From an uncultured Verrucomicrobiota bacterium (GTDB lineage Bacteria > Verrucomicrobiota > Kiritimatiellia > CAJWTS01): a stretch of DNA of 64,000 nucleotides. The notes beneath the pieces were generated by a model. It made no database searches, was not told where the DNA came from, and saw nothing but the letters and a program-made list of their open reading frames with translations. The DNA is taken from NCBI GenBank assembly GCA_913047795.1, contig CAJWTS010000009.1, positions 1 through 64,000 of the forward strand, written 5' to 3'. Shown in pieces: positions 1 through 64,000 of this stretch (the first letter of the stretch is position 1; each line of letters opens with the position of its first letter). Made by a program: the position numbers and the translations under genes.

Positions 1-416
1 ACAGATCCAGCACATCCAGGTCGCCCAGCAGGTTCGATATCGCCAGCGTGCGGAAATCGATATTCGACACGAGGGAGATGACATCCACCAGCCCGCTGTC
101 GATCAATGCCTGCAGATTGCTCCCCAGCGGCGCCAACTCGTCCAACGCACCCGTCAACAGATCCAGCACATCCAGGTCGCCCAGCAGGTTCGATATCGCC
201 AGCGTGCGGAAGTCGATGTTCGATACAAGCGTCGCCAGATTAATGAGGCCGCTGTCGGTCAGGGCCTGCAGATTGCTCCCGATGGGCGCAAGGTCGTCCA
301 ACGCACCCGTCAACAGATCCAGCACATCCAGGTCGCCCAGCAGATTTGAAATCGTAACCGTCCGCGTGTCGATGTTCGACACGAGCGAGAACAGGCCTCC
401 GATATCCGAGAGTTGA
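1..416 (-). repeat. 156-bp coding tandem repeat (52-residue unit)
   Basis: The sequence starting ACAGATCCAGCACATCC occurs at 1, 157 and 313, an exact period of 156 bp. The first ~55 bp of copies 1 and 2 and their last ~40 bp are nearly identical, with divergence concentrated in the middle. Copy 3 keeps about 30 bp and then degenerates. In protein the unit centres on VSNIDxRTxxISNLLGDL followed by LDLLTGALDxLAPxGSNLQ. Looser relatives of the SNID motif continue to about position 700. The period is a multiple of three, so copy-number change would keep the frame. The array probably continues beyond the left edge. Confidence 0.9.
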
Positions 417-3400
417 CCAGTGAGCAGATTCAGTGAGTCCAAACCGGTCAAGAGACCGGTGATCGCGGTCGTCTTGGCGTCAATATTCGAAACCGTAGCC
501 CCGAGATCGCCAAGGCTCGCCAGGCCGTCGATATTGCTGATCGCCCCCACCAGTGCGTCGATGGATCCGGTGATCAACGTAATATCGCCGATGCTGCCGA
601 CGATATTCGAGATGCTGATCGTGCGCTGGTCGATGTTTGAGACGGTCTGCGCAAGGCTACCCAGGCCTGAATTCAAAAGGGCGTCGATACCGGTTGAAAG
701 GCCGACGATGCCATCGAGTGCCCCGGTTATCGTACTCAGCACGATCAAATTCGTGCTGAGCGTGGCCAGGTCCGTCTCCATGCGATCCAGCGTGTTGCTC
801 AACGTCAGCAACGAGGCCAGCGTGACGTCCTGCGTTGTGACAACGGTCATCACGATCCGATCCTGATAATCAGGATCCCAACAGACCACCTGGTACGAAC
901 TCGGCGCGAAATCGAAATCGACGTCGTACGAATAGATGCCGGTCGCTCCCAACTGATTCATGGCGGACGGCCCCGTAACCGTGCCAAAGGCACCGTTCGA
1001 CACCACAATCATCACCTGACCCGGAGAGTGCGTTGCACGCGTTTTGTATAGAATCTCGAGGTTGTCACCCCGCTGGATCTCGGACGATCGATTCAATATC
1101 GTGGCCAGGTCAGACGCGACGTCGCCTTCAATAATCTCGACGAGACTGAGGATATTGGTCAGTGCGGGTGAAATGAAGCTAACCAGTAGATTCGTGGCGG
1201 ACTCCAGAATCGGGATAATGTCCAATGGGATCTGGCCGACGGCACCGGTCACACTCGTCTCGACGTCGCGCACAACATTGCTCAGGTTACGCAGGTCGTC
1301 ACGCACACCGGCGAAGCCGGACTGCACGTCCGCCTGAAGGCCGGTAAGGCTGCTGTTGATTGTCGCGAGATTCGTGTCGAGCCCGCCGATGCTCGCATTG
1401 ATATTGGAGACGGCGGCATCAATCGCTGTCAAAACATCCTCATCGGACTCCAGGCGAATCGTAAAACTCACGCCCGCGGTATACTTCACGCCGGAGAAGA
1501 CGATCTCAACCGTAGCGAAGAACACGTCACCATCCCCGTAGGTTGTCATCAGTGAGGTTTCCGTCGCGGAAACATCCCATGTCGACCAGAATATACCGTC
1601 GATATCGGAACCATTGGCGATCGTCTCGATAATCGTTCCCGAACTGTCGTAGATCGTAATAGTCGTGTCGTCGGGCTGCAGAACAAGGTCGCTGCCGTGC
1701 TCCATCCACGACTGAATCGTGTAGGTTCGTGCCGCCACGTTGAAGTTGAAGTTCGCGAGTACGCGATAGTCCGGCTCGATTTCGGACGGCGTCATATACA
1801 CGTCGATGGTACGCGAAGGATCGGCCCCCCACTGGAAAATGACCTCATCGAAGAAGTATTCGCGCGACCAGATGGTATCGAAGACGCCAAACGGGTAGAG
1901 ATTGGTTACGAACGGCCCCTGCAGACCGGAGGCGGACCAACCGCTGCTGTCAACGACACTGGCCTTATCGAGTGCGTTCGAGGTTGTTATGTCGCGGACA
2001 TTCCAGACGATTTCAAAGTAGCGTATATCGAATGCCGCATCGGAGTCGTCGAACGGCCCCAGAAAGTCCTTATCGAACCGGTTCGTGTAGGTCGCGTGCT
2101 GGACACGAATCCACGCGCTCGTGGATTGCACGTTGGGTGGTGTCCATGTGAACGCATTGGCGACGGGAATCGTCGCACTGTCGCCGGAGTCACTGACGGT
2201 GGATGTATTGATCTTGACCCAACTGGCCGGCGAGCGGTTGGGATCCAGCGAATAATACAGGTCGGCCTGACTCGGCCCACCCAGGGTCAGCCAACCGATG
2301 CCCCGCGGCTTAAGAGCGAAGACGTCGTTCTCGCCTCCGTTCGGACCGGTGATCGTATAGTTGGGCACAATAAAGAATGACGATTCGTCGCGCAATTCGG
2401 AGCGCGTATTGTGCTGCACAATGATGCTCGCCACCGATATCTGGTTTTGGATGAACCACGGCACGCTGAACGTATTGTTGGTCGAGTCAAACGCCACTGC
2501 GCCGTCAAAGATCTCGTTTGACGAAACGTTGATGACAAACGACACATTAAAATCGTTGACCATCGAACCACCGCGCAGCCACTCGATCAGCACGTCGTCG
2601 CCGACCTTGAAGAATCCACCGGGTGCCGGAGAAATAATCTGAATGATCGGTTCGGGAACAATCTCGAACGGTTCGGACTCGCCAAACGTGCCCAAGATAT
2701 CCGTAATTCGGATTACGATACCAGTGCCCACGGCGTTCGTCGGGATCGCCTCCCAGTCGTATGTCTCACCCGTCACACCCGTCGCAATCGGCAGGATCGC
2801 CCCGCTATCCAGGATGGCTTCGATCGTATTTGTGCCGGCCGTTCCAATCGCAAGCCATTCAATCTGGTTCGTCTCGCCGACGGCCCAGATGTCGAAGCGA
2901 TTCGGCCGGCTGACGCGGATACCATTGACCGTGAATGGATCGGAAACGTCCACCAGGCTGCCCGCTGATACGCGAATACGTGCGTTGGTTGAAGGCTCGA
3001 GGAACTGACCGATTGTCCATGCATAGATGTTCGAGACGCCGGAAGGCGGGAGGTTCTCGACGACCGGTGTTGCGTCGTACGAGACGCCTCCGTTCGCCGA
3101 ATACTCGATCTTCACGTTGTCCCCGGCTCCAGCGACCAGGAAGACAATCGGATTGGTTGATCCGATCGGCCAGTTTACAACCGCGGTCGGACTGAGAACC
3201 CGCAGGCCTTGCAACGTGAACGGCCGGGTGAAGGCCGTGAATCCAACATCGATCGCAGACGGCGAGTTTGTGATCGTGTATCTCAGTATCGCCTCAACCG
3301 TCGGATCGGCGTTGGTTGCAACATCATTCCATGGGAAAAGGCCGGCCGTAGCGGTCACCGGAAAGGAATTCAGCGGCGTGGCATCGTACGTGTCGCCATT

Positions 3401-6400
3401 GTCCACGGAGAGTTCGAATTTTCCAAAAGCCTGCGGGTCCATTCCGGCGTGCACCCATTGAATAAGCGTCGCGCCACCGATCGGCACGATGTCGTCGAGG
3501 ACCGGTGCCGTGAACAAGATGCCGCGCACGATGAACGGATCGGTGATGCCGACGACCGTTTCGGCCCCCACGCCACTCTCGATTTTCAACCGTGCAGCGG
3601 TCGAGGGATCGAGGAACGGACTCAAATCCCAATCAAACTGGTTAATGTTCATCCGGCCGAGACCCGTATTGAACGTTTGATCATTATTGATGACGCCGAT
3701 GAAGGTCTCAAACTCCAGCCCATCGCCGTCGTAGAAGATCCGCGCCTGGTTGGTCGGGTCAACCGCGCCCGCCGAGAGCCATTGGATCGGGTTCGTTGTT
3801 CCCACCGTCACGAGTTGCGCGTTCGTGGGGTCAATCGGCAGAATTCCGCGCACCGTGAAAAACGCATCCGACTCGTCGACGATGTTGCTGTATGCCGCGT
3901 GCTGATCCGCGATGCCCGTCAGTCGGTACTCCGCGCGGACCGTGGGCAGGGCCGGTGCGTGTGGCCAATAGCCGGCAGAGAGCCCGACGCCGCTCACGGG
4001 TGCAGCGTTGGTATACGTCAAGCCGCCATCATAGGTGATATCCAGGTTGCCCAGCGCGCCAACCGACTGCGCCTTCCATGACACCGCCGCGAGCACGTCG
4101 AGGTCGCGCGATTCGAAACCATTTGGATCAGTGATCAGGATACCCGCGATCGCGAACGACGAGACACCGAATAGATTTGTTGTATCGGCGACGGACTCGA
4201 CACGCACACCAGCCGTGGCACTCGGGGATTTCTCAACAATCCATACCACCTCATTCGTCTGGGGAGAGTCCACATTAGGTATGTCGATCGCAATCGGAAT
4301 CCATAGCGGAGTCGCAATCAGCGAATTGCTCGCCCAATATACATTGACGCGGTCCCCGGCACCGGCGGACTGCCACTTGATTGTGTTCGTCGCGTCGAGC
4401 AACCACTTGTCCGAAGCCTGCGGCGAGAGAACGTTGATGTCGGCGATCGTAAACGCTCCCGAGACACCCAGCACGTTGCTGTCTACAAGAGATGTAACTC
4501 GGACGCGCGCATTGGTAGACGGCTCGACCAGCACGTCCCAAAGATATACGTTGTTCGTCCCCGTAACGTTAGCCGTGCTTGCGATGATGTTGCTATATGA
4601 TCCCCCTCCATTGAGAGACACATCGATCGCCACGTTTGAGCCGGCACCGGAGGATTTCCATCGCATGTTAAATAGGTTGCCGACCTTGAGCGAGGAACCG
4701 GCCGGCGGATCGCTCACAAAGACACCGGCAAGCGTAAAGAAATCATCGGACAGATCCGCACCCGACCCCGTTGGCTCTCGAATAAGGATCTTCGCGCGCT
4801 CGGAAAGCATTCCCGACTGATCCGTCGGTATGCTCCAGTCATACGTATTCCCGCGAGCAGGCGATGGACTCGGAGCGAAGAAGGTCACCTCGTTCGTCGT
4901 ATGGACCCCACTTATATCGAAATCGATCAGGTCGATACGAACCGGACCAAACAGTATGCCCGCGTCCCAGACAATGCTCGTCGTTGTTCCGATATACCAT
5001 TTTTCGCCACCGTTGGGATCGACGACCTGAAACTCCCACCGTATCTCGAAGAAACTGTCCGAGACATCGCTAATCGTGGGGTCCTCGCCGTCGCGCACTC
5101 GGATCAACATCGTCTCGTTGTTATATAGGGTGTCGTTCTGACCCGGCGTCACCCAGTTCGAGTACACACCGACGTTCGGATAGTTCGTCGCGATCTCGGT
5201 CCAGTTCGTACCCGCGTTATCCGAGTACTCGACGATAATGTTATCGCTCACGGTGCCGGCAGAATCCCAGGTGATATCGTATCCAACACCGATCAACAGG
5301 GTTTTGTCGCCGACCTCATCCCCGTTCGGAAAGGTCACCACGACGCGACCGGCGGAATAGGCCAGTTGCACGTGATCCAGTTCGACCTGATCGGCGCCTT
5401 CCGATTTGTAATGCGCGCGCCATTTGAAACCGCCACCGGTCTTGGCATAAAACTGGCTGAAGAAGGTACCTATATTGGCGCTGATCAGATTCGCCGGCGA
5501 TGTATCCAGACCAAATCCCAGCCCCTGGGAGTTTGTCCATGCCTGGTCGGTGAGATCCCAGTAGTACCAGTTTGTTGCGTCACCTGTAATCTGATACTCA
5601 AGCGCGCCCGTACCTTCAATTAGGCCGTTGGTTGTTCCGAACCCAAGCAACTCGCCGTCAAACGGAAAAGGTACGGCCGGCTCAAGCGTCGGAACATCGA
5701 GCGGGAATGTGGAAATGTCGACGTGCACGCTCTGCAGGCGTGGCGTCAGTCGGTAATCTTCGGTATCGAATTCCACCCGGTACTGAAAATACTGTCCGCG
5801 CGGTATCGTATCGCCGATGATGTTGCCTCTGGAAAGGGTATAGTAGGAGAGGCTGTTCGTTTCGGGACCGAAGAACGGATCCGACAGCGGCAGCGTATTT
5901 CCGGATCGAACCTGGAACCGGAGGGTTACGGCACCCGACGCGTATTGATCCCATATCTCCTGCGACGTGAGTCGCCGTTGGTATACGGCGAGATCGTCGA
6001 TCCGTCCGTCGAACTTCTTGGCGAGATCAAACGCCGCCCCGATCACCGCACCCGCACCCGGCGTGCTGATTCCGCTCGACAGCGATGCATCCGAGATCGG
6101 CGTCCCGTCGATAAACAATCGCATCGACGTCTCGTCCACGGCCACGGCAATGTGTGTCCATTCCCCCACAACCACCGGAAGCGTATTCGAAATCACGACG
6201 GCGTTGTGCTGGAAATAAATGGCCCCATTCGTATCCGTTGCCAGGACATACCCATCGAAAGCAGACTCGCGCAGATCCAGAATCGTGCGGCTGCGAGCGG
6301 ACTCGGGGTTGATCCAGGCCAGCAACGTGAATACGGGCAGATCGAGCGAGGTACCCTCGGGAACAAGAATTCGCGAGGAGCCGCCGTTAAAGTCGATCGC

Positions 6401-9400
6401 TTCGTCAAATTTTCCCTCGGCACCCAACGTTGCAAAACTGATCGCACCGTCCGGCAATTGCCCGGTTACCTCGACAAGCACGCTGGTGCCAATCGGATCA
6501 TCCATCGGCCAGAGTGCTACCAGCCCATCGAAATCGGTCTGTTCGAGCGTATGCGCGGCTGCCTCGGACACCTCGATCACCCGATCATAAAGCGCAAGCT
6601 CATCGATCTGGCCAACCATCGTATCGCCCAGCCCATCGATTCCCGCGATCACGGCGTCGGCATTGATCAGGGACGACGCAACGACAACCACATGCTGCCA
6701 ACCGGCGCCCAACTCATCCGTGTCGTAACCATTGACGTAGATGGCGTCCGCGCCAAAACTGGGAATAATCCGGTCCCCGACAATCGAGATACGCTCTGAC
6801 CCGCTAAGCTGCAGTATGGCGTCGGTCGGATTCGCATTCTTGACCCAGAACTCCACCGATACAACCGAGCCGCAGTCGCCAAACGGGACCTGTTCACCAC
6901 CGGAAAAGTCGCCGGCATGGGTCCCGACCTGCGGATCCGACGAATCGTGACCGGCGGTGGCCCCGGCTCCGTGGTTGACGCCGACCTCATCAAACCAATC
7001 GTTGTCCATGTGCCAGAGATGGGTCAGCCCCAGCGTGAGCGGATCGAGTTCGTCAGCGACCGTTCCTGTAAGCACCGGCTTACCGAAGGACCCATTCGCG
7101 CCCCAGAACATATTTCCCCAGATCGCTGGACGATCTGCATCGAAGATGGACGAGACATACCGCGCCACGCCACGCACCTCAAAGCCGCCGCCAAAGTTTT
7201 CACCGATCTCTCCGCCCGTCAGGGCCCGATTCGCCGCGTAGATCGCCAATTCATCAACGACGCCGGAAAAGTACCGGTCTTCATCGCCATTCTTGCCGAT
7301 GTAGAAAGGCAAGGCCCCCAGACCCCCAAAAGCGGCGCCAATCTCGGTCGATGCGCGCCGGATCGCGTCGACGTAAAGATGAATCCAGGCCCCGCGCCTG
7401 ACGCCGGCCACGTGATGCCATTCGCCGTCATTGGCGCCGATGTCTCCCGTGAGTGCTCGTTTGGTCGCAAGGCTGTCCGACACGATGAACGCCATCGCGC
7501 CCGGCACGTCATTCGTGCCGTCGCTATTCACTTCGAAGGCGAAGTATCCGCTCGAATTATTCAGGGAAGACACGATCGCGCTCCGAACGGTCACTGAGTT
7601 GCGGAACCAGAAACTGAACGAGGCGTCGCGCAGTCCCGGCGACCCGTCCAGGTCCACGCCCGAGATAAACACGAACGAGTCGATGCCATCAAACGTACCC
7701 GATCCCGGCCCTACCCGTGACGACGGCACCGGCACAGCGCTGCCGCTCGGGGATCCGTTATTGCCTCCCGCCGAATCGACGATGGTCAAGGGCGACGGCC
7801 AAGCGCTTTCGTCCAGATGCCACAGCCCAACCAACGTGCCGTCCAGCACCGGAATAAATGGGCTCAAGTTCACTGGACCAAGCGAAGAGAAATCTCGGCG
7901 ACGTATCTCGTCTCCATACATTTCGCTCCGCTCTTTGTCAAAGGTCCCCAGCATAAACAGGTCGCCCGTATCGTCGACGATGTTGGTGACACCGTTAAAC
8001 GTAACCGTCACGCTTTCCACGATCGGTGTCGCGTCGCCGTCGCCCTCGAGGAAGACCCGGTACTGGAAGTAGGGGTTGACCGGAACGGTCGCAAGGGTGG
8101 AACCGGCGGCAGACGTGAAGAACGAATTGGGCCCGGTCGGCCCGGTGAAATCGTTCGTGACAGGGATTGTGTCCCCTGATCGAGCCTGAAACTTTACCCT
8201 GCCGCCAACCGTTCGACGCCCACGCACGAAATGTTTCTTCACGTCTCCGGATTCCAGGACACGGGAATCGTAAAGCGCTACGTCATCCAGTAGCCCCTCG
8301 AAGTAATCGTCCGCGGCTTCACCGAGCGAGACGCTGTTGGCATCGATCGGATCGTCCGCCGTAACAACGACATGGTTCCAGCCTTCGCGCAGGAGGCTGT
8401 TGCCGACGACGCCGTTCACATATACAACCGAATTCGAGAATCCCACGGATACCACGACGCGATCCTCGAACTTGATATAAATGGAATTATTGACGAGTTC
8501 AAGAATGCTGCCGGAACGCTCGTCCGTCTTCATCCAAAACTCAACGGTCTTGATCGCCGTGTCGGAATCCCCCGAATATTCAAGATCACCAACCGTGACA
8601 ACCGAGTTCGAGCCATTAAACACGCCGCTCCCCCGTCCCGCCTTCGCCAGCGGTGTAAAGGTGGCGTCATTCGGGGTGGTGCCCGAGTTCCCATTCCCGG
8701 TCTCATCCGCCCAGTTATTGTTCATTAACCACGCCGCCGCCATGTTTGCCTCCGAGAGATCCAACTGCGTGTCAGACTCCCAGGCAATGAGATCCCAGGC
8801 ACCGGCGAACCCGGGAGCCATCAGGCGCGACGTAAACGTTCCATAGCGGTAAAATCCCCCGTTATCGCGCTTGGCCAGACCGATATACGGTGTGTCGACT
8901 TCGGCTGGAGTTAGATCAATCTTCACGCGTTGTTCGGCCGCCAGAAAGTCGTCAACAAGATCATCGGTCGCTCGCGTTCGGGTTCCAAATATTCCAATTG
9001 CATCAATCAGGGGCGCCTGAAGCTTATCCTGCGACGTCTCCATCTGGATGCGATACTGAATGAAGCGATCCGTATTGGTAAAGCTACCTGCCGTGACAAG
9101 CGCTTCGTTGTCAGCCGTGTAAGAAGAGTTGGTCGTCCCGTCCGGACCCACGAACGCCGCCGTCAGGTTCGTCGTTTGGCCGGATCGAATCTGAAATATC
9201 AGGCTCCGCGGATCGGAGAAGTACAGGCTGGTGACCTCCTCCGCAGCGAGCGCGCGATTGAATACCATCGCGTTATCAAAGAGGGCATCGGCCTCGAGCC
9301 CCGACGAGCGATAGTCGTAGCCAATTCGGAATTTATGGGCCGGACTGAGCGCTCCGACGAGCCCGGTCCCGGATCCGCCAAGGACGCCGTCGATGTAAAC

Positions 9401-10216
9401 ACGAGTATCGCCGGTCGAGCCCAGCCACGTCATGACGACGAAATGCCATACGTCCTCAGACAGCACTGATGATGTCCCGAAAAGAGCCTGGTCGTCAACG
9501 TAGGGCAACACCTGCCCGCCTGGGGCGCCCAACATCCCGATTCGGAAACCTGTACTGCCAGCGGAGAGAAATATCGACTGGTAAAGCGTGATCGCTCTCG
9601 GCTTCATCCATATGGCGAGCGTGAACTCGGCACCACCCAGAAGTACAGGGTTCGGAAGCTGCACGTAGTCGTCATTCCCGTCCAGATTGGCAGCATGACT
9701 GCCCCTGATCGCGTCCGATGAGAAAGTCGCTCCGTTTTCCGCAGTAGCTTCGTCTCCTGACACCACGTCGATCCATTCGTCGTTGTCCATCCTGAGCCAG
9801 GCAATGAGCGTCGGGTCGGTGACAAAATCCGCATTGGCAACACTTGCGTGAATATATTGCCATTCATTCAGACCAATTCCACCGTCGTGAAGCCTCGAAA
9901 CAAAAATACCGGGGCCCTGAAACTGACCAGCGGCCTTCAACAGCGTCATGACCGCGTCGGTACCCATTGTGGCGCCAACTACGTTCGTCCCATCCTGCGT
10001 ATAGTCCGCAATCGTATTGTGATGACGGAAATCCGGCTGGATCACCAACTTGCCGACGCCATCCGCGACCTCGATCAGCCCCGGGTCGGAAGGCGTGTAG
10101 TCGATCGGAAGACTCAGCGGCCAGTCGTTGGTTTCGACAGCGACGGCTTTCCAGAGCGCGAGCGATATGATCGCGGCACAGGGCAACCAGATCAGTAGTC
10201 TTCGTTCACGCATCAT
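1..10216 (-). CDS. Giant LamG / Kre9-like repeat surface protein (3' end outside window)
   Basis: One frame stays open from the ATG at 10216 to the left edge, at least 3405 codons with no stop in the window. The start reads ATGATGCGT, with purine-rich GGAG and AAGG before it. Residues 1-27 form a Sec signal peptide (MMRERR, then a hydrophobic core ending in AVA). About five LamG/concanavalin-like domains follow, at roughly residues 136-333, 486-652, 793-1001, 1073-1213 and 1225-1424. They show the usual L-x-x-W-x-x-D entry and an 'LALYDR'-type exit, and are joined by linkers with an FQxRSG...QYR pattern. About eleven Ig-like modules of the Kre9/KNH type occupy roughly 1620-2640 (for example DPNGGEKWYIGTT). 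A poorly characterised segment (about 2710-2920) and a coiled-coil-like repeat tail (from about 2920) complete the visible part. It is probably secreted and surface-attached, as an adhesin or glycan-binding protein. The C-terminal anchor, if any, lies outside the window. Confidence 0.88.
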   Translation of the reverse strand, partial: MMRERRLLIWLPCAAIISLALWKAVAVETNDWPLSLPIDYTPSDPGLIEVADGVGKLVIQPDFRHHNTIADYTQDGTNVVGATMGTDAVMTLLKAAGQFQGPGIFVSRLHDGGIGLNEWQYIHASVANADFVTDPTLIAWLRMDNDEWIDVVSGDEATAENGATFSSDAIRGSHAANLDGNDDYVQLPNPVLLGGAEFTLAIWMKPRAITLYQSIFLSAGSTGFRIGMLGAPGGQVLPYVDDQALFGTSSVLSEDVWHFVVMTWLGSTGDTRVYIDGVLGGSGTGLVGALSPAHKFRIGYDYRSSGLEADALFDNAMVFNRALAAEEVTSLYFSDPRSLIFQIRSGQTTNLTAAFVGPDGTTNSSYTADNEALVTAGSFTNTDRFIQYRIQMETSQDKLQAPLIDAIGIFGTRTRATDDLVDDFLAAEQRVKIDLTPAEVDTPYIGLAKRDNGGFYRYGTFTSRLMAPGFAGAWDLIAWESDTQLDLSEANMAAAWLMNNNWADETGNGNSGTTPNDATFTPLAKAGRGSGVFNGSNSVVTVGDLEYSGDSDTAIKTVEFWMKTDERSGSILELVNNSIYIKFEDRVVVSVGFSNSVVYVNGVVGNSLLREGWNHVVVTADDPIDANSVSLGEAADDYFEGLLDDVALYDSRVLESGDVKKHFVRGRRTVGGRVKFQARSGDTIPVTNDFTGPTGPNSFFTSAAGSTLATVPVNPYFQYRVFLEGDGDATPIVESVTVTFNGVTNIVDDTGDLFMLGTFDKERSEMYGDEIRRRDFSSLGPVNLSPFIPVLDGTLVGLWHLDESAWPSPLTIVDSAGGNNGSPSGSAVPVPSSRVGPGSGTFDGIDSFVFISGVDLDGSPGLRDASFSFWFRNSVTVRSAIVSSLNNSSGYFAFEVNSDGTNDVPGAMAFIVSDSLATKRALTGDIGANDGEWHHVAGVRRGAWIHLYVDAIRRASTEIGAAFGGLGALPFYIGKNGDEDRYFSGVVDELAIYAANRALTGGEIGENFGGGFEVRGVARYVSSIFDADRPAIWGNMFWGANGSFGKPVLTGTVADELDPLTLGLTHLWHMDNDWFDEVGVNHGAGATAGHDSSDPQVGTHAGDFSGGEQVPFGDCGSVVSVEFWVKNANPTDAILQLSGSERISIVGDRIIPSFGADAIYVNGYDTDELGAGWQHVVVVASSLINADAVIAGIDGLGDTMVGQIDELALYDRVIEVSEAAAHTLEQTDFDGLVALWPMDDPIGTSVLVEVTGQLPDGAISFATLGAEGKFDEAIDFNGGSSRILVPEGTSLDLPVFTLLAWINPESARSRTILDLRESAFDGYVLATDTNGAIYFQHNAVVISNTLPVVVGEWTHIAVAVDETSMRLFIDGTPISDASLSSGISTPGAGAVIGAAFDLAKKFDGRIDDLAVYQRRLTSQEIWDQYASGAVTLRFQVRSGNTLPLSDPFFGPETNSLSYYTLSRGNIIGDTIPRGQYFQYRVEFDTEDYRLTPRLQSVHVDISTFPLDVPTLEPAVPFPFDGELLGFGTTNGLIEGTGALEYQITGDATNWYYWDLTDQAWTNSQGLGFGLDTSPANLISANIGTFFSQFYAKTGGGFKWRAHYKSEGADQVELDHVQLAYSAGRVVVTFPNGDEVGDKTLLIGVGYDITWDSAGTVSDNIIVEYSDNAGTNWTEIATNYPNVGVYSNWVTPGQNDTLYNNETMLIRVRDGEDPTISDVSDSFFEIRWEFQVVDPNGGEKWYIGTTTSIVWDAGILFGPVRIDLIDFDISGVHTTNEVTFFAPSPSPARGNTYDWSIPTDQSGMLSERAKILIREPTGSGADLSDDFFTLAGVFVSDPPAGSSLKVGNLFNMRWKSSGAGSNVAIDVSLNGGGSYSNIIASTANVTGTNNVYLWDVLVEPSTNARVRVTSLVDSNVLGVSGAFTIADINVLSPQASDKWLLDATNTIKWQSAGAGDRVNVYWASNSLIATPLWIPIAIDIPNVDSPQTNEVVWIVEKSPSATAGVRVESVADTTNLFGVSSFAIAGILITDPNGFESRDLDVLAAVSWKAQSVGALGNLDITYDGGLTYTNAAPVSGVGLSAGYWPHAPALPTVRAEYRLTGIADQHAAYSNIVDESDAFFTVRGILPIDPTNAQLVTVGTTNPIQWLSAGAVDPTNQARIFYDGDGLEFETFIGVINNDQTFNTGLGRMNINQFDWDLSPFLDPSTAARLKIESGVGAETVVGITDPFIVRGILFTAPVLDDIVPIGGATLIQWVHAGMDPQAFGKFELSVDNGDTYDATPLNSFPVTATAGLFPWNDVATNADPTVEAILRYTITNSPSAIDVGFTAFTRPFTLQGLRVLSPTAVVNWPIGSTNPIVFLVAGAGDNVKIEYSANGGVSYDATPVVENLPPSGVSNIYAWTIGQFLEPSTNARIRVSAGSLVDVSDPFTVNGIRVSRPNRFDIWAVGETNQIEWLAIGTAGTNTIEAILDSGAILPIATGVTGETYDWEAIPTNAVGTGIVIRITDILGTFGESEPFEIVPEPIIQIISPAPGGFFKVGDDVLIEWLRGGSMVNDFNVSFVINVSSNEIFDGAVAFDSTNNTFSVPWFIQNQISVASIIVQHNTRSELRDESSFFIVPNYTITGPNGGENDVFALKPRGIGWLTLGGPSQADLYYSLDPNRSPASWVKINTSTVSDSGDSATIPVANAFTWTPPNVQSTSAWIRVQHATYTNRFDKDFLGPFDDSDAAFDIRYFEIVWNVRDITTSNALDKASVVDSSGWSASGLQGPFVTNLYPFGVFDTIWSREYFFDEVIFQWGADPSRTIDVYMTPSEIEPDYRVLANFNFNVAARTYTIQSWMEHGSDLVLQPDDTTITIYDSSGTIIETIANGSDIDGIFWSTWDVSATETSLMTTYGDGDVFFATVEIVFSGVKYTAGVSFTIRLESDEDVLTAIDAAVSNINASIGGLDTNLATINSSLTGLQADVQSGFAGVRDDLRNLSNVVRDVETSVTGAVGQIPLDIIPILESATNLLVSFISPALTNILSLVEIIEGDVASDLATILNRSSEIQRGDNLEILYKTRATHSPGQVMIVVSNGAFGTVTGPSAMNQLGATGIYSYDVDFDFAPSSYQVVCWDPDYQDRIVMTVVTTQDVTLASLLTLSNTLDRMETDLATLSTNLIVLSTITGALDGIVGLSTGIDALLNSGLGSLAQTVSNIDQRTISISNIVGSIGDITLITGSIDALVGAISNIDGLASLGDLGATVSNIDAKTTAITGLLTGLDSLNLLTGQLSDIGGLFSLVSNIDTRTVTISNLLGDLDVLDLLTGALDDLAPIGSNLQALTDSGLINLATLVSNIDFRTLAISNLLGDLDVLDLLTGALDELAPLGSNLQALIDSGLVDVISLVSNIDFRTLAISNLLGDLDVLDL
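2290..5350 (-). repeat. Array of about eleven Kre9/KNH-like Ig modules inside the giant gene
   Basis: Roughly 300-bp protein-level repeats begin near 5345, 5035, 4730, 4445, 4145, 3850, 3530, 3215, 2935, 2650 and 2370. Each opens with a variant of hydrophobic-xx-P-N-G-G-E-x-W-x-x-G followed by I-x-W-x-x-x-G. Each closes with a segment like 'ARVRVTS...SDPFTVxGI'. This matches the Kre9/KNH-like beta-sandwich family common in secreted bacterial multidomain proteins. The DNA copies are strongly diverged, so the array is old, unlike the 156-bp repeats at the left edge. Confidence 0.75.
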
Positions 10217-10288
10217 TACCTTGCTTCTCCCTCTTCCGCTGTCGATCCATTCCATTCACAATGCAACACGGTCAAAATCGTAGCAGAG

Positions 10289-10302
10289 CACGACATATCG
10301 TG
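10289..10302. promoter_or_regulatory. 14-bp inverted repeat upstream of the giant gene
   Basis: CACGACATATCGTG has perfect 5-bp arms (CACGA/TCGTG) around a 4-base centre. It lies about 75 bp before the ATG of the giant LamG gene, in a 185-bp gap otherwise free of genes. It could be an operator. No partner protein can be assigned and no convincing -35/-10 pair was found beside it. Confidence 0.3.
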
Positions 10303-10344
10303 TGTCATGGAATTGTGAAAAAACTGTGAAAATAGGAGGACTTC

Positions 10345-10362
10345 AAATGTCCGAAATGTCCG
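10345..10362. promoter_or_regulatory. Tandem 9-bp direct repeat, possible response-regulator site
   Basis: AAATGTCCG occurs twice in a row upstream of the giant gene. The 12-mer AATGTCCGAAAT formed at the junction is also found at 18842-18853 (opposite strand), directly before the secretin-operon -35 box. OmpR-family regulators commonly bind short direct repeats, and such a regulator is encoded at 10814-11521. The link is inference. Confidence 0.4.
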
Positions 10363-10401
10363 ACGCGAAACAGGGAACGGGCGATCGATGCGACGGGGCG
10401 A

Positions 10402-10758
10402 CTAGGGCTGCGTGATGAACGCGCGACCTTGCGCACCGAACTGATCTTTCACGTTGACCACGTTCACGCCGGACAAACCAGAGCGTGTATAGACCGCCGT
10501 CACATCTCCACCCGCAAGGATGGTGCCCTTCGTCGGGTCATCCACGCTCCACTCAAGCGGAAGCGAGAGTTCTTTGAGATCAGCCTCGTCCACCGTCAGC
10601 GTCACCGTATTGGTACCCGCGGACAACGTCGTATCCTTTGGCGTCACAGTCAACCCTGACGAGCCGCCGCTTGTCTCGCAACTCACCACGGTAAGTATGC
10701 AAACGGCAACGACGATCGATAGCGCGCTGAATATGGCAATTCGTTTCACAATGGTCAT
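10402..10758 (-). CDS. Small lipoprotein with Ig-like domain
   Basis: A 118-residue protein with a lipoprotein signal peptide: basic start MTIVKR, hydrophobic core, then lipobox V-V-S-C with the lipidated cysteine at residue 27. The residue after the cysteine is Glu, not Asp, which would fit outer-membrane sorting under the E. coli rule. The mature part (about 35-118) begins LTVTPKDTTLSAGTNTVTLT and reads as one bacterial Ig-like (Big-type) beta-sandwich. It has its own promoter-like sequence at 10779-10807 and sits between the response regulator and the giant LamG gene. It may be an accessory or anchoring factor for that protein, but nothing in its sequence proves this. Confidence 0.8.
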   Translation of the reverse strand: MTIVKRIAIFSALSIVVAVCILTVVSCETSGGSSGLTVTPKDTTLSAGTNTVTLTVDEADLKELSLPLEWSVDDPTKGTILAGGDVTAVYTRSGLSGVNVVNVKDQFGAQGRAFITQP

Positions 10759-10778
10759 CTGGGCTTCAGATCAGGCGA

Positions 10779-10807
10779 ACTCTACGGGATCAGGCCGGGG
10801 GTGTCAA
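10779..10807 (-). promoter_or_regulatory. Sigma70-type promoter before the lipoprotein gene
   Basis: Read on the minus strand: TTGACA (10807-10802), 17-base spacer, TAGAGT (10784-10779; 4 of 6 match to TATAAT). Predicted transcription start is near 10772, leaving a short leader before the ATG at 10758. It overlaps the end of the gap after the response-regulator stop, so the lipoprotein (and perhaps the giant gene) could be transcribed independently of the two-component genes. Confidence 0.55.
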
Positions 10808-10813
10808 CTGGAC

Positions 10814-11521
10814 TCATGATTTGCGGCCGGGGTCGAATTTATAGCCGACACCATGCACGGTCTGGATGAAATTCGGCTCCGCCGGCTTCTTTTCAACCTT
10901 CTTGCGCAGGCTGGCCACAAAACTATCGAGCGATCGCTGCGTTCCAAAATAGTCCGAACCCCAGACGTCGTTCATCAGCGTCTCGCGCGACAACGCCTTG
11001 CCGGCGTTCGCAACCAGGTACGCAAGCAGGTCGAACTCCGTTCGCGTCAGCGGAACATCCTTGCCCTTCTGCTTCAACGTACGTGACTCCGAATCGAGCA
11101 CAAAATCTCCGAACTGGTAGATCGCCTGATCACTCTCCTTGACCTGCGTCCGGCGCAGAATGGCCTTCACGCGCGCGATCAGTTCGCGAATGCTGAACGG
11201 CTTGGTCATGTAGTCGTCGGTACCCATATCGAATCCAAGGATTTTATCGAACTCTTCTTCCCGGGCCGTCAACATGATGATCGGCGTACGCAGCCCCTTC
11301 TCGCGCACATTTTTGCAGACCTCATAGCCGGTCATGCCGGGCAACATGACGTCGAGAATGATAAGTGCCGGTTTTCGCTGCAGGGCGAGTGCCAGTCCGT
11401 CGTCACCATTATCTGCCTTGAGCACGTGAAATCCCTCGAACTGAAGATTCTCTTCCAACCCGAGCATGATCGCGTCGTCGTCCTCAACAACAAGGATCGT
11501 CTGTTTCGCCGGTTCAACCAT
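10814..11521 (-). CDS. OmpR/PhoB-family response regulator
   Basis: A 235-residue two-domain regulator. The receiver domain (about 7-120) has the acidic cluster VVEDDD, the phospho-acceptor Asp57 (in IILDVMLPG), Thr85 and the conserved Lys107 (YMTKPF). The C-terminal winged-helix DNA-binding domain (about 137-230) shows LTRTEFDLLAYL and the closing HGVGYKF motif. Its ATG overlaps the kinase stop by 8 bp, so the pair is surely co-expressed and is the cognate regulator of the kinase at 11514-13616. Likely targets are neighbouring envelope genes; the tandem site at 10345-10362 is a candidate. Confidence 0.96.
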   Translation of the reverse strand: MVEPAKQTILVVEDDDAIMLGLEENLQFEGFHVLKADNGDDGLALALQRKPALIILDVMLPGMTGYEVCKNVREKGLRTPIIMLTAREEEFDKILGFDMGTDDYMTKPFSIRELIARVKAILRRTQVKESDQAIYQFGDFVLDSESRTLKQKGKDVPLTRTEFDLLAYLVANAGKALSRETLMNDVWGSDYFGTQRSLDSFVASLRKKVEKKPAEPNFIQTVHGVGYKFDPGRKS

Positions 11522-13616
11522 CTCGGTTCTCGCGATTCATCAAGGTCACGTGAAACGTGCTCCCAAACCCAAGTTCACTTTCGGCCATAATTCGACCGCC
11601 GTGCGCCCGAACAATATGCCGGCATAACGATAGTCCCAACCCCACGCCGGTGGTCGTGCCCTCACGTTCGCGCCGCGCGCGGTAGTACCGCCTGAAGACA
11701 CGTCGCGACTCGGCACGCGTCATGCCAACACCACTATCTTTTACTGAAATTCGCACGCCGCCGTCAACTGCGCGTACGTTCACCTTAACATCAATGTCAT
11801 CTCCTGAGTATTTGACGGCGTTGTCGAGCAAATTGAGGAGCACCTGCTGGATCGCGTCGGCATCGACATTCATAATCGGCAACTCACCTTCGATCTCGAG
11901 CCCGATCTCGGCTTTCTTATGCGCCACGCGTTCGCGCGCGATCTGCACCGCCTCTTCGACAATCTGATGGACGGATTCGGGTCGCAGACTGTAGGTAAGC
12001 GCATTCTGCCCAAGTCGGACAAAGTACAGCACGCGATCGACCATCTGCGATAGTCGATCGCATTCCCGCACGATCGTTGAAAGAAACTCCTGGCGGCGCT
12101 CCTGCGCGCGCACGTTCCCGTAATAGAGGCTCTCGGAGAGCATGCGCATCGAGGACAACGGCGTACGGATGTCATGTGAAATGGCAGCTACAAATTCACT
12201 TCGCGCCTTGGCCTTGCGAAGCTCGTCCGTCACCTGGGCGAAGAGGGTCACCACGCCGAGCCCAATTCCGAGCACCAGCAACGCAATACCCCATACGTAG
12301 AGTTGCGCCTGCAGATCGCGCCTACTCTGGACTTCCGATGGGTCCGCGGCGTAGGCGTCAATCGTAAGGAAGGAAAGGGGTGGCGGCAGGTTCGTCGATA
12401 GTGCCGCACCCATTGTGCGGTCTACCGCGGCGTCCCCCCTCCCCGGAACAACAGGTCGACCCATCGCATACAGGACAAATCCACTGGGATCCGCAAATTT
12501 TTCAGCCGCAGGCACAAGAAACGCCGCCGCCGCATCTGTCGCAATCCGCAAACCGACGTAAAACGTTTCGCCCGCATCAAGTGCCACGAAGGCGTAGTAC
12601 CGCGATCCCACCTGGACCCATCGCCGTGCTTCCGGCCCCTCGACCGTTGCCCACACGGCACGCTCAATGGCTGCACGTTGCTGGTCCGTGTCCCGCAAGT
12701 TCTGCTCGCACTCTTTAAGCAACGCATGCAGGCTCTCGAGTTCGGAACGCTCGGCGTCGTTCGCGGCAGGCGTACGGCCCGATCCGGCCTCGCGTCGGAT
12801 CTCAACGATGCGCCGTGTCCAGCGTCGAATGTGCTTCAACATTTCCTCGCGCTGCAGTGCGACGATGGAGGGGAAGCGGCGAACCACAATCGAAAACAAT
12901 CGCAGCTCATTCTCAATCGCGCGATCCAGCTGGCCGGCCTGCTCATAGAGATCCGTCAATTCGCGCAGCACGGTAAGATCGTACATATAGCCCGCCGCGT
13001 CTCGAACCTGACGCCCCTTCGTTTCGTTCGCGAAGACGGCCACGGCTCGATCAAGCCACCGAATGGCGCTGGAAGGCTGACCCATGCGACCGTAGCACTG
13101 GCTCAGACCAAGGACCGCCTCCCAGAGCACGGGATGATCATAGTTAAATCGCTCCGCGATTCGGCGGTACTCGCCAATCGCGGCAGCCATGTCCTGCTTT
13201 TCAAACTGAAACTTACGCGCCACTTCCAGATAGCGATCCGTCTCCGCATCACTTTCCGCCTGCGGCGGCACTCCGATCATCGCGCGCGGATAGACAAGTC
13301 CATCCTCGATCTCGAACAGGTAGACCTGATCGACGATGGGATGCGCCTCGCGAAACGCTGCGGCTGTCTGGAGAAACAGGTCGTAGTTGCGGGACTGCCA
13401 GATCGCGCGATATTGCGTCGCAAGATCCTCCCTTACCACCGACAGTCGTTGCTGCACGTCACCGGATATTTCGCGCAGCGTCTCGTCCGCTGAGGCCGAC
13501 AAGCGCTGATCCATAATCACGCCGTGGCTTCGCAAAGCACGCCACGCCAGCATGCTCAATATGGCCGTGGGCGCAATCACAAGGACTACGACGGTGATGG
13601 CGATTCGACTGTTCAT
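11514..13616 (-). CDS. Sensor histidine kinase with large extracytoplasmic region
   Basis: A 700-residue membrane kinase. TM1 is at about residues 5-25 and TM2 at about 440-462, enclosing some 410 residues. The stretch at about 150-270 contains TPR-like helical pairs (for example VLWEAVLGLSQCYGRMGQPS), unusual for a periplasmic sensor. HisKA carries ISHDIRTPL with His481. The HATPase domain shows the N box LLNLLDNAVK, the G1 motif DSGVGM and G2 GVGLGLSLCR. It is complete, with no receiver domain. It is followed with an 8-bp overlap by the response regulator. The TPR-like part could bind a partner protein, perhaps sensing secretion or envelope assembly, but the signal is unknown. Confidence 0.95.
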   Translation of the reverse strand: MNSRIAITVVVLVIAPTAILSMLAWRALRSHGVIMDQRLSASADETLREISGDVQQRLSVVREDLATQYRAIWQSRNYDLFLQTAAAFREAHPIVDQVYLFEIEDGLVYPRAMIGVPPQAESDAETDRYLEVARKFQFEKQDMAAAIGEYRRIAERFNYDHPVLWEAVLGLSQCYGRMGQPSSAIRWLDRAVAVFANETKGRQVRDAAGYMYDLTVLRELTDLYEQAGQLDRAIENELRLFSIVVRRFPSIVALQREEMLKHIRRWTRRIVEIRREAGSGRTPAANDAERSELESLHALLKECEQNLRDTDQQRAAIERAVWATVEGPEARRWVQVGSRYYAFVALDAGETFYVGLRIATDAAAAFLVPAAEKFADPSGFVLYAMGRPVVPGRGDAAVDRTMGAALSTNLPPPLSFLTIDAYAADPSEVQSRRDLQAQLYVWGIALLVLGIGLGVVTLFAQVTDELRKAKARSEFVAAISHDIRTPLSSMRMLSESLYYGNVRAQERRQEFLSTIVRECDRLSQMVDRVLYFVRLGQNALTYSLRPESVHQIVEEAVQIARERVAHKKAEIGLEIEGELPIMNVDADAIQQVLLNLLDNAVKYSGDDIDVKVNVRAVDGGVRISVKDSGVGMTRAESRRVFRRYYRARREREGTTTGVGLGLSLCRHIVRAHGGRIMAESELGFGSTFHVTLMNRENRDG

Positions 13617-13799
13617 CCGTTTCGACCTGAGGGGTTACGATGCCGTGAGTGAAATCGTATTGCGTTTCCGGACAGGAGAATCACGCGGTCGTCCCATTTG
13701 CGAGTACCGCCGTGTAGACCATCAGCGAGTACCGCGCCTGCAAGTCCCGTGAGAACCCAACGCCGGGCCTGTGCACCACGAGAATTTCGAGTCTACGCG
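13617..13799. other. Intergenic gap before the kinase gene
   Basis: A 183-bp gap between the TPR-protein stop and the kinase ATG. It contains an exact 11-bp direct repeat, GCGAGTACCGC, at 13700-13710 and 13725-13735. It also contains CCTGTCCGGAAA (minus strand, about 13665-13676), a loose relative of the TGTCCGAAA core seen before the giant gene and the secretin operon. No strong -35/-10 pair and no hairpin terminator were recognised. Confidence 0.4.
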
Positions 13800-15242
13800 C
13801 TACCGAATGCGCGTTTCGATCTCGAACACCCAGCCGCGAATCTGATCGATATCGAGCGCCGTGGGACGCAGTGTCATGTACTTACGATAGTGCGTCAGCG
13901 CCCTCGAGGACTTGTCAAGATGGTCATCATAAAGAATGCCGAGGTTGTAATGCACGTCCGCATCGGAGGGGTCGATCCGCAACGCGCGCATATACTCGCG
14001 TCGCGCCTGACTATAGAGCCCGCGTTCGGCGAGCATGATCCCCATGTTGTAGTGCATGTCGAGCTTCTCCAGGTCGACCACGCTACCCACTTCGGCACTG
14101 GCGCCCTCCAGGCGATCAGCCACGCCCACAGCCCGACTATGTCGCCAATCCCGCTTGCGCAGTTCTTCGGCGAGAATCGTCAACTCGTGCTTATTCTTAT
14201 CAAGGACGGAGTCCTTGGCACGCAATTCACGTTTCGTTTTCTCAAGTTCCGTCTCAAGTCCCGCGCTGGACTTGACGTAGCGGCCAAACGCGCGCTTGTC
14301 GCGCGCATACGTCTGCTGGTCGTCCTTAATCTGTCGGCGCAGGGCGTCGCTCTGCGCCTTGACTCGCGCCAGTTTAGTGCTCAGATCGCGTTCACGACGC
14401 GCCAGGTTCTCGCGCGTGCCGGAGTCCTCGCGCATGACTCGTTCAACCCGATCCACGCGCGACTCAAGCTGTTGATTCTCCCTTTCAAGCTCGTCCTTGG
14501 CACGTTTCAGCTCCATCGCATCCCGTTTGAGCTTCACGACGAAGTCCGAATCCACGGCCACGCGTGGGGCCGGCAGAGGCGCCGCCTGGCGCTGGCGCAA
14601 CGCGGCGAGTTCCGTGTCGAGCCGTTGCTTATCGCCGAGCAACAATTTTTTCTCCGTTTCCACACCGGCCAATTTTCGTTCGAGTTCGGAAATCTTGTCG
14701 GCATGCTCTTGGGTCGTGTTCTGCTCGCCCTTGAGATCGCTCAGCATGGCGGCCATATTCCTGCGCTTCGTCTCAACCGCCTCCATGCTGACCTTGAGGT
14801 TCGCGTTCTCAGATTGGACGCGGGCGAGATCCGTCTTCAGCGTGTCCATGTTTTTGCGCAATTCCAGATTCTCACGGACCAGGCGATTGTATTTATCAGC
14901 ATCCGCCGGATTCGGTCGCGCGTCGGCCGCGGGCGGCGCCGCGCGTACGGGGACGGGGACGGGCGCTTCGCCTGTACTACGTACCGGTTCAGTTAGATCA
15001 GGTTCGTCCTCGATCGCTTCAGCATTCTCGTCGAACGACCAGCCGCCGAATTCCTCTTCCCCTTCGGCGTCCTCGACCGCTGCGGCTTTCGGCTTGTCGC
15101 CTTCTACGGCCGACTCGGCGGCCCTCTTTGCAGGTGCCTCATCCGCACCTTCCTCTTCCCAGGAAAACTTAAATTCGTCGTCGGCACGTCCACTGACAAG
15201 CACCGCGAAAAACACAAACAAGATTAAGAAGAATCGCGTCAT
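13800..15242 (-). CDS. Secreted coiled-coil protein with C-terminal TPRs
   Basis: A 480-residue protein with an N-terminal signal peptide (MTRFF, hydrophobic core, cleavage near SGRA-DDE). An acidic low-complexity stretch (about 25-115) precedes a long heptad-rich coiled coil (about 118-370). Two TPR units follow: LDMHYNMGIMLAERGLYSQA and DADVHYNLGILYDDHLDKSS. Last gene of the four-gene secretin operon, 11 bp after the secretin. Its TPRs resemble those of outer-membrane pilotin or assembly factors such as PilF/PilW, but the coiled coil is not typical of them. A structural or assembly role in the secretin complex is likely from context. Confidence 0.85.
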   Translation of the reverse strand: MTRFFLILFVFFAVLVSGRADDEFKFSWEEEGADEAPAKRAAESAVEGDKPKAAAVEDAEGEEEFGGWSFDENAEAIEDEPDLTEPVRSTGEAPVPVPVRAAPPAADARPNPADADKYNRLVRENLELRKNMDTLKTDLARVQSENANLKVSMEAVETKRRNMAAMLSDLKGEQNTTQEHADKISELERKLAGVETEKKLLLGDKQRLDTELAALRQRQAAPLPAPRVAVDSDFVVKLKRDAMELKRAKDELERENQQLESRVDRVERVMREDSGTRENLARRERDLSTKLARVKAQSDALRRQIKDDQQTYARDKRAFGRYVKSSAGLETELEKTKRELRAKDSVLDKNKHELTILAEELRKRDWRHSRAVGVADRLEGASAEVGSVVDLEKLDMHYNMGIMLAERGLYSQARREYMRALRIDPSDADVHYNLGILYDDHLDKSSRALTHYRKYMTLRPTALDIDQIRGWVFEIETRIR

Positions 15243-15253
15243 CGCACCTGGCT

Positions 15254-16864
15254 TTACCTTCGTTCGCGGCCGCCGCGAACAGCTTTAGCCTGCTTGCCGG
15301 TATCGCCGCCTGATCGCATGCCTTTCGGCTTCTTTTTTATATCACGCATGCGGCGGATACTTTCTTCGCCGGTCATAATGCGGGGTGTCAAGAAGACGAC
15401 CAACTCGTTCGATGTTGACTCCACCGAGGTGGACCGAAACAAGGCTCCGAGCAACGGAATCCGCCCCAGAAAGGGTACACTTGATGTCGTGTCGGCCTTC
15501 TCATCCTGGATCAACCCGCCGATAATGACGGTCTGACCGTCGCGCACCATCACGGTCGTCTCCGCCAAAGCTTTCTGCACAACCGGAATCGGGAAGCGGC
15601 CGGGAAAGGTGTCGGCAACCGTACTCACCTCCGGCTTGATGTCCACCGTAATAAATCCCTCGTCATTTATCTGGGGGATGACGGAAAGCATGACGCCCAC
15701 TTCAATAAACGAGATGGTTTCCGCGATGACATTGGTAGATCCGCTCTCCAACTGGGCCTCGACAAGCGGCTCGTCCCGCACAACCTTGATCACCGCTTCA
15801 TGGCCGTCCAATACGGCGATATGCGGGTTTGAAAGAACCTTCGTGTCTCCAATCGTTTTGATCGCATCAAGCACCATATTCAGTTGATTTCCGTCGCCGA
15901 TCACACCGTAACTCAGCGAGAAATTACCTTCTCCGCGGGCCAATAATGGCGAAAGGTTCGCCGAACTGACCATGAAACGAGGGTCAATGCCCTCCACCAG
16001 ATGCTCCCAGTTAATTCCGAACTTAAAATCGTCCGTCAGCCGCACAGAGATAATCTTGGCCTCGATAAACACCTCTTTGGGGCGGCGGTCGAGCAGGTGA
16101 ATCATCCGTGAAATACGGCGTACGCGATTCGTCGTATCTTCGACGATCAGCGTTTTCGTCCGAACATCGGCGTCTACCCGACCAATGCCGTCGGTCAACA
16201 TTGGCACGATGCGCGGCTGGACCTCGACGACGTCCCCGTACTGGAGCGTGAAGGTTTGCGTAATTGTGTGACGTTCACGCGTCACGCTCGGAATCTCGGC
16301 CGTAGCGATCACCGATTCCATCTCCTTGATCTTCTCGGCGGTATCAATCAGCAGCATCGTACCGGTCTTGTCATCCGCAACGACCCGTCCCTGCGGCCCC
16401 TTGACCTGCTCGAGCAACTTCAGGACGTGCGACGGCTCGGCATACTTCAGGTCAATGATCTTCATCTCGCGAGGATCATGAAACCCAACACCGTGCAGCA
16501 CCTGGTACTCGTCGGCCGTCATGATCCGCAGGATATTGCCACGCATCTCGTATGCGAGCCTGGGCGCCGGAACCGAGGCGAGGGCAATCTCTATCAATTC
16601 ACAGATCTCGACCTCATCCAGCAGCAACTTAACGTTGCCCGCCACCGCCTCGCTCACGACCATGCTCAGATTACCCTTCAAAGCCGCGAGTTGGAGTACA
16701 TCGTTGATCGACATAGCCCGTCCGCGCGAATCAACCCGGATTTTCTTCTTGAGACCCGGGATCTCATAGTCGCAGAGCTTCGTTGGTTTCGCGACGGCGG
16801 TCTCCGCCATGCATGGCACTACCAGCGAAAGCAGCACAGAGAGGCACAGTAAATTTTTCAGCAT
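15254..16864 (-). CDS. Outer-membrane secretin (GspD/PilQ superfamily)
   Basis: A 536-residue secretin with a signal peptide (cleavage near CMA-ET). An STN/N0-like domain is at about 40-115, one or more N-type ring-building repeats at about 130-265 and the secretin core at about 265-505. The core contains the beta-lip signature VPFLGRIPLLGALFR and the closing ELVVFLTPRIM. The last ~30 residues are basic and lack an obvious S-domain. It would form a multimeric outer-membrane channel. A GGAG sequence sits 9 bases before the ATG, and the gene starts 14 bp after the GspC-like gene. No GspE/F/G or PilB/C homologue lies nearby, so the rest of the machine, if any, is elsewhere. Confidence 0.95.
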   Translation of the reverse strand: MLKNLLCLSVLLSLVVPCMAETAVAKPTKLCDYEIPGLKKKIRVDSRGRAMSINDVLQLAALKGNLSMVVSEAVAGNVKLLLDEVEICELIEIALASVPAPRLAYEMRGNILRIMTADEYQVLHGVGFHDPREMKIIDLKYAEPSHVLKLLEQVKGPQGRVVADDKTGTMLLIDTAEKIKEMESVIATAEIPSVTRERHTITQTFTLQYGDVVEVQPRIVPMLTDGIGRVDADVRTKTLIVEDTTNRVRRISRMIHLLDRRPKEVFIEAKIISVRLTDDFKFGINWEHLVEGIDPRFMVSSANLSPLLARGEGNFSLSYGVIGDGNQLNMVLDAIKTIGDTKVLSNPHIAVLDGHEAVIKVVRDEPLVEAQLESGSTNVIAETISFIEVGVMLSVIPQINDEGFITVDIKPEVSTVADTFPGRFPIPVVQKALAETTVMVRDGQTVIIGGLIQDEKADTTSSVPFLGRIPLLGALFRSTSVESTSNELVVFLTPRIMTGEESIRRMRDIKKKPKGMRSGGDTGKQAKAVRGGRERR

Positions 16865-16878
16865 CGTGAAGCGCTCCG

Positions 16879-17847
16879 CTAATTAATGATCAGGCGATCG
16901 ACGCCATCGGTCAGTGTAACACCGCCGCGTTTTATTTCGTCCACTCGCACCTTGTCACCAAGAATGGTCACCGCGTCACCCGTCCTGAATAAGGTATTCT
17001 CGGCAATCACCTTGTCCTTAAGGAACACCGTCGAATCGGCGGGGTCGTCTTCAAGGGAGACAGCCACAATCTCATAGTTTTCCTTCGCATACTTCTTCCA
17101 GTCCGGCCCGGGGCTCACCGGCCCAGGACCCGTGGGCACCCTGAAAGCCCTAAACGGATCACGAAGCCTTAACGGTTCAGTATACCACTCAATATTCTTC
17201 AATTCGGCATCAGATACGATATCTGAACGAAAGGATACACCGGCCGTGTGCAATTCCGATGCAGCGGCACTTGACTTCAAGCCGATGACTATCTCGTAAA
17301 TGATTAATCCGATCAATATCAAAACACAGGTCGCTAATATACGGTTAAATCTGTGTACATTGAACGAATTCGCCATCCGATTACGCATCGAATCGGTGCC
17401 GACGGGTCCCGCGGGGGTTGCGGCAGGGGCCGCGTCTGACGGTGAATCTCCAATCAAAGCGCTTGGCGGGCCGCCAAGGTGTGGTTCGGTGAGCGCTAAC
17501 GCTGCGACCTGCGCCCCGTCTTCGTCAGGCCCTGATTCTTCGTTCGTGGCCTCGCTGTCGTCGTCGCGGTCCGCGAGCTTCAAACGCGGGCGGTCCTGCT
17601 CATCGGTTTCTACGGATTCCGCGGCGGCATCGGGCTCAATATCATCCAATGTGATGATTTCGTCCGGATCCCCGCGGATCGCGTCTTCGTCCAGCGGAGC
17701 GTCCGTCCGGATGATGGAACCCGTGGCCTCCTCAGGCTCGTCCGGCGCGCGTTCCGGGGCATCTGCGGCATCGGATCCCTCTTCAGGAGAATCCTGAATG
17801 ACCTTCAAGAGCTTCTCTTCAGGCGACAAATCTTCTTCAGAAGACAT
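16879..17847 (-). CDS. GspC/PilP-like inner-membrane protein with acidic cytoplasmic tail
   Basis: A 322-residue bitopic protein. Residues 1-150 are strongly acidic and disordered-looking, one TM segment lies at about 169-190, and the periplasmic part (about 200-322) ends in a compact domain with ILGDKVRVDEIKRGGVTLTD. That last part resembles the HR domain of GspC or PilP, which contacts secretin N domains. I chose the ATG at 17847: GGAGG lies 8 bases upstream, whereas an ATG at 17862 overlaps that ribosome-binding site. The gene overlaps the ATPase gene's end by 11 bp. It probably links the cytoplasmic ATPase to the secretin. Confidence 0.8.
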   Translation of the reverse strand: MSSEEDLSPEEKLLKVIQDSPEEGSDAADAPERAPDEPEEATGSIIRTDAPLDEDAIRGDPDEIITLDDIEPDAAAESVETDEQDRPRLKLADRDDDSEATNEESGPDEDGAQVAALALTEPHLGGPPSALIGDSPSDAAPAATPAGPVGTDSMRNRMANSFNVHRFNRILATCVLILIGLIIYEIVIGLKSSAAASELHTAGVSFRSDIVSDAELKNIEWYTEPLRLRDPFRAFRVPTGPGPVSPGPDWKKYAKENYEIVAVSLEDDPADSTVFLKDKVIAENTLFRTGDAVTILGDKVRVDEIKRGGVTLTDGVDRLIIN

Positions 17848-18724
17848 TCGGAACGCCTCCAACCATGCTGCTTAAAGCACCATTTTCATCAAGCAGATCA
17901 TCGGGTTGAATGTCCTGAGCAACCAGTTTCTCGACAATCCCCTTAACAACGATTACCTCGTCATGCATCACAAGATACTCAAGCGCGTTGTGGCACATGG
18001 CAGACAGTCGACGCGGATATCCACCCGTGTATTCCGTCAGCAAATCAATGGCTTCACTGGTGAAAAGCGGTGTGATCTTCTTGTAACCGGCTTCTCTCAG
18101 GCGAAAGTCGATGATCTTGCGAATCTCGTCACGGTCCAATGGTCCGAGCACGAACTTCATCGCGATTCGGTCCCAGAAATTGGCCATCGAACGCAGTCGC
18201 GGGAGAAGTTCGATCTGCCCCACCAATACGAGTTGCAGTATCTTATATTCATTCGTCTCGTAGTTGAGAAGAATCCGCAAGACCTCGAGCACGTAGTCAG
18301 GCAGCATCTGGGCCTCGTCTATCAGGAGCACGATCGTCTTGCCCTCTTCGACGCCCGCCGAGAACAGGTAGCGCTCGATTGCTTCGATGTATTCAAGCTC
18401 GGACGTGGTCTCCGCATCCAGCTCGATACGGAAAAGCTCCGCCAAGCGCGCGAGAAACTGTTTTTCCGACTTGAAATACGGATTCAGAATCATATGAAAA
18501 AGGACATCTTGCTCCTGACCGAGAATCTGGGAGATCTTGCGGCTCAGCGTGGTCTTTCCCGTGCCGACTTCGCCCAGCAACACGCTAAGCCCGCGTTTCA
18601 ACTTAATCGCGATCTGTAGTTTACAGAGGGCGGCCTTGTGCTTGCCCGAGAGATACATGAAGGCGGGATCCGGACTCGTTGAGAACGGCTCCCGAGTCAT
18701 GCCAAGTACCTGATAGTAACTCAT
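17837..18724 (-). CDS. ExeA/GspA-like AAA ATPase
   Basis: A 295-residue ATPase of the ExeA family, which helps secretin assembly through the peptidoglycan layer in type II systems. The family start YYQVLGMTREPFSTSPDP is clear, followed by Walker A GEVGTGKTT (about 51-59), Walker B IVLLIDEAQ and the Sensor/LRLLLNYE-type stretch. Unlike Aeromonas ExeA it ends after the ATPase domain, with no C-terminal TM or peptidoglycan-binding domain. The ATG at 18724 is preferred to an in-frame TTG at 18754. First gene of the secretin operon, behind the promoter at 18809-18837. Confidence 0.92.
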   Translation of the reverse strand: MSYYQVLGMTREPFSTSPDPAFMYLSGKHKAALCKLQIAIKLKRGLSVLLGEVGTGKTTLSRKISQILGQEQDVLFHMILNPYFKSEKQFLARLAELFRIELDAETTSELEYIEAIERYLFSAGVEEGKTIVLLIDEAQMLPDYVLEVLRILLNYETNEYKILQLVLVGQIELLPRLRSMANFWDRIAMKFVLGPLDRDEIRKIIDFRLREAGYKKITPLFTSEAIDLLTEYTGGYPRRLSAMCHNALEYLVMHDEVIVVKGIVEKLVAQDIQPDDLLDENGALSSMVGGVPNVF

Positions 18725-18808
18725 CTGGGTATCTCGCGATCGGACTACCGCCAAGCGAATCCGTAGTCGTTCGCAATTGTGGGAATGGGTATCGCAGTCG
18801 TCACGCGT

Positions 18809-18837
18809 ATTAGAACTTCAAGCCCTCTGAATGTCAA
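18809..18837 (-). promoter_or_regulatory. Sigma70-type promoter of the secretin operon
   Basis: Minus strand: TTGACA (18837-18832), 17-base spacer, TCTAAT (18814-18809; 5 of 6 match). Predicted start of transcription is near 18802, giving a leader of about 78 bases before the ATPase ATG. The spacing and hexamers are close to consensus, making this the best promoter in the window. Confidence 0.7.
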
Positions 18838-18841
18838 TTGA

Positions 18842-18853
18842 ATTTCGGACATT
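18842..18853. promoter_or_regulatory. Candidate regulator site abutting the secretin-operon promoter
   Basis: Minus strand AATGTCCGAAAT(T), an imperfect palindrome (five of six pairs match over 13 bp), ends 4 bp before the -35 box. The same 12-mer is part of the tandem repeat at 10345-10362. The position suits an activator. The regulator is unknown. Confidence 0.4.
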
Positions 18854-18867
18854 CACACACAATGTGA

Positions 18868-19980
18868 CTAGTCATTCATTGTAATAGCATAGTTGAGAAA
18901 ATCGTTCGGGTTTCCTGCGTTCCCGGACTCCGCAGCGCGAATCACGTTATACATTTCGCGAGCCGTAACGTAGTGCAACCGCGCTCCCCATGCGGAGACC
19001 GCCTCCTGCAGCAGCCGATGCAGGTTCAACATCCGGTCGCCAAGCAGCACCGACATGCTGTCCTCCAGACACCCGTGTGTATGCAGTTTAATGAAAACCC
19101 ATTCAGGACGCTCACGGACATGAATTCTCTGTTCGAGCCAGCGCTTGATGCGACCCGTCGTGGGCGGGTTCACGCCCGTAATCTCTCCGTTCTCGATCCG
19201 GGGCAGAATCCCCCATTTCGGCCGGGACCAGTTCAAAGCGAGTGGCCCCTGCACCAACATGAGTTCGTCATCCATGCCGCCTGGCCCACCGACCGTGACT
19301 GCCCGGCCCGCGTCGTGCCCGCGTGGCGCCCCGGGTCTGTCACGCGCATAGTAGATCGAATTGACCGTGCGGGGCTGTGTCGGCGAAGGTACAGATGGAA
19401 AAGTGAAATCGGCATAACATCCGGTTGACCGCAGAATGCTCAATTCCTCGTTTACTCCGCACCAATCTCCGTCTGGTCGCGAATTGCACAGCGCCCAGTT
19501 GCCATGTACGAATCCATAGCGTGTTGCCCCCGCCCGGTCGGACCCGAGCAGCCCATGCTCGTTGTGTAGTCGATCGCGAAACGTCGTCAGCTTGTGCCGG
19601 AGTCCATCGGCTGTGTCGTGACGGTGATGCAGATGGACCTCAACTTCGCCGAAGCCTTCCCGGCAGAACCCGGCGAGCAGATCCAGGCATTCGGCATCAT
19701 ACTCTTCTTCCGGATAAAAAAACGTATGGCGCGGACAACGTCCCTCGTCGTCCCGCCATGCCGCGAAGACCGCTTGATAGGCCGCACACCATTGCCGCAC
19801 AATCGCGACCGCCTCATCGCGCGCGACATCGCCACGAAACGGCTCATAGTGGTCAGCTACGCAGAACATAACGTGACCGCCCTCCAGGTTCCCACCGGGC
19901 CGTGCGCGCACGGAGCGCAGGTAGCCCGGCAGCCATCTGTCCATGGCCTTGTACACCGCTACCTGCTCGTGCGCTTCCAC
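18868..19980 (-). CDS. Polysaccharide-deacetylase-like protein
   Basis: A 370-residue protein with no signal peptide. It shows glycoside hydrolase/deacetylase-superfamily features: an early acidic/His motif VADHYEPFRGD, the metal-site-like EVHLHHRHDT (about 130-140) and a later WVFIKLHTHGCLED. These suggest a (beta/alpha)-barrel hydrolase acting on an N- or O-acyl sugar. The open frame begins at a GTG (19980) overlapping the previous stop by 22 bp; an ATG at 19944 (MDRWLPGYL) would remove the overlap and is equally plausible. It follows the GT2 enzyme closely and is the last gene of the glycan cluster. Confidence 0.7.
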   Translation of the reverse strand: MEAHEQVAVYKAMDRWLPGYLRSVRARPGGNLEGGHVMFCVADHYEPFRGDVARDEAVAIVRQWCAAYQAVFAAWRDDEGRCPRHTFFYPEEEYDAECLDLLAGFCREGFGEVEVHLHHRHDTADGLRHKLTTFRDRLHNEHGLLGSDRAGATRYGFVHGNWALCNSRPDGDWCGVNEELSILRSTGCYADFTFPSVPSPTQPRTVNSIYYARDRPGAPRGHDAGRAVTVGGPGGMDDELMLVQGPLALNWSRPKWGILPRIENGEITGVNPPTTGRIKRWLEQRIHVRERPEWVFIKLHTHGCLEDSMSVLLGDRMLNLHRLLQEAVSAWGARLHYVTAREMYNVIRAAESGNAGNPNDFLNYAITMND

Positions 19981-21128
19981 TTACCCGTTAGATCGCCACG
20001 ACAATACCTCGCGAAGCCGAAGAGCAGCGCAAGCTGCATCGTAAAGAAATAGAGGCATCCCGTCGGAATGGCAAACCCGGGAAGGCGACGTCCACGCGCG
20101 AAGAACCCGACCATCGCAAGGATCAGTATCGGCACACCGAATACCAGGTGGAATCGGGCAATTGGCGTCCCATGTTGCCAGCCGATCCAATAGGTCAACG
20201 CGTCCAGGAGAAGAAGGATCAGCAGGTGCGGCGTAAGCCAGCGCAGGACCTTGTGCGACCAGAACATCCAGGCAAAAATTCCTAACCGCGGGGACAGGGA
20301 TCGCCGACAGAGGTGAAGCGCCTGGAAATCGCCGGCCCCGATTCGGACGCGCCGCCCCCACTCGTCGCTTACTGACGCCGGCATCTCTTCGTGCGCCACG
20401 GCGTCGTGATCATAAATCATGCGACGGCCCTGTTCACGAACCTTCATGCCAATCACAAGATCGTCCACAATCGTATTCGCCGGTATGTCGTTCCAGAACA
20501 GTTCGCGGCGAATGGCGTAGATGGCGCCATTTGCGCCCAGACAGGAATCCAGACGACTTTCCAGAATTTTGAATCGCGTTTCCCATCGCCAGTACAACCC
20601 TTCATCCGTATCGCTGCCGTCGTGCTCGCGAAGAACCAATCGTCCGCAAACACCGCCGATGCCTGCATCTTCAAAATGCCGAACCAATAGACGCAGCGCA
20701 TTCGGTTCGAACTCGGTATTGGCATCGGTAAATACGAGTAGCGGCTCCCGGCAGTCCGCAACGAGATCGCGCAAGACCCCGATCTTGCCACGCTGCTCGT
20801 CAAAGATACGCGCGTGTATCCGGGCATCGGCGGCGGCCAGCGACCGAACGATCTCGGCCGTGCGATCATGCGAGCCGTCGACACCGATGTAGATCGCAAG
20901 GCGGTCGCCGGGATAATCGGATGCCAACAGGTTCCGGACACGGTCCTCAATGTGGGTCTCTTCGTTGTGCGCGGCGATCAGCACGCCGAGCGCAGGCGTC
21001 GAATCGGCGGTCCCGGAGGCGGCATCACGCCGGGATGCGGCGCCAAAGAGCGAAATCAAGACCGGGTAGGCCAACCATGTATAGGCCAGCAAACAAAAGG
21101 CGAACAACACAACCACATCAATAAACAT
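19959..21128 (-). CDS. Membrane glycosyltransferase family 2
   Basis: A 389-residue GT2. An N-terminal TM (about 1-20) is followed by a GT-A domain with GVLIAAHNEETHI, the nucleotide-binding GVDGSHDRT and the DxD-like VFTDANTE. A Q/R-x-x-R-W-like segment follows (WGRRVRIGAGDFQAL). Three C-terminal TM segments lie at about 285-370. This layout fits processive or polyprenyl-linked GT2 enzymes such as poly-GlcNAc or exopolysaccharide synthases. It starts 12 bp after the acetyltransferase stop. Confidence 0.9.
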   Translation of the reverse strand: MFIDVVVLFAFCLLAYTWLAYPVLISLFGAASRRDAASGTADSTPALGVLIAAHNEETHIEDRVRNLLASDYPGDRLAIYIGVDGSHDRTAEIVRSLAAADARIHARIFDEQRGKIGVLRDLVADCREPLLVFTDANTEFEPNALRLLVRHFEDAGIGGVCGRLVLREHDGSDTDEGLYWRWETRFKILESRLDSCLGANGAIYAIRRELFWNDIPANTIVDDLVIGMKVREQGRRMIYDHDAVAHEEMPASVSDEWGRRVRIGAGDFQALHLCRRSLSPRLGIFAWMFWSHKVLRWLTPHLLILLLLDALTYWIGWQHGTPIARFHLVFGVPILILAMVGFFARGRRLPGFAIPTGCLYFFTMQLALLFGFARYCRGDLTGKWKRTSR

Positions 21129-21140
21129 GGTCCGCCAATC

Positions 21141-21689
21141 TCAGGACGTGTCCGCGTCATGCATCTTAACAACCTTGGCGGGAATCCCGACGGCGGTGGC
21201 GCCCGCGGGTATCTCATCCAACACGACGGCATTCGCCCCGATCCTGGCGCCGTCGCCGATGCACGCTTTGCCGATAATCTTGGCGCCGGCACCGACGAAG
21301 ACGTTATCCCCGACACAGGGAACCGCGCCCGCTTCAGCGCCGATCGTCACGCCGTGCTCCAACTTGACATCACAACCACCCACCACCGCTGTATTGATCA
21401 CCACACCGCGACTGTGAATCAAGACGAACCCGGGTCCGAACCATGCGCCGCGCCCAATCGTGCAGCCGCCGAACACGACGTTAATCTTGTTGAAGATCAT
21501 CGCGAACGGCGTCAATCGCAGGCGGTGGGACGCCTGCATCAAACGATATACAATCATCGCGAAGGTGCCGTCGGTGACCAGCGCCTTCAACAGGTTCCGC
21601 CGCGACAATCCACCGTAAAGCCAGATGGCTTTCGCCCGTAGATCCGACGCGATCAGAGCAAACAGACCCTCAGCCGACCCAGACGTCAT
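21141..21689 (-). CDS. Serine-acetyltransferase-like hexapeptide acyltransferase
   Basis: A 182-residue left-handed beta-helix enzyme. The CysE-like helix (about 70-175) has repeated I-G-x-G/A rungs such as TIGRGAWFGPGFVLIHSRG, the catalytic-type His in FVLIHSRGVV and the terminal VGIPAKVV. The N-terminal part is too short for true CysE, and the context indicates O- or N-acetylation of a sugar. The ATG at 21689 is preceded by GAGGAGGAG about 5 bases upstream, an excellent ribosome-binding site, and overlaps the carbamoyltransferase end by 20 bp. Confidence 0.88.
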   Translation of the reverse strand: MTSGSAEGLFALIASDLRAKAIWLYGGLSRRNLLKALVTDGTFAMIVYRLMQASHRLRLTPFAMIFNKINVVFGGCTIGRGAWFGPGFVLIHSRGVVINTAVVGGCDVKLEHGVTIGAEAGAVPCVGDNVFVGAGAKIIGKACIGDGARIGANAVVLDEIPAGATAVGIPAKVVKMHDADTS

Positions 21690-23472
21690 CGATCTCCTCC
21701 TCAACATAGTCATCGGTGCCCTCTATCTGATCGCCTCGCACGAGATAGTTTCCAATCGCCAGGTTTCCAAGGTGACCAAGTTTGAAGGCCCGCACGGCAT
21801 CATAGGGACTACAGACAATCGGCTCCTCATGAATATTGAAGCTCGTATTGATAATCGACGAGAGCCCCGTTAGCGCCTGGTATTCCTTGATCACTTTCCA
21901 ATAGCTCGCATTGGAGGCTTCGCTCACCAATTGCGGCCGGGCGGTGCCGTCGACATGCACGACGGCCGGGCACTTAGCCTTCATCTCATCGTGGCAATCA
22001 TACGTGATCGTCATGAATTCTGCCGGGTACGTGCACCGCTTCTCGTTGATGTAGTTCTTATCGGCCTCCTCACGCAAGGTGCTGGGCGCAAAGGGCATGA
22101 ACTCTGTGCGTCGAAGTTTTTCGTTCAGCCAGTCGTTTACACTTGGATCCGTCGGCTGGTAGAGAATCGAACGATTGCCCAGTGCCCGCGGCCCGAATTC
22201 CATACGCCCGTGGAAGCGCGCCACGACTTCCCCGTCGGCCAATGTTCGTGCGATCACGCTCTCGATATCATCGTGGAATTCGTAGACCAGCTTGGCCTCG
22301 TCCAGAGCCGCCTGGATCTCATCGTTCGAATACGACGGACCCCAGTATACATCGTCAATCCTTGTCGGCTCATAACCCGCTCCGCTGCGCTTTCGCTCCT
22401 GGGCGTATACATGCAGGGCCCCGCCGACGGCCAGACCACCATCGCCCATGGCCGGAAAAACAAACACCGAGGAGACGCCGTCCGTCTCAAGCACCTCCTG
22501 GTTGACACGAACGTTGGCGAAGAAGCCACCGGCGAGACACACATCACCAACGCCGGTGCGCTCAACCCAGAAGCGAACCAGTTCGGAGGTCACGTCTTCG
22601 ACGCGCTTCTGCAGGCCCGCCGAAATATCCTCGCGCGAGACGCCATCGAATGCCGGTTCAAAAACATGACTCCATATCTCAGGGAACGGGACAATTTCAG
22701 GATGCGGCGGATAGTAGAATCGATCATTGTACGGGGCGACAATCGTTCCGTTCCGCGCCTGGATTAATCCGGCGTAGAAATCGTACGTACGCTGCGGATC
22801 CCCAAAGGCGGCCAGGCCGGTGATTTTTCCCTCGTGACGTGTGGCCTTGTAACCCAGGCCTACCGTCACGGTCGTATATAGAATGCCGATGCTGTAGTTT
22901 CGTACGATCTCCGTCAGCGGCGTCAGTTCCCCATCGCGCCCGACATAGACGGCCGCACTCAGGCCGTCGCCCTGCCCGTCCGCCGTGATGATCAGCGCGT
23001 CACGCTTGCCGGATGTGTAGTAGGCCGATGCAGCGTGCGAAAAATGGTGATCCAACCAATGAACCCTGATTCCGCCCAGACCCATCTCCGCGACCCAGCG
23101 CCGGATTCTCCGCCGACGAATCCAATTGAAATAGTAGGCGTAGAGAAAGCTGAGCGGTCCCCATTTCTGCCAGCGCCGCACGAAGAACAGCATCCAGCGC
23201 CATCGCGGACAACGCACAAAAGTGTCTTTCAAAATCCGAAACAACAGTTTGCCCGGCGGACAAAGCGTGATGGCGATGTGGTCGACGGTCTCCGCCGTCG
23301 CGCCCGACTCCTGCAGGACATATCGCAAGCTATGCTCCGGCATGCCATGCAACCGGCCGTCGTGCATCTTGATCCGCGAAAAACGCTCCTCTTCGGCTGC
23401 AGCGACAACCCGCCCATCATCGACAACGCACGCGCTGCAATTATGCCCTTCGTATATGCCGATAATTCTCAT
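21670..23472 (-). CDS. NodU/TobZ-family O-carbamoyltransferase
   Basis: A 600-residue carbamoyltransferase using carbamoyl phosphate and ATP to carbamoylate a sugar hydroxyl. The Kae1-like N-terminal part shows GIYEGHNCSACVV, AAEEERFSRIK and the metal-binding HHFSHAASAYY. The C-terminal part has FHGRMEFGPRALGNRSIL and NTSFNIHEEPIVCSPYDA. All hallmark motifs are present and the length is normal. Many family members start directly with the MRIIGIYEGHN-type strand, so the ATG at 23472 is preferred over an upstream GTG at 23499. It implies a carbamoylated residue in the glycan. Confidence 0.94.
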   Translation of the reverse strand: MRIIGIYEGHNCSACVVDDGRVVAAAEEERFSRIKMHDGRLHGMPEHSLRYVLQESGATAETVDHIAITLCPPGKLLFRILKDTFVRCPRWRWMLFFVRRWQKWGPLSFLYAYYFNWIRRRRIRRWVAEMGLGGIRVHWLDHHFSHAASAYYTSGKRDALIITADGQGDGLSAAVYVGRDGELTPLTEIVRNYSIGILYTTVTVGLGYKATRHEGKITGLAAFGDPQRTYDFYAGLIQARNGTIVAPYNDRFYYPPHPEIVPFPEIWSHVFEPAFDGVSREDISAGLQKRVEDVTSELVRFWVERTGVGDVCLAGGFFANVRVNQEVLETDGVSSVFVFPAMGDGGLAVGGALHVYAQERKRSGAGYEPTRIDDVYWGPSYSNDEIQAALDEAKLVYEFHDDIESVIARTLADGEVVARFHGRMEFGPRALGNRSILYQPTDPSVNDWLNEKLRRTEFMPFAPSTLREEADKNYINEKRCTYPAEFMTITYDCHDEMKAKCPAVVHVDGTARPQLVSEASNASYWKVIKEYQALTGLSSIINTSFNIHEEPIVCSPYDAVRAFKLGHLGNLAIGNYLVRGDQIEGTDDYVEEEIDDVWVG

Positions 23473-23504
23473 GAATTTCGTGTGGGATCGAGAATCCACA
23501 CACC

Positions 23505-24689
23505 TTACCCGCCGGGTGCGCGTTGAACAACTTCAACAATCTCCCTTGTCTTGGCCTCCCACGTCTCACCCACAACGGCATCGCTGATTCGCCGTCGAAA
23601 GTCAGCATCGGGCGGCGACTCCGTGCGCCGTCGCAGCGCTGCGATGAAACCGTCCGCGTCCGAGGCAACGTCGACAAACGAGTCCTCTTCCCCGCCCGCC
23701 GATATCCGCGCATAGGGTTCCACTTCGGGCAGCGCCGTGGAAACCACCGGACACCCGGCCGCCAGCATCTCGCGTAGCTTGATCGGATTCACGGCGCGTG
23801 TCAGTTCGTTGACAACGAAGGGTATGGTCCCGACATCAAAATGCGCGATGTATGCCGGCAATTCATCGAATGGACGCGGACCCAGCAAGTGCACGTTCGG
23901 CTCGCGCGCCAGGCGATCCACGTTCACATCCGCGCGACCAATCAGCAGGAAGTGGCGATCCGGCAACTCGCGCGCCGCGCGGCAAATCAAGTCCTGGTCC
24001 AACCATTCTGAGAGTAATCCAAAGAAGCCCACGATCGCACCGGAGGGCAGGTCGGGCGGACGCTTCGCGGCGTCCAGGCCGGCGGCGAAGTTCGCATGAT
24101 TCACGCCGTGCATGACCAGGCTGACACGGTCATGCCGCGTCCGACAATGCTTGTATAGATCTGTCGAGCTGGCGATCACGGCGTCGGAATAGCGACAACA
24201 AGCGGCGTCCGCGGCGTCCATCAGTTCGGAATCATACATATCGAAGGCCGACCAACGGTCGACACAATGATAGATCACCTTGCCGCGCCACCCGCGCATG
24301 GCCTCGGCCAGCACAGGCACATAGTTGATCAGCACGGGAGTCCTGAACGATAATCGCCGGGCCACACGCGACGCACGGACACGACACATCATTCCGTTCA
24401 GGCGCCTCACCCAGGCTGACGACGGAATTGGAAGCAGCAACGGCGTCAGAACGTGAATCTCTCCGTCAACCTTCCCCGGAGCCCGTCGCGCACCGGCAAA
24501 CGCCTTGCGCAGCTTATCAACGATGCGCGACCGATCGGAACTCGATCCGAGACTCGGCTTCCGCATGCCGGCGCCCTCCACCCATAGGACACGATGGCCC
24601 ATGCGCGCCAACTCGAAGGCAATCTGGTGCTTGCTCGTGGGGTTATCGTGGCTGGCCTGCCACGCGTTCGCGATGATGACGACATCCAT
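23505..24689 (-). CDS. Glycosyltransferase, GT4-like (GT-B fold)
   Basis: A 394-residue GT-B enzyme without TM segments. The N-terminal Rossmann half has a WcaI-like opening (VVIIANAWQ... SKHQIAFELARMGHRVLWVE). The C-terminal half has VGFFGLLSEWLDQDLI, HLLGPRPFDELPAYI and the donor-site element NPIKLREMLAAGCPVVST. A rare feature is an invariant-looking YHCVDRWSAFD segment at about 145. It begins at an ATG 23 bp after the neighbouring stop. Confidence 0.9.
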   Translation of the reverse strand: MDVVIIANAWQASHDNPTSKHQIAFELARMGHRVLWVEGAGMRKPSLGSSSDRSRIVDKLRKAFAGARRAPGKVDGEIHVLTPLLLPIPSSAWVRRLNGMMCRVRASRVARRLSFRTPVLINYVPVLAEAMRGWRGKVIYHCVDRWSAFDMYDSELMDAADAACCRYSDAVIASSTDLYKHCRTRHDRVSLVMHGVNHANFAAGLDAAKRPPDLPSGAIVGFFGLLSEWLDQDLICRAARELPDRHFLLIGRADVNVDRLAREPNVHLLGPRPFDELPAYIAHFDVGTIPFVVNELTRAVNPIKLREMLAAGCPVVSTALPEVEPYARISAGGEEDSFVDVASDADGFIAALRRRTESPPDADFRRRISDAVVGETWEAKTREIVEVVQRAPGG

Positions 24690-24712
24690 GCTTGGGTTCA
24701 ACGGTTTACAGT

Positions 24713-25687
24713 TTACGCCTCAACCTTTACCGGATCGAACGGTTGAGGATTGAGAAAAAATTTGCGGCGGACCCGGTATTCGATCTGGCCGATCAGGCGC
24801 ATGAGCGAATGGAGCGGGTGCAGACGTAACTCAGGCGGCGATACCATCGGCAAGGCGTCGTCCCGCTTCCAGGCGCTAATGGGGCACGCGGATAGACGGC
24901 TATCGTTCCCCAGTAAACGGATCAGGCTCTCGAGCCGACGACAATTCTTCTGGATGTAGGCGGTGCCGCTTCGCGTCCGGTAAAAAAATTCCCGGGGATG
25001 GGTCAGGATTGTCGCGGCCGCATATCCGGCCCCGGCCATGCGACGCAGGGCATCCTTCATCTCCAGGGATCCGAGCGCACAAATCTCCAGGTGGCGGTAC
25101 GGTCCATCGGCCCAGGGGATTGGACTGCGCAGCACATTCACCGGTAAATCCACAATGCCCTCCCAGGCCGCCGCATCGTTCCTCACGGCAAAGTGGTCGT
25201 TCAATTGCGACGCGATGGAACTCTTCTGATCCAGGTCCCGATTGGAACTCATGTACAAGTTGTTCGCCTGCATGGCCCTTAGACTATCCACGTTGGCTGC
25301 CAGTGCTCCGGCCCGGAATGCCACAACGTTCTCAACGCCGCAGGCATCGAACATCTCCATCCCGATGCGAATCAGCCGGGTCTGGGTCGCTAGATCCTCG
25401 CGCCAGAACGTGTCTTGCTGGTCGGTGAAGTTGTCGATTTGCGCGACCACCGGATGCAGATGCATCTGCACCTCGTGTCCCTCGGATTGGATGTAGCGGC
25501 AAAGTTCACGAACCGGCTTAACCCCCCAGCGTGTTGCACCCATGATATCAACAAAGAACGTGACCGGCACGCCGTGGTCGTTCGCGACGGCGATGATGTG
25601 GTCGACGCCCTTCCCGTACCCGCGCGCCTCGAGATCGAAGTCGCCGGAATAATAGACGTCGATGTCGACGGTCAGGAAAACGCGCAC
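24713..25687 (-). CDS. Polysaccharide deacetylase (NodB-like)
   Basis: A 324-residue cytoplasmic protein of the carbohydrate esterase 4/deacetylase type. The opening FLTVDIDVYYSGD carries the paired aspartates. EGHEVQMHLHP (about 95) is the metal-binding histidine motif, VVAFRAGALAAN resembles the Arg motif, and ATILTHPREFF near 245 is the terminal His motif. The GTG at 25687 follows the preceding TAG by one base and starts exactly where the family begins; upstream in-frame codons overlap the membrane-protein gene and look non-coding. Second deacetylase-like gene of the cluster (see 18868). Confidence 0.85.
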   Translation of the reverse strand: MRVFLTVDIDVYYSGDFDLEARGYGKGVDHIIAVANDHGVPVTFFVDIMGATRWGVKPVRELCRYIQSEGHEVQMHLHPVVAQIDNFTDQQDTFWREDLATQTRLIRIGMEMFDACGVENVVAFRAGALAANVDSLRAMQANNLYMSSNRDLDQKSSIASQLNDHFAVRNDAAAWEGIVDLPVNVLRSPIPWADGPYRHLEICALGSLEMKDALRRMAGAGYAAATILTHPREFFYRTRSGTAYIQKNCRRLESLIRLLGNDSRLSACPISAWKRDDALPMVSPPELRLHPLHSLMRLIGQIEYRVRRKFFLNPQPFDPVKVEA

Positions 25688-25688
25688 G

Positions 25689-26921
25689 CTATGTTTGTCT
25701 CCGTTTGAGCATACTGATGACACCGATCGCGGCGTGCGGAAGCAGGAAGGGCTCCAGCGGGAACGCAAATCGCATGGACCCGTAGAACATCAGAACCGTC
25801 GCCAGGTTCGTGCCCAACATCGCGATCAGCAAAAACCGAAAGTCGCCGCGCGTCTGTCGCCACGCGGCGCACAGTCCGACCAGGAACGCCGCGTACAGGA
25901 GCCAGCGATAGCAGCACACACCGAGTGATCCCCATCCCGGTTTCCAGGGAATCGGTATGTAGGCGCGAACACATTTGCCCACGAGCAACAAGGGATAACT
26001 GTGCAGGTTGCCCTTGATATAGGCGATCCCGCGGCGAAAATAGTAGTCGTCTGTTTCGTACTCCGATTTCGTCCTGGCCAGATCCGCCATCGGCGTTTCA
26101 CCAGGAATCTGGTTCGGGAAAACCCAGTAACCCCAATAGCCCATGTTGGTGGCAACCACCGGGTTATTGCCGCCGTAGAACGTCTGCCCACGGAGCGTGC
26201 TGAGTACGGGCGCCTCACCGGAGACACGATGGTTGCGCAGAATCCAAACGCATGCAGGCACCAGAAAGATCAGCAACATCGTGACGAGTCGACGGCACTC
26301 GGTTCGCTCGGGCCGTATGCGCGCAACGAGCGCGAGCACGACGACAATCGGCGCCATCAATACAAAATTTGCGCGAACGAGACAGGCGAGTCCGAGCAAT
26401 ACGGCGCCAGCCCACCGCGCCGATTTCGCCGCCAGTAAACAGGCCACACCTGCACCGGTAAGCAACGCGAATAAGGGTTCAGAATCGCCACCAGAGGCAT
26501 AGAACAATGCGGCCGGATGAAGCGCGTACAGCAGGCCGGCAACGAGCGCGGCCAACGGCGCCTGGGTAACCGCGAGCGCAACCGCCCCCGCCGCGACGGC
26601 GGCCATGCTATTTACAAGCATTCCGACAAGCCGCATCAAGAGATCGCGATCCATGGAGGGTGCGATCTTCAGCGCCGCGTAAACTGTCGCGGGCCATCCC
26701 GGCAGCCTTCGCATGGACGGCGTATCCGGCCAGAACGACTCCTTTACGACGTACCCATGCCCGTCCGCCATATTGCCGGCCAGGTGCAGGAAGTAGTGGG
26801 CGTCGCTCTCCATCGGCCGATCGATACCAAACAGGAACCCGACGGCCACATTCAGCCCGAGCGCAACGACGAATACAACGCCGAGCGCGATACCTGTTTT
26901 ATTGAATGCACCGGTCATCAT
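25689..26921 (-). CDS. GT-C membrane glycosyltransferase (PMT/ArnT-like) 1
   Basis: About 410 residues with roughly ten TM segments. The first extracytoplasmic loop has RPMESDAHYFLHLAGN (acidic residues at the usual GT-C catalytic position) and then SMRRLPGWPATVYA, corresponding to the R-x-P-x-x-P loop of ArnT-like enzymes. Such enzymes transfer sugars from polyprenyl phosphate to lipid or protein acceptors outside the inner membrane. ATGs at 26930, 26921 and 26918 are possible. The one at 26921 forms an ATGA overlap with the previous gene, like several other junctions here. Confidence 0.85.
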   Translation of the reverse strand: MMTGAFNKTGIALGVVFVVALGLNVAVGFLFGIDRPMESDAHYFLHLAGNMADGHGYVVKESFWPDTPSMRRLPGWPATVYAALKIAPSMDRDLLMRLVGMLVNSMAAVAAGAVALAVTQAPLAALVAGLLYALHPAALFYASGGDSEPLFALLTGAGVACLLAAKSARWAGAVLLGLACLVRANFVLMAPIVVVLALVARIRPERTECRRLVTMLLIFLVPACVWILRNHRVSGEAPVLSTLRGQTFYGGNNPVVATNMGYWGYWVFPNQIPGETPMADLARTKSEYETDDYYFRRGIAYIKGNLHSYPLLLVGKCVRAYIPIPWKPGWGSLGVCCYRWLLYAAFLVGLCAAWRQTRGDFRFLLIAMLGTNLATVLMFYGSMRFAFPLEPFLLPHAAIGVISMLKRRQT

Positions 26922-28699
26922 TGCTTCCATCGTCGCGGCCGAGTCTGCCGCCAGTTGTCGCCCCAGATCATGCGTGGCCGGGCGAAGCCCATACCGTCGC
27001 GAAACTCATCAATGCTCAGACGGTAGACCATGCTCTCCTTCACCCGATGCTGATCCAGAACACCGAGGCACTCAAAGACAGCCGCCGGGCGACTGCGCGC
27101 CTGGAGATAGACGTAAAACGGCCAATACGACGACTGGAAATGATTCGGATCCAGTATGCCAACGTACACAACGGCATTCGTATCCGCCGTCGCGAGCATC
27201 TCCGAAAGCGATTCGTCGACTTTAAAGTTTTCCAGATAGTAGGTCAGGCCCATCACGGGATAGCCCGAGTAGTTGAGTCCGGCAATGTATACGTGTGCGC
27301 CCTCGCCATGCTCGGCAAGGTACTCGGCCACGGCCTTGAGATTGCTCCGTGGATGCTCGAAGTAGCGGACGGCGGATCCCGCATACGCTGCGCCCATGAA
27401 AATGGCCAGGGTCAGGACCGCGGCACAGTCAAACCATCGGCGCCGGTCGCCCACCAGTCGCAAACCTTCGGTCAACCCTACCGCAAGAATCAAGACGAGC
27501 CCCGGAAGAAAAAACATGTGGTAGCGCACATGCGAGAAGAGGCCTGCTGTGGCTGTCATGGCTATGCTGACCAGGAACGGCACGACCGCAAGCAGAAGCA
27601 TATCCGGCGCGTCGCGCAAAAGTCGCCAGACACCGATGCCAAAAGCTATGAAGCCGGGAATCAGCCAGACCGGGTGCATATCCAGCGCCGTGTACCAATG
27701 AAAGGTATCACCCATAATCGCCCAGATATTTATCGTCCCCTCCTTGCCGGTCACCGTTTCGCCGGCCTGAAAGATCAAGGGGGCGACGACGCTATGCAGG
27801 AGAAAGATGATGTAGAGCCCGACCAGGTGCAGGCCCAGCATACGCAACCGGAACTCCGGCCGCGCCGATGCGCGGTCCGGCGCGCGCGGCGCGGCGATCA
27901 ACGCCACGCCCTGTCCAATCACGAAGACGATGCCGGAAAGATGACAAAGACCTGCCGCAACCAACACGAGCAGGTATCCGACCGCGCGCCACGGCGTCCA
28001 GGCCCGCGTTAGTGCCTGGAGCAGTAGCCACGACAAGAGCACAAAGAAGACGAGCGGAGCATTGCCCTTGGCCATCTGGGAATACCAGATGTGAATGGGG
28101 GTCACGGCCAGAAGGAGGCCGGCCGCCAGTCCCGACCAGGTACCAAATCGCCGCGCGACGACCAGGAACGCCAACGGGGCGGAGGCCGCGCCCAGCACCA
28201 TCGCCGGCAACCGAACGCTCCACTCCGATACACCGGTGACACGCGTGACGAGCCAACTGAGGAGCGAGTGCAACGTATGTGCACTTCCCGACGGATGAAC
28301 GAACGCACGTACCGGTTCCCGCGTGATGATCGATTTCACGAGGAAGACCTCGTCGGACGTGAAACTCGATCCGATCCCGAAAAGGCGGATCGCGAACGCA
28401 GCAACAGTGATAAGTATCAGTCCGAGACGCCACGAAGCATCCCACGGCGGCGGTACGTTCGCAGCCGCGGATTGCGTCGGATCGTGAAAACAGTAGGCAA
28501 TCGATCGCGCATACAGCACGCCGACCACGCATCCCCCGATGAGCATGAACCGCAGAATCGCAAGTCCGGACAAATAGTCGGCGCGATAGACCCGGTACGC
28601 TGACGGCAATACGTGATCGATCAACACTGCGGGCCACACGGATACGGCTCCCAGTCCGAGCGCCACCGCGATGACGCGTATTATCGTTACCGGTTTCAT
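26918..28699 (-). CDS. GT-C membrane glycosyltransferase (PMT/ArnT-like) 2
   Basis: A 593-residue protein with 11-13 predicted TM segments and a soluble C-terminal part (about 460-593). The catalytic loop shows GSSFTSDEVFLVKS with the Asp-Glu pair expected in GT39/GT83 enzymes. A conserved RLPAMVLGAASAPLAF helix and the long loop VRYHMFFLPGLVL follow. The protein looks complete. It is translationally coupled (ATGA) to the next GT-C gene, suggesting two transfer steps with different sugars. Confidence 0.9.
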   Translation of the reverse strand: MKPVTIIRVIAVALGLGAVSVWPAVLIDHVLPSAYRVYRADYLSGLAILRFMLIGGCVVGVLYARSIAYCFHDPTQSAAANVPPPWDASWRLGLILITVAAFAIRLFGIGSSFTSDEVFLVKSIITREPVRAFVHPSGSAHTLHSLLSWLVTRVTGVSEWSVRLPAMVLGAASAPLAFLVVARRFGTWSGLAAGLLLAVTPIHIWYSQMAKGNAPLVFFVLLSWLLLQALTRAWTPWRAVGYLLVLVAAGLCHLSGIVFVIGQGVALIAAPRAPDRASARPEFRLRMLGLHLVGLYIIFLLHSVVAPLIFQAGETVTGKEGTINIWAIMGDTFHWYTALDMHPVWLIPGFIAFGIGVWRLLRDAPDMLLLAVVPFLVSIAMTATAGLFSHVRYHMFFLPGLVLILAVGLTEGLRLVGDRRRWFDCAAVLTLAIFMGAAYAGSAVRYFEHPRSNLKAVAEYLAEHGEGAHVYIAGLNYSGYPVMGLTYYLENFKVDESLSEMLATADTNAVVYVGILDPNHFQSSYWPFYVYLQARSRPAAVFECLGVLDQHRVKESMVYRLSIDEFRDGMGFARPRMIWGDNWRQTRPRRWKQ

Positions 28700-28726
28700 T
28701 CCAACGTCAGCCCCTATTTGCCGCGT

Positions 28727-29704
28727 TCAAAGGCGACCACTCACCTTGAGGGCATAGAATCGCTTCATCTCCGGTTCGCACAGAAAATCTATCGTTCGCG
28801 ACCGAATCGTCTCGCGAACGTTCAAAAGGTTCCAGAGATACGCCCTGGGAATATAGCGTAACCCATCTGTCTTGAGCTGACTGACCTCGCGACCAAACAG
28901 TCGCTGCAAGGGAAAACAAATACAGAACCAGGCGAGTTGCGCCAGGTCCCAGACGAAGTGTGCCAACGTGCGCCCTATACCACGGCACTTGATCAGGAAC
29001 CGAATGCGCGTCACGCAATAGCGATAGACCACGTCCGGGCGACGGCCCGCAGGACTCGCATCATGTTGCACGCCGAACCCAAACCCCACGAGGTTGCGAC
29101 GATCCCGATCCCGTACCGCCAGACAAAAATCAACGTCCCCGAGCCCAAAAATGTAGTACGGATCAAAACCACCGACCGCGTAAGAATCATCGCGACGAAC
29201 CATAAAGTTGAGAGAGGCCAGCGCGTCACATTCCACCGCCGCCTGCCCCCGATCGACACGAATCTGCCGCGTATAACCGCCCGGTGTCATCATCAACCCG
29301 ATGGCATGATCATCATCGCCGGCGTGAATGGGAATCTCACCGCCCAGGACCCCGACTCGCGAGTCGGAACGAAACTGCTCAACCATTCGACTGATGATTG
29401 CGGAATCCTGCAAGATCGTATCGCTGTCGAGGAGCAATAAAAACTCGCCGCGCGCGACATTCAAGGCCTCGTTGCGGCGGTAATACGGACCACATCGAAC
29501 ATCATCCGTCAGGACCACAACCTCCGGATACCGCGACGGGATCTCGGCAGGCGTACCGTCCGTACTGGCGTCGTCGGCCACAATGATCTCCACGTCCGCG
29601 TAGTCCTGGGCGTGGATCGATTCGATACACCGCATGAGATCCGCTTTTCGATTCCAGGACGGAATAATCGCGGAAACCAACCCCGGCACCTCGTCGCGCT
29701 TCAT
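28727..29704 (-). CDS. Glycosyltransferase family 2 with C-terminal extension
   Basis: A 325-residue GT2. The opening VSAIIPSWNRKADLMRCIES, nucleotide motif VADDASTDGT and DxD motif LLLDSDT are canonical. A later FDPYYIFGLGDVDFCL resembles the E/D-D acid motif of rhamnosyltransferase-like GT2s. The C-terminal ~90 residues contain an amphipathic or membrane-associated stretch (WDLAQLAWFCICFPLQRLF). The ATG at 29704 overlaps the preceding stop as ATGA, showing translational coupling to the GT4 enzyme upstream. Confidence 0.9.
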   Translation of the reverse strand: MKRDEVPGLVSAIIPSWNRKADLMRCIESIHAQDYADVEIIVADDASTDGTPAEIPSRYPEVVVLTDDVRCGPYYRRNEALNVARGEFLLLLDSDTILQDSAIISRMVEQFRSDSRVGVLGGEIPIHAGDDDHAIGLMMTPGGYTRQIRVDRGQAAVECDALASLNFMVRRDDSYAVGGFDPYYIFGLGDVDFCLAVRDRDRRNLVGFGFGVQHDASPAGRRPDVVYRYCVTRIRFLIKCRGIGRTLAHFVWDLAQLAWFCICFPLQRLFGREVSQLKTDGLRYIPRAYLWNLLNVRETIRSRTIDFLCEPEMKRFYALKVSGRL

Positions 29705-30867
29705 CGCGTGGCACCGTTCATCAACTCGAGAATGCCTTGCGCCTGACGGTCCCATGAAAATCGCCCCCGTTGCGAGTCGGCCAGAGCCCTGCGATCCGGC
29801 ACGGCCTCAAGGGCGGTGCGCATGGCATCCGCGAGGGCCGTGGCATCTTCGCGCGGAACAATCGCGCAGCCATCTACCGGTTCAAGGATCTCACGACAGC
29901 AACCGACATCCGTGGCGACAACGGGCAGCCCCGTCGCAAGGGCTTCAAGCATCGCGTTCGGCATGCCCTCCGATCGACTGGGTAAACACAGCACGTCCGC
30001 GGCCGCCATCAGAACAGCTACGGAATCTTGATCCTGGGCCCCTACGAAATGCACCCGATCTCCGATGCCGCGATCTCGGAGTGCCGCTTCAAGCGAAGGG
30101 CGCTCAACACCTTCGCCCACGAAAACGAGATGGGCCTCCGGACTGTCGATACGGACCTGCGCCCAACTCTGCAGTAAAATGTCCGGCCCTTTCACGGGAA
30201 CGAGATGGCCCACGAATAGCGCAAGAGGCTGGTCGCCCAGATCCGCCATGCCACCAAGCGACGCCGATGACCGGAGCGCCGCGCGGGCATCGGTGCGGTC
30301 CCGGTATCGAAATCGATCGCCGTCGACTCCGTTGTGTACAACATGAATTCGTTCTGGATCGATACCGTTTTCCGCCAGCTGATCGGCGAGGTTGCTCGAC
30401 ACGCAGATCACGCCCGCCGCGCGCTCGCACGCATCACGTATCAATCGGCGGCGAATCGGATTCTTCAGATGAAAGATGTCGCTCCCCTGGACCATCAACC
30501 AGACCGGCTTGTCGCCGGCGAGACGCGTTGCGACAACGCCATCCGGATAGAGCCAGGCCGCATACAGCACATCGACCGCATCGAGTTCGATGCCGGCCGC
30601 CCGTAGACTGAGAAGATAGGTTATCCAACTCCAGGTGCGGCCAAGCAGGGGAATATAGAATACCGGCGTGTACGACGTGCGAAAGGCCGCCGCCTGCGGC
30701 GAGTCCCAGGCCCGGATCGCCGGCCAGGACCACATCTTGCAGGACGGCACCAGGCAGATATTGTGCACAGCGTCCTGACGATGCAATCGCTCGAATAGCT
30801 GGAGATTGAACAGGCCGCGCTGGGGCTCATCCGGACGCGGAAACAAGTTGGAGATAGTAAGGATCAC
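29701..30867 (-). CDS. Glycosyltransferase family 4 (a)
   Basis: A 388-residue GT-B enzyme starting at a GTG (30867), two bases after the previous TAG; the frame extends to a TTG at 30885 that is less likely. It shows an open N-terminal loop (SNLFPRPDEPQRGLFN), the acceptor-side VWLMVQGSDIFHL and VHNGVDGDRFR. The donor motif E-x7-E appears as SEGMPNAMLEALATGLPVV. First of three consecutive GT4 genes, each with its own sequence, consistent with stepwise building of an oligosaccharide. Confidence 0.92.
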   Translation of the reverse strand: MILTISNLFPRPDEPQRGLFNLQLFERLHRQDAVHNICLVPSCKMWSWPAIRAWDSPQAAAFRTSYTPVFYIPLLGRTWSWITYLLSLRAAGIELDAVDVLYAAWLYPDGVVATRLAGDKPVWLMVQGSDIFHLKNPIRRRLIRDACERAAGVICVSSNLADQLAENGIDPERIHVVHNGVDGDRFRYRDRTDARAALRSSASLGGMADLGDQPLALFVGHLVPVKGPDILLQSWAQVRIDSPEAHLVFVGEGVERPSLEAALRDRGIGDRVHFVGAQDQDSVAVLMAAADVLCLPSRSEGMPNAMLEALATGLPVVATDVGCCREILEPVDGCAIVPREDATALADAMRTALEAVPDRRALADSQRGRFSWDRQAQGILELMNGATR

Positions 30868-30869
30868 GA

Positions 30870-31958
30870 CTATTCGGCCCCACAATAAACCGCTTCGTAT
30901 TGCTCAAGTGTCTGCGCCGCACCGAAACGACCGGCGACCCGCTCGCGCGCGGCCGCGATGCGCGCCGGATCCCGATCGGGCGATTCAATCGCTGCGGCAA
31001 AGATCTGCGGCCACTCTTCTTCGTGGTCCGGCAGAACGATTCCAAATCTATCCCCGTCTATCACACGCCGGTTGGCGCCGACGTCCGTCACGATCGTTGC
31101 CCGTCCCAGGCCCAGCGCCTCGAGTAGCGCAACGGACAGCCCTTCGCTCCGGGAGGTCAGAACAAACCAGTCCATCAGCATGACATAGGGCAACGGGTCG
31201 GCCTGCGCACCAACCAGGTGCACACGGTCTTCTATACCGAGCGATTCGGCCAACCTCTCAAGCTTTGCGCGCTCGGGTCCATCGCCGACCAGCACAACAT
31301 GCACATCCACATCCGCAACCGCGCGCAGCAAACGATCATACCCTTTCACCGGGCTCAACCGTCCCACCGACCCGATCAGGCGCGCTTCCCCGGGAATCGG
31401 CAGCGACCGGCGGACAGCTGCAACCTCCCCCGCCGCCGGTGGTTCGGGCAACGCAATCCCGTTTTCGATAAGCCGTACGCGCTCTGCCGCAATCAGTGGG
31501 TTCTTGCGTAAGGGATCAGCAGCCGATTCGGATACCGCAACCAGGGCATCCGTTCCGCGCGCAAGCCACGCACTGCGCAGCCGATCCTTGAGACCGAAAT
31601 TGTGAAGGTTGGCGCCATGCTGCGTATAAACATGCCGTACGCGCGTTGAGCCTGCCGCGATTGCCGCATACTGTTGTGCCGCCAGGTTGTGCGAATGCAC
31701 GACGTCGCACCCGAACGTTTCAAAGAGGTCACGAAGTTTCTGCACGGCTTCTCGATCCCACGGAAACCGACCACGCTTCGCGAACAAACAGTCCACATCG
31801 CGGTTCAATTCTACGGCAAGATCGCCGACCTCATCGATGCAACAGACCCGGGTCGAACCCGGATCGCGCTCATTGCGAAGATTCGACCATTGCACCACCA
31901 GCTTCTCAAGGCCCCCGTGAGCGAGAGAGATGACAAGATGAATGACTTTCTGCGACAT
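30870..31958 (-). CDS. Glycosyltransferase family 4 (b)
   Basis: A 362-residue GT-B transferase. The opening KVIHLVISLAHGGLEKLV has the 'GGLE' acceptor-loop motif common in GT4 enzymes. VHSHNLAAQQYAA and SVGRLSPVKGYDRLLRA follow. The EX7E donor motif is SEGLSVALLEALGLGRATIV. The ATG at 31958 is chosen over an upstream in-frame start because the extra 46 residues overlap the neighbouring gene and look non-coding. Confidence 0.92.
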   Translation of the reverse strand: MSQKVIHLVISLAHGGLEKLVVQWSNLRNERDPGSTRVCCIDEVGDLAVELNRDVDCLFAKRGRFPWDREAVQKLRDLFETFGCDVVHSHNLAAQQYAAIAAGSTRVRHVYTQHGANLHNFGLKDRLRSAWLARGTDALVAVSESAADPLRKNPLIAAERVRLIENGIALPEPPAAGEVAAVRRSLPIPGEARLIGSVGRLSPVKGYDRLLRAVADVDVHVVLVGDGPERAKLERLAESLGIEDRVHLVGAQADPLPYVMLMDWFVLTSRSEGLSVALLEALGLGRATIVTDVGANRRVIDGDRFGIVLPDHEEEWPQIFAAAIESPDRDPARIAAARERVAGRFGAAQTLEQYEAVYCGAE

Positions 31959-31974
31959 GACGCGTTCCACCGGG

Positions 31975-33111
31975 CTAGACCATCGACGCAAGACGTCGAT
32001 ACAACTCGTAATACTTCCCCGCCGACACTTCGACGCGGTACCGGTCTTCCCAACGCTGACGCGCCGCGGTGCCGAACCGGGCCCGACGTTCGCCATCCGA
32101 CGTCAACAAACCAAGTCGTTCGATAAAGCCGGCCGAGTCATCCCTTTCAACGACGTATCCCGTCACATCGTCCACGATTTGTTCGCGGGCAGCACCCGCA
32201 TCGGTTACCACCGCCGGGATGGAGACGCTCATGGACTCGGAAATCACGTACGTGCAGGTTTCCGCCAGCGAGGCGTGTACCAGCAGATCACACTCGGCCA
32301 GCACATCGCGTACGTCATTCCGCAATCCGAGAAAATGCACGCGATCACGAATCCCTTCACGTTCGGCAAGCGCCTCGAGTTCGCGGCGCTGCGGGCCCTC
32401 GCCGACCTGTACCAGGGCCGGCTTGATGTCGCCGTTGAGATGCGCCATCGCATGGATCACGAAGTCAATTCGCTTGCGTGGAATTTGCCATCCAACGTTC
32501 ACGACGAGGGGCGTCCCCTCGTCGACGCCTAATTCGTTACGCAACCAACCGGTGGCGCGGGCCGGTGCATGATCGCGAATGGCGTTATAAATCACGGACA
32601 CCTTGTCCGCCGGAATGCCACGGCGCATCATCGATTCGCGTCCACCCTCGTACACCGCCACCATGTGGTCGAAACAGATCGACACCGCGCGTATGGACGA
32701 CAGGCTACGCGTCACACGCGACGGGTCGGAGATCTGCTGATCCTGTTGCCAGACCCAACGGGTCTGGCCGGCACCGCGCAGGCGGCTCAAGGCACGGGCG
32801 ACCAGGCTCGGCCACTCGTTTCCGAAGTGCACGACGGCAACATCCGGATTCAGGCGATTCACGATTTTTGCAGCCGGCAAGGCGAAGGCCCACGGGTGTT
32901 CGCGCTCTTCACCCTCACTCCAGCCCGGGATCGTCTCCCATGACACGCCTGCCTCACGCAAGAGCCCGGCCAGCTCGTCGATGGGTTCGTCGGCAAAGAT
33001 GACGGTCAGCGAATCACCTCCGGCCTGGAAGGACTCGCCCAGTGTGACCAGCAGCCACTCGAACGCGCCAAGCTTGTTCGGAATCAAATTACAGAAAAAA
33101 GCGGTTCTCAT
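31975..33111 (-). CDS. Glycosyltransferase family 4 (c)
   Basis: A 378-residue GT4. The start MRTAFFCNLIPNKLGAFEWL keeps the 'NKxGAxE' substrate loop, and the 'WVWQQDQQI' region is near 130. The donor domain contains VGWQIPRKRIDFVIHAM and an EX7E variant AETCTYVISESMSVSIPAVV. Its stop lies 16 bp before the next start. Together with the other two GT4 genes it forms a block likely adding three successive residues. Confidence 0.9.
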   Translation of the reverse strand: MRTAFFCNLIPNKLGAFEWLLVTLGESFQAGGDSLTVIFADEPIDELAGLLREAGVSWETIPGWSEGEEREHPWAFALPAAKIVNRLNPDVAVVHFGNEWPSLVARALSRLRGAGQTRWVWQQDQQISDPSRVTRSLSSIRAVSICFDHMVAVYEGGRESMMRRGIPADKVSVIYNAIRDHAPARATGWLRNELGVDEGTPLVVNVGWQIPRKRIDFVIHAMAHLNGDIKPALVQVGEGPQRRELEALAEREGIRDRVHFLGLRNDVRDVLAECDLLVHASLAETCTYVISESMSVSIPAVVTDAGAAREQIVDDVTGYVVERDDSAGFIERLGLLTSDGERRARFGTAARQRWEDRYRVEVSAGKYYELYRRLASMV

Positions 33112-33123
33112 TCCCTGCAAGCC

Positions 33124-34983
33124 TCAGGCCTCACGGCCGGTCGTCTCAAAAATATCGCGGCGCGTGGCCCCATCCGGTTGCGGATCGCCGCCGGCAACGC
33201 GCGCCGTCTGCGCGTAGCGACGCAGCTGCCCGATCGACATCAGGAAGGTTACGAGATGAAAGTCGAACGGCATACGCTCCGGCAATTCCGCGCGCGCGGC
33301 AGCAAGTCGTTCATGATCAAAGATCTCGAGCCCCTCTAGCGCGGCCAACCCCTCGTCCACACATGCTGCGCCGTCCGTTCCACGTATCACGTCCACGGTC
33401 GATTCCACACCCCAGGCACTACGCGTATACGACTCCGACGACGGTCCGACCGCTTCGTCGACCGGCGCTACAACCGCCCTGGAACGCGAGCGCGCGCGTG
33501 CGGGAAGAAAGCGCTTGAGCACCGAGCGCAGGCACATCAGGGCCGCGCGTTCACCCGTATCGCCCTTGGGGATCCAGGCCGTACGGCCACCATAGCGCAG
33601 AAGGCCGAGCAAATACGCCGTACAGGGCTTGCGATGATCCGGTCGACTTTCACGCCACCAGGTCCAGAGCTCCGAATGAAAGATCGGTGCCGCGACGCCC
33701 AGGTGTTCCATCAAACTCAAATTCAACGGCATGTCGATCTGCCTCGAGATCAGGGCTTGCACACGCTTCTCGATTCCGAACTCGAAACCGTTGCAAGGGA
33801 TGTGGTCGGTCTCCGCATCGAAGCGATGCAGCTGTTCGCGCAGCAACGCTCTCCCGGTGTCGCTCAGAAGGGCGGTCAACGCCCGCAGGTATTCCGGAGT
33901 GAAGACCGATGCGCCATTCATATACGCCTTCGGCGGGATCAGGTCCGGATCGAAACTCTCAAAGGCATCGATCTCAAATACGAAGTAGGGGCTGCCCTTG
34001 AGCAGGGTATCGAAGAGAAAGGCGTGCGCCACACTCCGAATACCGTCCTGCGCCATGTGCGCGGCGTCGGCCAGAAAATGGGTCTTGAGCGGATCGAACA
34101 TGCCCCCGGTCAGCAGAAACCCGTCGGCAAGTATCTTCGACCATTTCTCCGAACCATATAACCGGGCGTCATGCGTGGCGCCGCAACTCAAGGCAATGCT
34201 TCGAGCGGCATCGAGTTCCCGGCACTCGCCCGGTGCCAGCGTGATTGCCCGTCGCCCCGACCCGCCACTCTGCAGCGCCCAGCGCGAATCGAATCCGCCG
34301 CTCAACAACATCGGAGTCGACGGGTCCGTCCAACGATCCGTCACCGCGCGCTGAACCGCCTGCCCCACCGCGGTGGCGTCGCCCCACAGGGAGCGCCCGC
34401 GGCTGCGAATCCCGTTGTCGGGTGGAGACCGGTAGGGATGAATCGCGGGTGCGATGCCGGGCGCTAGCCTGACGCGGCACCCGGCCTCCACCTGCAACAC
34501 GTTCTCCACCGAAGTCTGCGGGCGCCCAAGCACACAGCCCATCGCAAGGGCCTCAAGCAGCACATCCCAACAGAGGCTCCGGAGCCGCTCGTCAAGACCA
34601 AGGAGGCTCACTACCTTGTCGGAGGCTGCGGGACAATCGCTTAAGAGCGTATAGAAAACCGGTCGCGAACCATAGGGATCGGCCAATAACTCAACGCCAC
34701 TTCCATCGCCCGGAAAGAAGACACCGCGAAAACTTCCGTCGACAACGCGAAGCCATGCGTCCAAATCGTCATCTATTCCCGGCGGCGGGCTGAAGTTTCC
34801 TTCGATCCAAGCCACGCCGTCGGCAAGCGAATAGCACCCCGCCGCCCCAGGATCTGCGGTCTCGATTGTAGCCAATCGAAACCCGTTGCCCGCATACGCG
34901 ACACAGGGCGTGCTGGTCGAGAGTGACACCGGCCACGGATCACCCGATCCGACCGCATCAGAATGGAGAAGAAATCCCGCCAT
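33124..34983 (-). CDS. Asparagine-synthase-like protein lacking the glutaminase Cys
   Basis: A 619-residue AsnB-like enzyme. The N-terminal Ntn-type domain is recognisable (LADPYGSRPVFYTLLSD), but the protein begins M-A-G-F where active glutamine amidotransferases have M-C-G-I/F, so the catalytic cysteine is missing. The synthetase domain has the PP-loop LLSGGFDSRWA (about 230-240), showing ATP pyrophosphatase chemistry. It could form an amide using ammonia or an amine, for instance amidating a uronic acid, as proposed for similar genes in O-antigen clusters. An upstream GTG (34992) would add three residues and still give no cysteine. The C-terminal ~110 residues are poorly conserved. Confidence 0.85.
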   Translation of the reverse strand: MAGFLLHSDAVGSGDPWPVSLSTSTPCVAYAGNGFRLATIETADPGAAGCYSLADGVAWIEGNFSPPPGIDDDLDAWLRVVDGSFRGVFFPGDGSGVELLADPYGSRPVFYTLLSDCPAASDKVVSLLGLDERLRSLCWDVLLEALAMGCVLGRPQTSVENVLQVEAGCRVRLAPGIAPAIHPYRSPPDNGIRSRGRSLWGDATAVGQAVQRAVTDRWTDPSTPMLLSGGFDSRWALQSGGSGRRAITLAPGECRELDAARSIALSCGATHDARLYGSEKWSKILADGFLLTGGMFDPLKTHFLADAAHMAQDGIRSVAHAFLFDTLLKGSPYFVFEIDAFESFDPDLIPPKAYMNGASVFTPEYLRALTALLSDTGRALLREQLHRFDAETDHIPCNGFEFGIEKRVQALISRQIDMPLNLSLMEHLGVAAPIFHSELWTWWRESRPDHRKPCTAYLLGLLRYGGRTAWIPKGDTGERAALMCLRSVLKRFLPARARSRSRAVVAPVDEAVGPSSESYTRSAWGVESTVDVIRGTDGAACVDEGLAALEGLEIFDHERLAAARAELPERMPFDFHLVTFLMSIGQLRRYAQTARVAGGDPQPDGATRRDIFETTGREA

Positions 34984-35020
34984 CGAAAACACGCACGGCG
35001 TTATCGCCGCACAGTCTGTA

Positions 35021-36130
35021 CTAATTGGTTATGCTCGCCCCGCGCGACAGTCGCGGATACAGCAGATCCGCAACGATCTGGTTGCCGCGACTGGTCAGGT
35101 GGCACTGGTCAGCAAAAATCCGTTCACCGCGGTGTTCGCGCAGAAGCGGCAGCAGATCGGTCATCGCGATCCCCATTTCATCAGCAAGCCTGCGGGCCTG
35201 ACGCTGCGGATACGTAACATCGTCGCTGAGCGTCTCGAATTCGACCTGGGCGCTGACCGGGAACATCACAACGTGAAGATCGGCCCCGGCCTCCTTACAG
35301 AGATCGCGTATCTTGCCAAGATGCTCTCCGATGTAGTCCCAGCTCTCCTCGGACCAGGCAGCACCCCAATCGTAGCGGGCCTTCTCAACCATTTCGTTCC
35401 AGGCTTCGGGACGCTTGAGATACGTCTTCTCCTGGTAGTCCGTTGACCACTCGAACCGACGGTTGATCTCCGGATTGAGGCGCAACCGCATCAACCCCAC
35501 CTGTTTATGAAGTTTGCGTACCGTGTACAGGCGATAGAGCAGGCTCCGACGTAGCCACTGCGATAGCGGCACTTTTTGCGATTCCCCCAAGAAGCCCTGC
35601 GGCGGGCGTGAATCATTTACGTAGAGTCCCAGCACAACGCTGGAGGGCTGCGCCTTGAGCGCATGGTCGCGAAGCTTCAGGTAGTAGTCGGCGATCCCCA
35701 GATCGCTCATCCCGTAGTCCAGACATTGCCATTGCCGGGCGGGATCCGGCTCATTTGCCGCGCGCCTCTCTTCGAGCAAGGCCGTGAAGGTATTGGTCCA
35801 CGGTACGCCGCCGTTGAAGACGATTGAATCGCCGACAAAGGCGATTCGCGCACGGTCGTCCTTCGTAATTTCCGGACTGCGCATACCGTCGGAATTGATT
35901 TTGACGAGCACATCGCCGCCGCCATCGTACGACATATGCCAGCCGCGAACCTTCGGTTTGATTCGAAAACAGCCCGCGGAATCCTGATAGAAATAGTCAT
36001 GCACGCGCAACTCCTGCGGCGGCAATCCGCGCAACGCACCATGTTTGACGACAAAGCAGATCTCCACCAAAGCCAGTACGACTGCCATCGCGACGACGGA
36101 CAGCATCAGCTTCTTGAGAATTTTCTTCAC
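35021..36130 (-). CDS. Membrane-anchored SGNH/GDSL-type hydrolase
   Basis: A 369-residue protein with a signal-anchor (LMLSVVAMAVVLALVEICFV, about 8-27) and an extracytoplasmic SGNH domain. Block I is IAFVGDSIVFNGG with the catalytic Ser. Block III is VLGLYVNDSRP. Block V is FADQCHLTSRGN with the Asp-x-x-His pair. Such proteins esterify or de-esterify exported glycans, like AlgJ/AlgX/PatB-type O-acetylation partners. It starts at a GTG that overlaps the acyltransferase stop as GTGA. The pairing with an acyltransferase supports a role in acyl decoration. Confidence 0.88.
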   Translation of the reverse strand: MKKILKKLMLSVVAMAVVLALVEICFVVKHGALRGLPPQELRVHDYFYQDSAGCFRIKPKVRGWHMSYDGGGDVLVKINSDGMRSPEITKDDRARIAFVGDSIVFNGGVPWTNTFTALLEERRAANEPDPARQWQCLDYGMSDLGIADYYLKLRDHALKAQPSSVVLGLYVNDSRPPQGFLGESQKVPLSQWLRRSLLYRLYTVRKLHKQVGLMRLRLNPEINRRFEWSTDYQEKTYLKRPEAWNEMVEKARYDWGAAWSEESWDYIGEHLGKIRDLCKEAGADLHVVMFPVSAQVEFETLSDDVTYPQRQARRLADEMGIAMTDLLPLLREHRGERIFADQCHLTSRGNQIVADLLYPRLSRGASITN

Positions 36131-36804
36131 CTCAACTCACGCACAACACGCGCGGGATTGCCCGCGCAGATGCTATTCGGCGGAACGTCGCTCGTGACCA
36201 CTGCTCCGGTACCGATCACAGCGTTCTCGCCGATGCTGACGCCCTTCAGAACCGTTGCATCGGCGCCGAGCCAGACATTGGACCCGATGCGGACCGGGGC
36301 GATCTCGGCATCGTCGACCGCAGCGCCCTCCCGGCGGCGCTGCGGATCGAGCGGGTGACCATCGTTGTCATGAATACGGACCCCCGCCGCAAGCAGGCAA
36401 TGATCCCCGATCTCAATCTTCGATCCGCTCGACAGGGTACAGCCGTTTCCGATGAATACGTGGCTACCGATCACGATCTCCGGCTCGGGCGATCGATTGC
36501 TGATGAAGTAGAAACAACTACGCCCGGACAGATTGACATGGTCGCCCATGCTCAGCCGTCCGCGACCGCGCATAAACGGAATGCGCTCCGCGCGTAACCC
36601 GACGCCGACAGTGCGGCATACCGAGCGCAGAATCGGCTCCACGACGAGCAACTTGAATAGGAATGAACTGCTTTCGACGACAAAGACGCCGAGGCGATAG
36701 ATCCCGCGTATCAGCGGCCTTAGGAAGCCCGGAATTGGCAATCCGCTGTACAGGACTCGTTTCCCAATTCGCTTCCAGAGCGGCGATGGAGCAGCGGGTG
36801 TCAT
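36127..36804 (-). CDS. Left-handed beta-helix sugar acyltransferase
   Basis: About 225 residues ending in a WcaF/Maa-like hexapeptide-repeat domain. Helix rungs include IVIGSHVFIGNGC, IEIGDHCLLAAGVRIHDNDG (with the active-site His-Asp-x-Asp) and VRIGSNVWLGADATVLKGV. The closing NSICAGNPARVV is typical. The N-terminal ~70 residues are hydrophobic and may tether it to the membrane. The open frame continues upstream to a TTG at 36873 that would overlap the GT2-methyltransferase gene; the ATG at 36804 is less certain but more likely. Coupled to the SGNH gene. Confidence 0.85.
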   Translation of the reverse strand: MTPAAPSPLWKRIGKRVLYSGLPIPGFLRPLIRGIYRLGVFVVESSSFLFKLLVVEPILRSVCRTVGVGLRAERIPFMRGRGRLSMGDHVNLSGRSCFYFISNRSPEPEIVIGSHVFIGNGCTLSSGSKIEIGDHCLLAAGVRIHDNDGHPLDPQRRREGAAVDDAEIAPVRIGSNVWLGADATVLKGVSIGENAVIGTGAVVTSDVPPNSICAGNPARVVRELR

Positions 36805-36850
36805 ATATTCATCCAGGGTGGCCGAGACGGCGGGGTCGGAAACAACGGAA

Positions 36851-38257
36851 TCAGCCTGTGGTGCGGCGCGCAATGGCGACGAGTGTCACGCCCGACCAGG
36901 GCAGAATCGGATCCAGCACTTTGACCAACGGAATAATCATGTTGAAGAACTTCGCCTGCATGCGATCCAGTGCTTTACGCTTGATCACATGACCAAAGAA
37001 CCACCACCCCAGTGCGCCGACCTTGTTCATGCTGAAACATTCCTGCAGGGCAAAGCCGGACTGCTGCAAGAGATTCTCAATAGCGACGTTGTCGTAGCGG
37101 CGTAAATTCCCGATCGATTCATCCATCGATCCACGCAGCCACTCGCCGGCGGGAACAACAAGAATCAGGGTGCCCTCGGGGCGCAGACAGTCGCGAATAT
37201 TCCCCAGGGCCTTGCCGTCATCTTCGACAAACTCGAGTACGTTCGAGCATAAGATCGTATCCACTCCCTTAAGATCGTCCGGCACCGCCGAACTGACATC
37301 CCATTCGACAACACGCATACGACGACGTTCATGGAACGTGTTGCGCAGCACGCGCAGGTACTCGGGGTCGGATTCCGCGAGAATGAGTTCATCCTGGTCC
37401 AGCATGAACTGCACGTGCGTTCCGAGGCCGGCACCGACTTCCAGCACCGTGCCCGATAGATAGGGATGAACGCGGGCCATCGTCCATTCCGTCGCACGCC
37501 GGGCGAGCTGCAGGCTGCGCAGGGTCGCTTCACCGAAACGACCCTCATACATGTCGTCGATCAACCAGTACTTCAAAATAACGCCGAGCGCCTGTACGGC
37601 GTCCTTCATTCCTATTTTCTTGCCTTCGAGGTAAGTCCGGCCGCTGTATCGAATCGGAGTCTCGAACACACGGCAGCGTCGTTTCGCGATCTTGGCCGTG
37701 ATCTCCGGTTCGATCCCGAAACGGTTAGATCGGATCGGAATCGTCTTCAGAATACTCATGCGGAAGGCCTTGTAGCAGGTCTCCATGTCCGTCAGGTCGA
37801 GATCGGTAAAAAAGTTCGACAGCATCGTCAGGAGGCGATTGGCCAGCGAGTGCCAGAACATGAGGACACGGCGATACTCACCTGCCGCGTACCGCGATCC
37901 GTAGACCACGTCGGCTTCGTTCTCGAGAATGGGCTTCAACACACGCGGATAGTCACCGGGGTCATATTCCAGATCCGCGTCTTGAATGATTCCAATGTCG
38001 CCCTCGGCTTCCTGGATCGAGGTACGAATGGCTGCGCCCTTGCCCTGGTTCTGCTTGTGCTGAATCGCGCGAATGCGGGGGTCGCGCGCGGCCAATCCCT
38101 GTAGAATCTCCCACGAGTTATCCTTCGAGCCGTCGTCAACGGCGACGATCTCGATTTCCGTGATCTCATCCGGCAAGGGCGCCCTGAGGACGCGGTCCAT
38201 GATGTCCTCAAGCGTGGCCTGCTCGTTATAGACAGCCATCAGAATCGAAAGTTTCAT
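36851..38257 (-). CDS. DPM1-like GT2 fused to a SAM methyltransferase
   Basis: A 468-residue fusion. Residues 1-235 are a GT2 of the dolichol-phosphate mannose synthase type: [49 protein letters not shown] and the [10 protein letters not shown] loop. After a linker, residues about 255-400 form a class I methyltransferase with [11 protein letters not shown] and [12 protein letters not shown] hydrophobic C-terminal segment (about 425-460) may associate with the membrane. The first half should make polyprenyl-phosphate-sugar donors for the GT-C enzymes. The second half may methylate the sugar or a lipid-linked product. Confidence 0.92.
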
Positions 38258-38315
38258 GACAACATCTTGCAGCGATTAGAGGCTGTTGACCAGCCAAGGA
38301 TTAGACAGGGCCTGT

Positions 38316-39218
38316 TCACGACACCCGCAGGCGTCTTCCGACAAGATAACGCGCAAGCAATCGCAGCCAGGGCCGAGGTCGACGGTGTGGCGCGGCCAAC
38401 CCCTTGACCAGGGAGAGCGCCCACAGCTGTACGGCCTTCAGGCGCGCACCCCGGTTGAAGGCCATCCATGACGCATTCCAATACTGGTTCGCCACCGCCC
38501 AACGGCGCAACTCGGGATGCCCTTCAAGTGCCCCCCCGGAATCGAAAGCCTTCTCCAATACGCGCAGCACCTCGGGCAGAAAACGACGATCGTCCATACT
38601 GAGACTTCCAGTCATGAAGCGGTATCGCGCCAGTGGCGCCGCCATGCAGGCGATCGGATGACGGGCGGCGATACGCATCCAGAGATCGTAGTCTTCGGGG
38701 CCGCGAAAGGACGTGTCGAATCCGTCGGCAGCGTCAAGCGCGGCGCGGCGCGCCAGCACCGTCGAGGTCGCAACCGGATTGTGATTCGCAAACTCCTCCA
38801 GGGGAATCAGGCGAAACGATTCGTTGCTCGCCGCAGCCTTATCCGGATCGTCATCGGCAAAGCTTACATGTCCCGCGCACCAGACGGCGACTTCCGGGTG
38901 CCGCGCGGCGAGTCGCAACTGAGCGTCAAGCCGGTGCGGCAACCAGGCGTCGTCGCCATCCAGAAAGGCGACCCACTCTCCAGTCGATGCCTCAATCCCC
39001 GTATTGCGCGCGCCGGCAGGCCCCTGATTCTGCGTATGTACAATGACACGGCAGTCGGCCGCTGATTTCTCCAGGACTTTCACGGTGTCGTCCTCTGACG
39101 CATCGTCCACGATGATGATCTCGGTATCCGTAAACGTCTGACCGCGAACCGTCGCGAGTGCCTCCGCAATGGTGGTAGCGGCGTTGTACGCCGGAATGAT
39201 GACGCTCACGGCGGGCAT
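38316..39218 (-). CDS. Glycosyltransferase family 2
   Basis: A 300-residue GT2 without TM segments. It has VSVIIPAYNAATTIAEALAT, IIIVDDASEDDT, the substrate loop GPAGARNTGI and the DxD element FLDGDDAWLPHRLD. The catalytic acid region reads FRGPEDYDLWMRIA. It begins inside the stop of the methyltransferase gene (TGATG, one shared base), so the two are co-translated. A sugar specificity cannot be read from the sequence. Confidence 0.93.
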   Translation of the reverse strand: MPAVSVIIPAYNAATTIAEALATVRGQTFTDTEIIIVDDASEDDTVKVLEKSAADCRVIVHTQNQGPAGARNTGIEASTGEWVAFLDGDDAWLPHRLDAQLRLAARHPEVAVWCAGHVSFADDDPDKAAASNESFRLIPLEEFANHNPVATSTVLARRAALDAADGFDTSFRGPEDYDLWMRIAARHPIACMAAPLARYRFMTGSLSMDDRRFLPEVLRVLEKAFDSGGALEGHPELRRWAVANQYWNASWMAFNRGARLKAVQLWALSLVKGLAAPHRRPRPWLRLLARYLVGRRLRVS

Positions 39219-40033
39219 CAGTCGCTCCCCTTACACAGAAGCGCCAGCGGCTTGACATCGAATCCCCCGCGCCAGATTTCGTGAAAGCCGTGTCGCTTCG
39301 CGTGGCGCGTCGCGGTGTCGACCGAGAGCGCGGTCTCGCTAAACCAGGGCCGCTTCGATTGGCGGCCGGTCGTGCCGTACAGCATTCCGGCCATTATCGG
39401 GCGCAAATAGTAAAACGCTGTCACAGGGCGCGCGAGATTCCGCACAAACTGGCGCCGGTAGTAAGCGGGTGCGTGCAGTTGAACCAGTAACTTTCCTCCG
39501 GGCTTCAAGACGCGCGCCATTTTTGCCAGCGCTGTTTCCATCTCGACATAGGGCAAAAGCAGGCGGGCGATCACGAGGTCATAGGATCCGGGGGCATGAT
39601 CGAGGTTCTCGATCGATACCTGTTCGAATGCAAGATCGGCGCCGATGCCCCAGGTCTCTCCAAGTTCACGCGCCATGGCGACCGACTCTCCACTGGCGTC
39701 GATCCCGCGCAGAACGGGCAGATCCCTGTTCGCACGCCGCCGGCGAAGCGCGATATCGTAAAGTCCGTATCCGCCCAGGCACCCCACGTCAAGGATCGCG
39801 GTTGTCTCATCCGGTTCGTCCCCCGGGGAGATCGCCGGCGGCGGTATATAGGGAATCGCATCACACGCCTCCGAGGCGGCGGGCGGAACCGACTCCGGGT
39901 CCTCTTCGCCGCGGTGGTAGGCCAGCGCATATTTCCACATTTCGACCGCGTAGGCATCGTGGTCCGGACGGGCCGCGATTGCCGCGACAGACGCATCGAG
40001 ACGGGTCGCAACGGATGCTACATCGCTTTCCAT
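39218..40033 (-). CDS. SAM-dependent methyltransferase
   Basis: A 271-residue class I methyltransferase. Motif I is ILDVGCLGGYGLYDIAL (about 80), the acidic loop of motif II is LRGIDASGESV, and the motif IV region is YDLVIARLLLPYV. KMARVLKPGGKLLVQLH is the canonical motif VI strand. The N-terminal 75 residues have no recognised fold. The ATG at 40033 is chosen over a TTG two codons upstream. It stands between GT4 and GT2 genes and likely methylates a sugar hydroxyl or lipid-linked intermediate. Confidence 0.9.
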   Translation of the reverse strand: MESDVASVATRLDASVAAIAARPDHDAYAVEMWKYALAYHRGEEDPESVPPAASEACDAIPYIPPPAISPGDEPDETTAILDVGCLGGYGLYDIALRRRRANRDLPVLRGIDASGESVAMARELGETWGIGADLAFEQVSIENLDHAPGSYDLVIARLLLPYVEMETALAKMARVLKPGGKLLVQLHAPAYYRRQFVRNLARPVTAFYYLRPIMAGMLYGTTGRQSKRPWFSETALSVDTATRHAKRHGFHEIWRGGFDVKPLALLCKGSD

Positions 40034-40048
40034 AGCCAATGCCGGATC

Positions 40049-41206
40049 TCAGGCGGCGTTCCGCGCGGAAGAGTCGCGCATCACATCTTCGTACATCGCC
40101 ATAAACTGGGGGTAGACAACATCCCAGGTAAAGGCACCGGCCTGATGCCGTGCCGCGACCGATCGCGCGGACGCGTTCGCACGAATCGCATCCCACTGTT
40201 CCGTCAAAAATCCCGCGCGCCCGACATCGACAAACCAACCGCCTTCGCCGACAACACTGCGTAGCGCCGGACTGTCATGCGCCACGACGGGAACACCCTC
40301 GACCATCGCTTCAACGAGGCAGATCCCAAAGGTTTCAATCATGCACGGCAATACGAACAGATCGATCGCGCGGTAGAAATGCGGCATAGCCTCAAAGGGC
40401 AGATCCCGTACAACACATTGACGCTCGCCCAGGGCGGCGCGTGCCTCCTGTTCGATTGCGGCGGTCTGGCTCGTCGCGTGCCCGGCAAGAAAAAGAAAGA
40501 CGTTCTTCTCACGATCCATCAAGCCGGCGACCTCGGGGATCAGCGCGTCCATGCGTTTTACATCCTTGATCAACACGCCGGCACAACCAATCACGTAGGC
40601 GTCATGCGGTACGCCCCACCGGTCGCGTGCGGCCGTCGCCCCGGTCGCCGTGCCGTGACCGAAGTGCGCCGGATCGAGAAAGTTTGAGACGGTAAAGTGC
40701 ACGGCGTCGCCACCCACTTCTTCTTCGGCACGCTCACCGGCGGCGGACGTAATGTGTTGCAAGTATCGGAATTGCGCCAGCATCGCGGGGTCTTCGTTCG
40801 TTCCGTGCGCGAACACGGTGGCGACATTCAATCGCCCCGCCCGACGTTCTCGTTCTACAGCGAGCGCCACCTCAACATCCTGGGTATGCACGATATCGAA
40901 GCCCCCTTCACGCAGATGCGGCAGCATGGCACGCGCAAAGGAACGCTGTTCGAATTCGTACGTCGACTTCTGTCCCCAGCGCCACATGAATGATGGTGCA
41001 AGCCGCGTCCAGATCTGTGTCCAGCGATCAGCGCGACGAAAGAACCGCAGCGGTTGATTCGGGCACTGAAACGCCACGGCGTTCCCGCCGTGAAAAAGAA
41101 CGACGTCGCAGCCCTCGCGATGGAGCCCCTCAGCCAATGCCTTGGCCCAGACCTCGATCCCACGTTGCACGTGCCCCAATCCACTACAAGCGATCGCAAT
41201 TCTCAT
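40049..41206 (-). CDS. Glycosyltransferase family 4 (d)
   Basis: A 385-residue GT-B transferase. The opening RIAIACSGLGHVQRGIEVWA carries the glycine-rich acceptor loop, and FDIVHTQDVEVALA follows. The donor half shows VIGCAGVLIKDVKRM, a conserved DLFVLPCMIETFGICLVEAM with the EX7E pair, and VPVVAHDSPALRSVVG. Length and motifs are normal for GT4. It is separated by 33 bp from the membrane protein gene that precedes it. Confidence 0.92.
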   Translation of the reverse strand: MRIAIACSGLGHVQRGIEVWAKALAEGLHREGCDVVLFHGGNAVAFQCPNQPLRFFRRADRWTQIWTRLAPSFMWRWGQKSTYEFEQRSFARAMLPHLREGGFDIVHTQDVEVALAVERERRAGRLNVATVFAHGTNEDPAMLAQFRYLQHITSAAGERAEEEVGGDAVHFTVSNFLDPAHFGHGTATGATAARDRWGVPHDAYVIGCAGVLIKDVKRMDALIPEVAGLMDREKNVFLFLAGHATSQTAAIEQEARAALGERQCVVRDLPFEAMPHFYRAIDLFVLPCMIETFGICLVEAMVEGVPVVAHDSPALRSVVGEGGWFVDVGRAGFLTEQWDAIRANASARSVAARHQAGAFTWDVVYPQFMAMYEDVMRDSSARNAA

Positions 41207-41239
41207 ACAAATGGGATTAAGGGTTCAAGGTTCAGGGCT

Positions 41240-42997
41240 TCAGCGGTTCAGGGCTCCACGGGACATAGCGTCCGGACCTGCATGGCGCGCCCACCACGCA
41301 ACAAACGCCGGCGTTCCTGCCGACGCAATCCTGCCGGCCTGCTCATCCAGCATCTCGAACAATCCCAACATACCGTCAATGGGTTGGCGTGTGGCGTGCA
41401 GCAGCACAAACACGTCGCCACGATCGTCCTGTTTCAGTTCAAAGTCGCGACAGGTGAAAGGGCCGTCAATCGAATCCTCGGCGTAGGCGAAGAGCCATCG
41501 CACGAAGCGGAGCCATTGCACCGGATTGTGATTGCCGTCGTAATCGTCGTACCCGCAGCCGGGGTGAAGAACCGCCAGGCGCATACTTGCGCCGCATTGC
41601 TCGAGCACGTCGTACGGGGCAGTCGGACGAGCAAGGTCGCGGCGATAAAACTGAAATCCTGGGCCGCGTTCGGCAAGCGTCCCGGGCCGGTCGAAATAGT
41701 ACTCCAGGTGCTTACGTGTATAAAAATCCGCCAGCATCACGTAGCCTTCGGCGGGAACGACACGGTCCATGGCACGCGCGACATCGTAGGCGTCGCCCCG
41801 CGATCGATGCATTGCATACGCGGTCGGGCTGTTGAGCGCGAAACAGACGCCCGCAACGACGACGATCGCAGTCGCAGAACGCCGGCCAACCCTCCCGCCC
41901 GTGCGGGCAGTGGCAATATCGCGGATGGTCAGCACGGTTAAAAGTACCAGCGGCACAAGGGGCGTGACAAAGAACTCGCGCTCCGACGGCAGCCACCAGA
42001 GGAAGAATCCGTACGTGACGACAACCCAGACCAGCATGCAGAGCCGCAGGGAGGCAAACGACCTGCGCCGCAGCACGGCCCAGCCCTGCCAGGCCAGGGC
42101 TCCGATCGCAAGCGGTATCACGATCTTCATAAAGGCGGGAACCGCAACAGGGAGCGCCACGACATTCCAGAGCTGCGAATAGGCCAACTCGCGGATCCCG
42201 CGCAAGCTAACGTTGTCCATGGTGCCCCAGCCGGGGTTGATGACAACGGCGTACGAAAGGCAAAAGTCGATGAACCCGGCAAGGCTGGAACCCGCCTCGA
42301 GCCCGACAAAGGCGGCGACGTAGCCAATTAAGACAACAACGGCGGCGAGCCCGACCACCACAATCGCGTGCCGCCATCCGTGGGTGCCGTAGCGGTGCAC
42401 GAGGTACGCCACCAGCGGTAGACAAAAGAGAATGCTCGTCTGGTGATAGAAGATGGCCGTGGCAAGCAGGAACCCGGCAATCACCTGGGGTCCAAGCCGA
42501 AGACGATCGTCCTCCTGATGCAATAGCAACGCGACGACCAGCGTCAGGCAGGCTGTCGATGGCACATACACTTCGACCTGTGTCGTGTAGTAGCCAAACC
42601 CCTGCAGGCTCAGGAACAAAAGACCAAACGCGCCGGCAAGCATCGTTGATCCAGAGATCTTTTCGACCATGAAGAATATCGCGACGACAACCGCGCTTGC
42701 CCAAAAGATGTTGTGAATCTGGGCAGCCAGGATCACGTCGCAACCCGAACAAATAGCTCCAAGGACCAGGTAGAAACCTCGAATCGCGGGGATGTAAAGC
42801 AGGTGATGCGGATGAAACATTCGTTCGCCGACGCGCGCGGAGGTGGCGTAAGCCAGGCTGTCTCCGGATTGCGCCGCGGCGCGCAGCAGGAACAAGACCA
42901 GGAACGTGACCAGCGCCAGTAGCGCTATCACGAAGGCACGGGTCGATCGGGAAGACACCCCGACAACGGGACGATCCCTTGCAGCTAGGTCGTTCAT
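41240..42997 (-). CDS. GT-C membrane protein 3 (TMEM260/DUF2723-like)
   Basis: About 585 residues with at least ten TM segments and a C-terminal soluble domain (about 430-585). The first large loop has QSGDSLAYATSARV and MFHPHHLLYIPAIRG, resembling the D-x-x-Y and H-P motifs of DUF2723/TMEM260-type protein O-mannosyltransferase-like enzymes. The ATG at 42997 has GGGGA six to seven bases before it. First of four large polytopic genes in a row (41.2-48.4 kb, interrupted by one DPM1-like GT2). Confidence 0.82.
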   Translation of the reverse strand: MNDLAARDRPVVGVSSRSTRAFVIALLALVTFLVLFLLRAAAQSGDSLAYATSARVGERMFHPHHLLYIPAIRGFYLVLGAICSGCDVILAAQIHNIFWASAVVVAIFFMVEKISGSTMLAGAFGLLFLSLQGFGYYTTQVEVYVPSTACLTLVVALLLHQEDDRLRLGPQVIAGFLLATAIFYHQTSILFCLPLVAYLVHRYGTHGWRHAIVVVGLAAVVVLIGYVAAFVGLEAGSSLAGFIDFCLSYAVVINPGWGTMDNVSLRGIRELAYSQLWNVVALPVAVPAFMKIVIPLAIGALAWQGWAVLRRRSFASLRLCMLVWVVVTYGFFLWWLPSEREFFVTPLVPLVLLTVLTIRDIATARTGGRVGRRSATAIVVVAGVCFALNSPTAYAMHRSRGDAYDVARAMDRVVPAEGYVMLADFYTRKHLEYYFDRPGTLAERGPGFQFYRRDLARPTAPYDVLEQCGASMRLAVLHPGCGYDDYDGNHNPVQWLRFVRWLFAYAEDSIDGPFTCRDFELKQDDRGDVFVLLHATRQPIDGMLGLFEMLDEQAGRIASAGTPAFVAWWARHAGPDAMSRGALNR

Positions 42998-43014
42998 GGC
43001 GGGTCCCCGGCGGT

Positions 43015-44640
43015 TCAGGCACCCGGCGTGACGGGCTCGGGATCGATTGAATGGCGGCGATAGAGCACCCAAGGTCCATCTTGCTTCTCGAGCACAAACC
43101 CGGCCAGTAAGTCACGGGCGCGCATCGGGATTTCACCGCACACGAGGAGATAGTCTAGATCGTCATAATGCCGCGGGTCGAACCCATCGCTCTCGACCCA
43201 CCAGCGCACCCATTCATGGTTGCGGGGCAACGATCCTTTGTCACTCCGGCGGGCGATCGGAAATGACCGTGCGTCCAGCGTGCGCATCGCGACGATGCCC
43301 TTCTTCCAGACGACGTAGTAATCGGCCATGTGAATGCGTGACGGATAACCACGGTAGTACGGATCGAAGACAACCCCGGCCAGCGTTCCCGGCGCGGCGT
43401 CCGACGGCAAAGTCTCGATCCCAATGCTCCGATTCTCGCGGTCGAACCCGTACAAGTAGACGGCCCACAACATCATTTGAAGCGCGACACAGAGACAGAT
43501 CACCGCCGGCATACGGGAGTGCGCGGCACCGCGACTCAGACAGGCCGCGAGAATGATCATGCCCAGGATGAACGGAACGGAAAACCTTTGAAAGATAAAC
43601 GAGTAGCCCGGCAGATACTCCGGCAACAGGAAAAAACAGCCCGCCCCGGCAACGGTGAACAGCAGCGCCCATCGCGTGCCGCGGGGAAGCGGCAACGGCG
43701 CCGCGGCGCGCAGGCGGCGCACAACGCCGCCCAGCAGGCAGGCGACAACCACGCCAAAGGCGAGCACGGAGATCCCCATACCCGCCGCCGCGACCGCAAG
43801 ATGCCGATTGTCCGAGACCAACAGTTCGAGACGGCGGAAAATTGAACCGAGGTATTCGGCGCGGTAGTAGTAGAACATCGACGCCAGCATGCTCCCTGAA
43901 TGCTCCGCATCGTTGACCTCGGTCAACTTCCAGACCAGCACGAGCAACCCGGCCGGCACCAGTGGCAGCAGCTGCCGCATCATCCAGCGGGGGCCGCGGC
44001 GGGCCTCCAGTGCCAATGCAAGGATGAACAGCAACCCGGCAAACAAAAGCCCGAGCACATGCACGAAAAATAAAAGCACGAAAAGCGCCGCCAGCATCCA
44101 GTGTCCCCGCCCCGTATCGATTGTCGCTATCATGCATGCAAACGCCAGGAGTACCAATGGAACGGCAAGTGTGAATCCGACGAAACCCATGACCACGCTC
44201 TGGTTGCAGGCGACCAGGAACGCCAACAGCGCGTACCAGGGATTGCCCCCGACGCGGCGAACCAAAACCAACGCGGCCACCGGGAATAGCGCGATATAGA
44301 GCCCGTAGAAAACACGGTTGGCAAACTCGACCGACGGGAAAATCGGCAAACTGCAGAAGACAAGGTGAAACACGTTGGGGCGCAGAAAGAGGTCCATCGT
44401 GTAGTAGTTCGCGAACTCGTTGGCGGCTGCATAGTGCCGGTTGATCGTCGCAAGGGCGAGGTGGTTCGGAATGTCGACGAACGGATAAACGCGCATGCTG
44501 ACCATGATGGTCACGTGCAGGAATAGAAAGAGCGCCAGCAGGTAACCGAAGGATGGCCCCTGCGCGGCAGCCGTATGGCCCGCCTCACCGGTCGGCGAAG
44601 GCGGTGAAGCCCGCTCAACCTCCTGTGGCGCGCTACTCAT
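43015..44640 (-). CDS. GT-C-like polytopic membrane protein 4
   Basis: About 541 residues with roughly ten TM helices. The first loop carries YPFVDIPNHLALATI, an acidic motif positioned as in GT-C enzymes, and then PNVFHLVFCSLPIF. The soluble C-terminal region (about 400-541) contains PYYRGYPSRIHMADYYV and the repeated HYDDLDYLLVCGE. It overlaps the preceding gene by 8 bp. A glycosyltransferase role is inferred from topology, the acidic loop and its neighbours. A polymerase (Wzy-like) function cannot be excluded. Confidence 0.75.
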   Translation of the reverse strand: MSSAPQEVERASPPSPTGEAGHTAAAQGPSFGYLLALFLFLHVTIMVSMRVYPFVDIPNHLALATINRHYAAANEFANYYTMDLFLRPNVFHLVFCSLPIFPSVEFANRVFYGLYIALFPVAALVLVRRVGGNPWYALLAFLVACNQSVVMGFVGFTLAVPLVLLAFACMIATIDTGRGHWMLAALFVLLFFVHVLGLLFAGLLFILALALEARRGPRWMMRQLLPLVPAGLLVLVWKLTEVNDAEHSGSMLASMFYYYRAEYLGSIFRRLELLVSDNRHLAVAAAGMGISVLAFGVVVACLLGGVVRRLRAAAPLPLPRGTRWALLFTVAGAGCFFLLPEYLPGYSFIFQRFSVPFILGMIILAACLSRGAAHSRMPAVICLCVALQMMLWAVYLYGFDRENRSIGIETLPSDAAPGTLAGVVFDPYYRGYPSRIHMADYYVVWKKGIVAMRTLDARSFPIARRSDKGSLPRNHEWVRWWVESDGFDPRHYDDLDYLLVCGEIPMRARDLLAGFVLEKQDGPWVLYRRHSIDPEPVTPGA

Positions 44641-46060
44641 CGCCAGCCTTGCGAAACACCTGCCAGACGTCAAAAGTCGCAACGAGCTCGTACGCCGCCC
44701 GTGTGTCATCGCTCATTAACAAGCCATCCTTCTCGTGCGTGTCCATGACCAGCCAATCGTAGCGACCGTCGTTCACACGGGTGTGGATGCGATTAACGGC
44801 GCCCGCGTTGAGCGGTTCGATATAGCGCGCCAAACCACGATCGTCGAATGCCGGATGCCCCGCGAAGAGCGTGATCACGTTGTGAGACGGCGCGTACATG
44901 CTGCCGTCTTGATTCTTGAGATAGTCGACAACATCCACGAAGGACGCGTCGAAGCGACCGCGCGCCTTGCTCACATTGTAGGGGGCCCATGAATCGAACT
45001 GGAACGGCAACAAGACCAGGGCGACGGCCACGGCGCTCGCGCGCAGATCCCCGGCCGAGGCGATAGCTCGTTCGAAACCCATCGCCGCCAGGCAGGTCAA
45101 TGCGAAGTAGGCGGGGATCAGGCTATTCGTGTCGCCACCTTCGGATGCCGCGGTCAATACGCTGCCCCCGAGAAAAAAGGGAGCGGCCAGCAACGCCAAC
45201 CGGTACGGCCGATCACGCCAGAGATCGCGGGCGAAGTACAACGCCAACCCAACACCCATGAGCGTCACCGGCGAACGACGAAAAAGAAAGGCATAGTGCA
45301 TCAGTTCCGAAACACTGTAGCCGTGATTGGCCTGTATCTTCATGCGACCAAAGATGTAGAAGGCCATCCAGTCTCCGGCCAGCTGCCGGAACAGAAAAAA
45401 GTACAGTGCAAAAGCCGCTCCGGCAACGACGACGAACGGCAACAGGTGCCTGCGTCGGTCGATGAATAGAAACAGGACCGCGCCGGGCAGCGCAAATACG
45501 GCGGTCTGCTTTGCGAAGAACGCCAGCATCAGCAACGCGGCAGCGCCGCAGGTGGAAGCCATTGACCGGCGTAGAAGTAACCCGTAAGCCGCCAGCCACA
45601 GGACATGGCAAAGCAGGTCGGACTTGAAGGCAGCGAAAAACCACTCGGTCTGCCAGGCAATACTGATGAACATCGCCGCAAACAGAAGCGCTACCGTACC
45701 CCCGCCGGGTCGGCGCAAGAAGGTGCGAAGCAAGAACCCACCCGCAAGCAGGGCGAGGCCCAGGCTGAACAACCGCCCCCACAGGAACGACGGATCCGCC
45801 GTTCGGTACACAGCGCTCATCACCAGCGGATAGAGCGGCGTATAGATGTCCGCTGCACCGTGAACCGTGGGATCGCGATAGATAGCGCTGCCGTCAGCCG
45901 CCTGCACGACCTGGCAAAGTGTCTTCCCCTCGAAAATTCCGAGTTGCACGGGCAGGCAAGCGCGCAAAAGCAGGATGGTGATGCCGTAGAGGATGAACAG
46001 CGCACACCCGAGCATCAAAAGCCGCGTACACCAACGCTCAATGGGTTTCTTATCACTCAT
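44633..46060 (-). CDS. GT-C-like polytopic membrane glycosyltransferase 5
   Basis: A 475-residue protein with about ten TM segments. The first loop reads FEGKTLCQVVQAADGSAIYR and ADIYTPLYPLVMSAVYR, matching the GT39-like acidic residue and Y-x-P-x-Y-P pattern. The Arg-rich third cytoplasmic loop and the soluble C-terminal part (about 360-475) are complete. It starts 7 bp after the DPM1-like GT2 stop. A donor made by that enzyme (polyprenyl-P-sugar) would be a sensible substrate. Confidence 0.83.
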   Translation of the reverse strand: MSDKKPIERWCTRLLMLGCALFILYGITILLLRACLPVQLGIFEGKTLCQVVQAADGSAIYRDPTVHGAADIYTPLYPLVMSAVYRTADPSFLWGRLFSLGLALLAGGFLLRTFLRRPGGGTVALLFAAMFISIAWQTEWFFAAFKSDLLCHVLWLAAYGLLLRRSMASTCGAAALLMLAFFAKQTAVFALPGAVLFLFIDRRRHLLPFVVVAGAAFALYFFLFRQLAGDWMAFYIFGRMKIQANHGYSVSELMHYAFLFRRSPVTLMGVGLALYFARDLWRDRPYRLALLAAPFFLGGSVLTAASEGGDTNSLIPAYFALTCLAAMGFERAIASAGDLRASAVAVALVLLPFQFDSWAPYNVSKARGRFDASFVDVVDYLKNQDGSMYAPSHNVITLFAGHPAFDDRGLARYIEPLNAGAVNRIHTRVNDGRYDWLVMDTHEKDGLLMSDDTRAAYELVATFDVWQVFRKAGDE

Positions 46061-46067
46061 CGTGGTC

Positions 46068-46847
46068 TCATGTACCGTCGCCGGACGGCGATGGGCGCCG
46101 ATAGCGTCCCAGCATGTCGTTCAGCCTAATCCTGAACAGATCAAGGATCATGTTCAGCGGATCACCGATCAGCGAGACACGGCTGCCCTCGGCGTTCAAC
46201 CAATGGATCGGCGACTCGCTGACACGGTAGCCGTGCTTGAGCGCGATAAACAAGATCTCTGCGTCGAAGCAGAATCGTTTCACACGCTGCATCTGGAAAA
46301 GCGCCTGTCCTGCCTCCCGCGTGAAGGCCTTAAATCCGCACTGCGTGTCGCGCCACGCGTTGGTGAGGAGAATCCGGACCAGGAGATTAAACGTCTTGCC
46401 CATGCGTTCGCGATACCAGGGCTGGTGCTCATCGATACTGGACTGGGCATGCTCGCGTGAGCCGATCGCTACGTCATAACCCTCAACCAATGCGCCCACG
46501 AGCTTGTGAGACTCCTCGATCGGTGTCGACAGATCGGCATCCGAAAAAAGAATGTAATCGCCCGTAGCGGCCAGCACGCCGCGGCAGACAGCACTGCCCT
46601 TGCCCTCGTTCTGCGGTGCCTTGATAACCTTGAATCGCGTGTTTCCAGCCGCGGCCGCCTCCGCCACATCCACCGTCAGGTCCGTGCTGCCGTCGTCGAC
46701 GAGAATGACTTCCCAGTTCGTTGTCGCCCGTCCGAGAAATTCCAGAATGCGTTCAATGCTTGAACCAACACGCTCGGCCTCGTTATAGGCCGGGACGACG
46801 ACGCTCAACGTCTTGTCGCCAATCGGAAGCTGTTCATTGTCGGACAT
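46068..46847 (-). CDS. Polyprenyl-phosphate sugar synthase, DPM1/Alg5-like GT2
   Basis: A 259-residue GT2 of the dolichol-phosphate glucose/mannose synthase group. Motifs: LSVVVPAYNEAERVGSSIE, ILVDDGSTDLT, PQNEGKGSAVCRGVLA, the metal-binding FSDADLSTPIEE, DTQCGFKAFTREA and HWLNAEGSRVSLI. It lacks C-terminal TM helices, like bacterial DPM1-only enzymes. Its start shares one base with the stop of the preceding GT-C gene (TAATG), so donor synthesis and transfer are coupled. Confidence 0.92.
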   Translation of the reverse strand: MSDNEQLPIGDKTLSVVVPAYNEAERVGSSIERILEFLGRATTNWEVILVDDGSTDLTVDVAEAAAAGNTRFKVIKAPQNEGKGSAVCRGVLAATGDYILFSDADLSTPIEESHKLVGALVEGYDVAIGSREHAQSSIDEHQPWYRERMGKTFNLLVRILLTNAWRDTQCGFKAFTREAGQALFQMQRVKRFCFDAEILFIALKHGYRVSESPIHWLNAEGSRVSLIGDPLNMILDLFRIRLNDMLGRYRRPSPSGDGT

Positions 46848-48361
46848 TACGAACCCTGCGTGGCCTCTTCCGTTATCGTGGGTCGCGGATCGAGCACACG
46901 GAACAATCGCGCGTCATCGACATCCGGGCGCGCAAAGCCGTCCACCTGTTCATAGCGATAATTCTCGGTAATCGGTGTCGCGTGACCGAGGTCGAGATAA
47001 ACATGTTCGGCACCGGAATCGTGCAGCCAGGGGATCAGGCCCTCCAGTGAGCTTCCGTAGTAGTAGAGAAATCCGACGTCGGGCCGCAAATACATAACGA
47101 GGTAATTGTCGGAGATGATGCCGTCCCGCGAACTGACACCGGCATAGCTCTTATGCACGGCCTCCGAACGCATGGCGAAGGTCTCAAGGTTTCCCCGCAA
47201 ATGTGCATAGGCCGGAAGGGCAACCGCCCCCAACAGCACGGAGGCGCAGGGGATGAGCATCAACCAGCGCGCCTGCCGCTCAAGCACATCCGCATTGAAC
47301 TGAAGATAACAGCAGCCTGAGAGAAGCAACAGCGGTAGCGCGGGAAGAATGAGCCGCGCGTAATCGAAGGGTCCCACGGCGCGGGCCGCGATGATCGCCA
47401 TCATGCAGATCCAGTACGTGACTGCTGCGGTAAGAAAGAAAAGGTACAGCTGACCATTCTCTCCATTCGGTTCGGACGGCCGCTCGCGACGTGCGTAGAG
47501 CACGACCCGCACGAGTACACCGACCGTCAGCACGATGGCAGCCGCTGCGACCAGGCGGCCAAGCAGGCCGGTGCCGCCGTAAGATATCACGAGGTTCAAA
47601 TGCTGCACATGGGCCGTTGTCACCGCGCGCAGCACTTCGGGAAGGGTTTCATGATACTCCAGCCGATTGCGACCGGTCATGTGGCCGGTCAAGCTGCGGT
47701 TATACAACAGGTAGGCGCCCGCGACGGCCACGGTGATGACCGCCGAGACCGCGCAGCGCAGGACATCGGCACGCCGTTGCCTGATCAATAGAACAAAACC
47801 CAACAACCCGAGCAGGCCAACCGCGTAGAGGCCGATGTATCGCAAGACGAACAAGCCTATCGGACAGACCGTGATCGCGACCCATGTCGCCGTGCTGGAC
47901 TTCCGATAGAAGGCGTGAAGCGCAAGAATATACATGACGAGCAACGCCACGAAACTGATCTCGGAGATCGTGCGCGCAGCCATGTTCATGACTGGCGCCA
48001 CAAGAAACACAGACGCATAGATCCACGCCGCTCGGCCGACGACGCGATGAAGCGCATAGCAGGCCAATCCGATCATGAAAACGGTCGTGAGCTTGGAGGC
48101 CAGGAAGAGATTCACGGGAAGCACGTGGCTGATCCCGGCGATCATCGCCGGATATCCGATCGGCCACATGGCGACATGGTATCCGAGGTCACCCCCAAGC
48201 CGATGTGCGATGAACATGGGGTGGTGTCCATGCAGGATATTACTCGCCATACGCAGATAGTAGACCGAGTCATGACCGAGCATGCCGGACGAATCCTCGT
48301 ACGACAAAGCCAGGATACATGCGGCGATCACGACCCATACAATCAGGAGCTTTGTATTCAT
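46847..48361 (-). CDS. GT-C membrane glycosyltransferase (PMT/ArnT-like) 6
   Basis: A 504-residue protein with about 11 TM segments. GHDSVYYLRMASNILHGHHP carries the catalytic-position Asp and the spaced His residues, and MWPIGYPAMIAGISHVLP matches the typical W-P-x-G-Y-P loop. The C-terminal soluble part starts near 400. The ATG at 48361 overlaps the previous gene as ATGA; a longer upstream reading (to 48529) would overlap that gene by 172 bp and is rejected. Confidence 0.88.
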   Translation of the reverse strand: MNTKLLIVWVVIAACILALSYEDSSGMLGHDSVYYLRMASNILHGHHPMFIAHRLGGDLGYHVAMWPIGYPAMIAGISHVLPVNLFLASKLTTVFMIGLACYALHRVVGRAAWIYASVFLVAPVMNMAARTISEISFVALLVMYILALHAFYRKSSTATWVAITVCPIGLFVLRYIGLYAVGLLGLLGFVLLIRQRRADVLRCAVSAVITVAVAGAYLLYNRSLTGHMTGRNRLEYHETLPEVLRAVTTAHVQHLNLVISYGGTGLLGRLVAAAAIVLTVGVLVRVVLYARRERPSEPNGENGQLYLFFLTAAVTYWICMMAIIAARAVGPFDYARLILPALPLLLLSGCCYLQFNADVLERQARWLMLIPCASVLLGAVALPAYAHLRGNLETFAMRSEAVHKSYAGVSSRDGIISDNYLVMYLRPDVGFLYYYGSSLEGLIPWLHDSGAEHVYLDLGHATPITENYRYEQVDGFARPDVDDARLFRVLDPRPTITEEATQGS

Positions 48362-49275
48362 CGATCTCGTTTCTCGCGGATGACGCGCCGGAAGATGCCG
48401 AGCGTGACCCCGACAACCTTGCCCGCAAGTACGGCCAGCAGCGTGAGTAGCGAATGCACGGTTATGTGCAGCGATCGTTTCAAACAGCGCAGGCAGAACC
48501 ATAACGAATGAAGAACCAGGTGGCCCCAAAACGGCGGCCGGCCCAGGTAATGCTTCGCGAAGAAATAGCCGCGGTTCCGATGAATGAAATACGCGCCGCG
48601 AACATCAAAGTCGGAACGATCGTAACCAACCGGTTCGCCGGGGTCGTGAAACACGGAAGCGCCGGGATTATAAACAATCCGGTGTCCGGCGCGGCGCAAC
48701 CGTTCGAAAAGATCTGTTTCTTCGCAGTTCGCGCGCTTGACGTAGCGCTCGTCGAAGCCACCAATATCGACGAGCAAAGGTCGGCGAAAAGACATGTTGC
48801 CGCCCTGCCCCACATCCACCTCGCAGGGCATGTCCGCGTTGAAATGAAACAGTGGTCGAATATAGCCGGTCCAGGTCACGCCCGGCTTCTTTGCCGTCGA
48901 GACGACCGAGTAGTCATCGCTCATGACTTTACCAACGACGGATACCACGCCCTCGTCTTCGTACGGCGCAAGCAGGGCTGCGCGCCAGCCTTCCTGCACG
49001 AAGGCATCGTCGTCAATAAACGCCACGATATCGCCCGTGGCCGCCGCGAGACCGAGGTTGCGCTGGTAAGGCATGTTGAGGCGGTTCGAGGGCAGCAGGC
49101 TGATTGCGGCATCCATCTCTGCCAGATGCTCCTCCTTCAGCGGTCGCGACGCACTAACGATGATCACCGTGTCGCCTTCGGCGCGTTCGCGACGCAAGGC
49201 ATCCAGACAACGCGATAACGAGTCAGCGCGCTCCGCAGTAATAATGACGATCGAGAGTGTAAGTGACTCGGTCAT
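48358..49275 (-). CDS. Glycosyltransferase family 2 with C-terminal hydrophobic tail
   Basis: A 305-residue GT2. It shows LSIVIITAERADSLSRCLDA, the variant nucleotide motif VIIVSASRPLKEE, LPSNRLNMPYQRNLGLAAA, FIDDDAFVQEGW (DxD) and the VDVGQGGNMSFRR/FDERYVKRANCEETDL catalytic region. The C-terminal 40 residues are hydrophobic (HSLLTLLAVLAGKVVGVTLG) and could tether it to the membrane. The ATG at 49275 overlaps the preceding stop as ATGA. Confidence 0.9.
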   Translation of the reverse strand: MTESLTLSIVIITAERADSLSRCLDALRRERAEGDTVIIVSASRPLKEEHLAEMDAAISLLPSNRLNMPYQRNLGLAAATGDIVAFIDDDAFVQEGWRAALLAPYEDEGVVSVVGKVMSDDYSVVSTAKKPGVTWTGYIRPLFHFNADMPCEVDVGQGGNMSFRRPLLVDIGGFDERYVKRANCEETDLFERLRRAGHRIVYNPGASVFHDPGEPVGYDRSDFDVRGAYFIHRNRGYFFAKHYLGRPPFWGHLVLHSLWFCLRCLKRSLHITVHSLLTLLAVLAGKVVGVTLGIFRRVIREKRDR

Positions 49276-50303
49276 TTTCGTACCGATCGTATACGACGAT
49301 GAATCCATGTCGGCAATGCGGCCAGCCGCTGATGCTTGTGAATGAGCCGCGACCCCGGCATGGCGTCCGCACACCGTTGCGTGTGATGCCGGTAGAGATC
49401 CCGGTCGATCAACGCAATCTGGTACAGGAAACGACCCGCTTCGCGACCGGTCGATTCGTCAGGGCGTTGCCCTGCCGCCACCAGCGCGCGTTCGAAAAGC
49501 GCAGCCCCGTCGTCCGCACCGCCACGCTGGTACATGATCGCGGCCATGCGGAAAAGGCACCCCGCTTCAGCATTCTCACCGTTTTCCTTATATAGATCCG
49601 GAAAGACAGCTTCATAGCCGTACTTTTCAACGATCCGGTTCACGACTTTCCGCTCATGGAGGCGATCCGTGGCGTTGTCGTGCCCGCAGAGGTGGTCGTC
49701 ATGCGAGCGACAGAGATAGACCACCTCATCGACCGCTCGAAAACTGCAGTGTTCGACCGCGCGCGCGTAGAAGTCGTAATCCTCGGCGTAAGGGAGATCC
49801 TCGTCGAAGGACCCGACACGGTCGAAGCAGGATCGGCGAATCATCGCGCCGCCCTGCGGCACGGTGCAGCCGTGAATCATGGCCGGCAACATGTCCGAGC
49901 GTTCATACGCCGCGAACGATCGTCGCCCCGTCTCCCGCATGTCTTGATCCACGAGTATCCACTGACCGTAAAGAATATCCACGGCGGGCTCATCCCGCAG
50001 AATGCGACGATAGTTCTCGATCGCACGCTCATCGAGTTGATCGTCCGCATCGAGCCAGACCACAAATTCGCCACGCGCCTCTGCGATGCCGCGGTTCCGC
50101 GCGCACGATACACCGCCGTGCGGAACGGCAACATAACGCAGTCGCGCGTCTTCGATGCCCGCCACGAATTCAGTCGTGCCGTCCGTCGAGCCGTCATCGA
50201 TCACAACGACTTCAAGATCGTCATCCGACTGGCGCAAGGCGCTCTCAATCGCATCTCCGAGGAAATGGCAGCGGTTATACGTTGGTGTAAGGATGCTGAT
50301 CAT
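49272..50303 (-). CDS. Glycosyltransferase family 2 with C-terminal helical extension
   Basis: A 343-residue GT2. The GT-A core has ISILTPTYNRCHFLGDAIES, VVIDDGSTDGTTEF, GGVSCARNRGIAEARGEF and the metal motif WLDADDQLDE. The EDYDFYARA catalytic-acid segment is near 172. The last ~110 residues (MAAIMYQRGGADDGAALFER) look TPR-like, a fusion often seen in glycan-cluster GT2s. It is coupled downstream to another GT2. Confidence 0.92.
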   Translation of the reverse strand: MISILTPTYNRCHFLGDAIESALRQSDDDLEVVVIDDGSTDGTTEFVAGIEDARLRYVAVPHGGVSCARNRGIAEARGEFVVWLDADDQLDERAIENYRRILRDEPAVDILYGQWILVDQDMRETGRRSFAAYERSDMLPAMIHGCTVPQGGAMIRRSCFDRVGSFDEDLPYAEDYDFYARAVEHCSFRAVDEVVYLCRSHDDHLCGHDNATDRLHERKVVNRIVEKYGYEAVFPDLYKENGENAEAGCLFRMAAIMYQRGGADDGAALFERALVAAGQRPDESTGREAGRFLYQIALIDRDLYRHHTQRCADAMPGSRLIHKHQRLAALPTWIHRRIRSVRK

Positions 50304-50331
50304 GGCCGCGCCGGCATGGGCCCCGATTCAC

Positions 50332-51213
50332 TCAGAGGCTCGTCCTGTAATAGCAAAACCAGTATCGCAGTTTCCACGACATCAGCGCGCGCCACAGCGC
50401 CGGATGATATTCTTCGAGGCGATCCATGCGCCGCCGCACAAACGGATCGCCCGTCGCCCTCCTAATGCCACCGTTACGAATGACGTAATTACTGTCGACC
50501 AGGTCAAAAAAGCACTGGCCGGCCATTTTACGATTCTGCCGCGCCTCTTCACCCTTCCACATCGCATCCTTTGACTGTTCACGCGTGTGGGCGTAGTCAT
50601 GGTTCTGATGAATGGCCGTCACCGTCTCGGAACAGTTGATCAATTTCGCCCCACGCGTCCGGGCGTGATAGAGCATCCAGTTGTCCCAGGCCGTGCGGCC
50701 CAGTGCGAACGGCGGCATGTCTTTCCAGAATCCCCTGCGGAATACAAAATAGTCGATCGCATCGTCACCGGCGGGCACCCCCCGCGTACGCGCGTCTTGA
50801 AACCACGCCTGCGTTGCCGACTCGTCACCGAACGACAGTGATTCGGTCACATCCAGATCCAGACGTTCTCCGACAAGCAGAAATTCCGGTTCTGCGGCAC
50901 AGATCGCGACGGCATCAACAAAGGATTCATCCAGCACGATGTCGGCATTGACGTATGCCAGGATGTCGTAGCGCGCCATTGCCTGCGCGCGATCGAAGAC
51001 CGAAGTCAGCAACGGGGTTCCATGCTCATTCGTGTCTACGGCGTCGACATGGGGGCAATCGAAGTCGCGCGCGGCATCGCGCGTGCCTTCGTCATCGCCT
51101 ACCAGCACCACTTCACAGGTGTCGCGCATGGCCTGGAGCGCAGCCAAGGCGTTACGCTGGATCATCCCGATGTGGCCCTTGAAAGCCTTGGGGCAGGTAA
51201 AAACGGTAATCAT
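50332..51213 (-). CDS. GT-A-like glycosyltransferase, family uncertain
   Basis: A 293-residue soluble protein. ITVFTCPKAFKGHIGMIQRN is followed by a GT-A-like core: VVLVGDDEGTRDAA, DILAYVNADIVLDE (DxD-like) and the strong FVFRRGFWKDMPPFALGRTA with WDNWM. TAIHQNHDYAH and the Asn-containing end also resemble GT2-like hypothetical proteins of polysaccharide clusters. No biochemical assignment is possible. Spacing to neighbours is short (16-28 bp), so it is part of the operon. Confidence 0.7.
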   Translation of the reverse strand: MITVFTCPKAFKGHIGMIQRNALAALQAMRDTCEVVLVGDDEGTRDAARDFDCPHVDAVDTNEHGTPLLTSVFDRAQAMARYDILAYVNADIVLDESFVDAVAICAAEPEFLLVGERLDLDVTESLSFGDESATQAWFQDARTRGVPAGDDAIDYFVFRRGFWKDMPPFALGRTAWDNWMLYHARTRGAKLINCSETVTAIHQNHDYAHTREQSKDAMWKGEEARQNRKMAGQCFFDLVDSNYVIRNGGIRRATGDPFVRRRMDRLEEYHPALWRALMSWKLRYWFCYYRTSL

Positions 51214-51229
51214 CAGGCTAATTCAGCGG

Positions 51230-52072
51230 TCAAGCCGACAGGTTCGTGACGGCATACGAATCGACCAGGTCGGCCGGAAGCTCGAAGTCCGGGTGACCGA
51301 CAACCAGGGCAACCGCACCGGTCAGTCCGCCCGTGACCTCCGTACCGGAGATGTTCGTCAGGCCGCTTGACACCAGATCATACGTAGGAGTCACAAGGCT
51401 GTAATCCTTCCCCGGCGCAAGCGCGGGACGAATGAGCTCCAGGTCGCAATCGGTACCATTGTACGAGTCGAATCGAAACTCCGGACGTCCGGGAATCTTG
51501 AAGTCGTCGATCATGATGAACCCCGTCGCAATCGTACGCGTGAGAAACTCGATCTCCTTGTCCAGAATCCAGTCCTCACCCCAGTGCGCGTCGAGCCAGA
51601 ACGTGCAGCATCCGGATGCCAGGTCAGGCTGTGCTTCGAACAACCGGTACAGAAAGTCCGGCGATCCGACTTCGTCGATGCGCGTACAAGCATGCGCGCG
51701 GCACTGCCTGCGGGCGATTTTTAGTGCGGACGGGTCGACGTCGCACGAGAAGACCGGAAGACCGCCATAACGCGCGCCGACGTGGTAGGTCGTGAACCCG
51801 ACGTAGCTTCCTGTTTCGATGAATGCTTTCGATTCGCTGAGCAGATGATCGGCCAGCCGAATGAGATTACGGTCACAATGAAAGCCTGGCCCGCGCGTGA
51901 ATTCAGATGCTGCACCGGGGACGGCCCCGAGCCGATCCAGGCTTGCAGCGATCATCTCCCATTCATGCGCCATGCCCGCTTCCGCCTGGCGTCGTTCCAG
52001 GAACTCCAAGATCGGCCGGGCCAGGCGCCAGGGAAGCACGCGTGGAAGCATTTCTGTTACACCCGATGGCAT
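51230..52072 (-). CDS. Class I methyltransferase-like (Rossmann) protein
   Basis: A 280-residue protein. AFIETGSYVGFTTYHVG resembles SAM motif I and FSCDVDPSALKIARRQC motif II. FWLDAHWGEDWILDKEIEFL and FIMIDDFKIPGRPEF follow, a DxDAH pattern like that of sugar O-methyltransferases (TylF/MycE-like or FkbM neighbours). The first 75 residues are unassigned. The ATG at 52072 is preferred; no strong ribosome-binding site is present. Catalysis is unproven, and SAM use is inferred from the fold pattern. Confidence 0.68.
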   Translation of the reverse strand: MPSGVTEMLPRVLPWRLARPILEFLERRQAEAGMAHEWEMIAASLDRLGAVPGAASEFTRGPGFHCDRNLIRLADHLLSESKAFIETGSYVGFTTYHVGARYGGLPVFSCDVDPSALKIARRQCRAHACTRIDEVGSPDFLYRLFEAQPDLASGCCTFWLDAHWGEDWILDKEIEFLTRTIATGFIMIDDFKIPGRPEFRFDSYNGTDCDLELIRPALAPGKDYSLVTPTYDLVSSGLTNISGTEVTGGLTGAVALVVGHPDFELPADLVDSYAVTNLSA

Positions 52073-52111
52073 TCGCTGTAAGGCAAGGTAACGGCGCGTT
52101 GGCGGGACCGG

Positions 52112-52957
52112 CTATATCACTTCTTCGTAGACCGCCCGGGGGAAAAGATCCAGGCAGCCGCCGGCTGTGGCATTCACGATCTCGACGCCGTGCTTTTCCG
52201 CCACGCGTCGGATGATGCGAAGTTGGTCCCATATCTCGACGTAGAACATACAGATTCTTCCGAAGTCCTCGTAAAACCACTCGTCGTAGCCGTGACGGGT
52301 CATCGCACTCTCGTCTTCCTCATAGAAATGACGGCTCTTCTGGTAATTCAAAACCTGATCCGTATCGAATCCCACGAGGTAGATTCGCTTGAAGCCCATA
52401 TAGATCATGACCTGAATCGCGAGAACCAATACGCCGCCATGCAGGAGTCCGCGATCGAGCGCAATTCCGCGGCGACTGATATCCGTCTCGGTGCCTTTGG
52501 TATGCAGATAGTGCAGCCTGCGATTCCGCAGAAGACCTTCCCGGACGATCTGGGGCCGGTCTGACGTCGGCGTAAGCAAAATCGCCTCGCCGATTGTGGC
52601 GTCAGCCTGCTTTACCCAGTCGCTCCAGGCTTCTTCCGTGATCGGGTCGTGACGCCCCGACAGAATATGGTATGCGGGCTGGATCACGTCGAAATCCGGG
52701 TGAACGAAGAAGTTGCTGACGGACATGCAAATCTCGTTGGCCAGTGGCTTGAGGTCCTGCGTCTTGATCGAAGGGCCACAGCCGAGCAGAAAGCCGCGTT
52801 CGCCCCGGTGGCAGCCTTCGAATACCTTATTCTTTGCGAGCGCATTCCGCACCTCGCTGCTTAGCCTTTGGGTCAGCATGCGTTTTACGACACCGGCCAA
52901 CCGATACAGGCCGGGAGGCAAGGTCCAATACGGCAAATCGCGCAGTATCGCTTTCAT
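52112..52957 (-). CDS. DUF115/MptE-like (Maf-related) protein
   Basis: A 281-residue protein. GFLLGCGPSIKTQDLKPLAN matches the glycine-rich opening of the DUF115/MptE-like fold, as in Maf (motility accessory factor) glycosyltransferases, which attach nonulosonic acids to flagellin. It continues with FVHPDFDVIQPAYHILSGRHD and GVLVLAIQVMIYMGFKRIYLVGFDTD, also family-like. It lies next to nonulosonate synthase and cytidylyltransferase genes, the same context as true Maf proteins. It lacks the long N- and C-terminal domains of Maf. Likely a glycosyltransferase for that sugar, but this is not proven. Confidence 0.72.
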   Translation of the reverse strand: MKAILRDLPYWTLPPGLYRLAGVVKRMLTQRLSSEVRNALAKNKVFEGCHRGERGFLLGCGPSIKTQDLKPLANEICMSVSNFFVHPDFDVIQPAYHILSGRHDPITEEAWSDWVKQADATIGEAILLTPTSDRPQIVREGLLRNRRLHYLHTKGTETDISRRGIALDRGLLHGGVLVLAIQVMIYMGFKRIYLVGFDTDQVLNYQKSRHFYEEDESAMTRHGYDEWFYEDFGRICMFYVEIWDQLRIIRRVAEKHGVEIVNATAGGCLDLFPRAVYEEVI

Positions 52958-53029
52958 ATCCAGATCCTGTGTCCGCGTCGGCTCGAGATTCGACCGGAAT
53001 CATCCCGGCCGCACGTAACGAATGCCCTG

Positions 53030-55285
53030 CTAGATTCCGGTGGGCTCCAGCCGCTGAAGCGCGAGCCAGAAGCCTTCACCATCGTTCCGGTGCCCTTGCC
53101 AGATTTCAGGAATAAAAGACGCGTCAGGGCAAACGCGCGCAAGTTGATCCGCAAGCGCATGGAAGTCCATGTCGCCTTCGCCAATCTGCAAGCCTTCCCC
53201 ATCGACACCGCGCGCGTCGGCGATATGCAGATGCGCCGTATGCGGTCCCGTGGTCTCGACAAATTCGTAAAACGAGCGTCCGAAATGGTTACACGTGAGC
53301 TTGGAGTGGCAGACATCGAGACAGAGCCGTAGCTTCTGCGCTGCGCAGAACGCGGCCGTGTCCTCGGCGTGGACAAACAGGCTGAGGAAGAGTTGGCCGC
53401 CGAAATACCATGGGAACGGCGGTAACGTCTGGCCAATAATTTCGACACCGTCGCAGTCCAGCCTGGACAGGCTCGCGGCGAGAATTTCGTATCGATCCGA
53501 TATAGCCCGCCCGGTCAGCGGTGCGTCGGTCGTGAAACCACCGAGGCTGGCGACAATGAGCGGATCCGTCGGCTGCTTGAAGTGGGTCCGCAGACGACGC
53601 GTCACGTCGATGACGCGCTGCAGTTCCTCGATCGAACGGTCGCGATAAGCCGGATCCGGATTCGACAGATCCAGCAAATGGTCACCGTGGAACGTGTCCG
53701 GACTGTGCACCACGAACCCACATTCATACTCGGCATCAAGGAAGCTTTCGAAGTCCTCTTCCATATCCTGGACGCTCAGGTGAAATTCGAGAAAGCCAGG
53801 ATTCGATTTCTCCAGGATCGCCTTAAAATCATGCCAGCGCACCGGCACACCCCAGGGTCTTGAAAAGGTATGCGGCCGTGCCACGATCTGCTCCCCTTCG
53901 AGATCGCTCTCGTAGATATACCCGCCGGGAGCGATCGCCCTTTGGACGGTTCGCCCGATGAGATCGTTGAGTCGATTGGGCTGGACGCCGCGCCCGGGAC
54001 TCCTGATTTCAATCATGTCTTCGCTGAAAATATCCCCGGCCTGCACCGATCGATTGACGACAAGGCTCTTCGCGAGATTTGCGCGGTTCATTGTCTCGCC
54101 CTGGTTCAGCACCCGTCGCTCTCCCTGTCCCAGCGCCTCTTCGAGGGTGCGAATCTGTTGCACCATCTCGGTGAACTCGCGAGGCAGGAGACTGACTTTG
54201 TGATCCGGCCCCTCCAGTGCGCGATCGGTTGTAATGTGCTTCTCAACGATACGAGCCCCGAGAGCAACTGCCGCCACCGCCACGTGATAGCCGCGTTCGT
54301 GACCCGAATAACCGATCTGGCAATCCCCGATTCTCGACAACTGGTTCATGAATTTCAAGTTGATGTCCCGATAGGGTGCCGGATAGGTTGAATTGCAGTG
54401 CAGCAACGCGTAGATGGCCCCGGCGCGCTTGAGAACGTCCACGGACTCTTCGATTTCGCGGTCGTTCGACATGCCCGTTGAAACGATCATGGGCCGGAAC
54501 GTGCGTGCCACCGCTTTGAGCAATTGATGATTCGTCAAATCGGCCGAAGCGACCTTGTAAGCGGGTATTCCGTAGTCTTCGAGCACGCCCAACGAGTGCA
54601 GATCCCAGGGTGTACAGAGCGGAATCAATCCTGCCTCGCGCGCGCAATCGAAAAGCATGGTCATCTCGTCCACGGTCAATTCGAATTGGCGCAGAAGGTT
54701 CAGCGTATACTGGACGGCCAGGTCTTCATCCGTCGTCGAACTGGCGCTCACATTCCGATACAGCGAATCCAAGTCGCGCATCTGAAACTTGACCGCGTTA
54801 ACACCCGCGTCCCGGGCGTGCCCAATGAGTTCACGGGCGCGCTCGACACTCCCGTTGTGGTTAATACCGACCTCGGCGATAACAAACGCCGGGGCTTTCG
54901 GACCAATCACCGTGTCCTCAATCCGCATGCCGTCCGCAGCACTCGCGCCCCGTGCGATGGCCACGAGATGATTCCGTTCATCGACGAGTGGCAAAAATCG
55001 AATACGCTCCGACAACAACCCACGAATCGACTCGGGTTCATCGGACGTACGCGCAAAGACCGGAGCGGCATTGATGATGCGGGCGACCGGCTCGCGTGTG
55101 TCCGCCACCTCGGATCGAAGCAGCCAGCGCCGCACATCGCCATCCGTCAGGACGCCCGCCAGGGTTCCGTCCTCCCCGACGCAGAGAACAAACTGCGCGG
55201 CGGTACGATCAATCTGCTCGACCGCCTCGCGGATCGACTGCCCCACGTGAATGCAGTGGTGTTGGATAGCGCGGTCAATAATCAT
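53030..55285 (-). CDS. CBS-NeuB-SAF-TIM-barrel nonulosonate synthase fusion
   Basis: A 751-residue multidomain protein. Residues 1-115: two CBS repeats (FVLCVGEDGTLAGVLTDGD). Residues 130-395: NeuB barrel condensing a hexose derivative with phosphoenolpyruvate (FVIAEVGINHNGSVERA, KVASADLTNH, HCNSTYPAPY, EKHITTDRALEGPDHKVSL). Residues 400-465: SAF/antifreeze-like domain (LVVNRSVQAGDIFSEDMIE). Residues 475-751: a xylose-isomerase-like TIM barrel with candidate metal ligands in LCLDVCHSKL and HLHIAD and Glu in FIPEIW. The CBS domain may sense a nucleotide; the last barrel may isomerise or epimerise a precursor. It starts 19 bp after the CMP-sugar synthetase, with GGAG seven bases before the ATG. 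Confidence 0.92.
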   Translation of the reverse strand: MIIDRAIQHHCIHVGQSIREAVEQIDRTAAQFVLCVGEDGTLAGVLTDGDVRRWLLRSEVADTREPVARIINAAPVFARTSDEPESIRGLLSERIRFLPLVDERNHLVAIARGASAADGMRIEDTVIGPKAPAFVIAEVGINHNGSVERARELIGHARDAGVNAVKFQMRDLDSLYRNVSASSTTDEDLAVQYTLNLLRQFELTVDEMTMLFDCAREAGLIPLCTPWDLHSLGVLEDYGIPAYKVASADLTNHQLLKAVARTFRPMIVSTGMSNDREIEESVDVLKRAGAIYALLHCNSTYPAPYRDINLKFMNQLSRIGDCQIGYSGHERGYHVAVAAVALGARIVEKHITTDRALEGPDHKVSLLPREFTEMVQQIRTLEEALGQGERRVLNQGETMNRANLAKSLVVNRSVQAGDIFSEDMIEIRSPGRGVQPNRLNDLIGRTVQRAIAPGGYIYESDLEGEQIVARPHTFSRPWGVPVRWHDFKAILEKSNPGFLEFHLSVQDMEEDFESFLDAEYECGFVVHSPDTFHGDHLLDLSNPDPAYRDRSIEELQRVIDVTRRLRTHFKQPTDPLIVASLGGFTTDAPLTGRAISDRYEILAASLSRLDCDGVEIIGQTLPPFPWYFGGQLFLSLFVHAEDTAAFCAAQKLRLCLDVCHSKLTCNHFGRSFYEFVETTGPHTAHLHIADARGVDGEGLQIGEGDMDFHALADQLARVCPDASFIPEIWQGHRNDGEGFWLALQRLEPTGI

Positions 55286-55304
55286 CGAACGACTCCATCG
55301 TATT

Positions 55305-55991
55305 CTAGCGACGCCGCAGCCAGGCCTGCATGGCATGCTCCGCCATCAAGAAATCTTCTTCGGTATCAATGTCGACTGCTGATTCCACCGCCATTGGGAA
55401 CATGACGATTTCCCCGCCCAGGCGCAACCCCGTTTCCCGCAGCAGCGCCGGGCGCATGATATAAAACGAACCCGTCTCGTGATAGTAGATCGGCAACTCG
55501 TGATGCCATACGCGTTCGGTATACTCGTAGTTCAACGACGCAGGGCCGTTTTCCGTCTCATGCCAGAAAAATTTCTGCGTGGGTACCACGGACAGAAGGG
55601 AATCGGCCTTCTCCGCTATATAGCGTTCAATCGCATCGTCCAGATCCCGTCGCCCGCGCAGCGGGGAAGTACACTGCATGAACACGACCAGGTCGGGTTC
55701 ATATGACTCGCGATCACGGAGCGTGTCTAACGCGTGCAACAATGCGGACTCCGACGAGGCGGTATCGCCGCTGAATTCGGCCGGGCGGCGCATGACTTCC
55801 GCGCCGAAGGTCGTCGCCACTGCGGCAATCGCATCGTCATCCGTGCTGACAACAACCCGATCGATTCGCGACGACTGCGTCGCATGTTCAACCGTCCAAC
55901 CCAGGAGCGGCTTGCCGGCCAGCGGCCGGATATTCTTCCCCGGCACACCTTTCGATCCGCCACGAGCGAGTATGATTGCGCAAATATTCAC
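55305..55991 (-). CDS. neuA: CMP-nonulosonic-acid (acylneuraminate) cytidylyltransferase
   Basis: A 228-residue enzyme activating a nonulosonic acid with CTP. The P-loop-like AIILARGGSKGVPGKNIR, the substrate region VVSTDDDAIAAVA, MQCTSPLRGRRDLDDAI and the late ESAVDIDTEEDF metal/acidic region are those of NeuA/PseF/LegF. Sequence alone cannot tell sialic, legionaminic or pseudaminic acid specificity. It begins at a GTG (55991). It is directly followed by the NeuB-type fusion; no NeuC-type epimerase or dedicated aminotransferase is present in the window. Confidence 0.94.
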   Translation of the reverse strand: MNICAIILARGGSKGVPGKNIRPLAGKPLLGWTVEHATQSSRIDRVVVSTDDDAIAAVATTFGAEVMRRPAEFSGDTASSESALLHALDTLRDRESYEPDLVVFMQCTSPLRGRRDLDDAIERYIAEKADSLLSVVPTQKFFWHETENGPASLNYEYTERVWHHELPIYYHETGSFYIMRPALLRETGLRLGGEIVMFPMAVESAVDIDTEEDFLMAEHAMQAWLRRR

Positions 55992-56016
55992 TGCAACTAT
56001 CGCCTGTGCAACTCAG

Positions 56017-57102
56017 TCAACTCATCGAACCTAGATACTGGCACTCACGATAGCATTCCTCCGGCATGACACGGCGAGTCACGTCAACTTTCGTGAATCT
56101 GAAGGCTGGGAAGGCGGACAGAACGTCTTCTTGACGTGTCTTCATTTCAGTGTCGTACGACACGATGCACACAGTGGGTTGCGCCGAAGTGCGCAGTAGC
56201 CGCTCCGCAACTGAAGCGTAGTTTTTGACTTGCGGTACTGTCATTTCCACGAAGGAACAACTGTTCCACAGGAGGTCCACACTCGCATCAATCCTGTCGA
56301 GTTGCCACGGGGCGATCGCGAGTATTTCTCTCTTGTCGGCTGATGACATAGATATGATTCCCGGTCGAGCAGCGACATCGGCGTAGTCCACGACACTCTC
56401 ACCATATATCGCCTTCAAATACTGAGTCTGGACATAGAGATATGGAGGGATATCAACCGTGATGCACTTCGTGATACTTGGGAAGAAACTTAAAAGAGTA
56501 TGAACTTCGTATCCGAATCCCCCCCCTATCACCAAGATCGTCTTGAACTCGGAAAAATCCCTAACATCGCAAAAATTACTAATCCGCGCGTACGTGCCGA
56601 GATACGGCCAGGAAACCATTCGATCGTTGATCTTGATACCATCCACGCACCCGCCGCCCATAGACTCCGGCAGATCATACTTGCTGATCACTTCGGTGAG
56701 CCACGCCTTACATGACTGGTTGACCCAAAGATCCCGAAACATCATGTACTGGCGGAAGTGACTATCTTCGGCACTCCGACTGACTCTCTCGTCGATAGTG
56801 TCAAGTAGCAGCTTTCTGAACACGCGACTATCAAAGATCCACTGCCGCAATCTGCCGCTTAGTGTTGGTGGAAAGTCGCATATATGATCATAGACGCCTA
56901 ACCTTGGCGCATCGCTCATTGTTGCTCCAGGCGTTATTTTTCTGCCCGAACGAAAGCGACTGACCCCATAGCGTCGTAACGCCCTTGTTGTTTTCATCAC
57001 CGACTCTTGCCAAAACGGACCCGGCCTATGGATGTCCTCTTGTTCCATCAGATCCTTACTCATGCTGTTTAGCAGTGAGATATCGTCTTGGAGTTCCTTC
57101 AT
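56017..57102 (-). CDS. Putative sugar O-methyltransferase
   Basis: About 361 residues. The core LVIGGGFGYEVHTLLSFFPS (about 195) and the motif II-like CITVDIPPYLYVQTQYL match the 'putative sugar O-methyltransferase' type found in polysaccharide loci, with an N-terminal helical part (about 70-165). The ATG at 57102 is chosen because GGGGA lies 7 bases upstream; ATGs at 57120 and 57108 are in frame. Base composition is lower in GC than its neighbours (my hand count of four 60-base lines gives about 47%), hinting at separate acquisition. Confidence 0.8.
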   Translation of the reverse strand: MKELQDDISLLNSMSKDLMEQEDIHRPGPFWQESVMKTTRALRRYGVSRFRSGRKITPGATMSDAPRLGVYDHICDFPPTLSGRLRQWIFDSRVFRKLLLDTIDERVSRSAEDSHFRQYMMFRDLWVNQSCKAWLTEVISKYDLPESMGGGCVDGIKINDRMVSWPYLGTYARISNFCDVRDFSEFKTILVIGGGFGYEVHTLLSFFPSITKCITVDIPPYLYVQTQYLKAIYGESVVDYADVAARPGIISMSSADKREILAIAPWQLDRIDASVDLLWNSCSFVEMTVPQVKNYASVAERLLRTSAQPTVCIVSYDTEMKTRQEDVLSAFPAFRFTKVDVTRRVMPEECYRECQYLGSMS

Positions 57103-57442
57103 CGCCATTTCCCCATCCATGTAATTGATAGGAAATCACCTTTCGGGCGGTACGGGCACACACCCGTTCGATCGGCCTGAAAAAGCGCTATCATTCGGAA
57201 AGAATGCCAGAATCGGGGCAAAGTTTCGGAAACGAATTAGATGAGTCCAGATCGACGTCGAAGTACCCTTCGCCGATCGTCCACCACAAATCGATCGAGA
57301 GCTTCACCGTAGCGAACTAACGATTCCACTCTGACCGTCTTCTTCCTAATTCAGGTCACAACTCAGTTCAGGACGAATCCCTTTCAGTGCCCCTTGGGAA
57401 TGTTGTCGAACGCGGATAGGCACACCGAAATACGATCGCCGA
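57103..57442. other. 340-bp gap without a recognisable gene
   Basis: No coding frame with protein-like content is visible on either strand. I found no convincing promoter, riboswitch or T-tract terminator. A short hairpin (ACGGG/CCCGT, 57152-57167) is present but has no T-tract. The gap follows a lower-GC gene and precedes the unassigned gene, so it may be a boundary between acquired segments or hold a promoter that I cannot see. Confidence 0.5.
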
Positions 57443-58558
57443 TCAGCCGAATGAACGCTTGTTGATCGACCGGGTCAGAGCATGAAATTCTCTCTTGATT
57501 GCCTCCACGTGGTCGTCCTCCCATACAATGCGGTGGAACGGACTAGCCCATTCGCCCTGTTCCCCGATCGTCCACCCCTGCGATCGTAAATGGCGCTCCG
57601 TAGACGCACCACAAGAGGGCACGACCATCTTGAACACGAGGCACGGCGGATTGCGCAGAAGGAGGCACACCAAGGCAGGCCCACCGGACACCGCCATGTT
57701 CACGTAACTCAGAGAGTAGAGAGCCGCCCGCAATTCCAGATTCCAGACCGCCTCCTTACAGACTATGAACTCTCGCAATTCATTCGGAGTCTTGTCCATC
57801 GCTCGATCAATATCGCGAACGAACACCGGGCAATACGTTGAGAGATCCAGAGAACGAGCGAATTCCACCCACGCCATGAGATTACTATTGCGTGCCGGCT
57901 CGTAATCCGCCTCCCTCAACGAAATCGTCACCACGCGCCGCCCGCCGGCCACATTCTCTATCCAATCCCCCATCCGCCTCATGGGCTCTTCTCGAGCCAT
58001 CATTGCCGGGAACTCCGCACATCCTGCTACAGCCGCAAAGAATCGCCGATCCTCATAATGGGCAACCGGATGCCGTACGCTGTACCCATCGGGGAAGACG
58101 TGCATGGCGACAGACGATCGCAGAGCATGCGCTTCCTCGCGGATCCCGCATACGGTCATGCAACACGGATCTGGAAGAAGCGCACAACACGGCACCAAGA
58201 CGTTCCGCAACCGCCACTGTTTGTGATCAACGTCATAGTGGTCATTGTCGTCCATTCTGAAGCCATCGATCTCGCCGGGCACGATAACGATGTGGATACC
58301 CATGCATCCAATCTGCTGGCGACGGATCTCAGCGAGGACAAGGAACTTCAGGATATCGAATGTCGCAGGCGAAACGGATAGATCGTAGAACGCATAGAGG
58401 AATTCAGTCCGTCGGCGCCCGCGATGCCAGATCAGGTCCAACCGGGTCCACATTCGCCTGCGAATTGCTCGCGTCTTCCGCTCAAGCCTGTCTAACACGG
58501 GCACACCACGCACCTGTCCGCTACGTTCCGTATAGGCTCCGGCCACACGGGTCGCCAT
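57443..58558 (-). CDS. Unassigned glycan-cluster protein
   Basis: About 371 residues, not recognised. It has a basic N-terminal 50 residues and then a conserved-looking core: FLYAFYDLSVSPATFDILKF, IVIVPGEIDGFRMDD, and WRLRNVLVPCCALLPDP. A later half (VVTISLREADYEPARNSN, PVFVRDIDRA, YVNMAVSGGPALVCLL) is reminiscent of a GT-B donor half, where a glycine-rich SGGP loop and nucleotide contacts would sit. A glycosyltransferase-like role is possible but unproven. The start is uncertain: ATG at 58558 is used, and an ATG at 58453 (MWTRLDL) is an alternative closer to the core. Confidence 0.65.
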   Translation of the reverse strand: MATRVAGAYTERSGQVRGVPVLDRLERKTRAIRRRMWTRLDLIWHRGRRRTEFLYAFYDLSVSPATFDILKFLVLAEIRRQQIGCMGIHIVIVPGEIDGFRMDDNDHYDVDHKQWRLRNVLVPCCALLPDPCCMTVCGIREEAHALRSSVAMHVFPDGYSVRHPVAHYEDRRFFAAVAGCAEFPAMMAREEPMRRMGDWIENVAGGRRVVTISLREADYEPARNSNLMAWVEFARSLDLSTYCPVFVRDIDRAMDKTPNELREFIVCKEAVWNLELRAALYSLSYVNMAVSGGPALVCLLLRNPPCLVFKMVVPSCGASTERHLRSQGWTIGEQGEWASPFHRIVWEDDHVEAIKREFHALTRSINKRSFG

Positions 58559-58821
58559 CGCATTACAGCGTCTTGACGATCGGAACGACGGGGCGACCAA
58601 TCCGGCCTTCCGAGTGGCCCTACTACCGAGCGCCCGCCCAGACGCTCCCAAACGCCGGGCGATCTCTGAGAAAGCGATGGGATATCAAGCTGTCCCTGTA
58701 TTGATTCTAGATACTTTAGGCCGCCATCGCGCACCGTGGGGTCTCGCCCGCACCATGAAGAGCGAGATTCATCTCGTCGACGAAACCCAGCTGCGCTCGT
58801 AGCACGATGCACGGCTCTACC

Positions 58822-59358
58822 TTAATCAATCGCGTCTGCCATCGAACGGTACGCCATCAGCGCGATCAACGAGAGGCTGTCAACAATCTCCTGCGCAGAG
58901 ATTTTTGACATGCATTTACCCAGCGGCAGCCACACTCGTTCTGCGGATCGCGCGTCAGTCTCCTCGGTCTCTGTGGCGAGGAATACCTGCGTGAAATTGT
59001 CCCAGATGTCGAGGCTGGGGTGGAAGCTGACGAGCGGCTTAAGGTTCGCGCACCGGACGCCCGTCTCTTCCATGCATTCTCGCGCGGCGGCCTGCTCTGA
59101 CGATTCGGACGCATCGACCCGACCTCCCGGAATTTCGAGTGAAATTCCGTTAATGAGCAAACGATACTGTCTGACGAACAGCACTTCATCTTGCCGAACA
59201 ACCAAGACTGCTGCTCGACGGCCATGATCGGAAACAAAGTACTCTTTTGAGAATCCGTCAAACTGGGCTACATAACGGCGTATGATCTGGTTCCTGTCGG
59301 TGTAGACCACGTCATGCTGCTCGACCGTCAGTGGTCGCTGTAAGGTTTCATCTCTCAT
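58822..59358 (-). CDS. NUDIX hydrolase (ADP-sugar-pyrophosphatase-like)
   Basis: A 178-residue NUDIX enzyme. The Nudix box is intact: G-x5-E-x7-RE-x2-EE-x-G, seen as GGRVDASE, then AAARECMEETGV at about 78-100. The VLFVRQYRLLING strand before it is like those of ADP-ribose or nucleoside-diphosphate-sugar pyrophosphatases. AAGGA lies 7-8 bases before the ATG, a good ribosome-binding site. It may remove toxic or wrong nucleotide sugars in this cluster, but substrate prediction within Nudix is unreliable. Confidence 0.93.
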   Translation of the reverse strand: MRDETLQRPLTVEQHDVVYTDRNQIIRRYVAQFDGFSKEYFVSDHGRRAAVLVVRQDEVLFVRQYRLLINGISLEIPGGRVDASESSEQAAARECMEETGVRCANLKPLVSFHPSLDIWDNFTQVFLATETEETDARSAERVWLPLGKCMSKISAQEIVDSLSLIALMAYRSMADAID

Positions 59359-59536
59359 TCGACGGTCCTTCTCGAAGCACGGGGGCCTGGATCCGTTGTG
59401 AGCGCCAGCAGATCACAGCCTGCCCAGGCAAATCTGCAAGTCCTCAGGATCACTCCCATCTCCGAACGCCGCATGCAGCCATGTTTAAGACTCGCTCGGA
59501 CTGCGCGGGAATCTGGCATTTAGGTGGAACGCGCGA

Positions 59537-60259
59537 CTAGTCTATGAAAGACCAGTAGTAGTCCCCTTCGTAGCCAACTTCTTCGAAAAGCGCGAGCCAA
59601 TCATCGACGTGCATATACGTCAATGCGGTCAGATTCCACTTTAGGAAATTCTCGTGCTGCTTGTTCGTACGCCATGCATGGACGCCAAGGAACGCATGTC
59701 TGCGCGACACACGCTGAATCTCACGAACGGCCTGCTTGCATCCGTCCAGTGGTAGATTACTGACGGTGTTTATCGAGACTACCAGATCAAAAGAACTGTC
59801 CGGGTACGGCAAGCACTGTGCATCCCCAACTTGAACGCTATCCTTGATTTCCGACTTGGCGTGCTCGATCGCGTAGTCAGAAATATCGACACCTGCGACC
59901 TGTAGACCGGGATACAACCTCCTCAGATCGTACAGAAGAAACCCCTTGGCACAGCCCACGTCCAGCACGGAAGCCTGAGGATCGAGATGATAGTGCTCGA
60001 CGATACGTCGCGCCGTCTTGGTCCAGAAACGAGGATGATACTCATAGCCGCCATACCCGTACAGGCGGTCTCCGTCGAAGTACTCTTTACCAAAGCGTCG
60101 CGCGACGTTCAGCAGAACCTGTTCCAGGAAGATATCCTCTTGGTCATAGGCCTCGGGTCTAAGATTGATGCGACCCTTCCCAGAGAGCTTGAGTTTTCCC
60201 CTAGCAACGACGGGACGGCGCGGGCGCGGATACTGATCCATTAGATTGATTTCTGCCAT
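59537..60259 (-). CDS. Type 11-like SAM-dependent methyltransferase
   Basis: A 240-residue methyltransferase. Motif I: SVLDVGCAKGFLLYDL (about 97). Motif II: VAGVDISDYAIEHA. Motif III: GDAQCLPYPDSSFDLVVSIN. The N-terminal 90 residues contain no known domain but include a Tyr/Gly-rich GDRLYGYGGYEYHPRFW segment. It lies 7 bp downstream of the ThDP enzyme gene, so its substrate may be a sugar or acid built by that module. Confidence 0.9.
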   Translation of the reverse strand: MAEINLMDQYPRPRRPVVARGKLKLSGKGRINLRPEAYDQEDIFLEQVLLNVARRFGKEYFDGDRLYGYGGYEYHPRFWTKTARRIVEHYHLDPQASVLDVGCAKGFLLYDLRRLYPGLQVAGVDISDYAIEHAKSEIKDSVQVGDAQCLPYPDSSFDLVVSINTVSNLPLDGCKQAVREIQRVSRRHAFLGVHAWRTNKQHENFLKWNLTALTYMHVDDWLALFEEVGYEGDYYWSFID

Positions 60260-60266
60260 GGGACGT

Positions 60267-62066
60267 TCAGCTTGAGTTCGTGGTCCATGGTTTGACGAAC
60301 ATCACTTCCGATAGCTCTTCGCTATCCAGGTGAGGCGCCATATCTTCCAGCGGTCGAGGCCCGAATAACCCGTTCGGAAGCGGTTCAAATCCCTGACGCG
60401 GAATGACTTCCTGATCAGGGTCGGCCATGATTTCGCAGACCATTGGACCCGAGCTGGCAAGAACATGCTCGATGCCGCCTGCGAGATCCTCGGGCCTTTC
60501 AATGCGTAGCGTCTGCAACCCGTAGGAGGCGGCCACCAGAAGCACATCGGGCAGGCTCATGCCGCCTTCAGCACGCGAGCCAACATAGTTGGACTTCAAG
60601 AACCCCTCTTGTGTATGACGAATGGAGATATAACCGTCGTTGTTGGTAACGAAGAGTTTGATTGGCAGACAGTGGTGCTTGATGGTCTGCAATTCCTGCA
60701 CGTTGAGCTGAAAACTGCCATCGCCGCACACGCAGATGGTCCGACGTCCACCGGAAGCAAAACAGGCGCCAATGCTCTCCGGTAATCCGGAACCCATGGC
60801 GCACAGGCCCGTTGTCAGAACCATACGCTGGTTGCGCTTCAGGACGAAGGTCTGGTAGGCCACGTATACATTGGTTCCACCGCCGTCGACCACCACGATG
60901 TCGCCCTCCTCGCAGTGATCCGAAAGCGTTTTTACGAATTGGTAGGGGCTGATCACATCGGACGAAGCAGGTTTCGGCGGCGCATTGTAGACATCCACGT
61001 AACGCCGACAGGCTTTGCGCCAGGGCTCGGACACTTGCGGGCAGGCCGCGTCCGCATCAACCTGGACGCGACGAAGAAGGTCCCCGACTTCGCCGTGGAT
61101 AGCCAGGTCGATCCTCACCGTCCGTTCGTCAAGTTCCACCGAGTCGACATCCACCACCACAATCCGGGCCTCGCGTGCGAACGACTGAAACATCGTACCG
61201 GTAATTGGTATACAGAGATGCGACCCCAACGCGATCAAAAGGTCACAGTTCTGCATTGCAAGATTGGCCCCGCGCTGACTGGCGAGCCCGGGGCGGCCGA
61301 GATGTAACCGGTGCGCGCCCGGCGCGAGATCTGCCGCCCCCCATGATGTCACAAAGGGGATATCAAACGTCTCGACGAACCGGATGAACTCCTCCTCAGA
61401 GCGAGACTGCCTCACGCCATATCCCGCGAGCACAAGCGGTCGCGTACTTTCGCCCAACCAGGACCGGAGTTGCGATAGATCCGAATCGGAGGCGCACGGC
61501 ACGTTCGACTCCTCCGGGGGCGAGTAGCCAGGCAGGCCGTCGGGATCGACCTCTGCCCACTGTAGATCTAGAGGTAGATCGATCCAAACCGGTCCGGGAC
61601 GGGGACGCGTTGCCAGGTCGCAGGCCTTCTCAAGGTGAAAGCGGATGCTCTGGGCATCATCGATCATCACGGCATAATTCGTAAGCGGACGAACAATTTC
61701 GATCACGTCCAGTTGCTGGGTGCCAAGCTGGCGAATTTTCTTCCCCCGAGTGGTGTGTGCAACCCGCGCCTGACCTGAAATGAATACGCAAGGCAGCGAA
61801 TCAAGCCATGCGCCGGCCAAGCCGGTCAGCGCGTTGGTCGCTCCCGGTCCCGCAGTGACGAAGCACGCGCCAAGGCGGTTTGTGACGCGGGCATAGGCTT
61901 CGGCGGCAAAAGACGCGGCCTGCTCATGGTGGTGAAACACGGGCATCATGCGGCCGCTACGCGCAGCGGAATCAAACAGGTGGACGACCGCGCCACCTGT
62001 CACGCCAAAAACATGATGCGCGCCTCGGTCAGCCAGAAACTGCACTACGTAATCGGTTAATTTCAT
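60267..62066 (-). CDS. ThDP-dependent enzyme, acetolactate synthase-like
   Basis: A 599-residue thiamine-diphosphate enzyme. The Pyr domain has GVTGGAVVHLFD and the catalytic Glu region FHHHEQAASFAAEAYAR. The central domain is at about 190-340. The PP domain shows the GDG...NN motif: CVCGDGSFQLN followed by FVTNND. A FAD site cannot be judged. It could decarboxylate pyruvate or another 2-oxoacid and transfer the acyl unit to a sugar or aldehyde, as YerE does in branched-sugar synthesis. The ATG at 62066 is preferred to a longer frame to 62090, and GGGGG lies upstream. The SDR gene precedes it. Confidence 0.92.
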   Translation of the reverse strand: MKLTDYVVQFLADRGAHHVFGVTGGAVVHLFDSAARSGRMMPVFHHHEQAASFAAEAYARVTNRLGACFVTAGPGATNALTGLAGAWLDSLPCVFISGQARVAHTTRGKKIRQLGTQQLDVIEIVRPLTNYAVMIDDAQSIRFHLEKACDLATRPRPGPVWIDLPLDLQWAEVDPDGLPGYSPPEESNVPCASDSDLSQLRSWLGESTRPLVLAGYGVRQSRSEEEFIRFVETFDIPFVTSWGAADLAPGAHRLHLGRPGLASQRGANLAMQNCDLLIALGSHLCIPITGTMFQSFAREARIVVVDVDSVELDERTVRIDLAIHGEVGDLLRRVQVDADAACPQVSEPWRKACRRYVDVYNAPPKPASSDVISPYQFVKTLSDHCEEGDIVVVDGGGTNVYVAYQTFVLKRNQRMVLTTGLCAMGSGLPESIGACFASGGRRTICVCGDGSFQLNVQELQTIKHHCLPIKLFVTNNDGYISIRHTQEGFLKSNYVGSRAEGGMSLPDVLLVAASYGLQTLRIERPEDLAGGIEHVLASSGPMVCEIMADPDQEVIPRQGFEPLPNGLFGPRPLEDMAPHLDSEELSEVMFVKPWTTNSS

Positions 62067-62089
62067 AAAAGGGCCCCCGTTCGTCGGCA

Positions 62090-62866
62090 CTATGTTTTAA
62101 AAAAGTGCCGAGCCTGACCGCCCTCTACCGGAACAATGGATCCAACACAGAACGACGCCTGTTCGGAGCAGAGCAGCAATACCATGGGACTGATCTCATC
62201 GGGACGCCCGAAGCGACCCATAGGGCAGCGGTCAGCAAGATACTTCTCAGCATGCTCGGGCCTGGTTTTCAAGACATCGGCCCAATGCCCGTGTTCGGTG
62301 AGGACCACGCCGGGCAGCACGGTGGACATGACGACTCCCGTGGGAGCCAATACCCTCGCCATGGAACGCGTATACGCCGTGTAGGCTGCTTTGATGGAAC
62401 AGTAGGGCACGGGCCCACTGTTCTCCAGGGATGCGCCGGCCGAGATGTTCACGATTCGCCCCCATTCTTGCTTGAGCATATGAGGGAGGAATTCGTTGTT
62501 GGTCTCCACATGGACCTCGAGATTGAGTCGGAAGACACGACGCCAATCCGATATGGGGCAGTAAGGATCGGTAACGCCAAGCGTATCGCCTACGTTGTTG
62601 ACTACGATATCGAGGTCGCCCAGTTGCTTCCGAATCTCGCTGGCCATACGCCCGGGCTCCCCTTCTACTGTCGCGTCACCAGTAACCGCGCAATGCCCGG
62701 CCTCTCGCCCACCCATCTCGGTCAAGGTCTGTTCCATGATTTCGGGACGGCGCGAAGTGATCGCCACCTTGACGCCCTCTTTCGCCAGATCGAGGGCAAT
62801 CGCGCGACCAATACCGGACGCCCCTCCCGTTACCAGGGCTTTCTTACCAATCAGTCCGAGATCCAT
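62090..62866 (-). CDS. Short-chain dehydrogenase/reductase
   Basis: A 258-residue classical SDR. Cofactor motif TGGASGIGRAIAL (T-G-x3-G-x-G), NNVG strand, the catalytic Ser in NISAGAS and Tyr-x3-Lys as YCSIK are all present. The C-terminal CVGSIVPVEGGQ resembles 3-oxoacyl-ACP reductases and other SDRs. It lies between the ThDP enzyme and the aldolase, and may reduce the keto group of their product. NAD or NADP preference cannot be read safely. Confidence 0.93.
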   Translation of the reverse strand: MDLGLIGKKALVTGGASGIGRAIALDLAKEGVKVAITSRRPEIMEQTLTEMGGREAGHCAVTGDATVEGEPGRMASEIRKQLGDLDIVVNNVGDTLGVTDPYCPISDWRRVFRLNLEVHVETNNEFLPHMLKQEWGRIVNISAGASLENSGPVPYCSIKAAYTAYTRSMARVLAPTGVVMSTVLPGVVLTEHGHWADVLKTRPEHAEKYLADRCPMGRFGRPDEISPMVLLLCSEQASFCVGSIVPVEGGQARHFFKT

Positions 62867-62887
62867 TCTGCGTCTCCTTTCTACTGC

Positions 62888-63910
62888 CTAGGAGTTGCCC
62901 TGCTGACGCCGCTTCTCTGCCAGCGTCACCGCAACTTCAATGATGATATCTTCCTGACCTCCGACCACGCTCCTCTTGCCAAGATCGAAGAAGACGTCTC
63001 TGGGATCGACACCATACTGCACGGAAATGCGATCCACCGGTTTGGACATGGTCGAGACCACGCCCGCCATACCACTCACCAGGCTGGTCGGACGAATATA
63101 GGGGACCTGCTTCATGATGCGTTTCTCGGCCAGATCCGATAAATCCAAGACCTTGTAAAGGTCAATGTGCGTCTCATACCCAAGCTTCTGCAGAACCCCT
63201 ACGATTACCTCGAGCTGCGCGTTTCCGGCTCCGGCGCCGAATCCACGAGCTGTACCATCGAGAATTAGCGCTCCTGCGCGCACCGCAGCAATCGAGTTGG
63301 CAATGGCCAGTCCCAGGTTGTTGTGAGCGTGAAAGCCCACGGGGATCTCCACTTCCGCAGACAGAATCTCGAACTTGGCCGAGACTTCTTCGGGCAAATG
63401 GGTGCCTGCAGAGTCCATCAGAACCACTCCTTGCGCCCCATAGGACTGCATCTTAGAGCATTCCCTGGCCAGGGTCTTGCCGTCCGCCATGTGGCTCATC
63501 ATCAGACAGCCATAGGCCGCCTTTCCCTGGTCCTTCGCGAACGAGATGAGGCCGGCCGTCGTATCGGCTTCCGTACAGTGACACCCCACCCGAATCACGT
63601 CTACGCCGGCATCGACCGCAGGGCGCAAATTCTTCCTGACTGTTCCCCAACCGGCGATAGTAAACACACCAAGCTTGGAGTTCTTCAGATGAGCACGCGC
63701 AACCTCGATCATTCGCTGGTCCGGCAAGAGGCTGCGTCCCATTTGTAACGATGAAGCGCCAAGTCCGTTTCCGTGGCCGACTTCGACCGTGGGGATCCCG
63801 GCGGCCTCAGCCGCCACGCAGTACGATTTGATCTGCGCCGCGTTTAACTGGTGTTGCACGGCATGATTCCCGTCGCGCAACGTAGGGTCGTAGATATGTA
63901 TTTCAGTCAT
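62888..63910 (-). CDS. mhpE: 4-hydroxy-2-oxovalerate aldolase-like (MhpE/BphI family)
   Basis: A 340-residue pyruvate aldolase of the DRE-TIM metallolyase group. The DPTLRDGNHAV opening has the metal-binding Asp, and PVGFHAHNNLGLAIANS supplies the two metal histidines. Known MhpE/BphI enzymes split 4-hydroxy-2-oxovalerate to pyruvate and acetaldehyde, channelled to MhpF/BphJ. The ATG at 63910 is chosen: it starts at the conserved MTEIHIYDPTLRDG and overlaps the dehydrogenase end by 8 bp, as expected for this enzyme pair. Here it is in a sugar cluster, not with ring-cleavage genes, so it may build a C-C bond rather than degrade. Confidence 0.93.
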   Translation of the reverse strand: MTEIHIYDPTLRDGNHAVQHQLNAAQIKSYCVAAEAAGIPTVEVGHGNGLGASSLQMGRSLLPDQRMIEVARAHLKNSKLGVFTIAGWGTVRKNLRPAVDAGVDVIRVGCHCTEADTTAGLISFAKDQGKAAYGCLMMSHMADGKTLARECSKMQSYGAQGVVLMDSAGTHLPEEVSAKFEILSAEVEIPVGFHAHNNLGLAIANSIAAVRAGALILDGTARGFGAGAGNAQLEVIVGVLQKLGYETHIDLYKVLDLSDLAEKRIMKQVPYIRPTSLVSGMAGVVSTMSKPVDRISVQYGVDPRDVFFDLGKRSVVGGQEDIIIEVAVTLAEKRRQQGNS

Positions 63911-64000
63911 GGCCGCCCAATCCATCTTGTGCATACACGTTCGCAACGCGAATCGCCGCACAGTTGATGATGTCGAGATTGCCCGCATACGCGGGAAGGT
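63903..64000 (-). CDS. mhpF: Acylating acetaldehyde dehydrogenase, C-terminal end (partial)
   Basis: Only the last 31 residues are in the window. They read LPAYAGNLDIIN, a typical C-terminal signature of acylating acetaldehyde dehydrogenases (MhpF/BphJ/DmpF), followed by CAAIRVANVYAQ. The stop lies inside the start of the aldolase gene (8-bp overlap). This enzyme converts an aldehyde and CoA to an acyl-CoA, or the reverse, and forms a channelling complex with MhpE in known systems. The 5' part and any further genes lie to the right of 64000. Confidence 0.85.
   Translation of the reverse strand, partial: LPAYAGNLDIINCAAIRVANVYAQDGLGGHD

Follow-up and report, generated by a model that had tools for sequence, protein, structure and literature searches.

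A giant LamG- and Ig-rich surface protein shares a type II secretion locus with an F-type ATPase that lacks subunit a

What would a bacterium do with a surface protein of some four thousand residues whose gene lies among secretion and regulatory genes? The question is raised by the window, that is, the whole 64,000-nucleotide stretch analyzed here (positions 1-64000 of contig C9 of genome G000), in which the minus strand is open throughout 2..10255 (3418 aa in the ORF list) and reaches the edge without a stop. The initial annotation had described a giant protein of at least 3405 codons running off the edge. We retain this count, and hence the ATG at 10216, because a signal-peptide-like helix (MMRERRLLIWLPCAAIISLALWKAV) starts directly after it; judged from the sequence, 10216 is probably the start of the protein. 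The features of the giant are:

2..10255, minus strand: giant surface protein, N-terminal 3418 codons (ORFs, continuation, homologues)
10130..10216, minus strand: signal peptide region, as annotated initially (hydrophobic segment, aa 20-38)
5876..9718, minus strand: five LamG-like (concanavalin-A-like lectin) domains, aa about 180-1460 (Pfam; outer limits approximate)
1976..5341, minus strand: eleven Ig-like modules, aa about 1639-2760 (motif scan; no Pfam family)
2..1468, minus strand: coiled-coil/helical repeat tail (SNID..T...ISNLL repeats), running on into contig C4 (motif scan, tail alignment)
1..388, no strand: 156-bp tandem repeat array, the assembly break point (TRF, contig ends)
Contig C4 (L004:15265-17160), minus strand: remaining 631 codons of the giant and its stop (contig-end continuation)

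The edge is the end of the contig and not of the gene: the frame ends there only because C9 breaks off inside the 156-bp repeat. The repeat tails are real and go on in C4, whose right end starts at the next base of the repeat, restoring both frame and repeat register (...GDLDVLDL/L/TGSLDELAPLGSNL...). Extension to the left, proposed as a way to find the C-terminus, reaches it on C4, where a stop follows after 631 codons, and the two parts together come to at least 4,037 aa, a lower bound that leaves room for repeats collapsed at the C9/C4 junction. A premature frameshift, which would have undone the claim, is an unlikely artifact, since the homologue in the sister genome G001 is a single uninterrupted frame of 4121 aa (46% identity over 3,500 columns).

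The domain composition is largely as first described. A Pfam search returned four Laminin_G_3 stretches (PF13385, E 3e-68) and one Laminin_G_2 stretch (PF02210), in line with about five LamG domains, and the pattern (V/I)xxPxxxxxxxxGxxxxIxW recurs 11 times from aa 1639 to about aa 2660, so that the count of about eleven modules is right. The Kre9/KNH identity proposed for these modules was dropped, as the giant has no such Pfam match at E ≤ 1. The C4 part closes with a KPVV-type tail (tail alignment), and this C-terminal tail, a coiled coil followed by KPVVxxWLE, is common to giants of Kiritimatiellota, Omnitrophota, and Planctomycetota. It is not a general sorting signal: signals of the PEP-CTERM type consist of a transmembrane segment plus a basic tail and are carried by many proteins per genome, whereas the KPVVxxWLE-type tail occurs about once per genome and the C-terminal 631 aa of the giant contain no transmembrane segment. 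On the public contig L032 (identical abA), the giant's tail is broken into two overlapping frames, an observation that goes against the motor reading developed below.

A secretin operon, a two-component system, and a lipoprotein do adjoin the giant, as annotated (Pfam, NCBIfam):

10402..10758, minus strand: small lipoprotein, 118 aa, lipobox-like VVSC, Ig-like (homologues, weak Big_2 match)
10814..11521, minus strand: OmpR-type response regulator (Pfam; 59-63% conserved)
11514..13616, minus strand: histidine kinase with TPR-like sensor part (Pfam; relatives)
13800..15242, minus strand: coiled-coil/TPR protein, weakly similar to pilotin-like Tgl (Pfam/NCBIfam; relatives)
15254..16864, minus strand: secretin, GspD/PilQ type (Pfam PF00263, E 3e-45; conserved)
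16879..17862, minus strand: 327-aa protein at the GspB/GspC position (putative function, from position only; no Pfam or NCBIfam match)
17837..18754, minus strand: GspA/ExeA-like AAA ATPase (Pfam AAA_22; 57-63% identity in relatives; below the XrtA ATPase TIGR03015 cut-off)

The lipoprotein, whose gene precedes the giant in most relatives, is 34-49% identical to giant-adjoining homologues in G001, G027, G031, G109, and G118, and the set formed by the GspA-like ATPase, secretin, TPR protein, kinase, regulator, lipoprotein, and giant is kept whole or largely so in G027, G109, G118, G050, L057, and L046. The conservation of the neighbors thus holds in these genomes and contigs but not in G101 and G038; in these two, giant and ATPase (described below) are unlinked and the giant lacks the kinase, regulator, and secretin as neighbors, which suggests that these three genes track the secretion/ATPase locus and not the giant itself. 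The secretin belongs to a real type II secretion system (T2SS): C4 carries GspG, J, K, and M (Pfam), and the one locus holds the secretin, GspE, GspF, the major pseudopilin G, the minor pseudopilins J/K, and L/M-like and GspA-like genes. The likeness to a T2SS lies in this gene set; the difference is that here it is interrupted by the giant, a protein we call p449, and a rotary ATPase. The dedicated partner set suspected initially therefore exists and is conserved, but its most informative members, p449 and an F-type ATPase without subunit a, lay beyond the edge, on C4. The locus is chromosomal. At roughly even odds, it encodes a surface machine driven by ATP, and the window covers the first half of that locus.

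Downstream of the giant, C4 encodes p449, then the F-type ATPase set and T2SS genes. p449 comprises a signal peptide, two Ig-like plus helical-bundle modules, and a single, highly conserved C-terminal membrane helix, a make-up that predicts a periplasmic protein anchored by this one helix; there are no credible sequence relatives in the PDB, and neither p449 nor its fusion with the giant has a fold match at E ≤ 1e-3. The module order giant-p449-ATPase-GspE-GspF recurs in all three phyla. Where enough upstream DNA is available, p449 adjoins 46 of 52 a-less ATPase loci. A giant, or the tail of one, immediately precedes p449 or is fused to it in 28 of 39 cases; the 6 ATPase loci in which the first profile found no p449 and the 11 p449 loci without an adjacent tail-bearing giant are points against the motor reading. 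Tail and p449 occur together in 30 of 240 class genomes and one alone in 10 and 3 (p = 3e-26), and by genus the counts are 26/1/2/79 (both in 26 of 108 genera; Fisher p about 1e-21); unlinked pairs, as in G069, are included. Some Omnitrophota have natural giant-p449 fusions free of sequence gaps, one of them a complete ORF of 11,903 aa, in which the tail sits in place of the p449 signal peptide, and in an AlphaFold model of a fusion the residues after the invariant Pro form a strand immediately ahead of the first strand of p449 (mean pLDDT 77.6). A 3,660-aa lipoprotein-giant-p449 fusion in G175 was discarded as an artifact of an N run.

We consider it likely that the giant, p449, and the ATPase are coupled to each other. 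The view of the initial annotation, without a motor, would make the giant a passive adhesin that has its own T2SS, and would make hitchhikers of the ATPase, kinase, and regulator. It suits the LamG/Ig composition and the conservation of kinase, regulator, and secretin next to the giant; it is nevertheless highly improbable, given that the tail/p449 co-occurrence holds where giant and ATPase are unlinked and that the two proteins are found fused.

The ATPase set on C4 consists of alpha, a second alpha, epsilon, c, a fused b-delta, gamma, and beta (Pfam/NCBIfam). Compared with an F-type ATPase, only subunit a is missing, epsilon is without its C-terminal domain, and the c subunit of G000 is without the TM2 carboxylate. 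Subunit a was found in 0 of ~68 PVC loci, whereas all 11 of the Smithella loci used as controls have it; we do not count the latter as members, since besides having subunit a they place beta first and branch separately. Walker A and the catalytic Glu are intact in 58 of 58 beta rows (the alignment includes Smithella rows), and the Arg finger is present in 73 of 73 first alpha subunits and lost in 34 of 35 second ones. At the TM2 carboxylate position of c, G000 and G001 have Met; the Glu is kept in 47 of 56 genomes and replaced by M, Q, or A, at the exact canonical Glu column, in 9 of 56, with the losses scattered over the beta tree. G000 also encodes its own canonical F-ATPase, whose operon holds the sole subunit a copy, and a V/A-type ATPase. 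All organisms with the cluster are uncultured MAGs.

Could this be just an additional ATP synthase or ion pump of the usual kind, which takes its subunit a from the canonical operon and whose place in a T2SS locus is incidental? Beta and the first alpha do exceed the ordinary atpD/atpA NCBIfam cut-offs, a canonical subunit a is encoded elsewhere in 20 of 27 cluster genomes, and the retention of the c Glu is not what one would expect if ion coupling had lost its use throughout; the last two observations also go against the motor reading. However, every cluster in three phyla lacks subunit a while retaining all other subunits, loss of the c Glu has occurred more than once, no subunit a at all was detected in 7 of 27 genomes (incomplete MAGs), and the co-occurrence and fusion of giant and p449 would be left unexplained. 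We regard such a synthase or pump as quite improbable.

The nearest analogues are the mycoplasma Type 2 (G1-ATPase; gliding, Gli349/Gli521) and Type 3 (F1-like X0, MIB-MIP) systems (PMC3369863, PMC8406192, PMC11864180, PMC12994834). In both cases, an additional F1-like ATPase exists alongside the real ATP synthase and is tied to large surface proteins, and the cluster encodes a membrane protein with a signal peptide, a big external domain, and a C-terminal transmembrane segment (mycoplasma Protein 5; p449 here). Hydrolysis drives or enables the surface function in mycoplasma and would do so in the present cluster. The mycoplasma clusters are defined by the absence of delta, b, and Fo subunits (PMC3369863), whereas the PVC cluster keeps c and the fused b-delta, shows no counterpart of the 12-TM Protein 1, and is set among Gram-negative envelope genes with a T2SS and giants unlike those of mycoplasma. 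The genomic partnership with surface proteins is Type 2/3-like (co-occurrence and fusion with giants), and a clustering of alpha with mycoplasma has been published, but a special kinship to the G1-ATPase finds no support: cluster alpha and beta fall under the MMOB1660/1670 and MSC_0619/0618 NCBIfam cut-offs (415/600, 414/850, 313/520, and 381/570 bits), and G1-beta is closer to canonical beta (414 bits) than to cluster beta (331 bits).

In the available portion of a study of Omnitrophota (Seymour et al., 2023; PMC10066038), a "symbiotic" type 2/3 F-type ATPase, evidently the same as ours, adjoins type-4a pilus genes, and attachment and surface motility are proposed for it; the same genomes have giant ORFs, some with Laminin_G_3. 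That portion treats giants and ATPase as separate traits and makes no mention of p449, the tail, the fusion, or the loss of subunit a and of the c carboxylate; here, the range is widened to Kiritimatiellota and Planctomycetota, and the pilus-like genes in G000 and G031 are those of a T2SS (G, J, K, M). The literature searched, preprints being outside its scope, contained no giant/ATPase link beyond this study. The ATPase itself was already known in Omnitrophota.

Alternate F1F0 ATPases (N-ATPases, TIGR03324/03305) are likewise second F-type operons with their own alpha, beta, and b/delta-like subunit. N-ATPase operons start with beta and encode subunit a; the cluster does neither, and its proteins score 488 of 750.5 and 480 of 752 against the N-ATPase cut-offs (NCBIfam).

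Taken together, we favor an ATP-hydrolyzing rotary motor, not an ATP synthase, to which p449 couples a giant adhesin exported by the T2SS, with a probability of about 0.5. The T2SS would carry the giant to the cell surface, and its tail would contribute a beta-strand to the first domain of p449. The membrane helix of p449 may touch the c-ring, as gene order and the conserved helix suggest, and hydrolysis would rotate the ring and thereby move p449 and the giant; for this rotary, mechanical drive we see an even chance. The lectin-like head would grip polysaccharide so that the cell adheres, and the cell would then probably glide over a surface or another cell or reel itself along it, although gliding as the actual outcome is a tentative suggestion. 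The purpose is possibly that the cell moves the giant or moves on it.

The ATPase might instead energize export or assembly in the manner of FliI/SctN, unfolding the giant or feeding it into the T2SS, or retaining it while it is secreted, with no movement at the surface. Its operon lies between the T2SS halves and directly ahead of a dedicated GspE paralog, giants of up to 11.9 thousand residues are hard to export, and FliI/SctN-type NCBIfam matches appear at lower scores. Set against this, FliI-type export ATPases do not have gamma, c, and a peripheral stalk in the complete form kept here, p449 with its signal peptide and C-terminal helix puts the contact on the periplasmic side, and in other systems a T2SS exports large proteins with GspE alone; we hold the export role to be rather unlikely.

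Rotary ATPases are usually viewed as ion-coupled energy converters. Under the motor reading, Gram-negative PVC bacteria might, more speculatively, possess a previously unrecognized class of rotary surface appendage, in which a hydrolysis-only c-ring without an ion channel turns the inner-membrane p449 and with it a giant (3 to 12 thousand residues) that passes through the T2SS secretin, to adhere, glide, or work against cells or polysaccharide. The giant proteins of these three largely uncultured phyla have been called poorly understood in function; through this locus they gain a partner, an anchor, and a docking motif, along with a link to a motor. The locus also offers a c subunit from which evolution has repeatedly removed the ion-binding residue, and opens a testable question: can an F-type ring without subunit a move a surface protein?

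The long open frame at the left edge of the window, which is bases 1-64000 of contig C9 in a 3.5-Mb genome of 132 contigs, is real: it runs on the minus strand from 10255 to the edge (3418 codons), with a signal-peptide-like helix directly after the ATG at 10216, five LamG-like domains (Pfam E 3e-68) and eleven Ig-like repeats. The Kre9 domain proposed in the initial annotation was not found in it. The rest of the frame is located on contig C4, whose extreme end matches the window's leftmost 312 bases at 82% and holds a frame of 631 codons that is read the same way as the giant and closes with a normal stop. Contig C9 terminates in ...GATGTGCTGGATCTGT and C4 starts with TGACGGGGTCGCTGGATGAG; because the joint reproduces, in frame and in the 52-residue register, a sequence that occurs within the repeat array, the assembly evidently broke inside a 156-bp tandem repeat. 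From this register we infer that the two frames are one giant gene of at least 4,037 aa, a lower bound because repeat copies may have collapsed at the break. The homologue in genome G001, an unbroken 4,121-aa frame flanked by the same neighbours, supports the join. The giant thus stands as first described, and the suggestion that its neighbours form a dedicated secretion or attachment partner set is supported only in part; the more important finding is the machine of which the giant is a part.

Downstream of the giant, C4 encodes p449, a periplasmic protein with one C-terminal membrane helix, and then an F-type ATPase in the order first and second alpha-like subunits (abA and abB), epsilon (76 aa, consisting of the beta-sandwich alone), c (72 aa), b-delta as a fusion with a single membrane helix, gamma and beta. 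After beta come GspE, GspF, a peptidase-MA protein, GspG, GspJ, GspK, a protein called only PilM-like, since the PilM/PilN matches come from relatives (L025 and L030), and GspM. If the GspA-like ATPase and the secretin of C9 are counted in, these genes make up a T2SS locus that encloses the giant, p449 and a rotary ATPase. The genome has ∼7 full-length GspE paralogs. MORN-repeat proteins immediately follow GspM at L006:17306-18703 and L030:7891-8946, loci from two different families of the class. Adjoining the T2SS genes in the window is a long exopolysaccharide-type cluster (18868-64000; GT2, carbamoyltransferase, PIG-V-like and PMT-like transferases, many GT1), and 18868-19980 encodes a 370-aa protein without a family, with 57-59% identity in relatives.

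Subunit a is encoded in no cluster of this kind, and the same search detects it in 11/11 control loci; it is found elsewhere in the genome in 20/27 cluster genomes and nowhere in 7/27. The window genome has three rotary ATPases: a canonical F-type with subunit a (C40), a V/A-type (C32) and the a-less F-type (C4). The ion-binding Glu of c is kept in 47/56 sequences (duplicates removed by hand) and is replaced, at a residue that aligns exactly with the canonical Glu column, by Met in the window genome, G001 and four more, by Gln in two and by Ala in one. These losses are scattered over the beta tree, with at least three set apart by well-supported Glu relatives (the window genome; L049 vs G027; L082 vs L074). 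Walker A and the catalytic Glu of beta are kept in 58/58 rows and the Arg finger of abA in 73/73, both counts including rows from the controls; abB retains Walker A and has lost the Arg finger in 34/35.

L004:10808-12289 (the C4 locus), second alpha subunit abB, with 34 relatives

This combination of subunits and residues would be expected of an ATP-hydrolysing machine in which ion flow is optional and the second alpha has an altered role.

With abA as query against 84,980 species genomes, 79 loci were obtained, ∼68 of them of the window type, from Kiritimatiellota and neighbouring Verrucomicrobiota/Lentisphaerota-labelled MAGs, Omnitrophota and Planctomycetota. The other 11, the Smithella-type loci used as controls, were rejected as members, having a different, beta-first ATPase. 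In the beta tree, a branch with 100/100 support sets the cluster enzymes apart, and the order giant-p449-ATPase-GspE-GspF is common to the three phyla; there are two alpha subunits in Kiritimatiellota and one in most Omnitrophota and Planctomycetota. p449 is present at 46/52 loci with enough upstream sequence (the first profile did not detect it at the a-less loci L068, L071, L078, L091, L095 and L054), and a tail-bearing giant is adjacent or fused to it at 28/39 loci where p449 is present and upstream DNA is readable. Some loci with no adjacent giant encode upstream of p449 a protein of ∼570-590 aa without an assigned family (L034:6874-8610, L036:6835-8610, L037:236-1954) or of 606/708 aa (L046:1662-3482, with TPR plus CarboxypepD_reg; L057:6026-8152). 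L090, L091 and L095 form a long separate branch, and no match to c was found there.

The giants of the three phyla differ in length and domains, yet their alignment reveals the same C-terminal tail: a coiled coil, then an invariant Pro with a short hydrophobic strand after it, usually of the form (K/E)PVVxxWLE. Of 240 class genomes, 33 have the tail, 40 have p449 and 30 have both (p = 2.8e-26); counted once per genus, the figures are 26/1/2/79 (p = 1.4e-21, inflated by kinship among genera). The two co-occur even on separate contigs or far apart (G069, G101, G129, G038, G043). A sorting signal had been anticipated at the giant's C-terminus; at a frequency of ∼1 per genome, and accompanying p449 even when unlinked, the tail is instead a predicted dedicated dock. 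At L032:2-2694 (DPVW01000419.1, deposited as Latescibacterota UBA8231), where abA is identical to that of the window genome, the giant's tail lies in two overlapping frames vs one in the window genome, through assembly error or a real frameshift.

In six Omnitrophota genomes (G262, G402, G356, G372, G315, G379) giant and p449 form a single frame, with locus L087 showing such a fusion. The G262 frame ends in the p449 domain and is followed by the a-less ATPase.

G262:C27 1170-36881 (L118-L119), giant-p449 fusion, complete 11,903-aa frame, no Ns

The G402 fusion is at least 9,738 aa, and the other four range from at least 4,108 to at least 6,516 aa within the pieces fetched. In every fusion, the tail occupies the place of the signal peptide of stand-alone p449. 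In the AlphaFold prediction for the G402 fusion (mean pLDDT 77.6), ITKSWLE forms a strand just ahead of p449's first strand, which suggests that the tail docks on p449 by strand addition. The model of the window genome's p449 (pLDDT 88.9) shows two units, each Ig-like plus helical-bundle, followed by a C-terminal helix. No PDB relatives were found for this protein; its best conserved part is the last ∼25 residues (TTWIIIYIILGFL..LLFFLRWYGK). In three other cases a p449-like periplasmic/TM protein is instead fused to a GGDEF diguanylate cyclase (L070:1130-3208, L074:1700-3739, L082:6779-8698), and GspE of the window genome carries an MshEN domain; the machine may accordingly be under c-di-GMP control.

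Mycoplasma Type 2 and 3 F1-like ATPases have been described earlier (PMC3369863, PMC8406192, PMC11864180, PMC12994834). PMC10066038 reports 'symbiotic' F-type ATPases adjoining pilus genes in Omnitrophota, proposes attachment and surface motility for them and treats giant ORFs as a separate trait; on that account, the ATPase itself is not new. The literature searched does not describe the giant-p449-ATPase unit or its docking tail, reports no loss of subunit a or the c carboxylate from this ATPase, and does not place the unit in Kiritimatiellota or Planctomycetota. Parts, order, co-occurrence, fusion and residue changes are directly observed; in the mechanism we propose, the T2SS would export the giant, its tail would dock to p449, the p449 helix would touch the c-ring and rotation would be passed on to the giant, with adhesion or gliding as the possible result.
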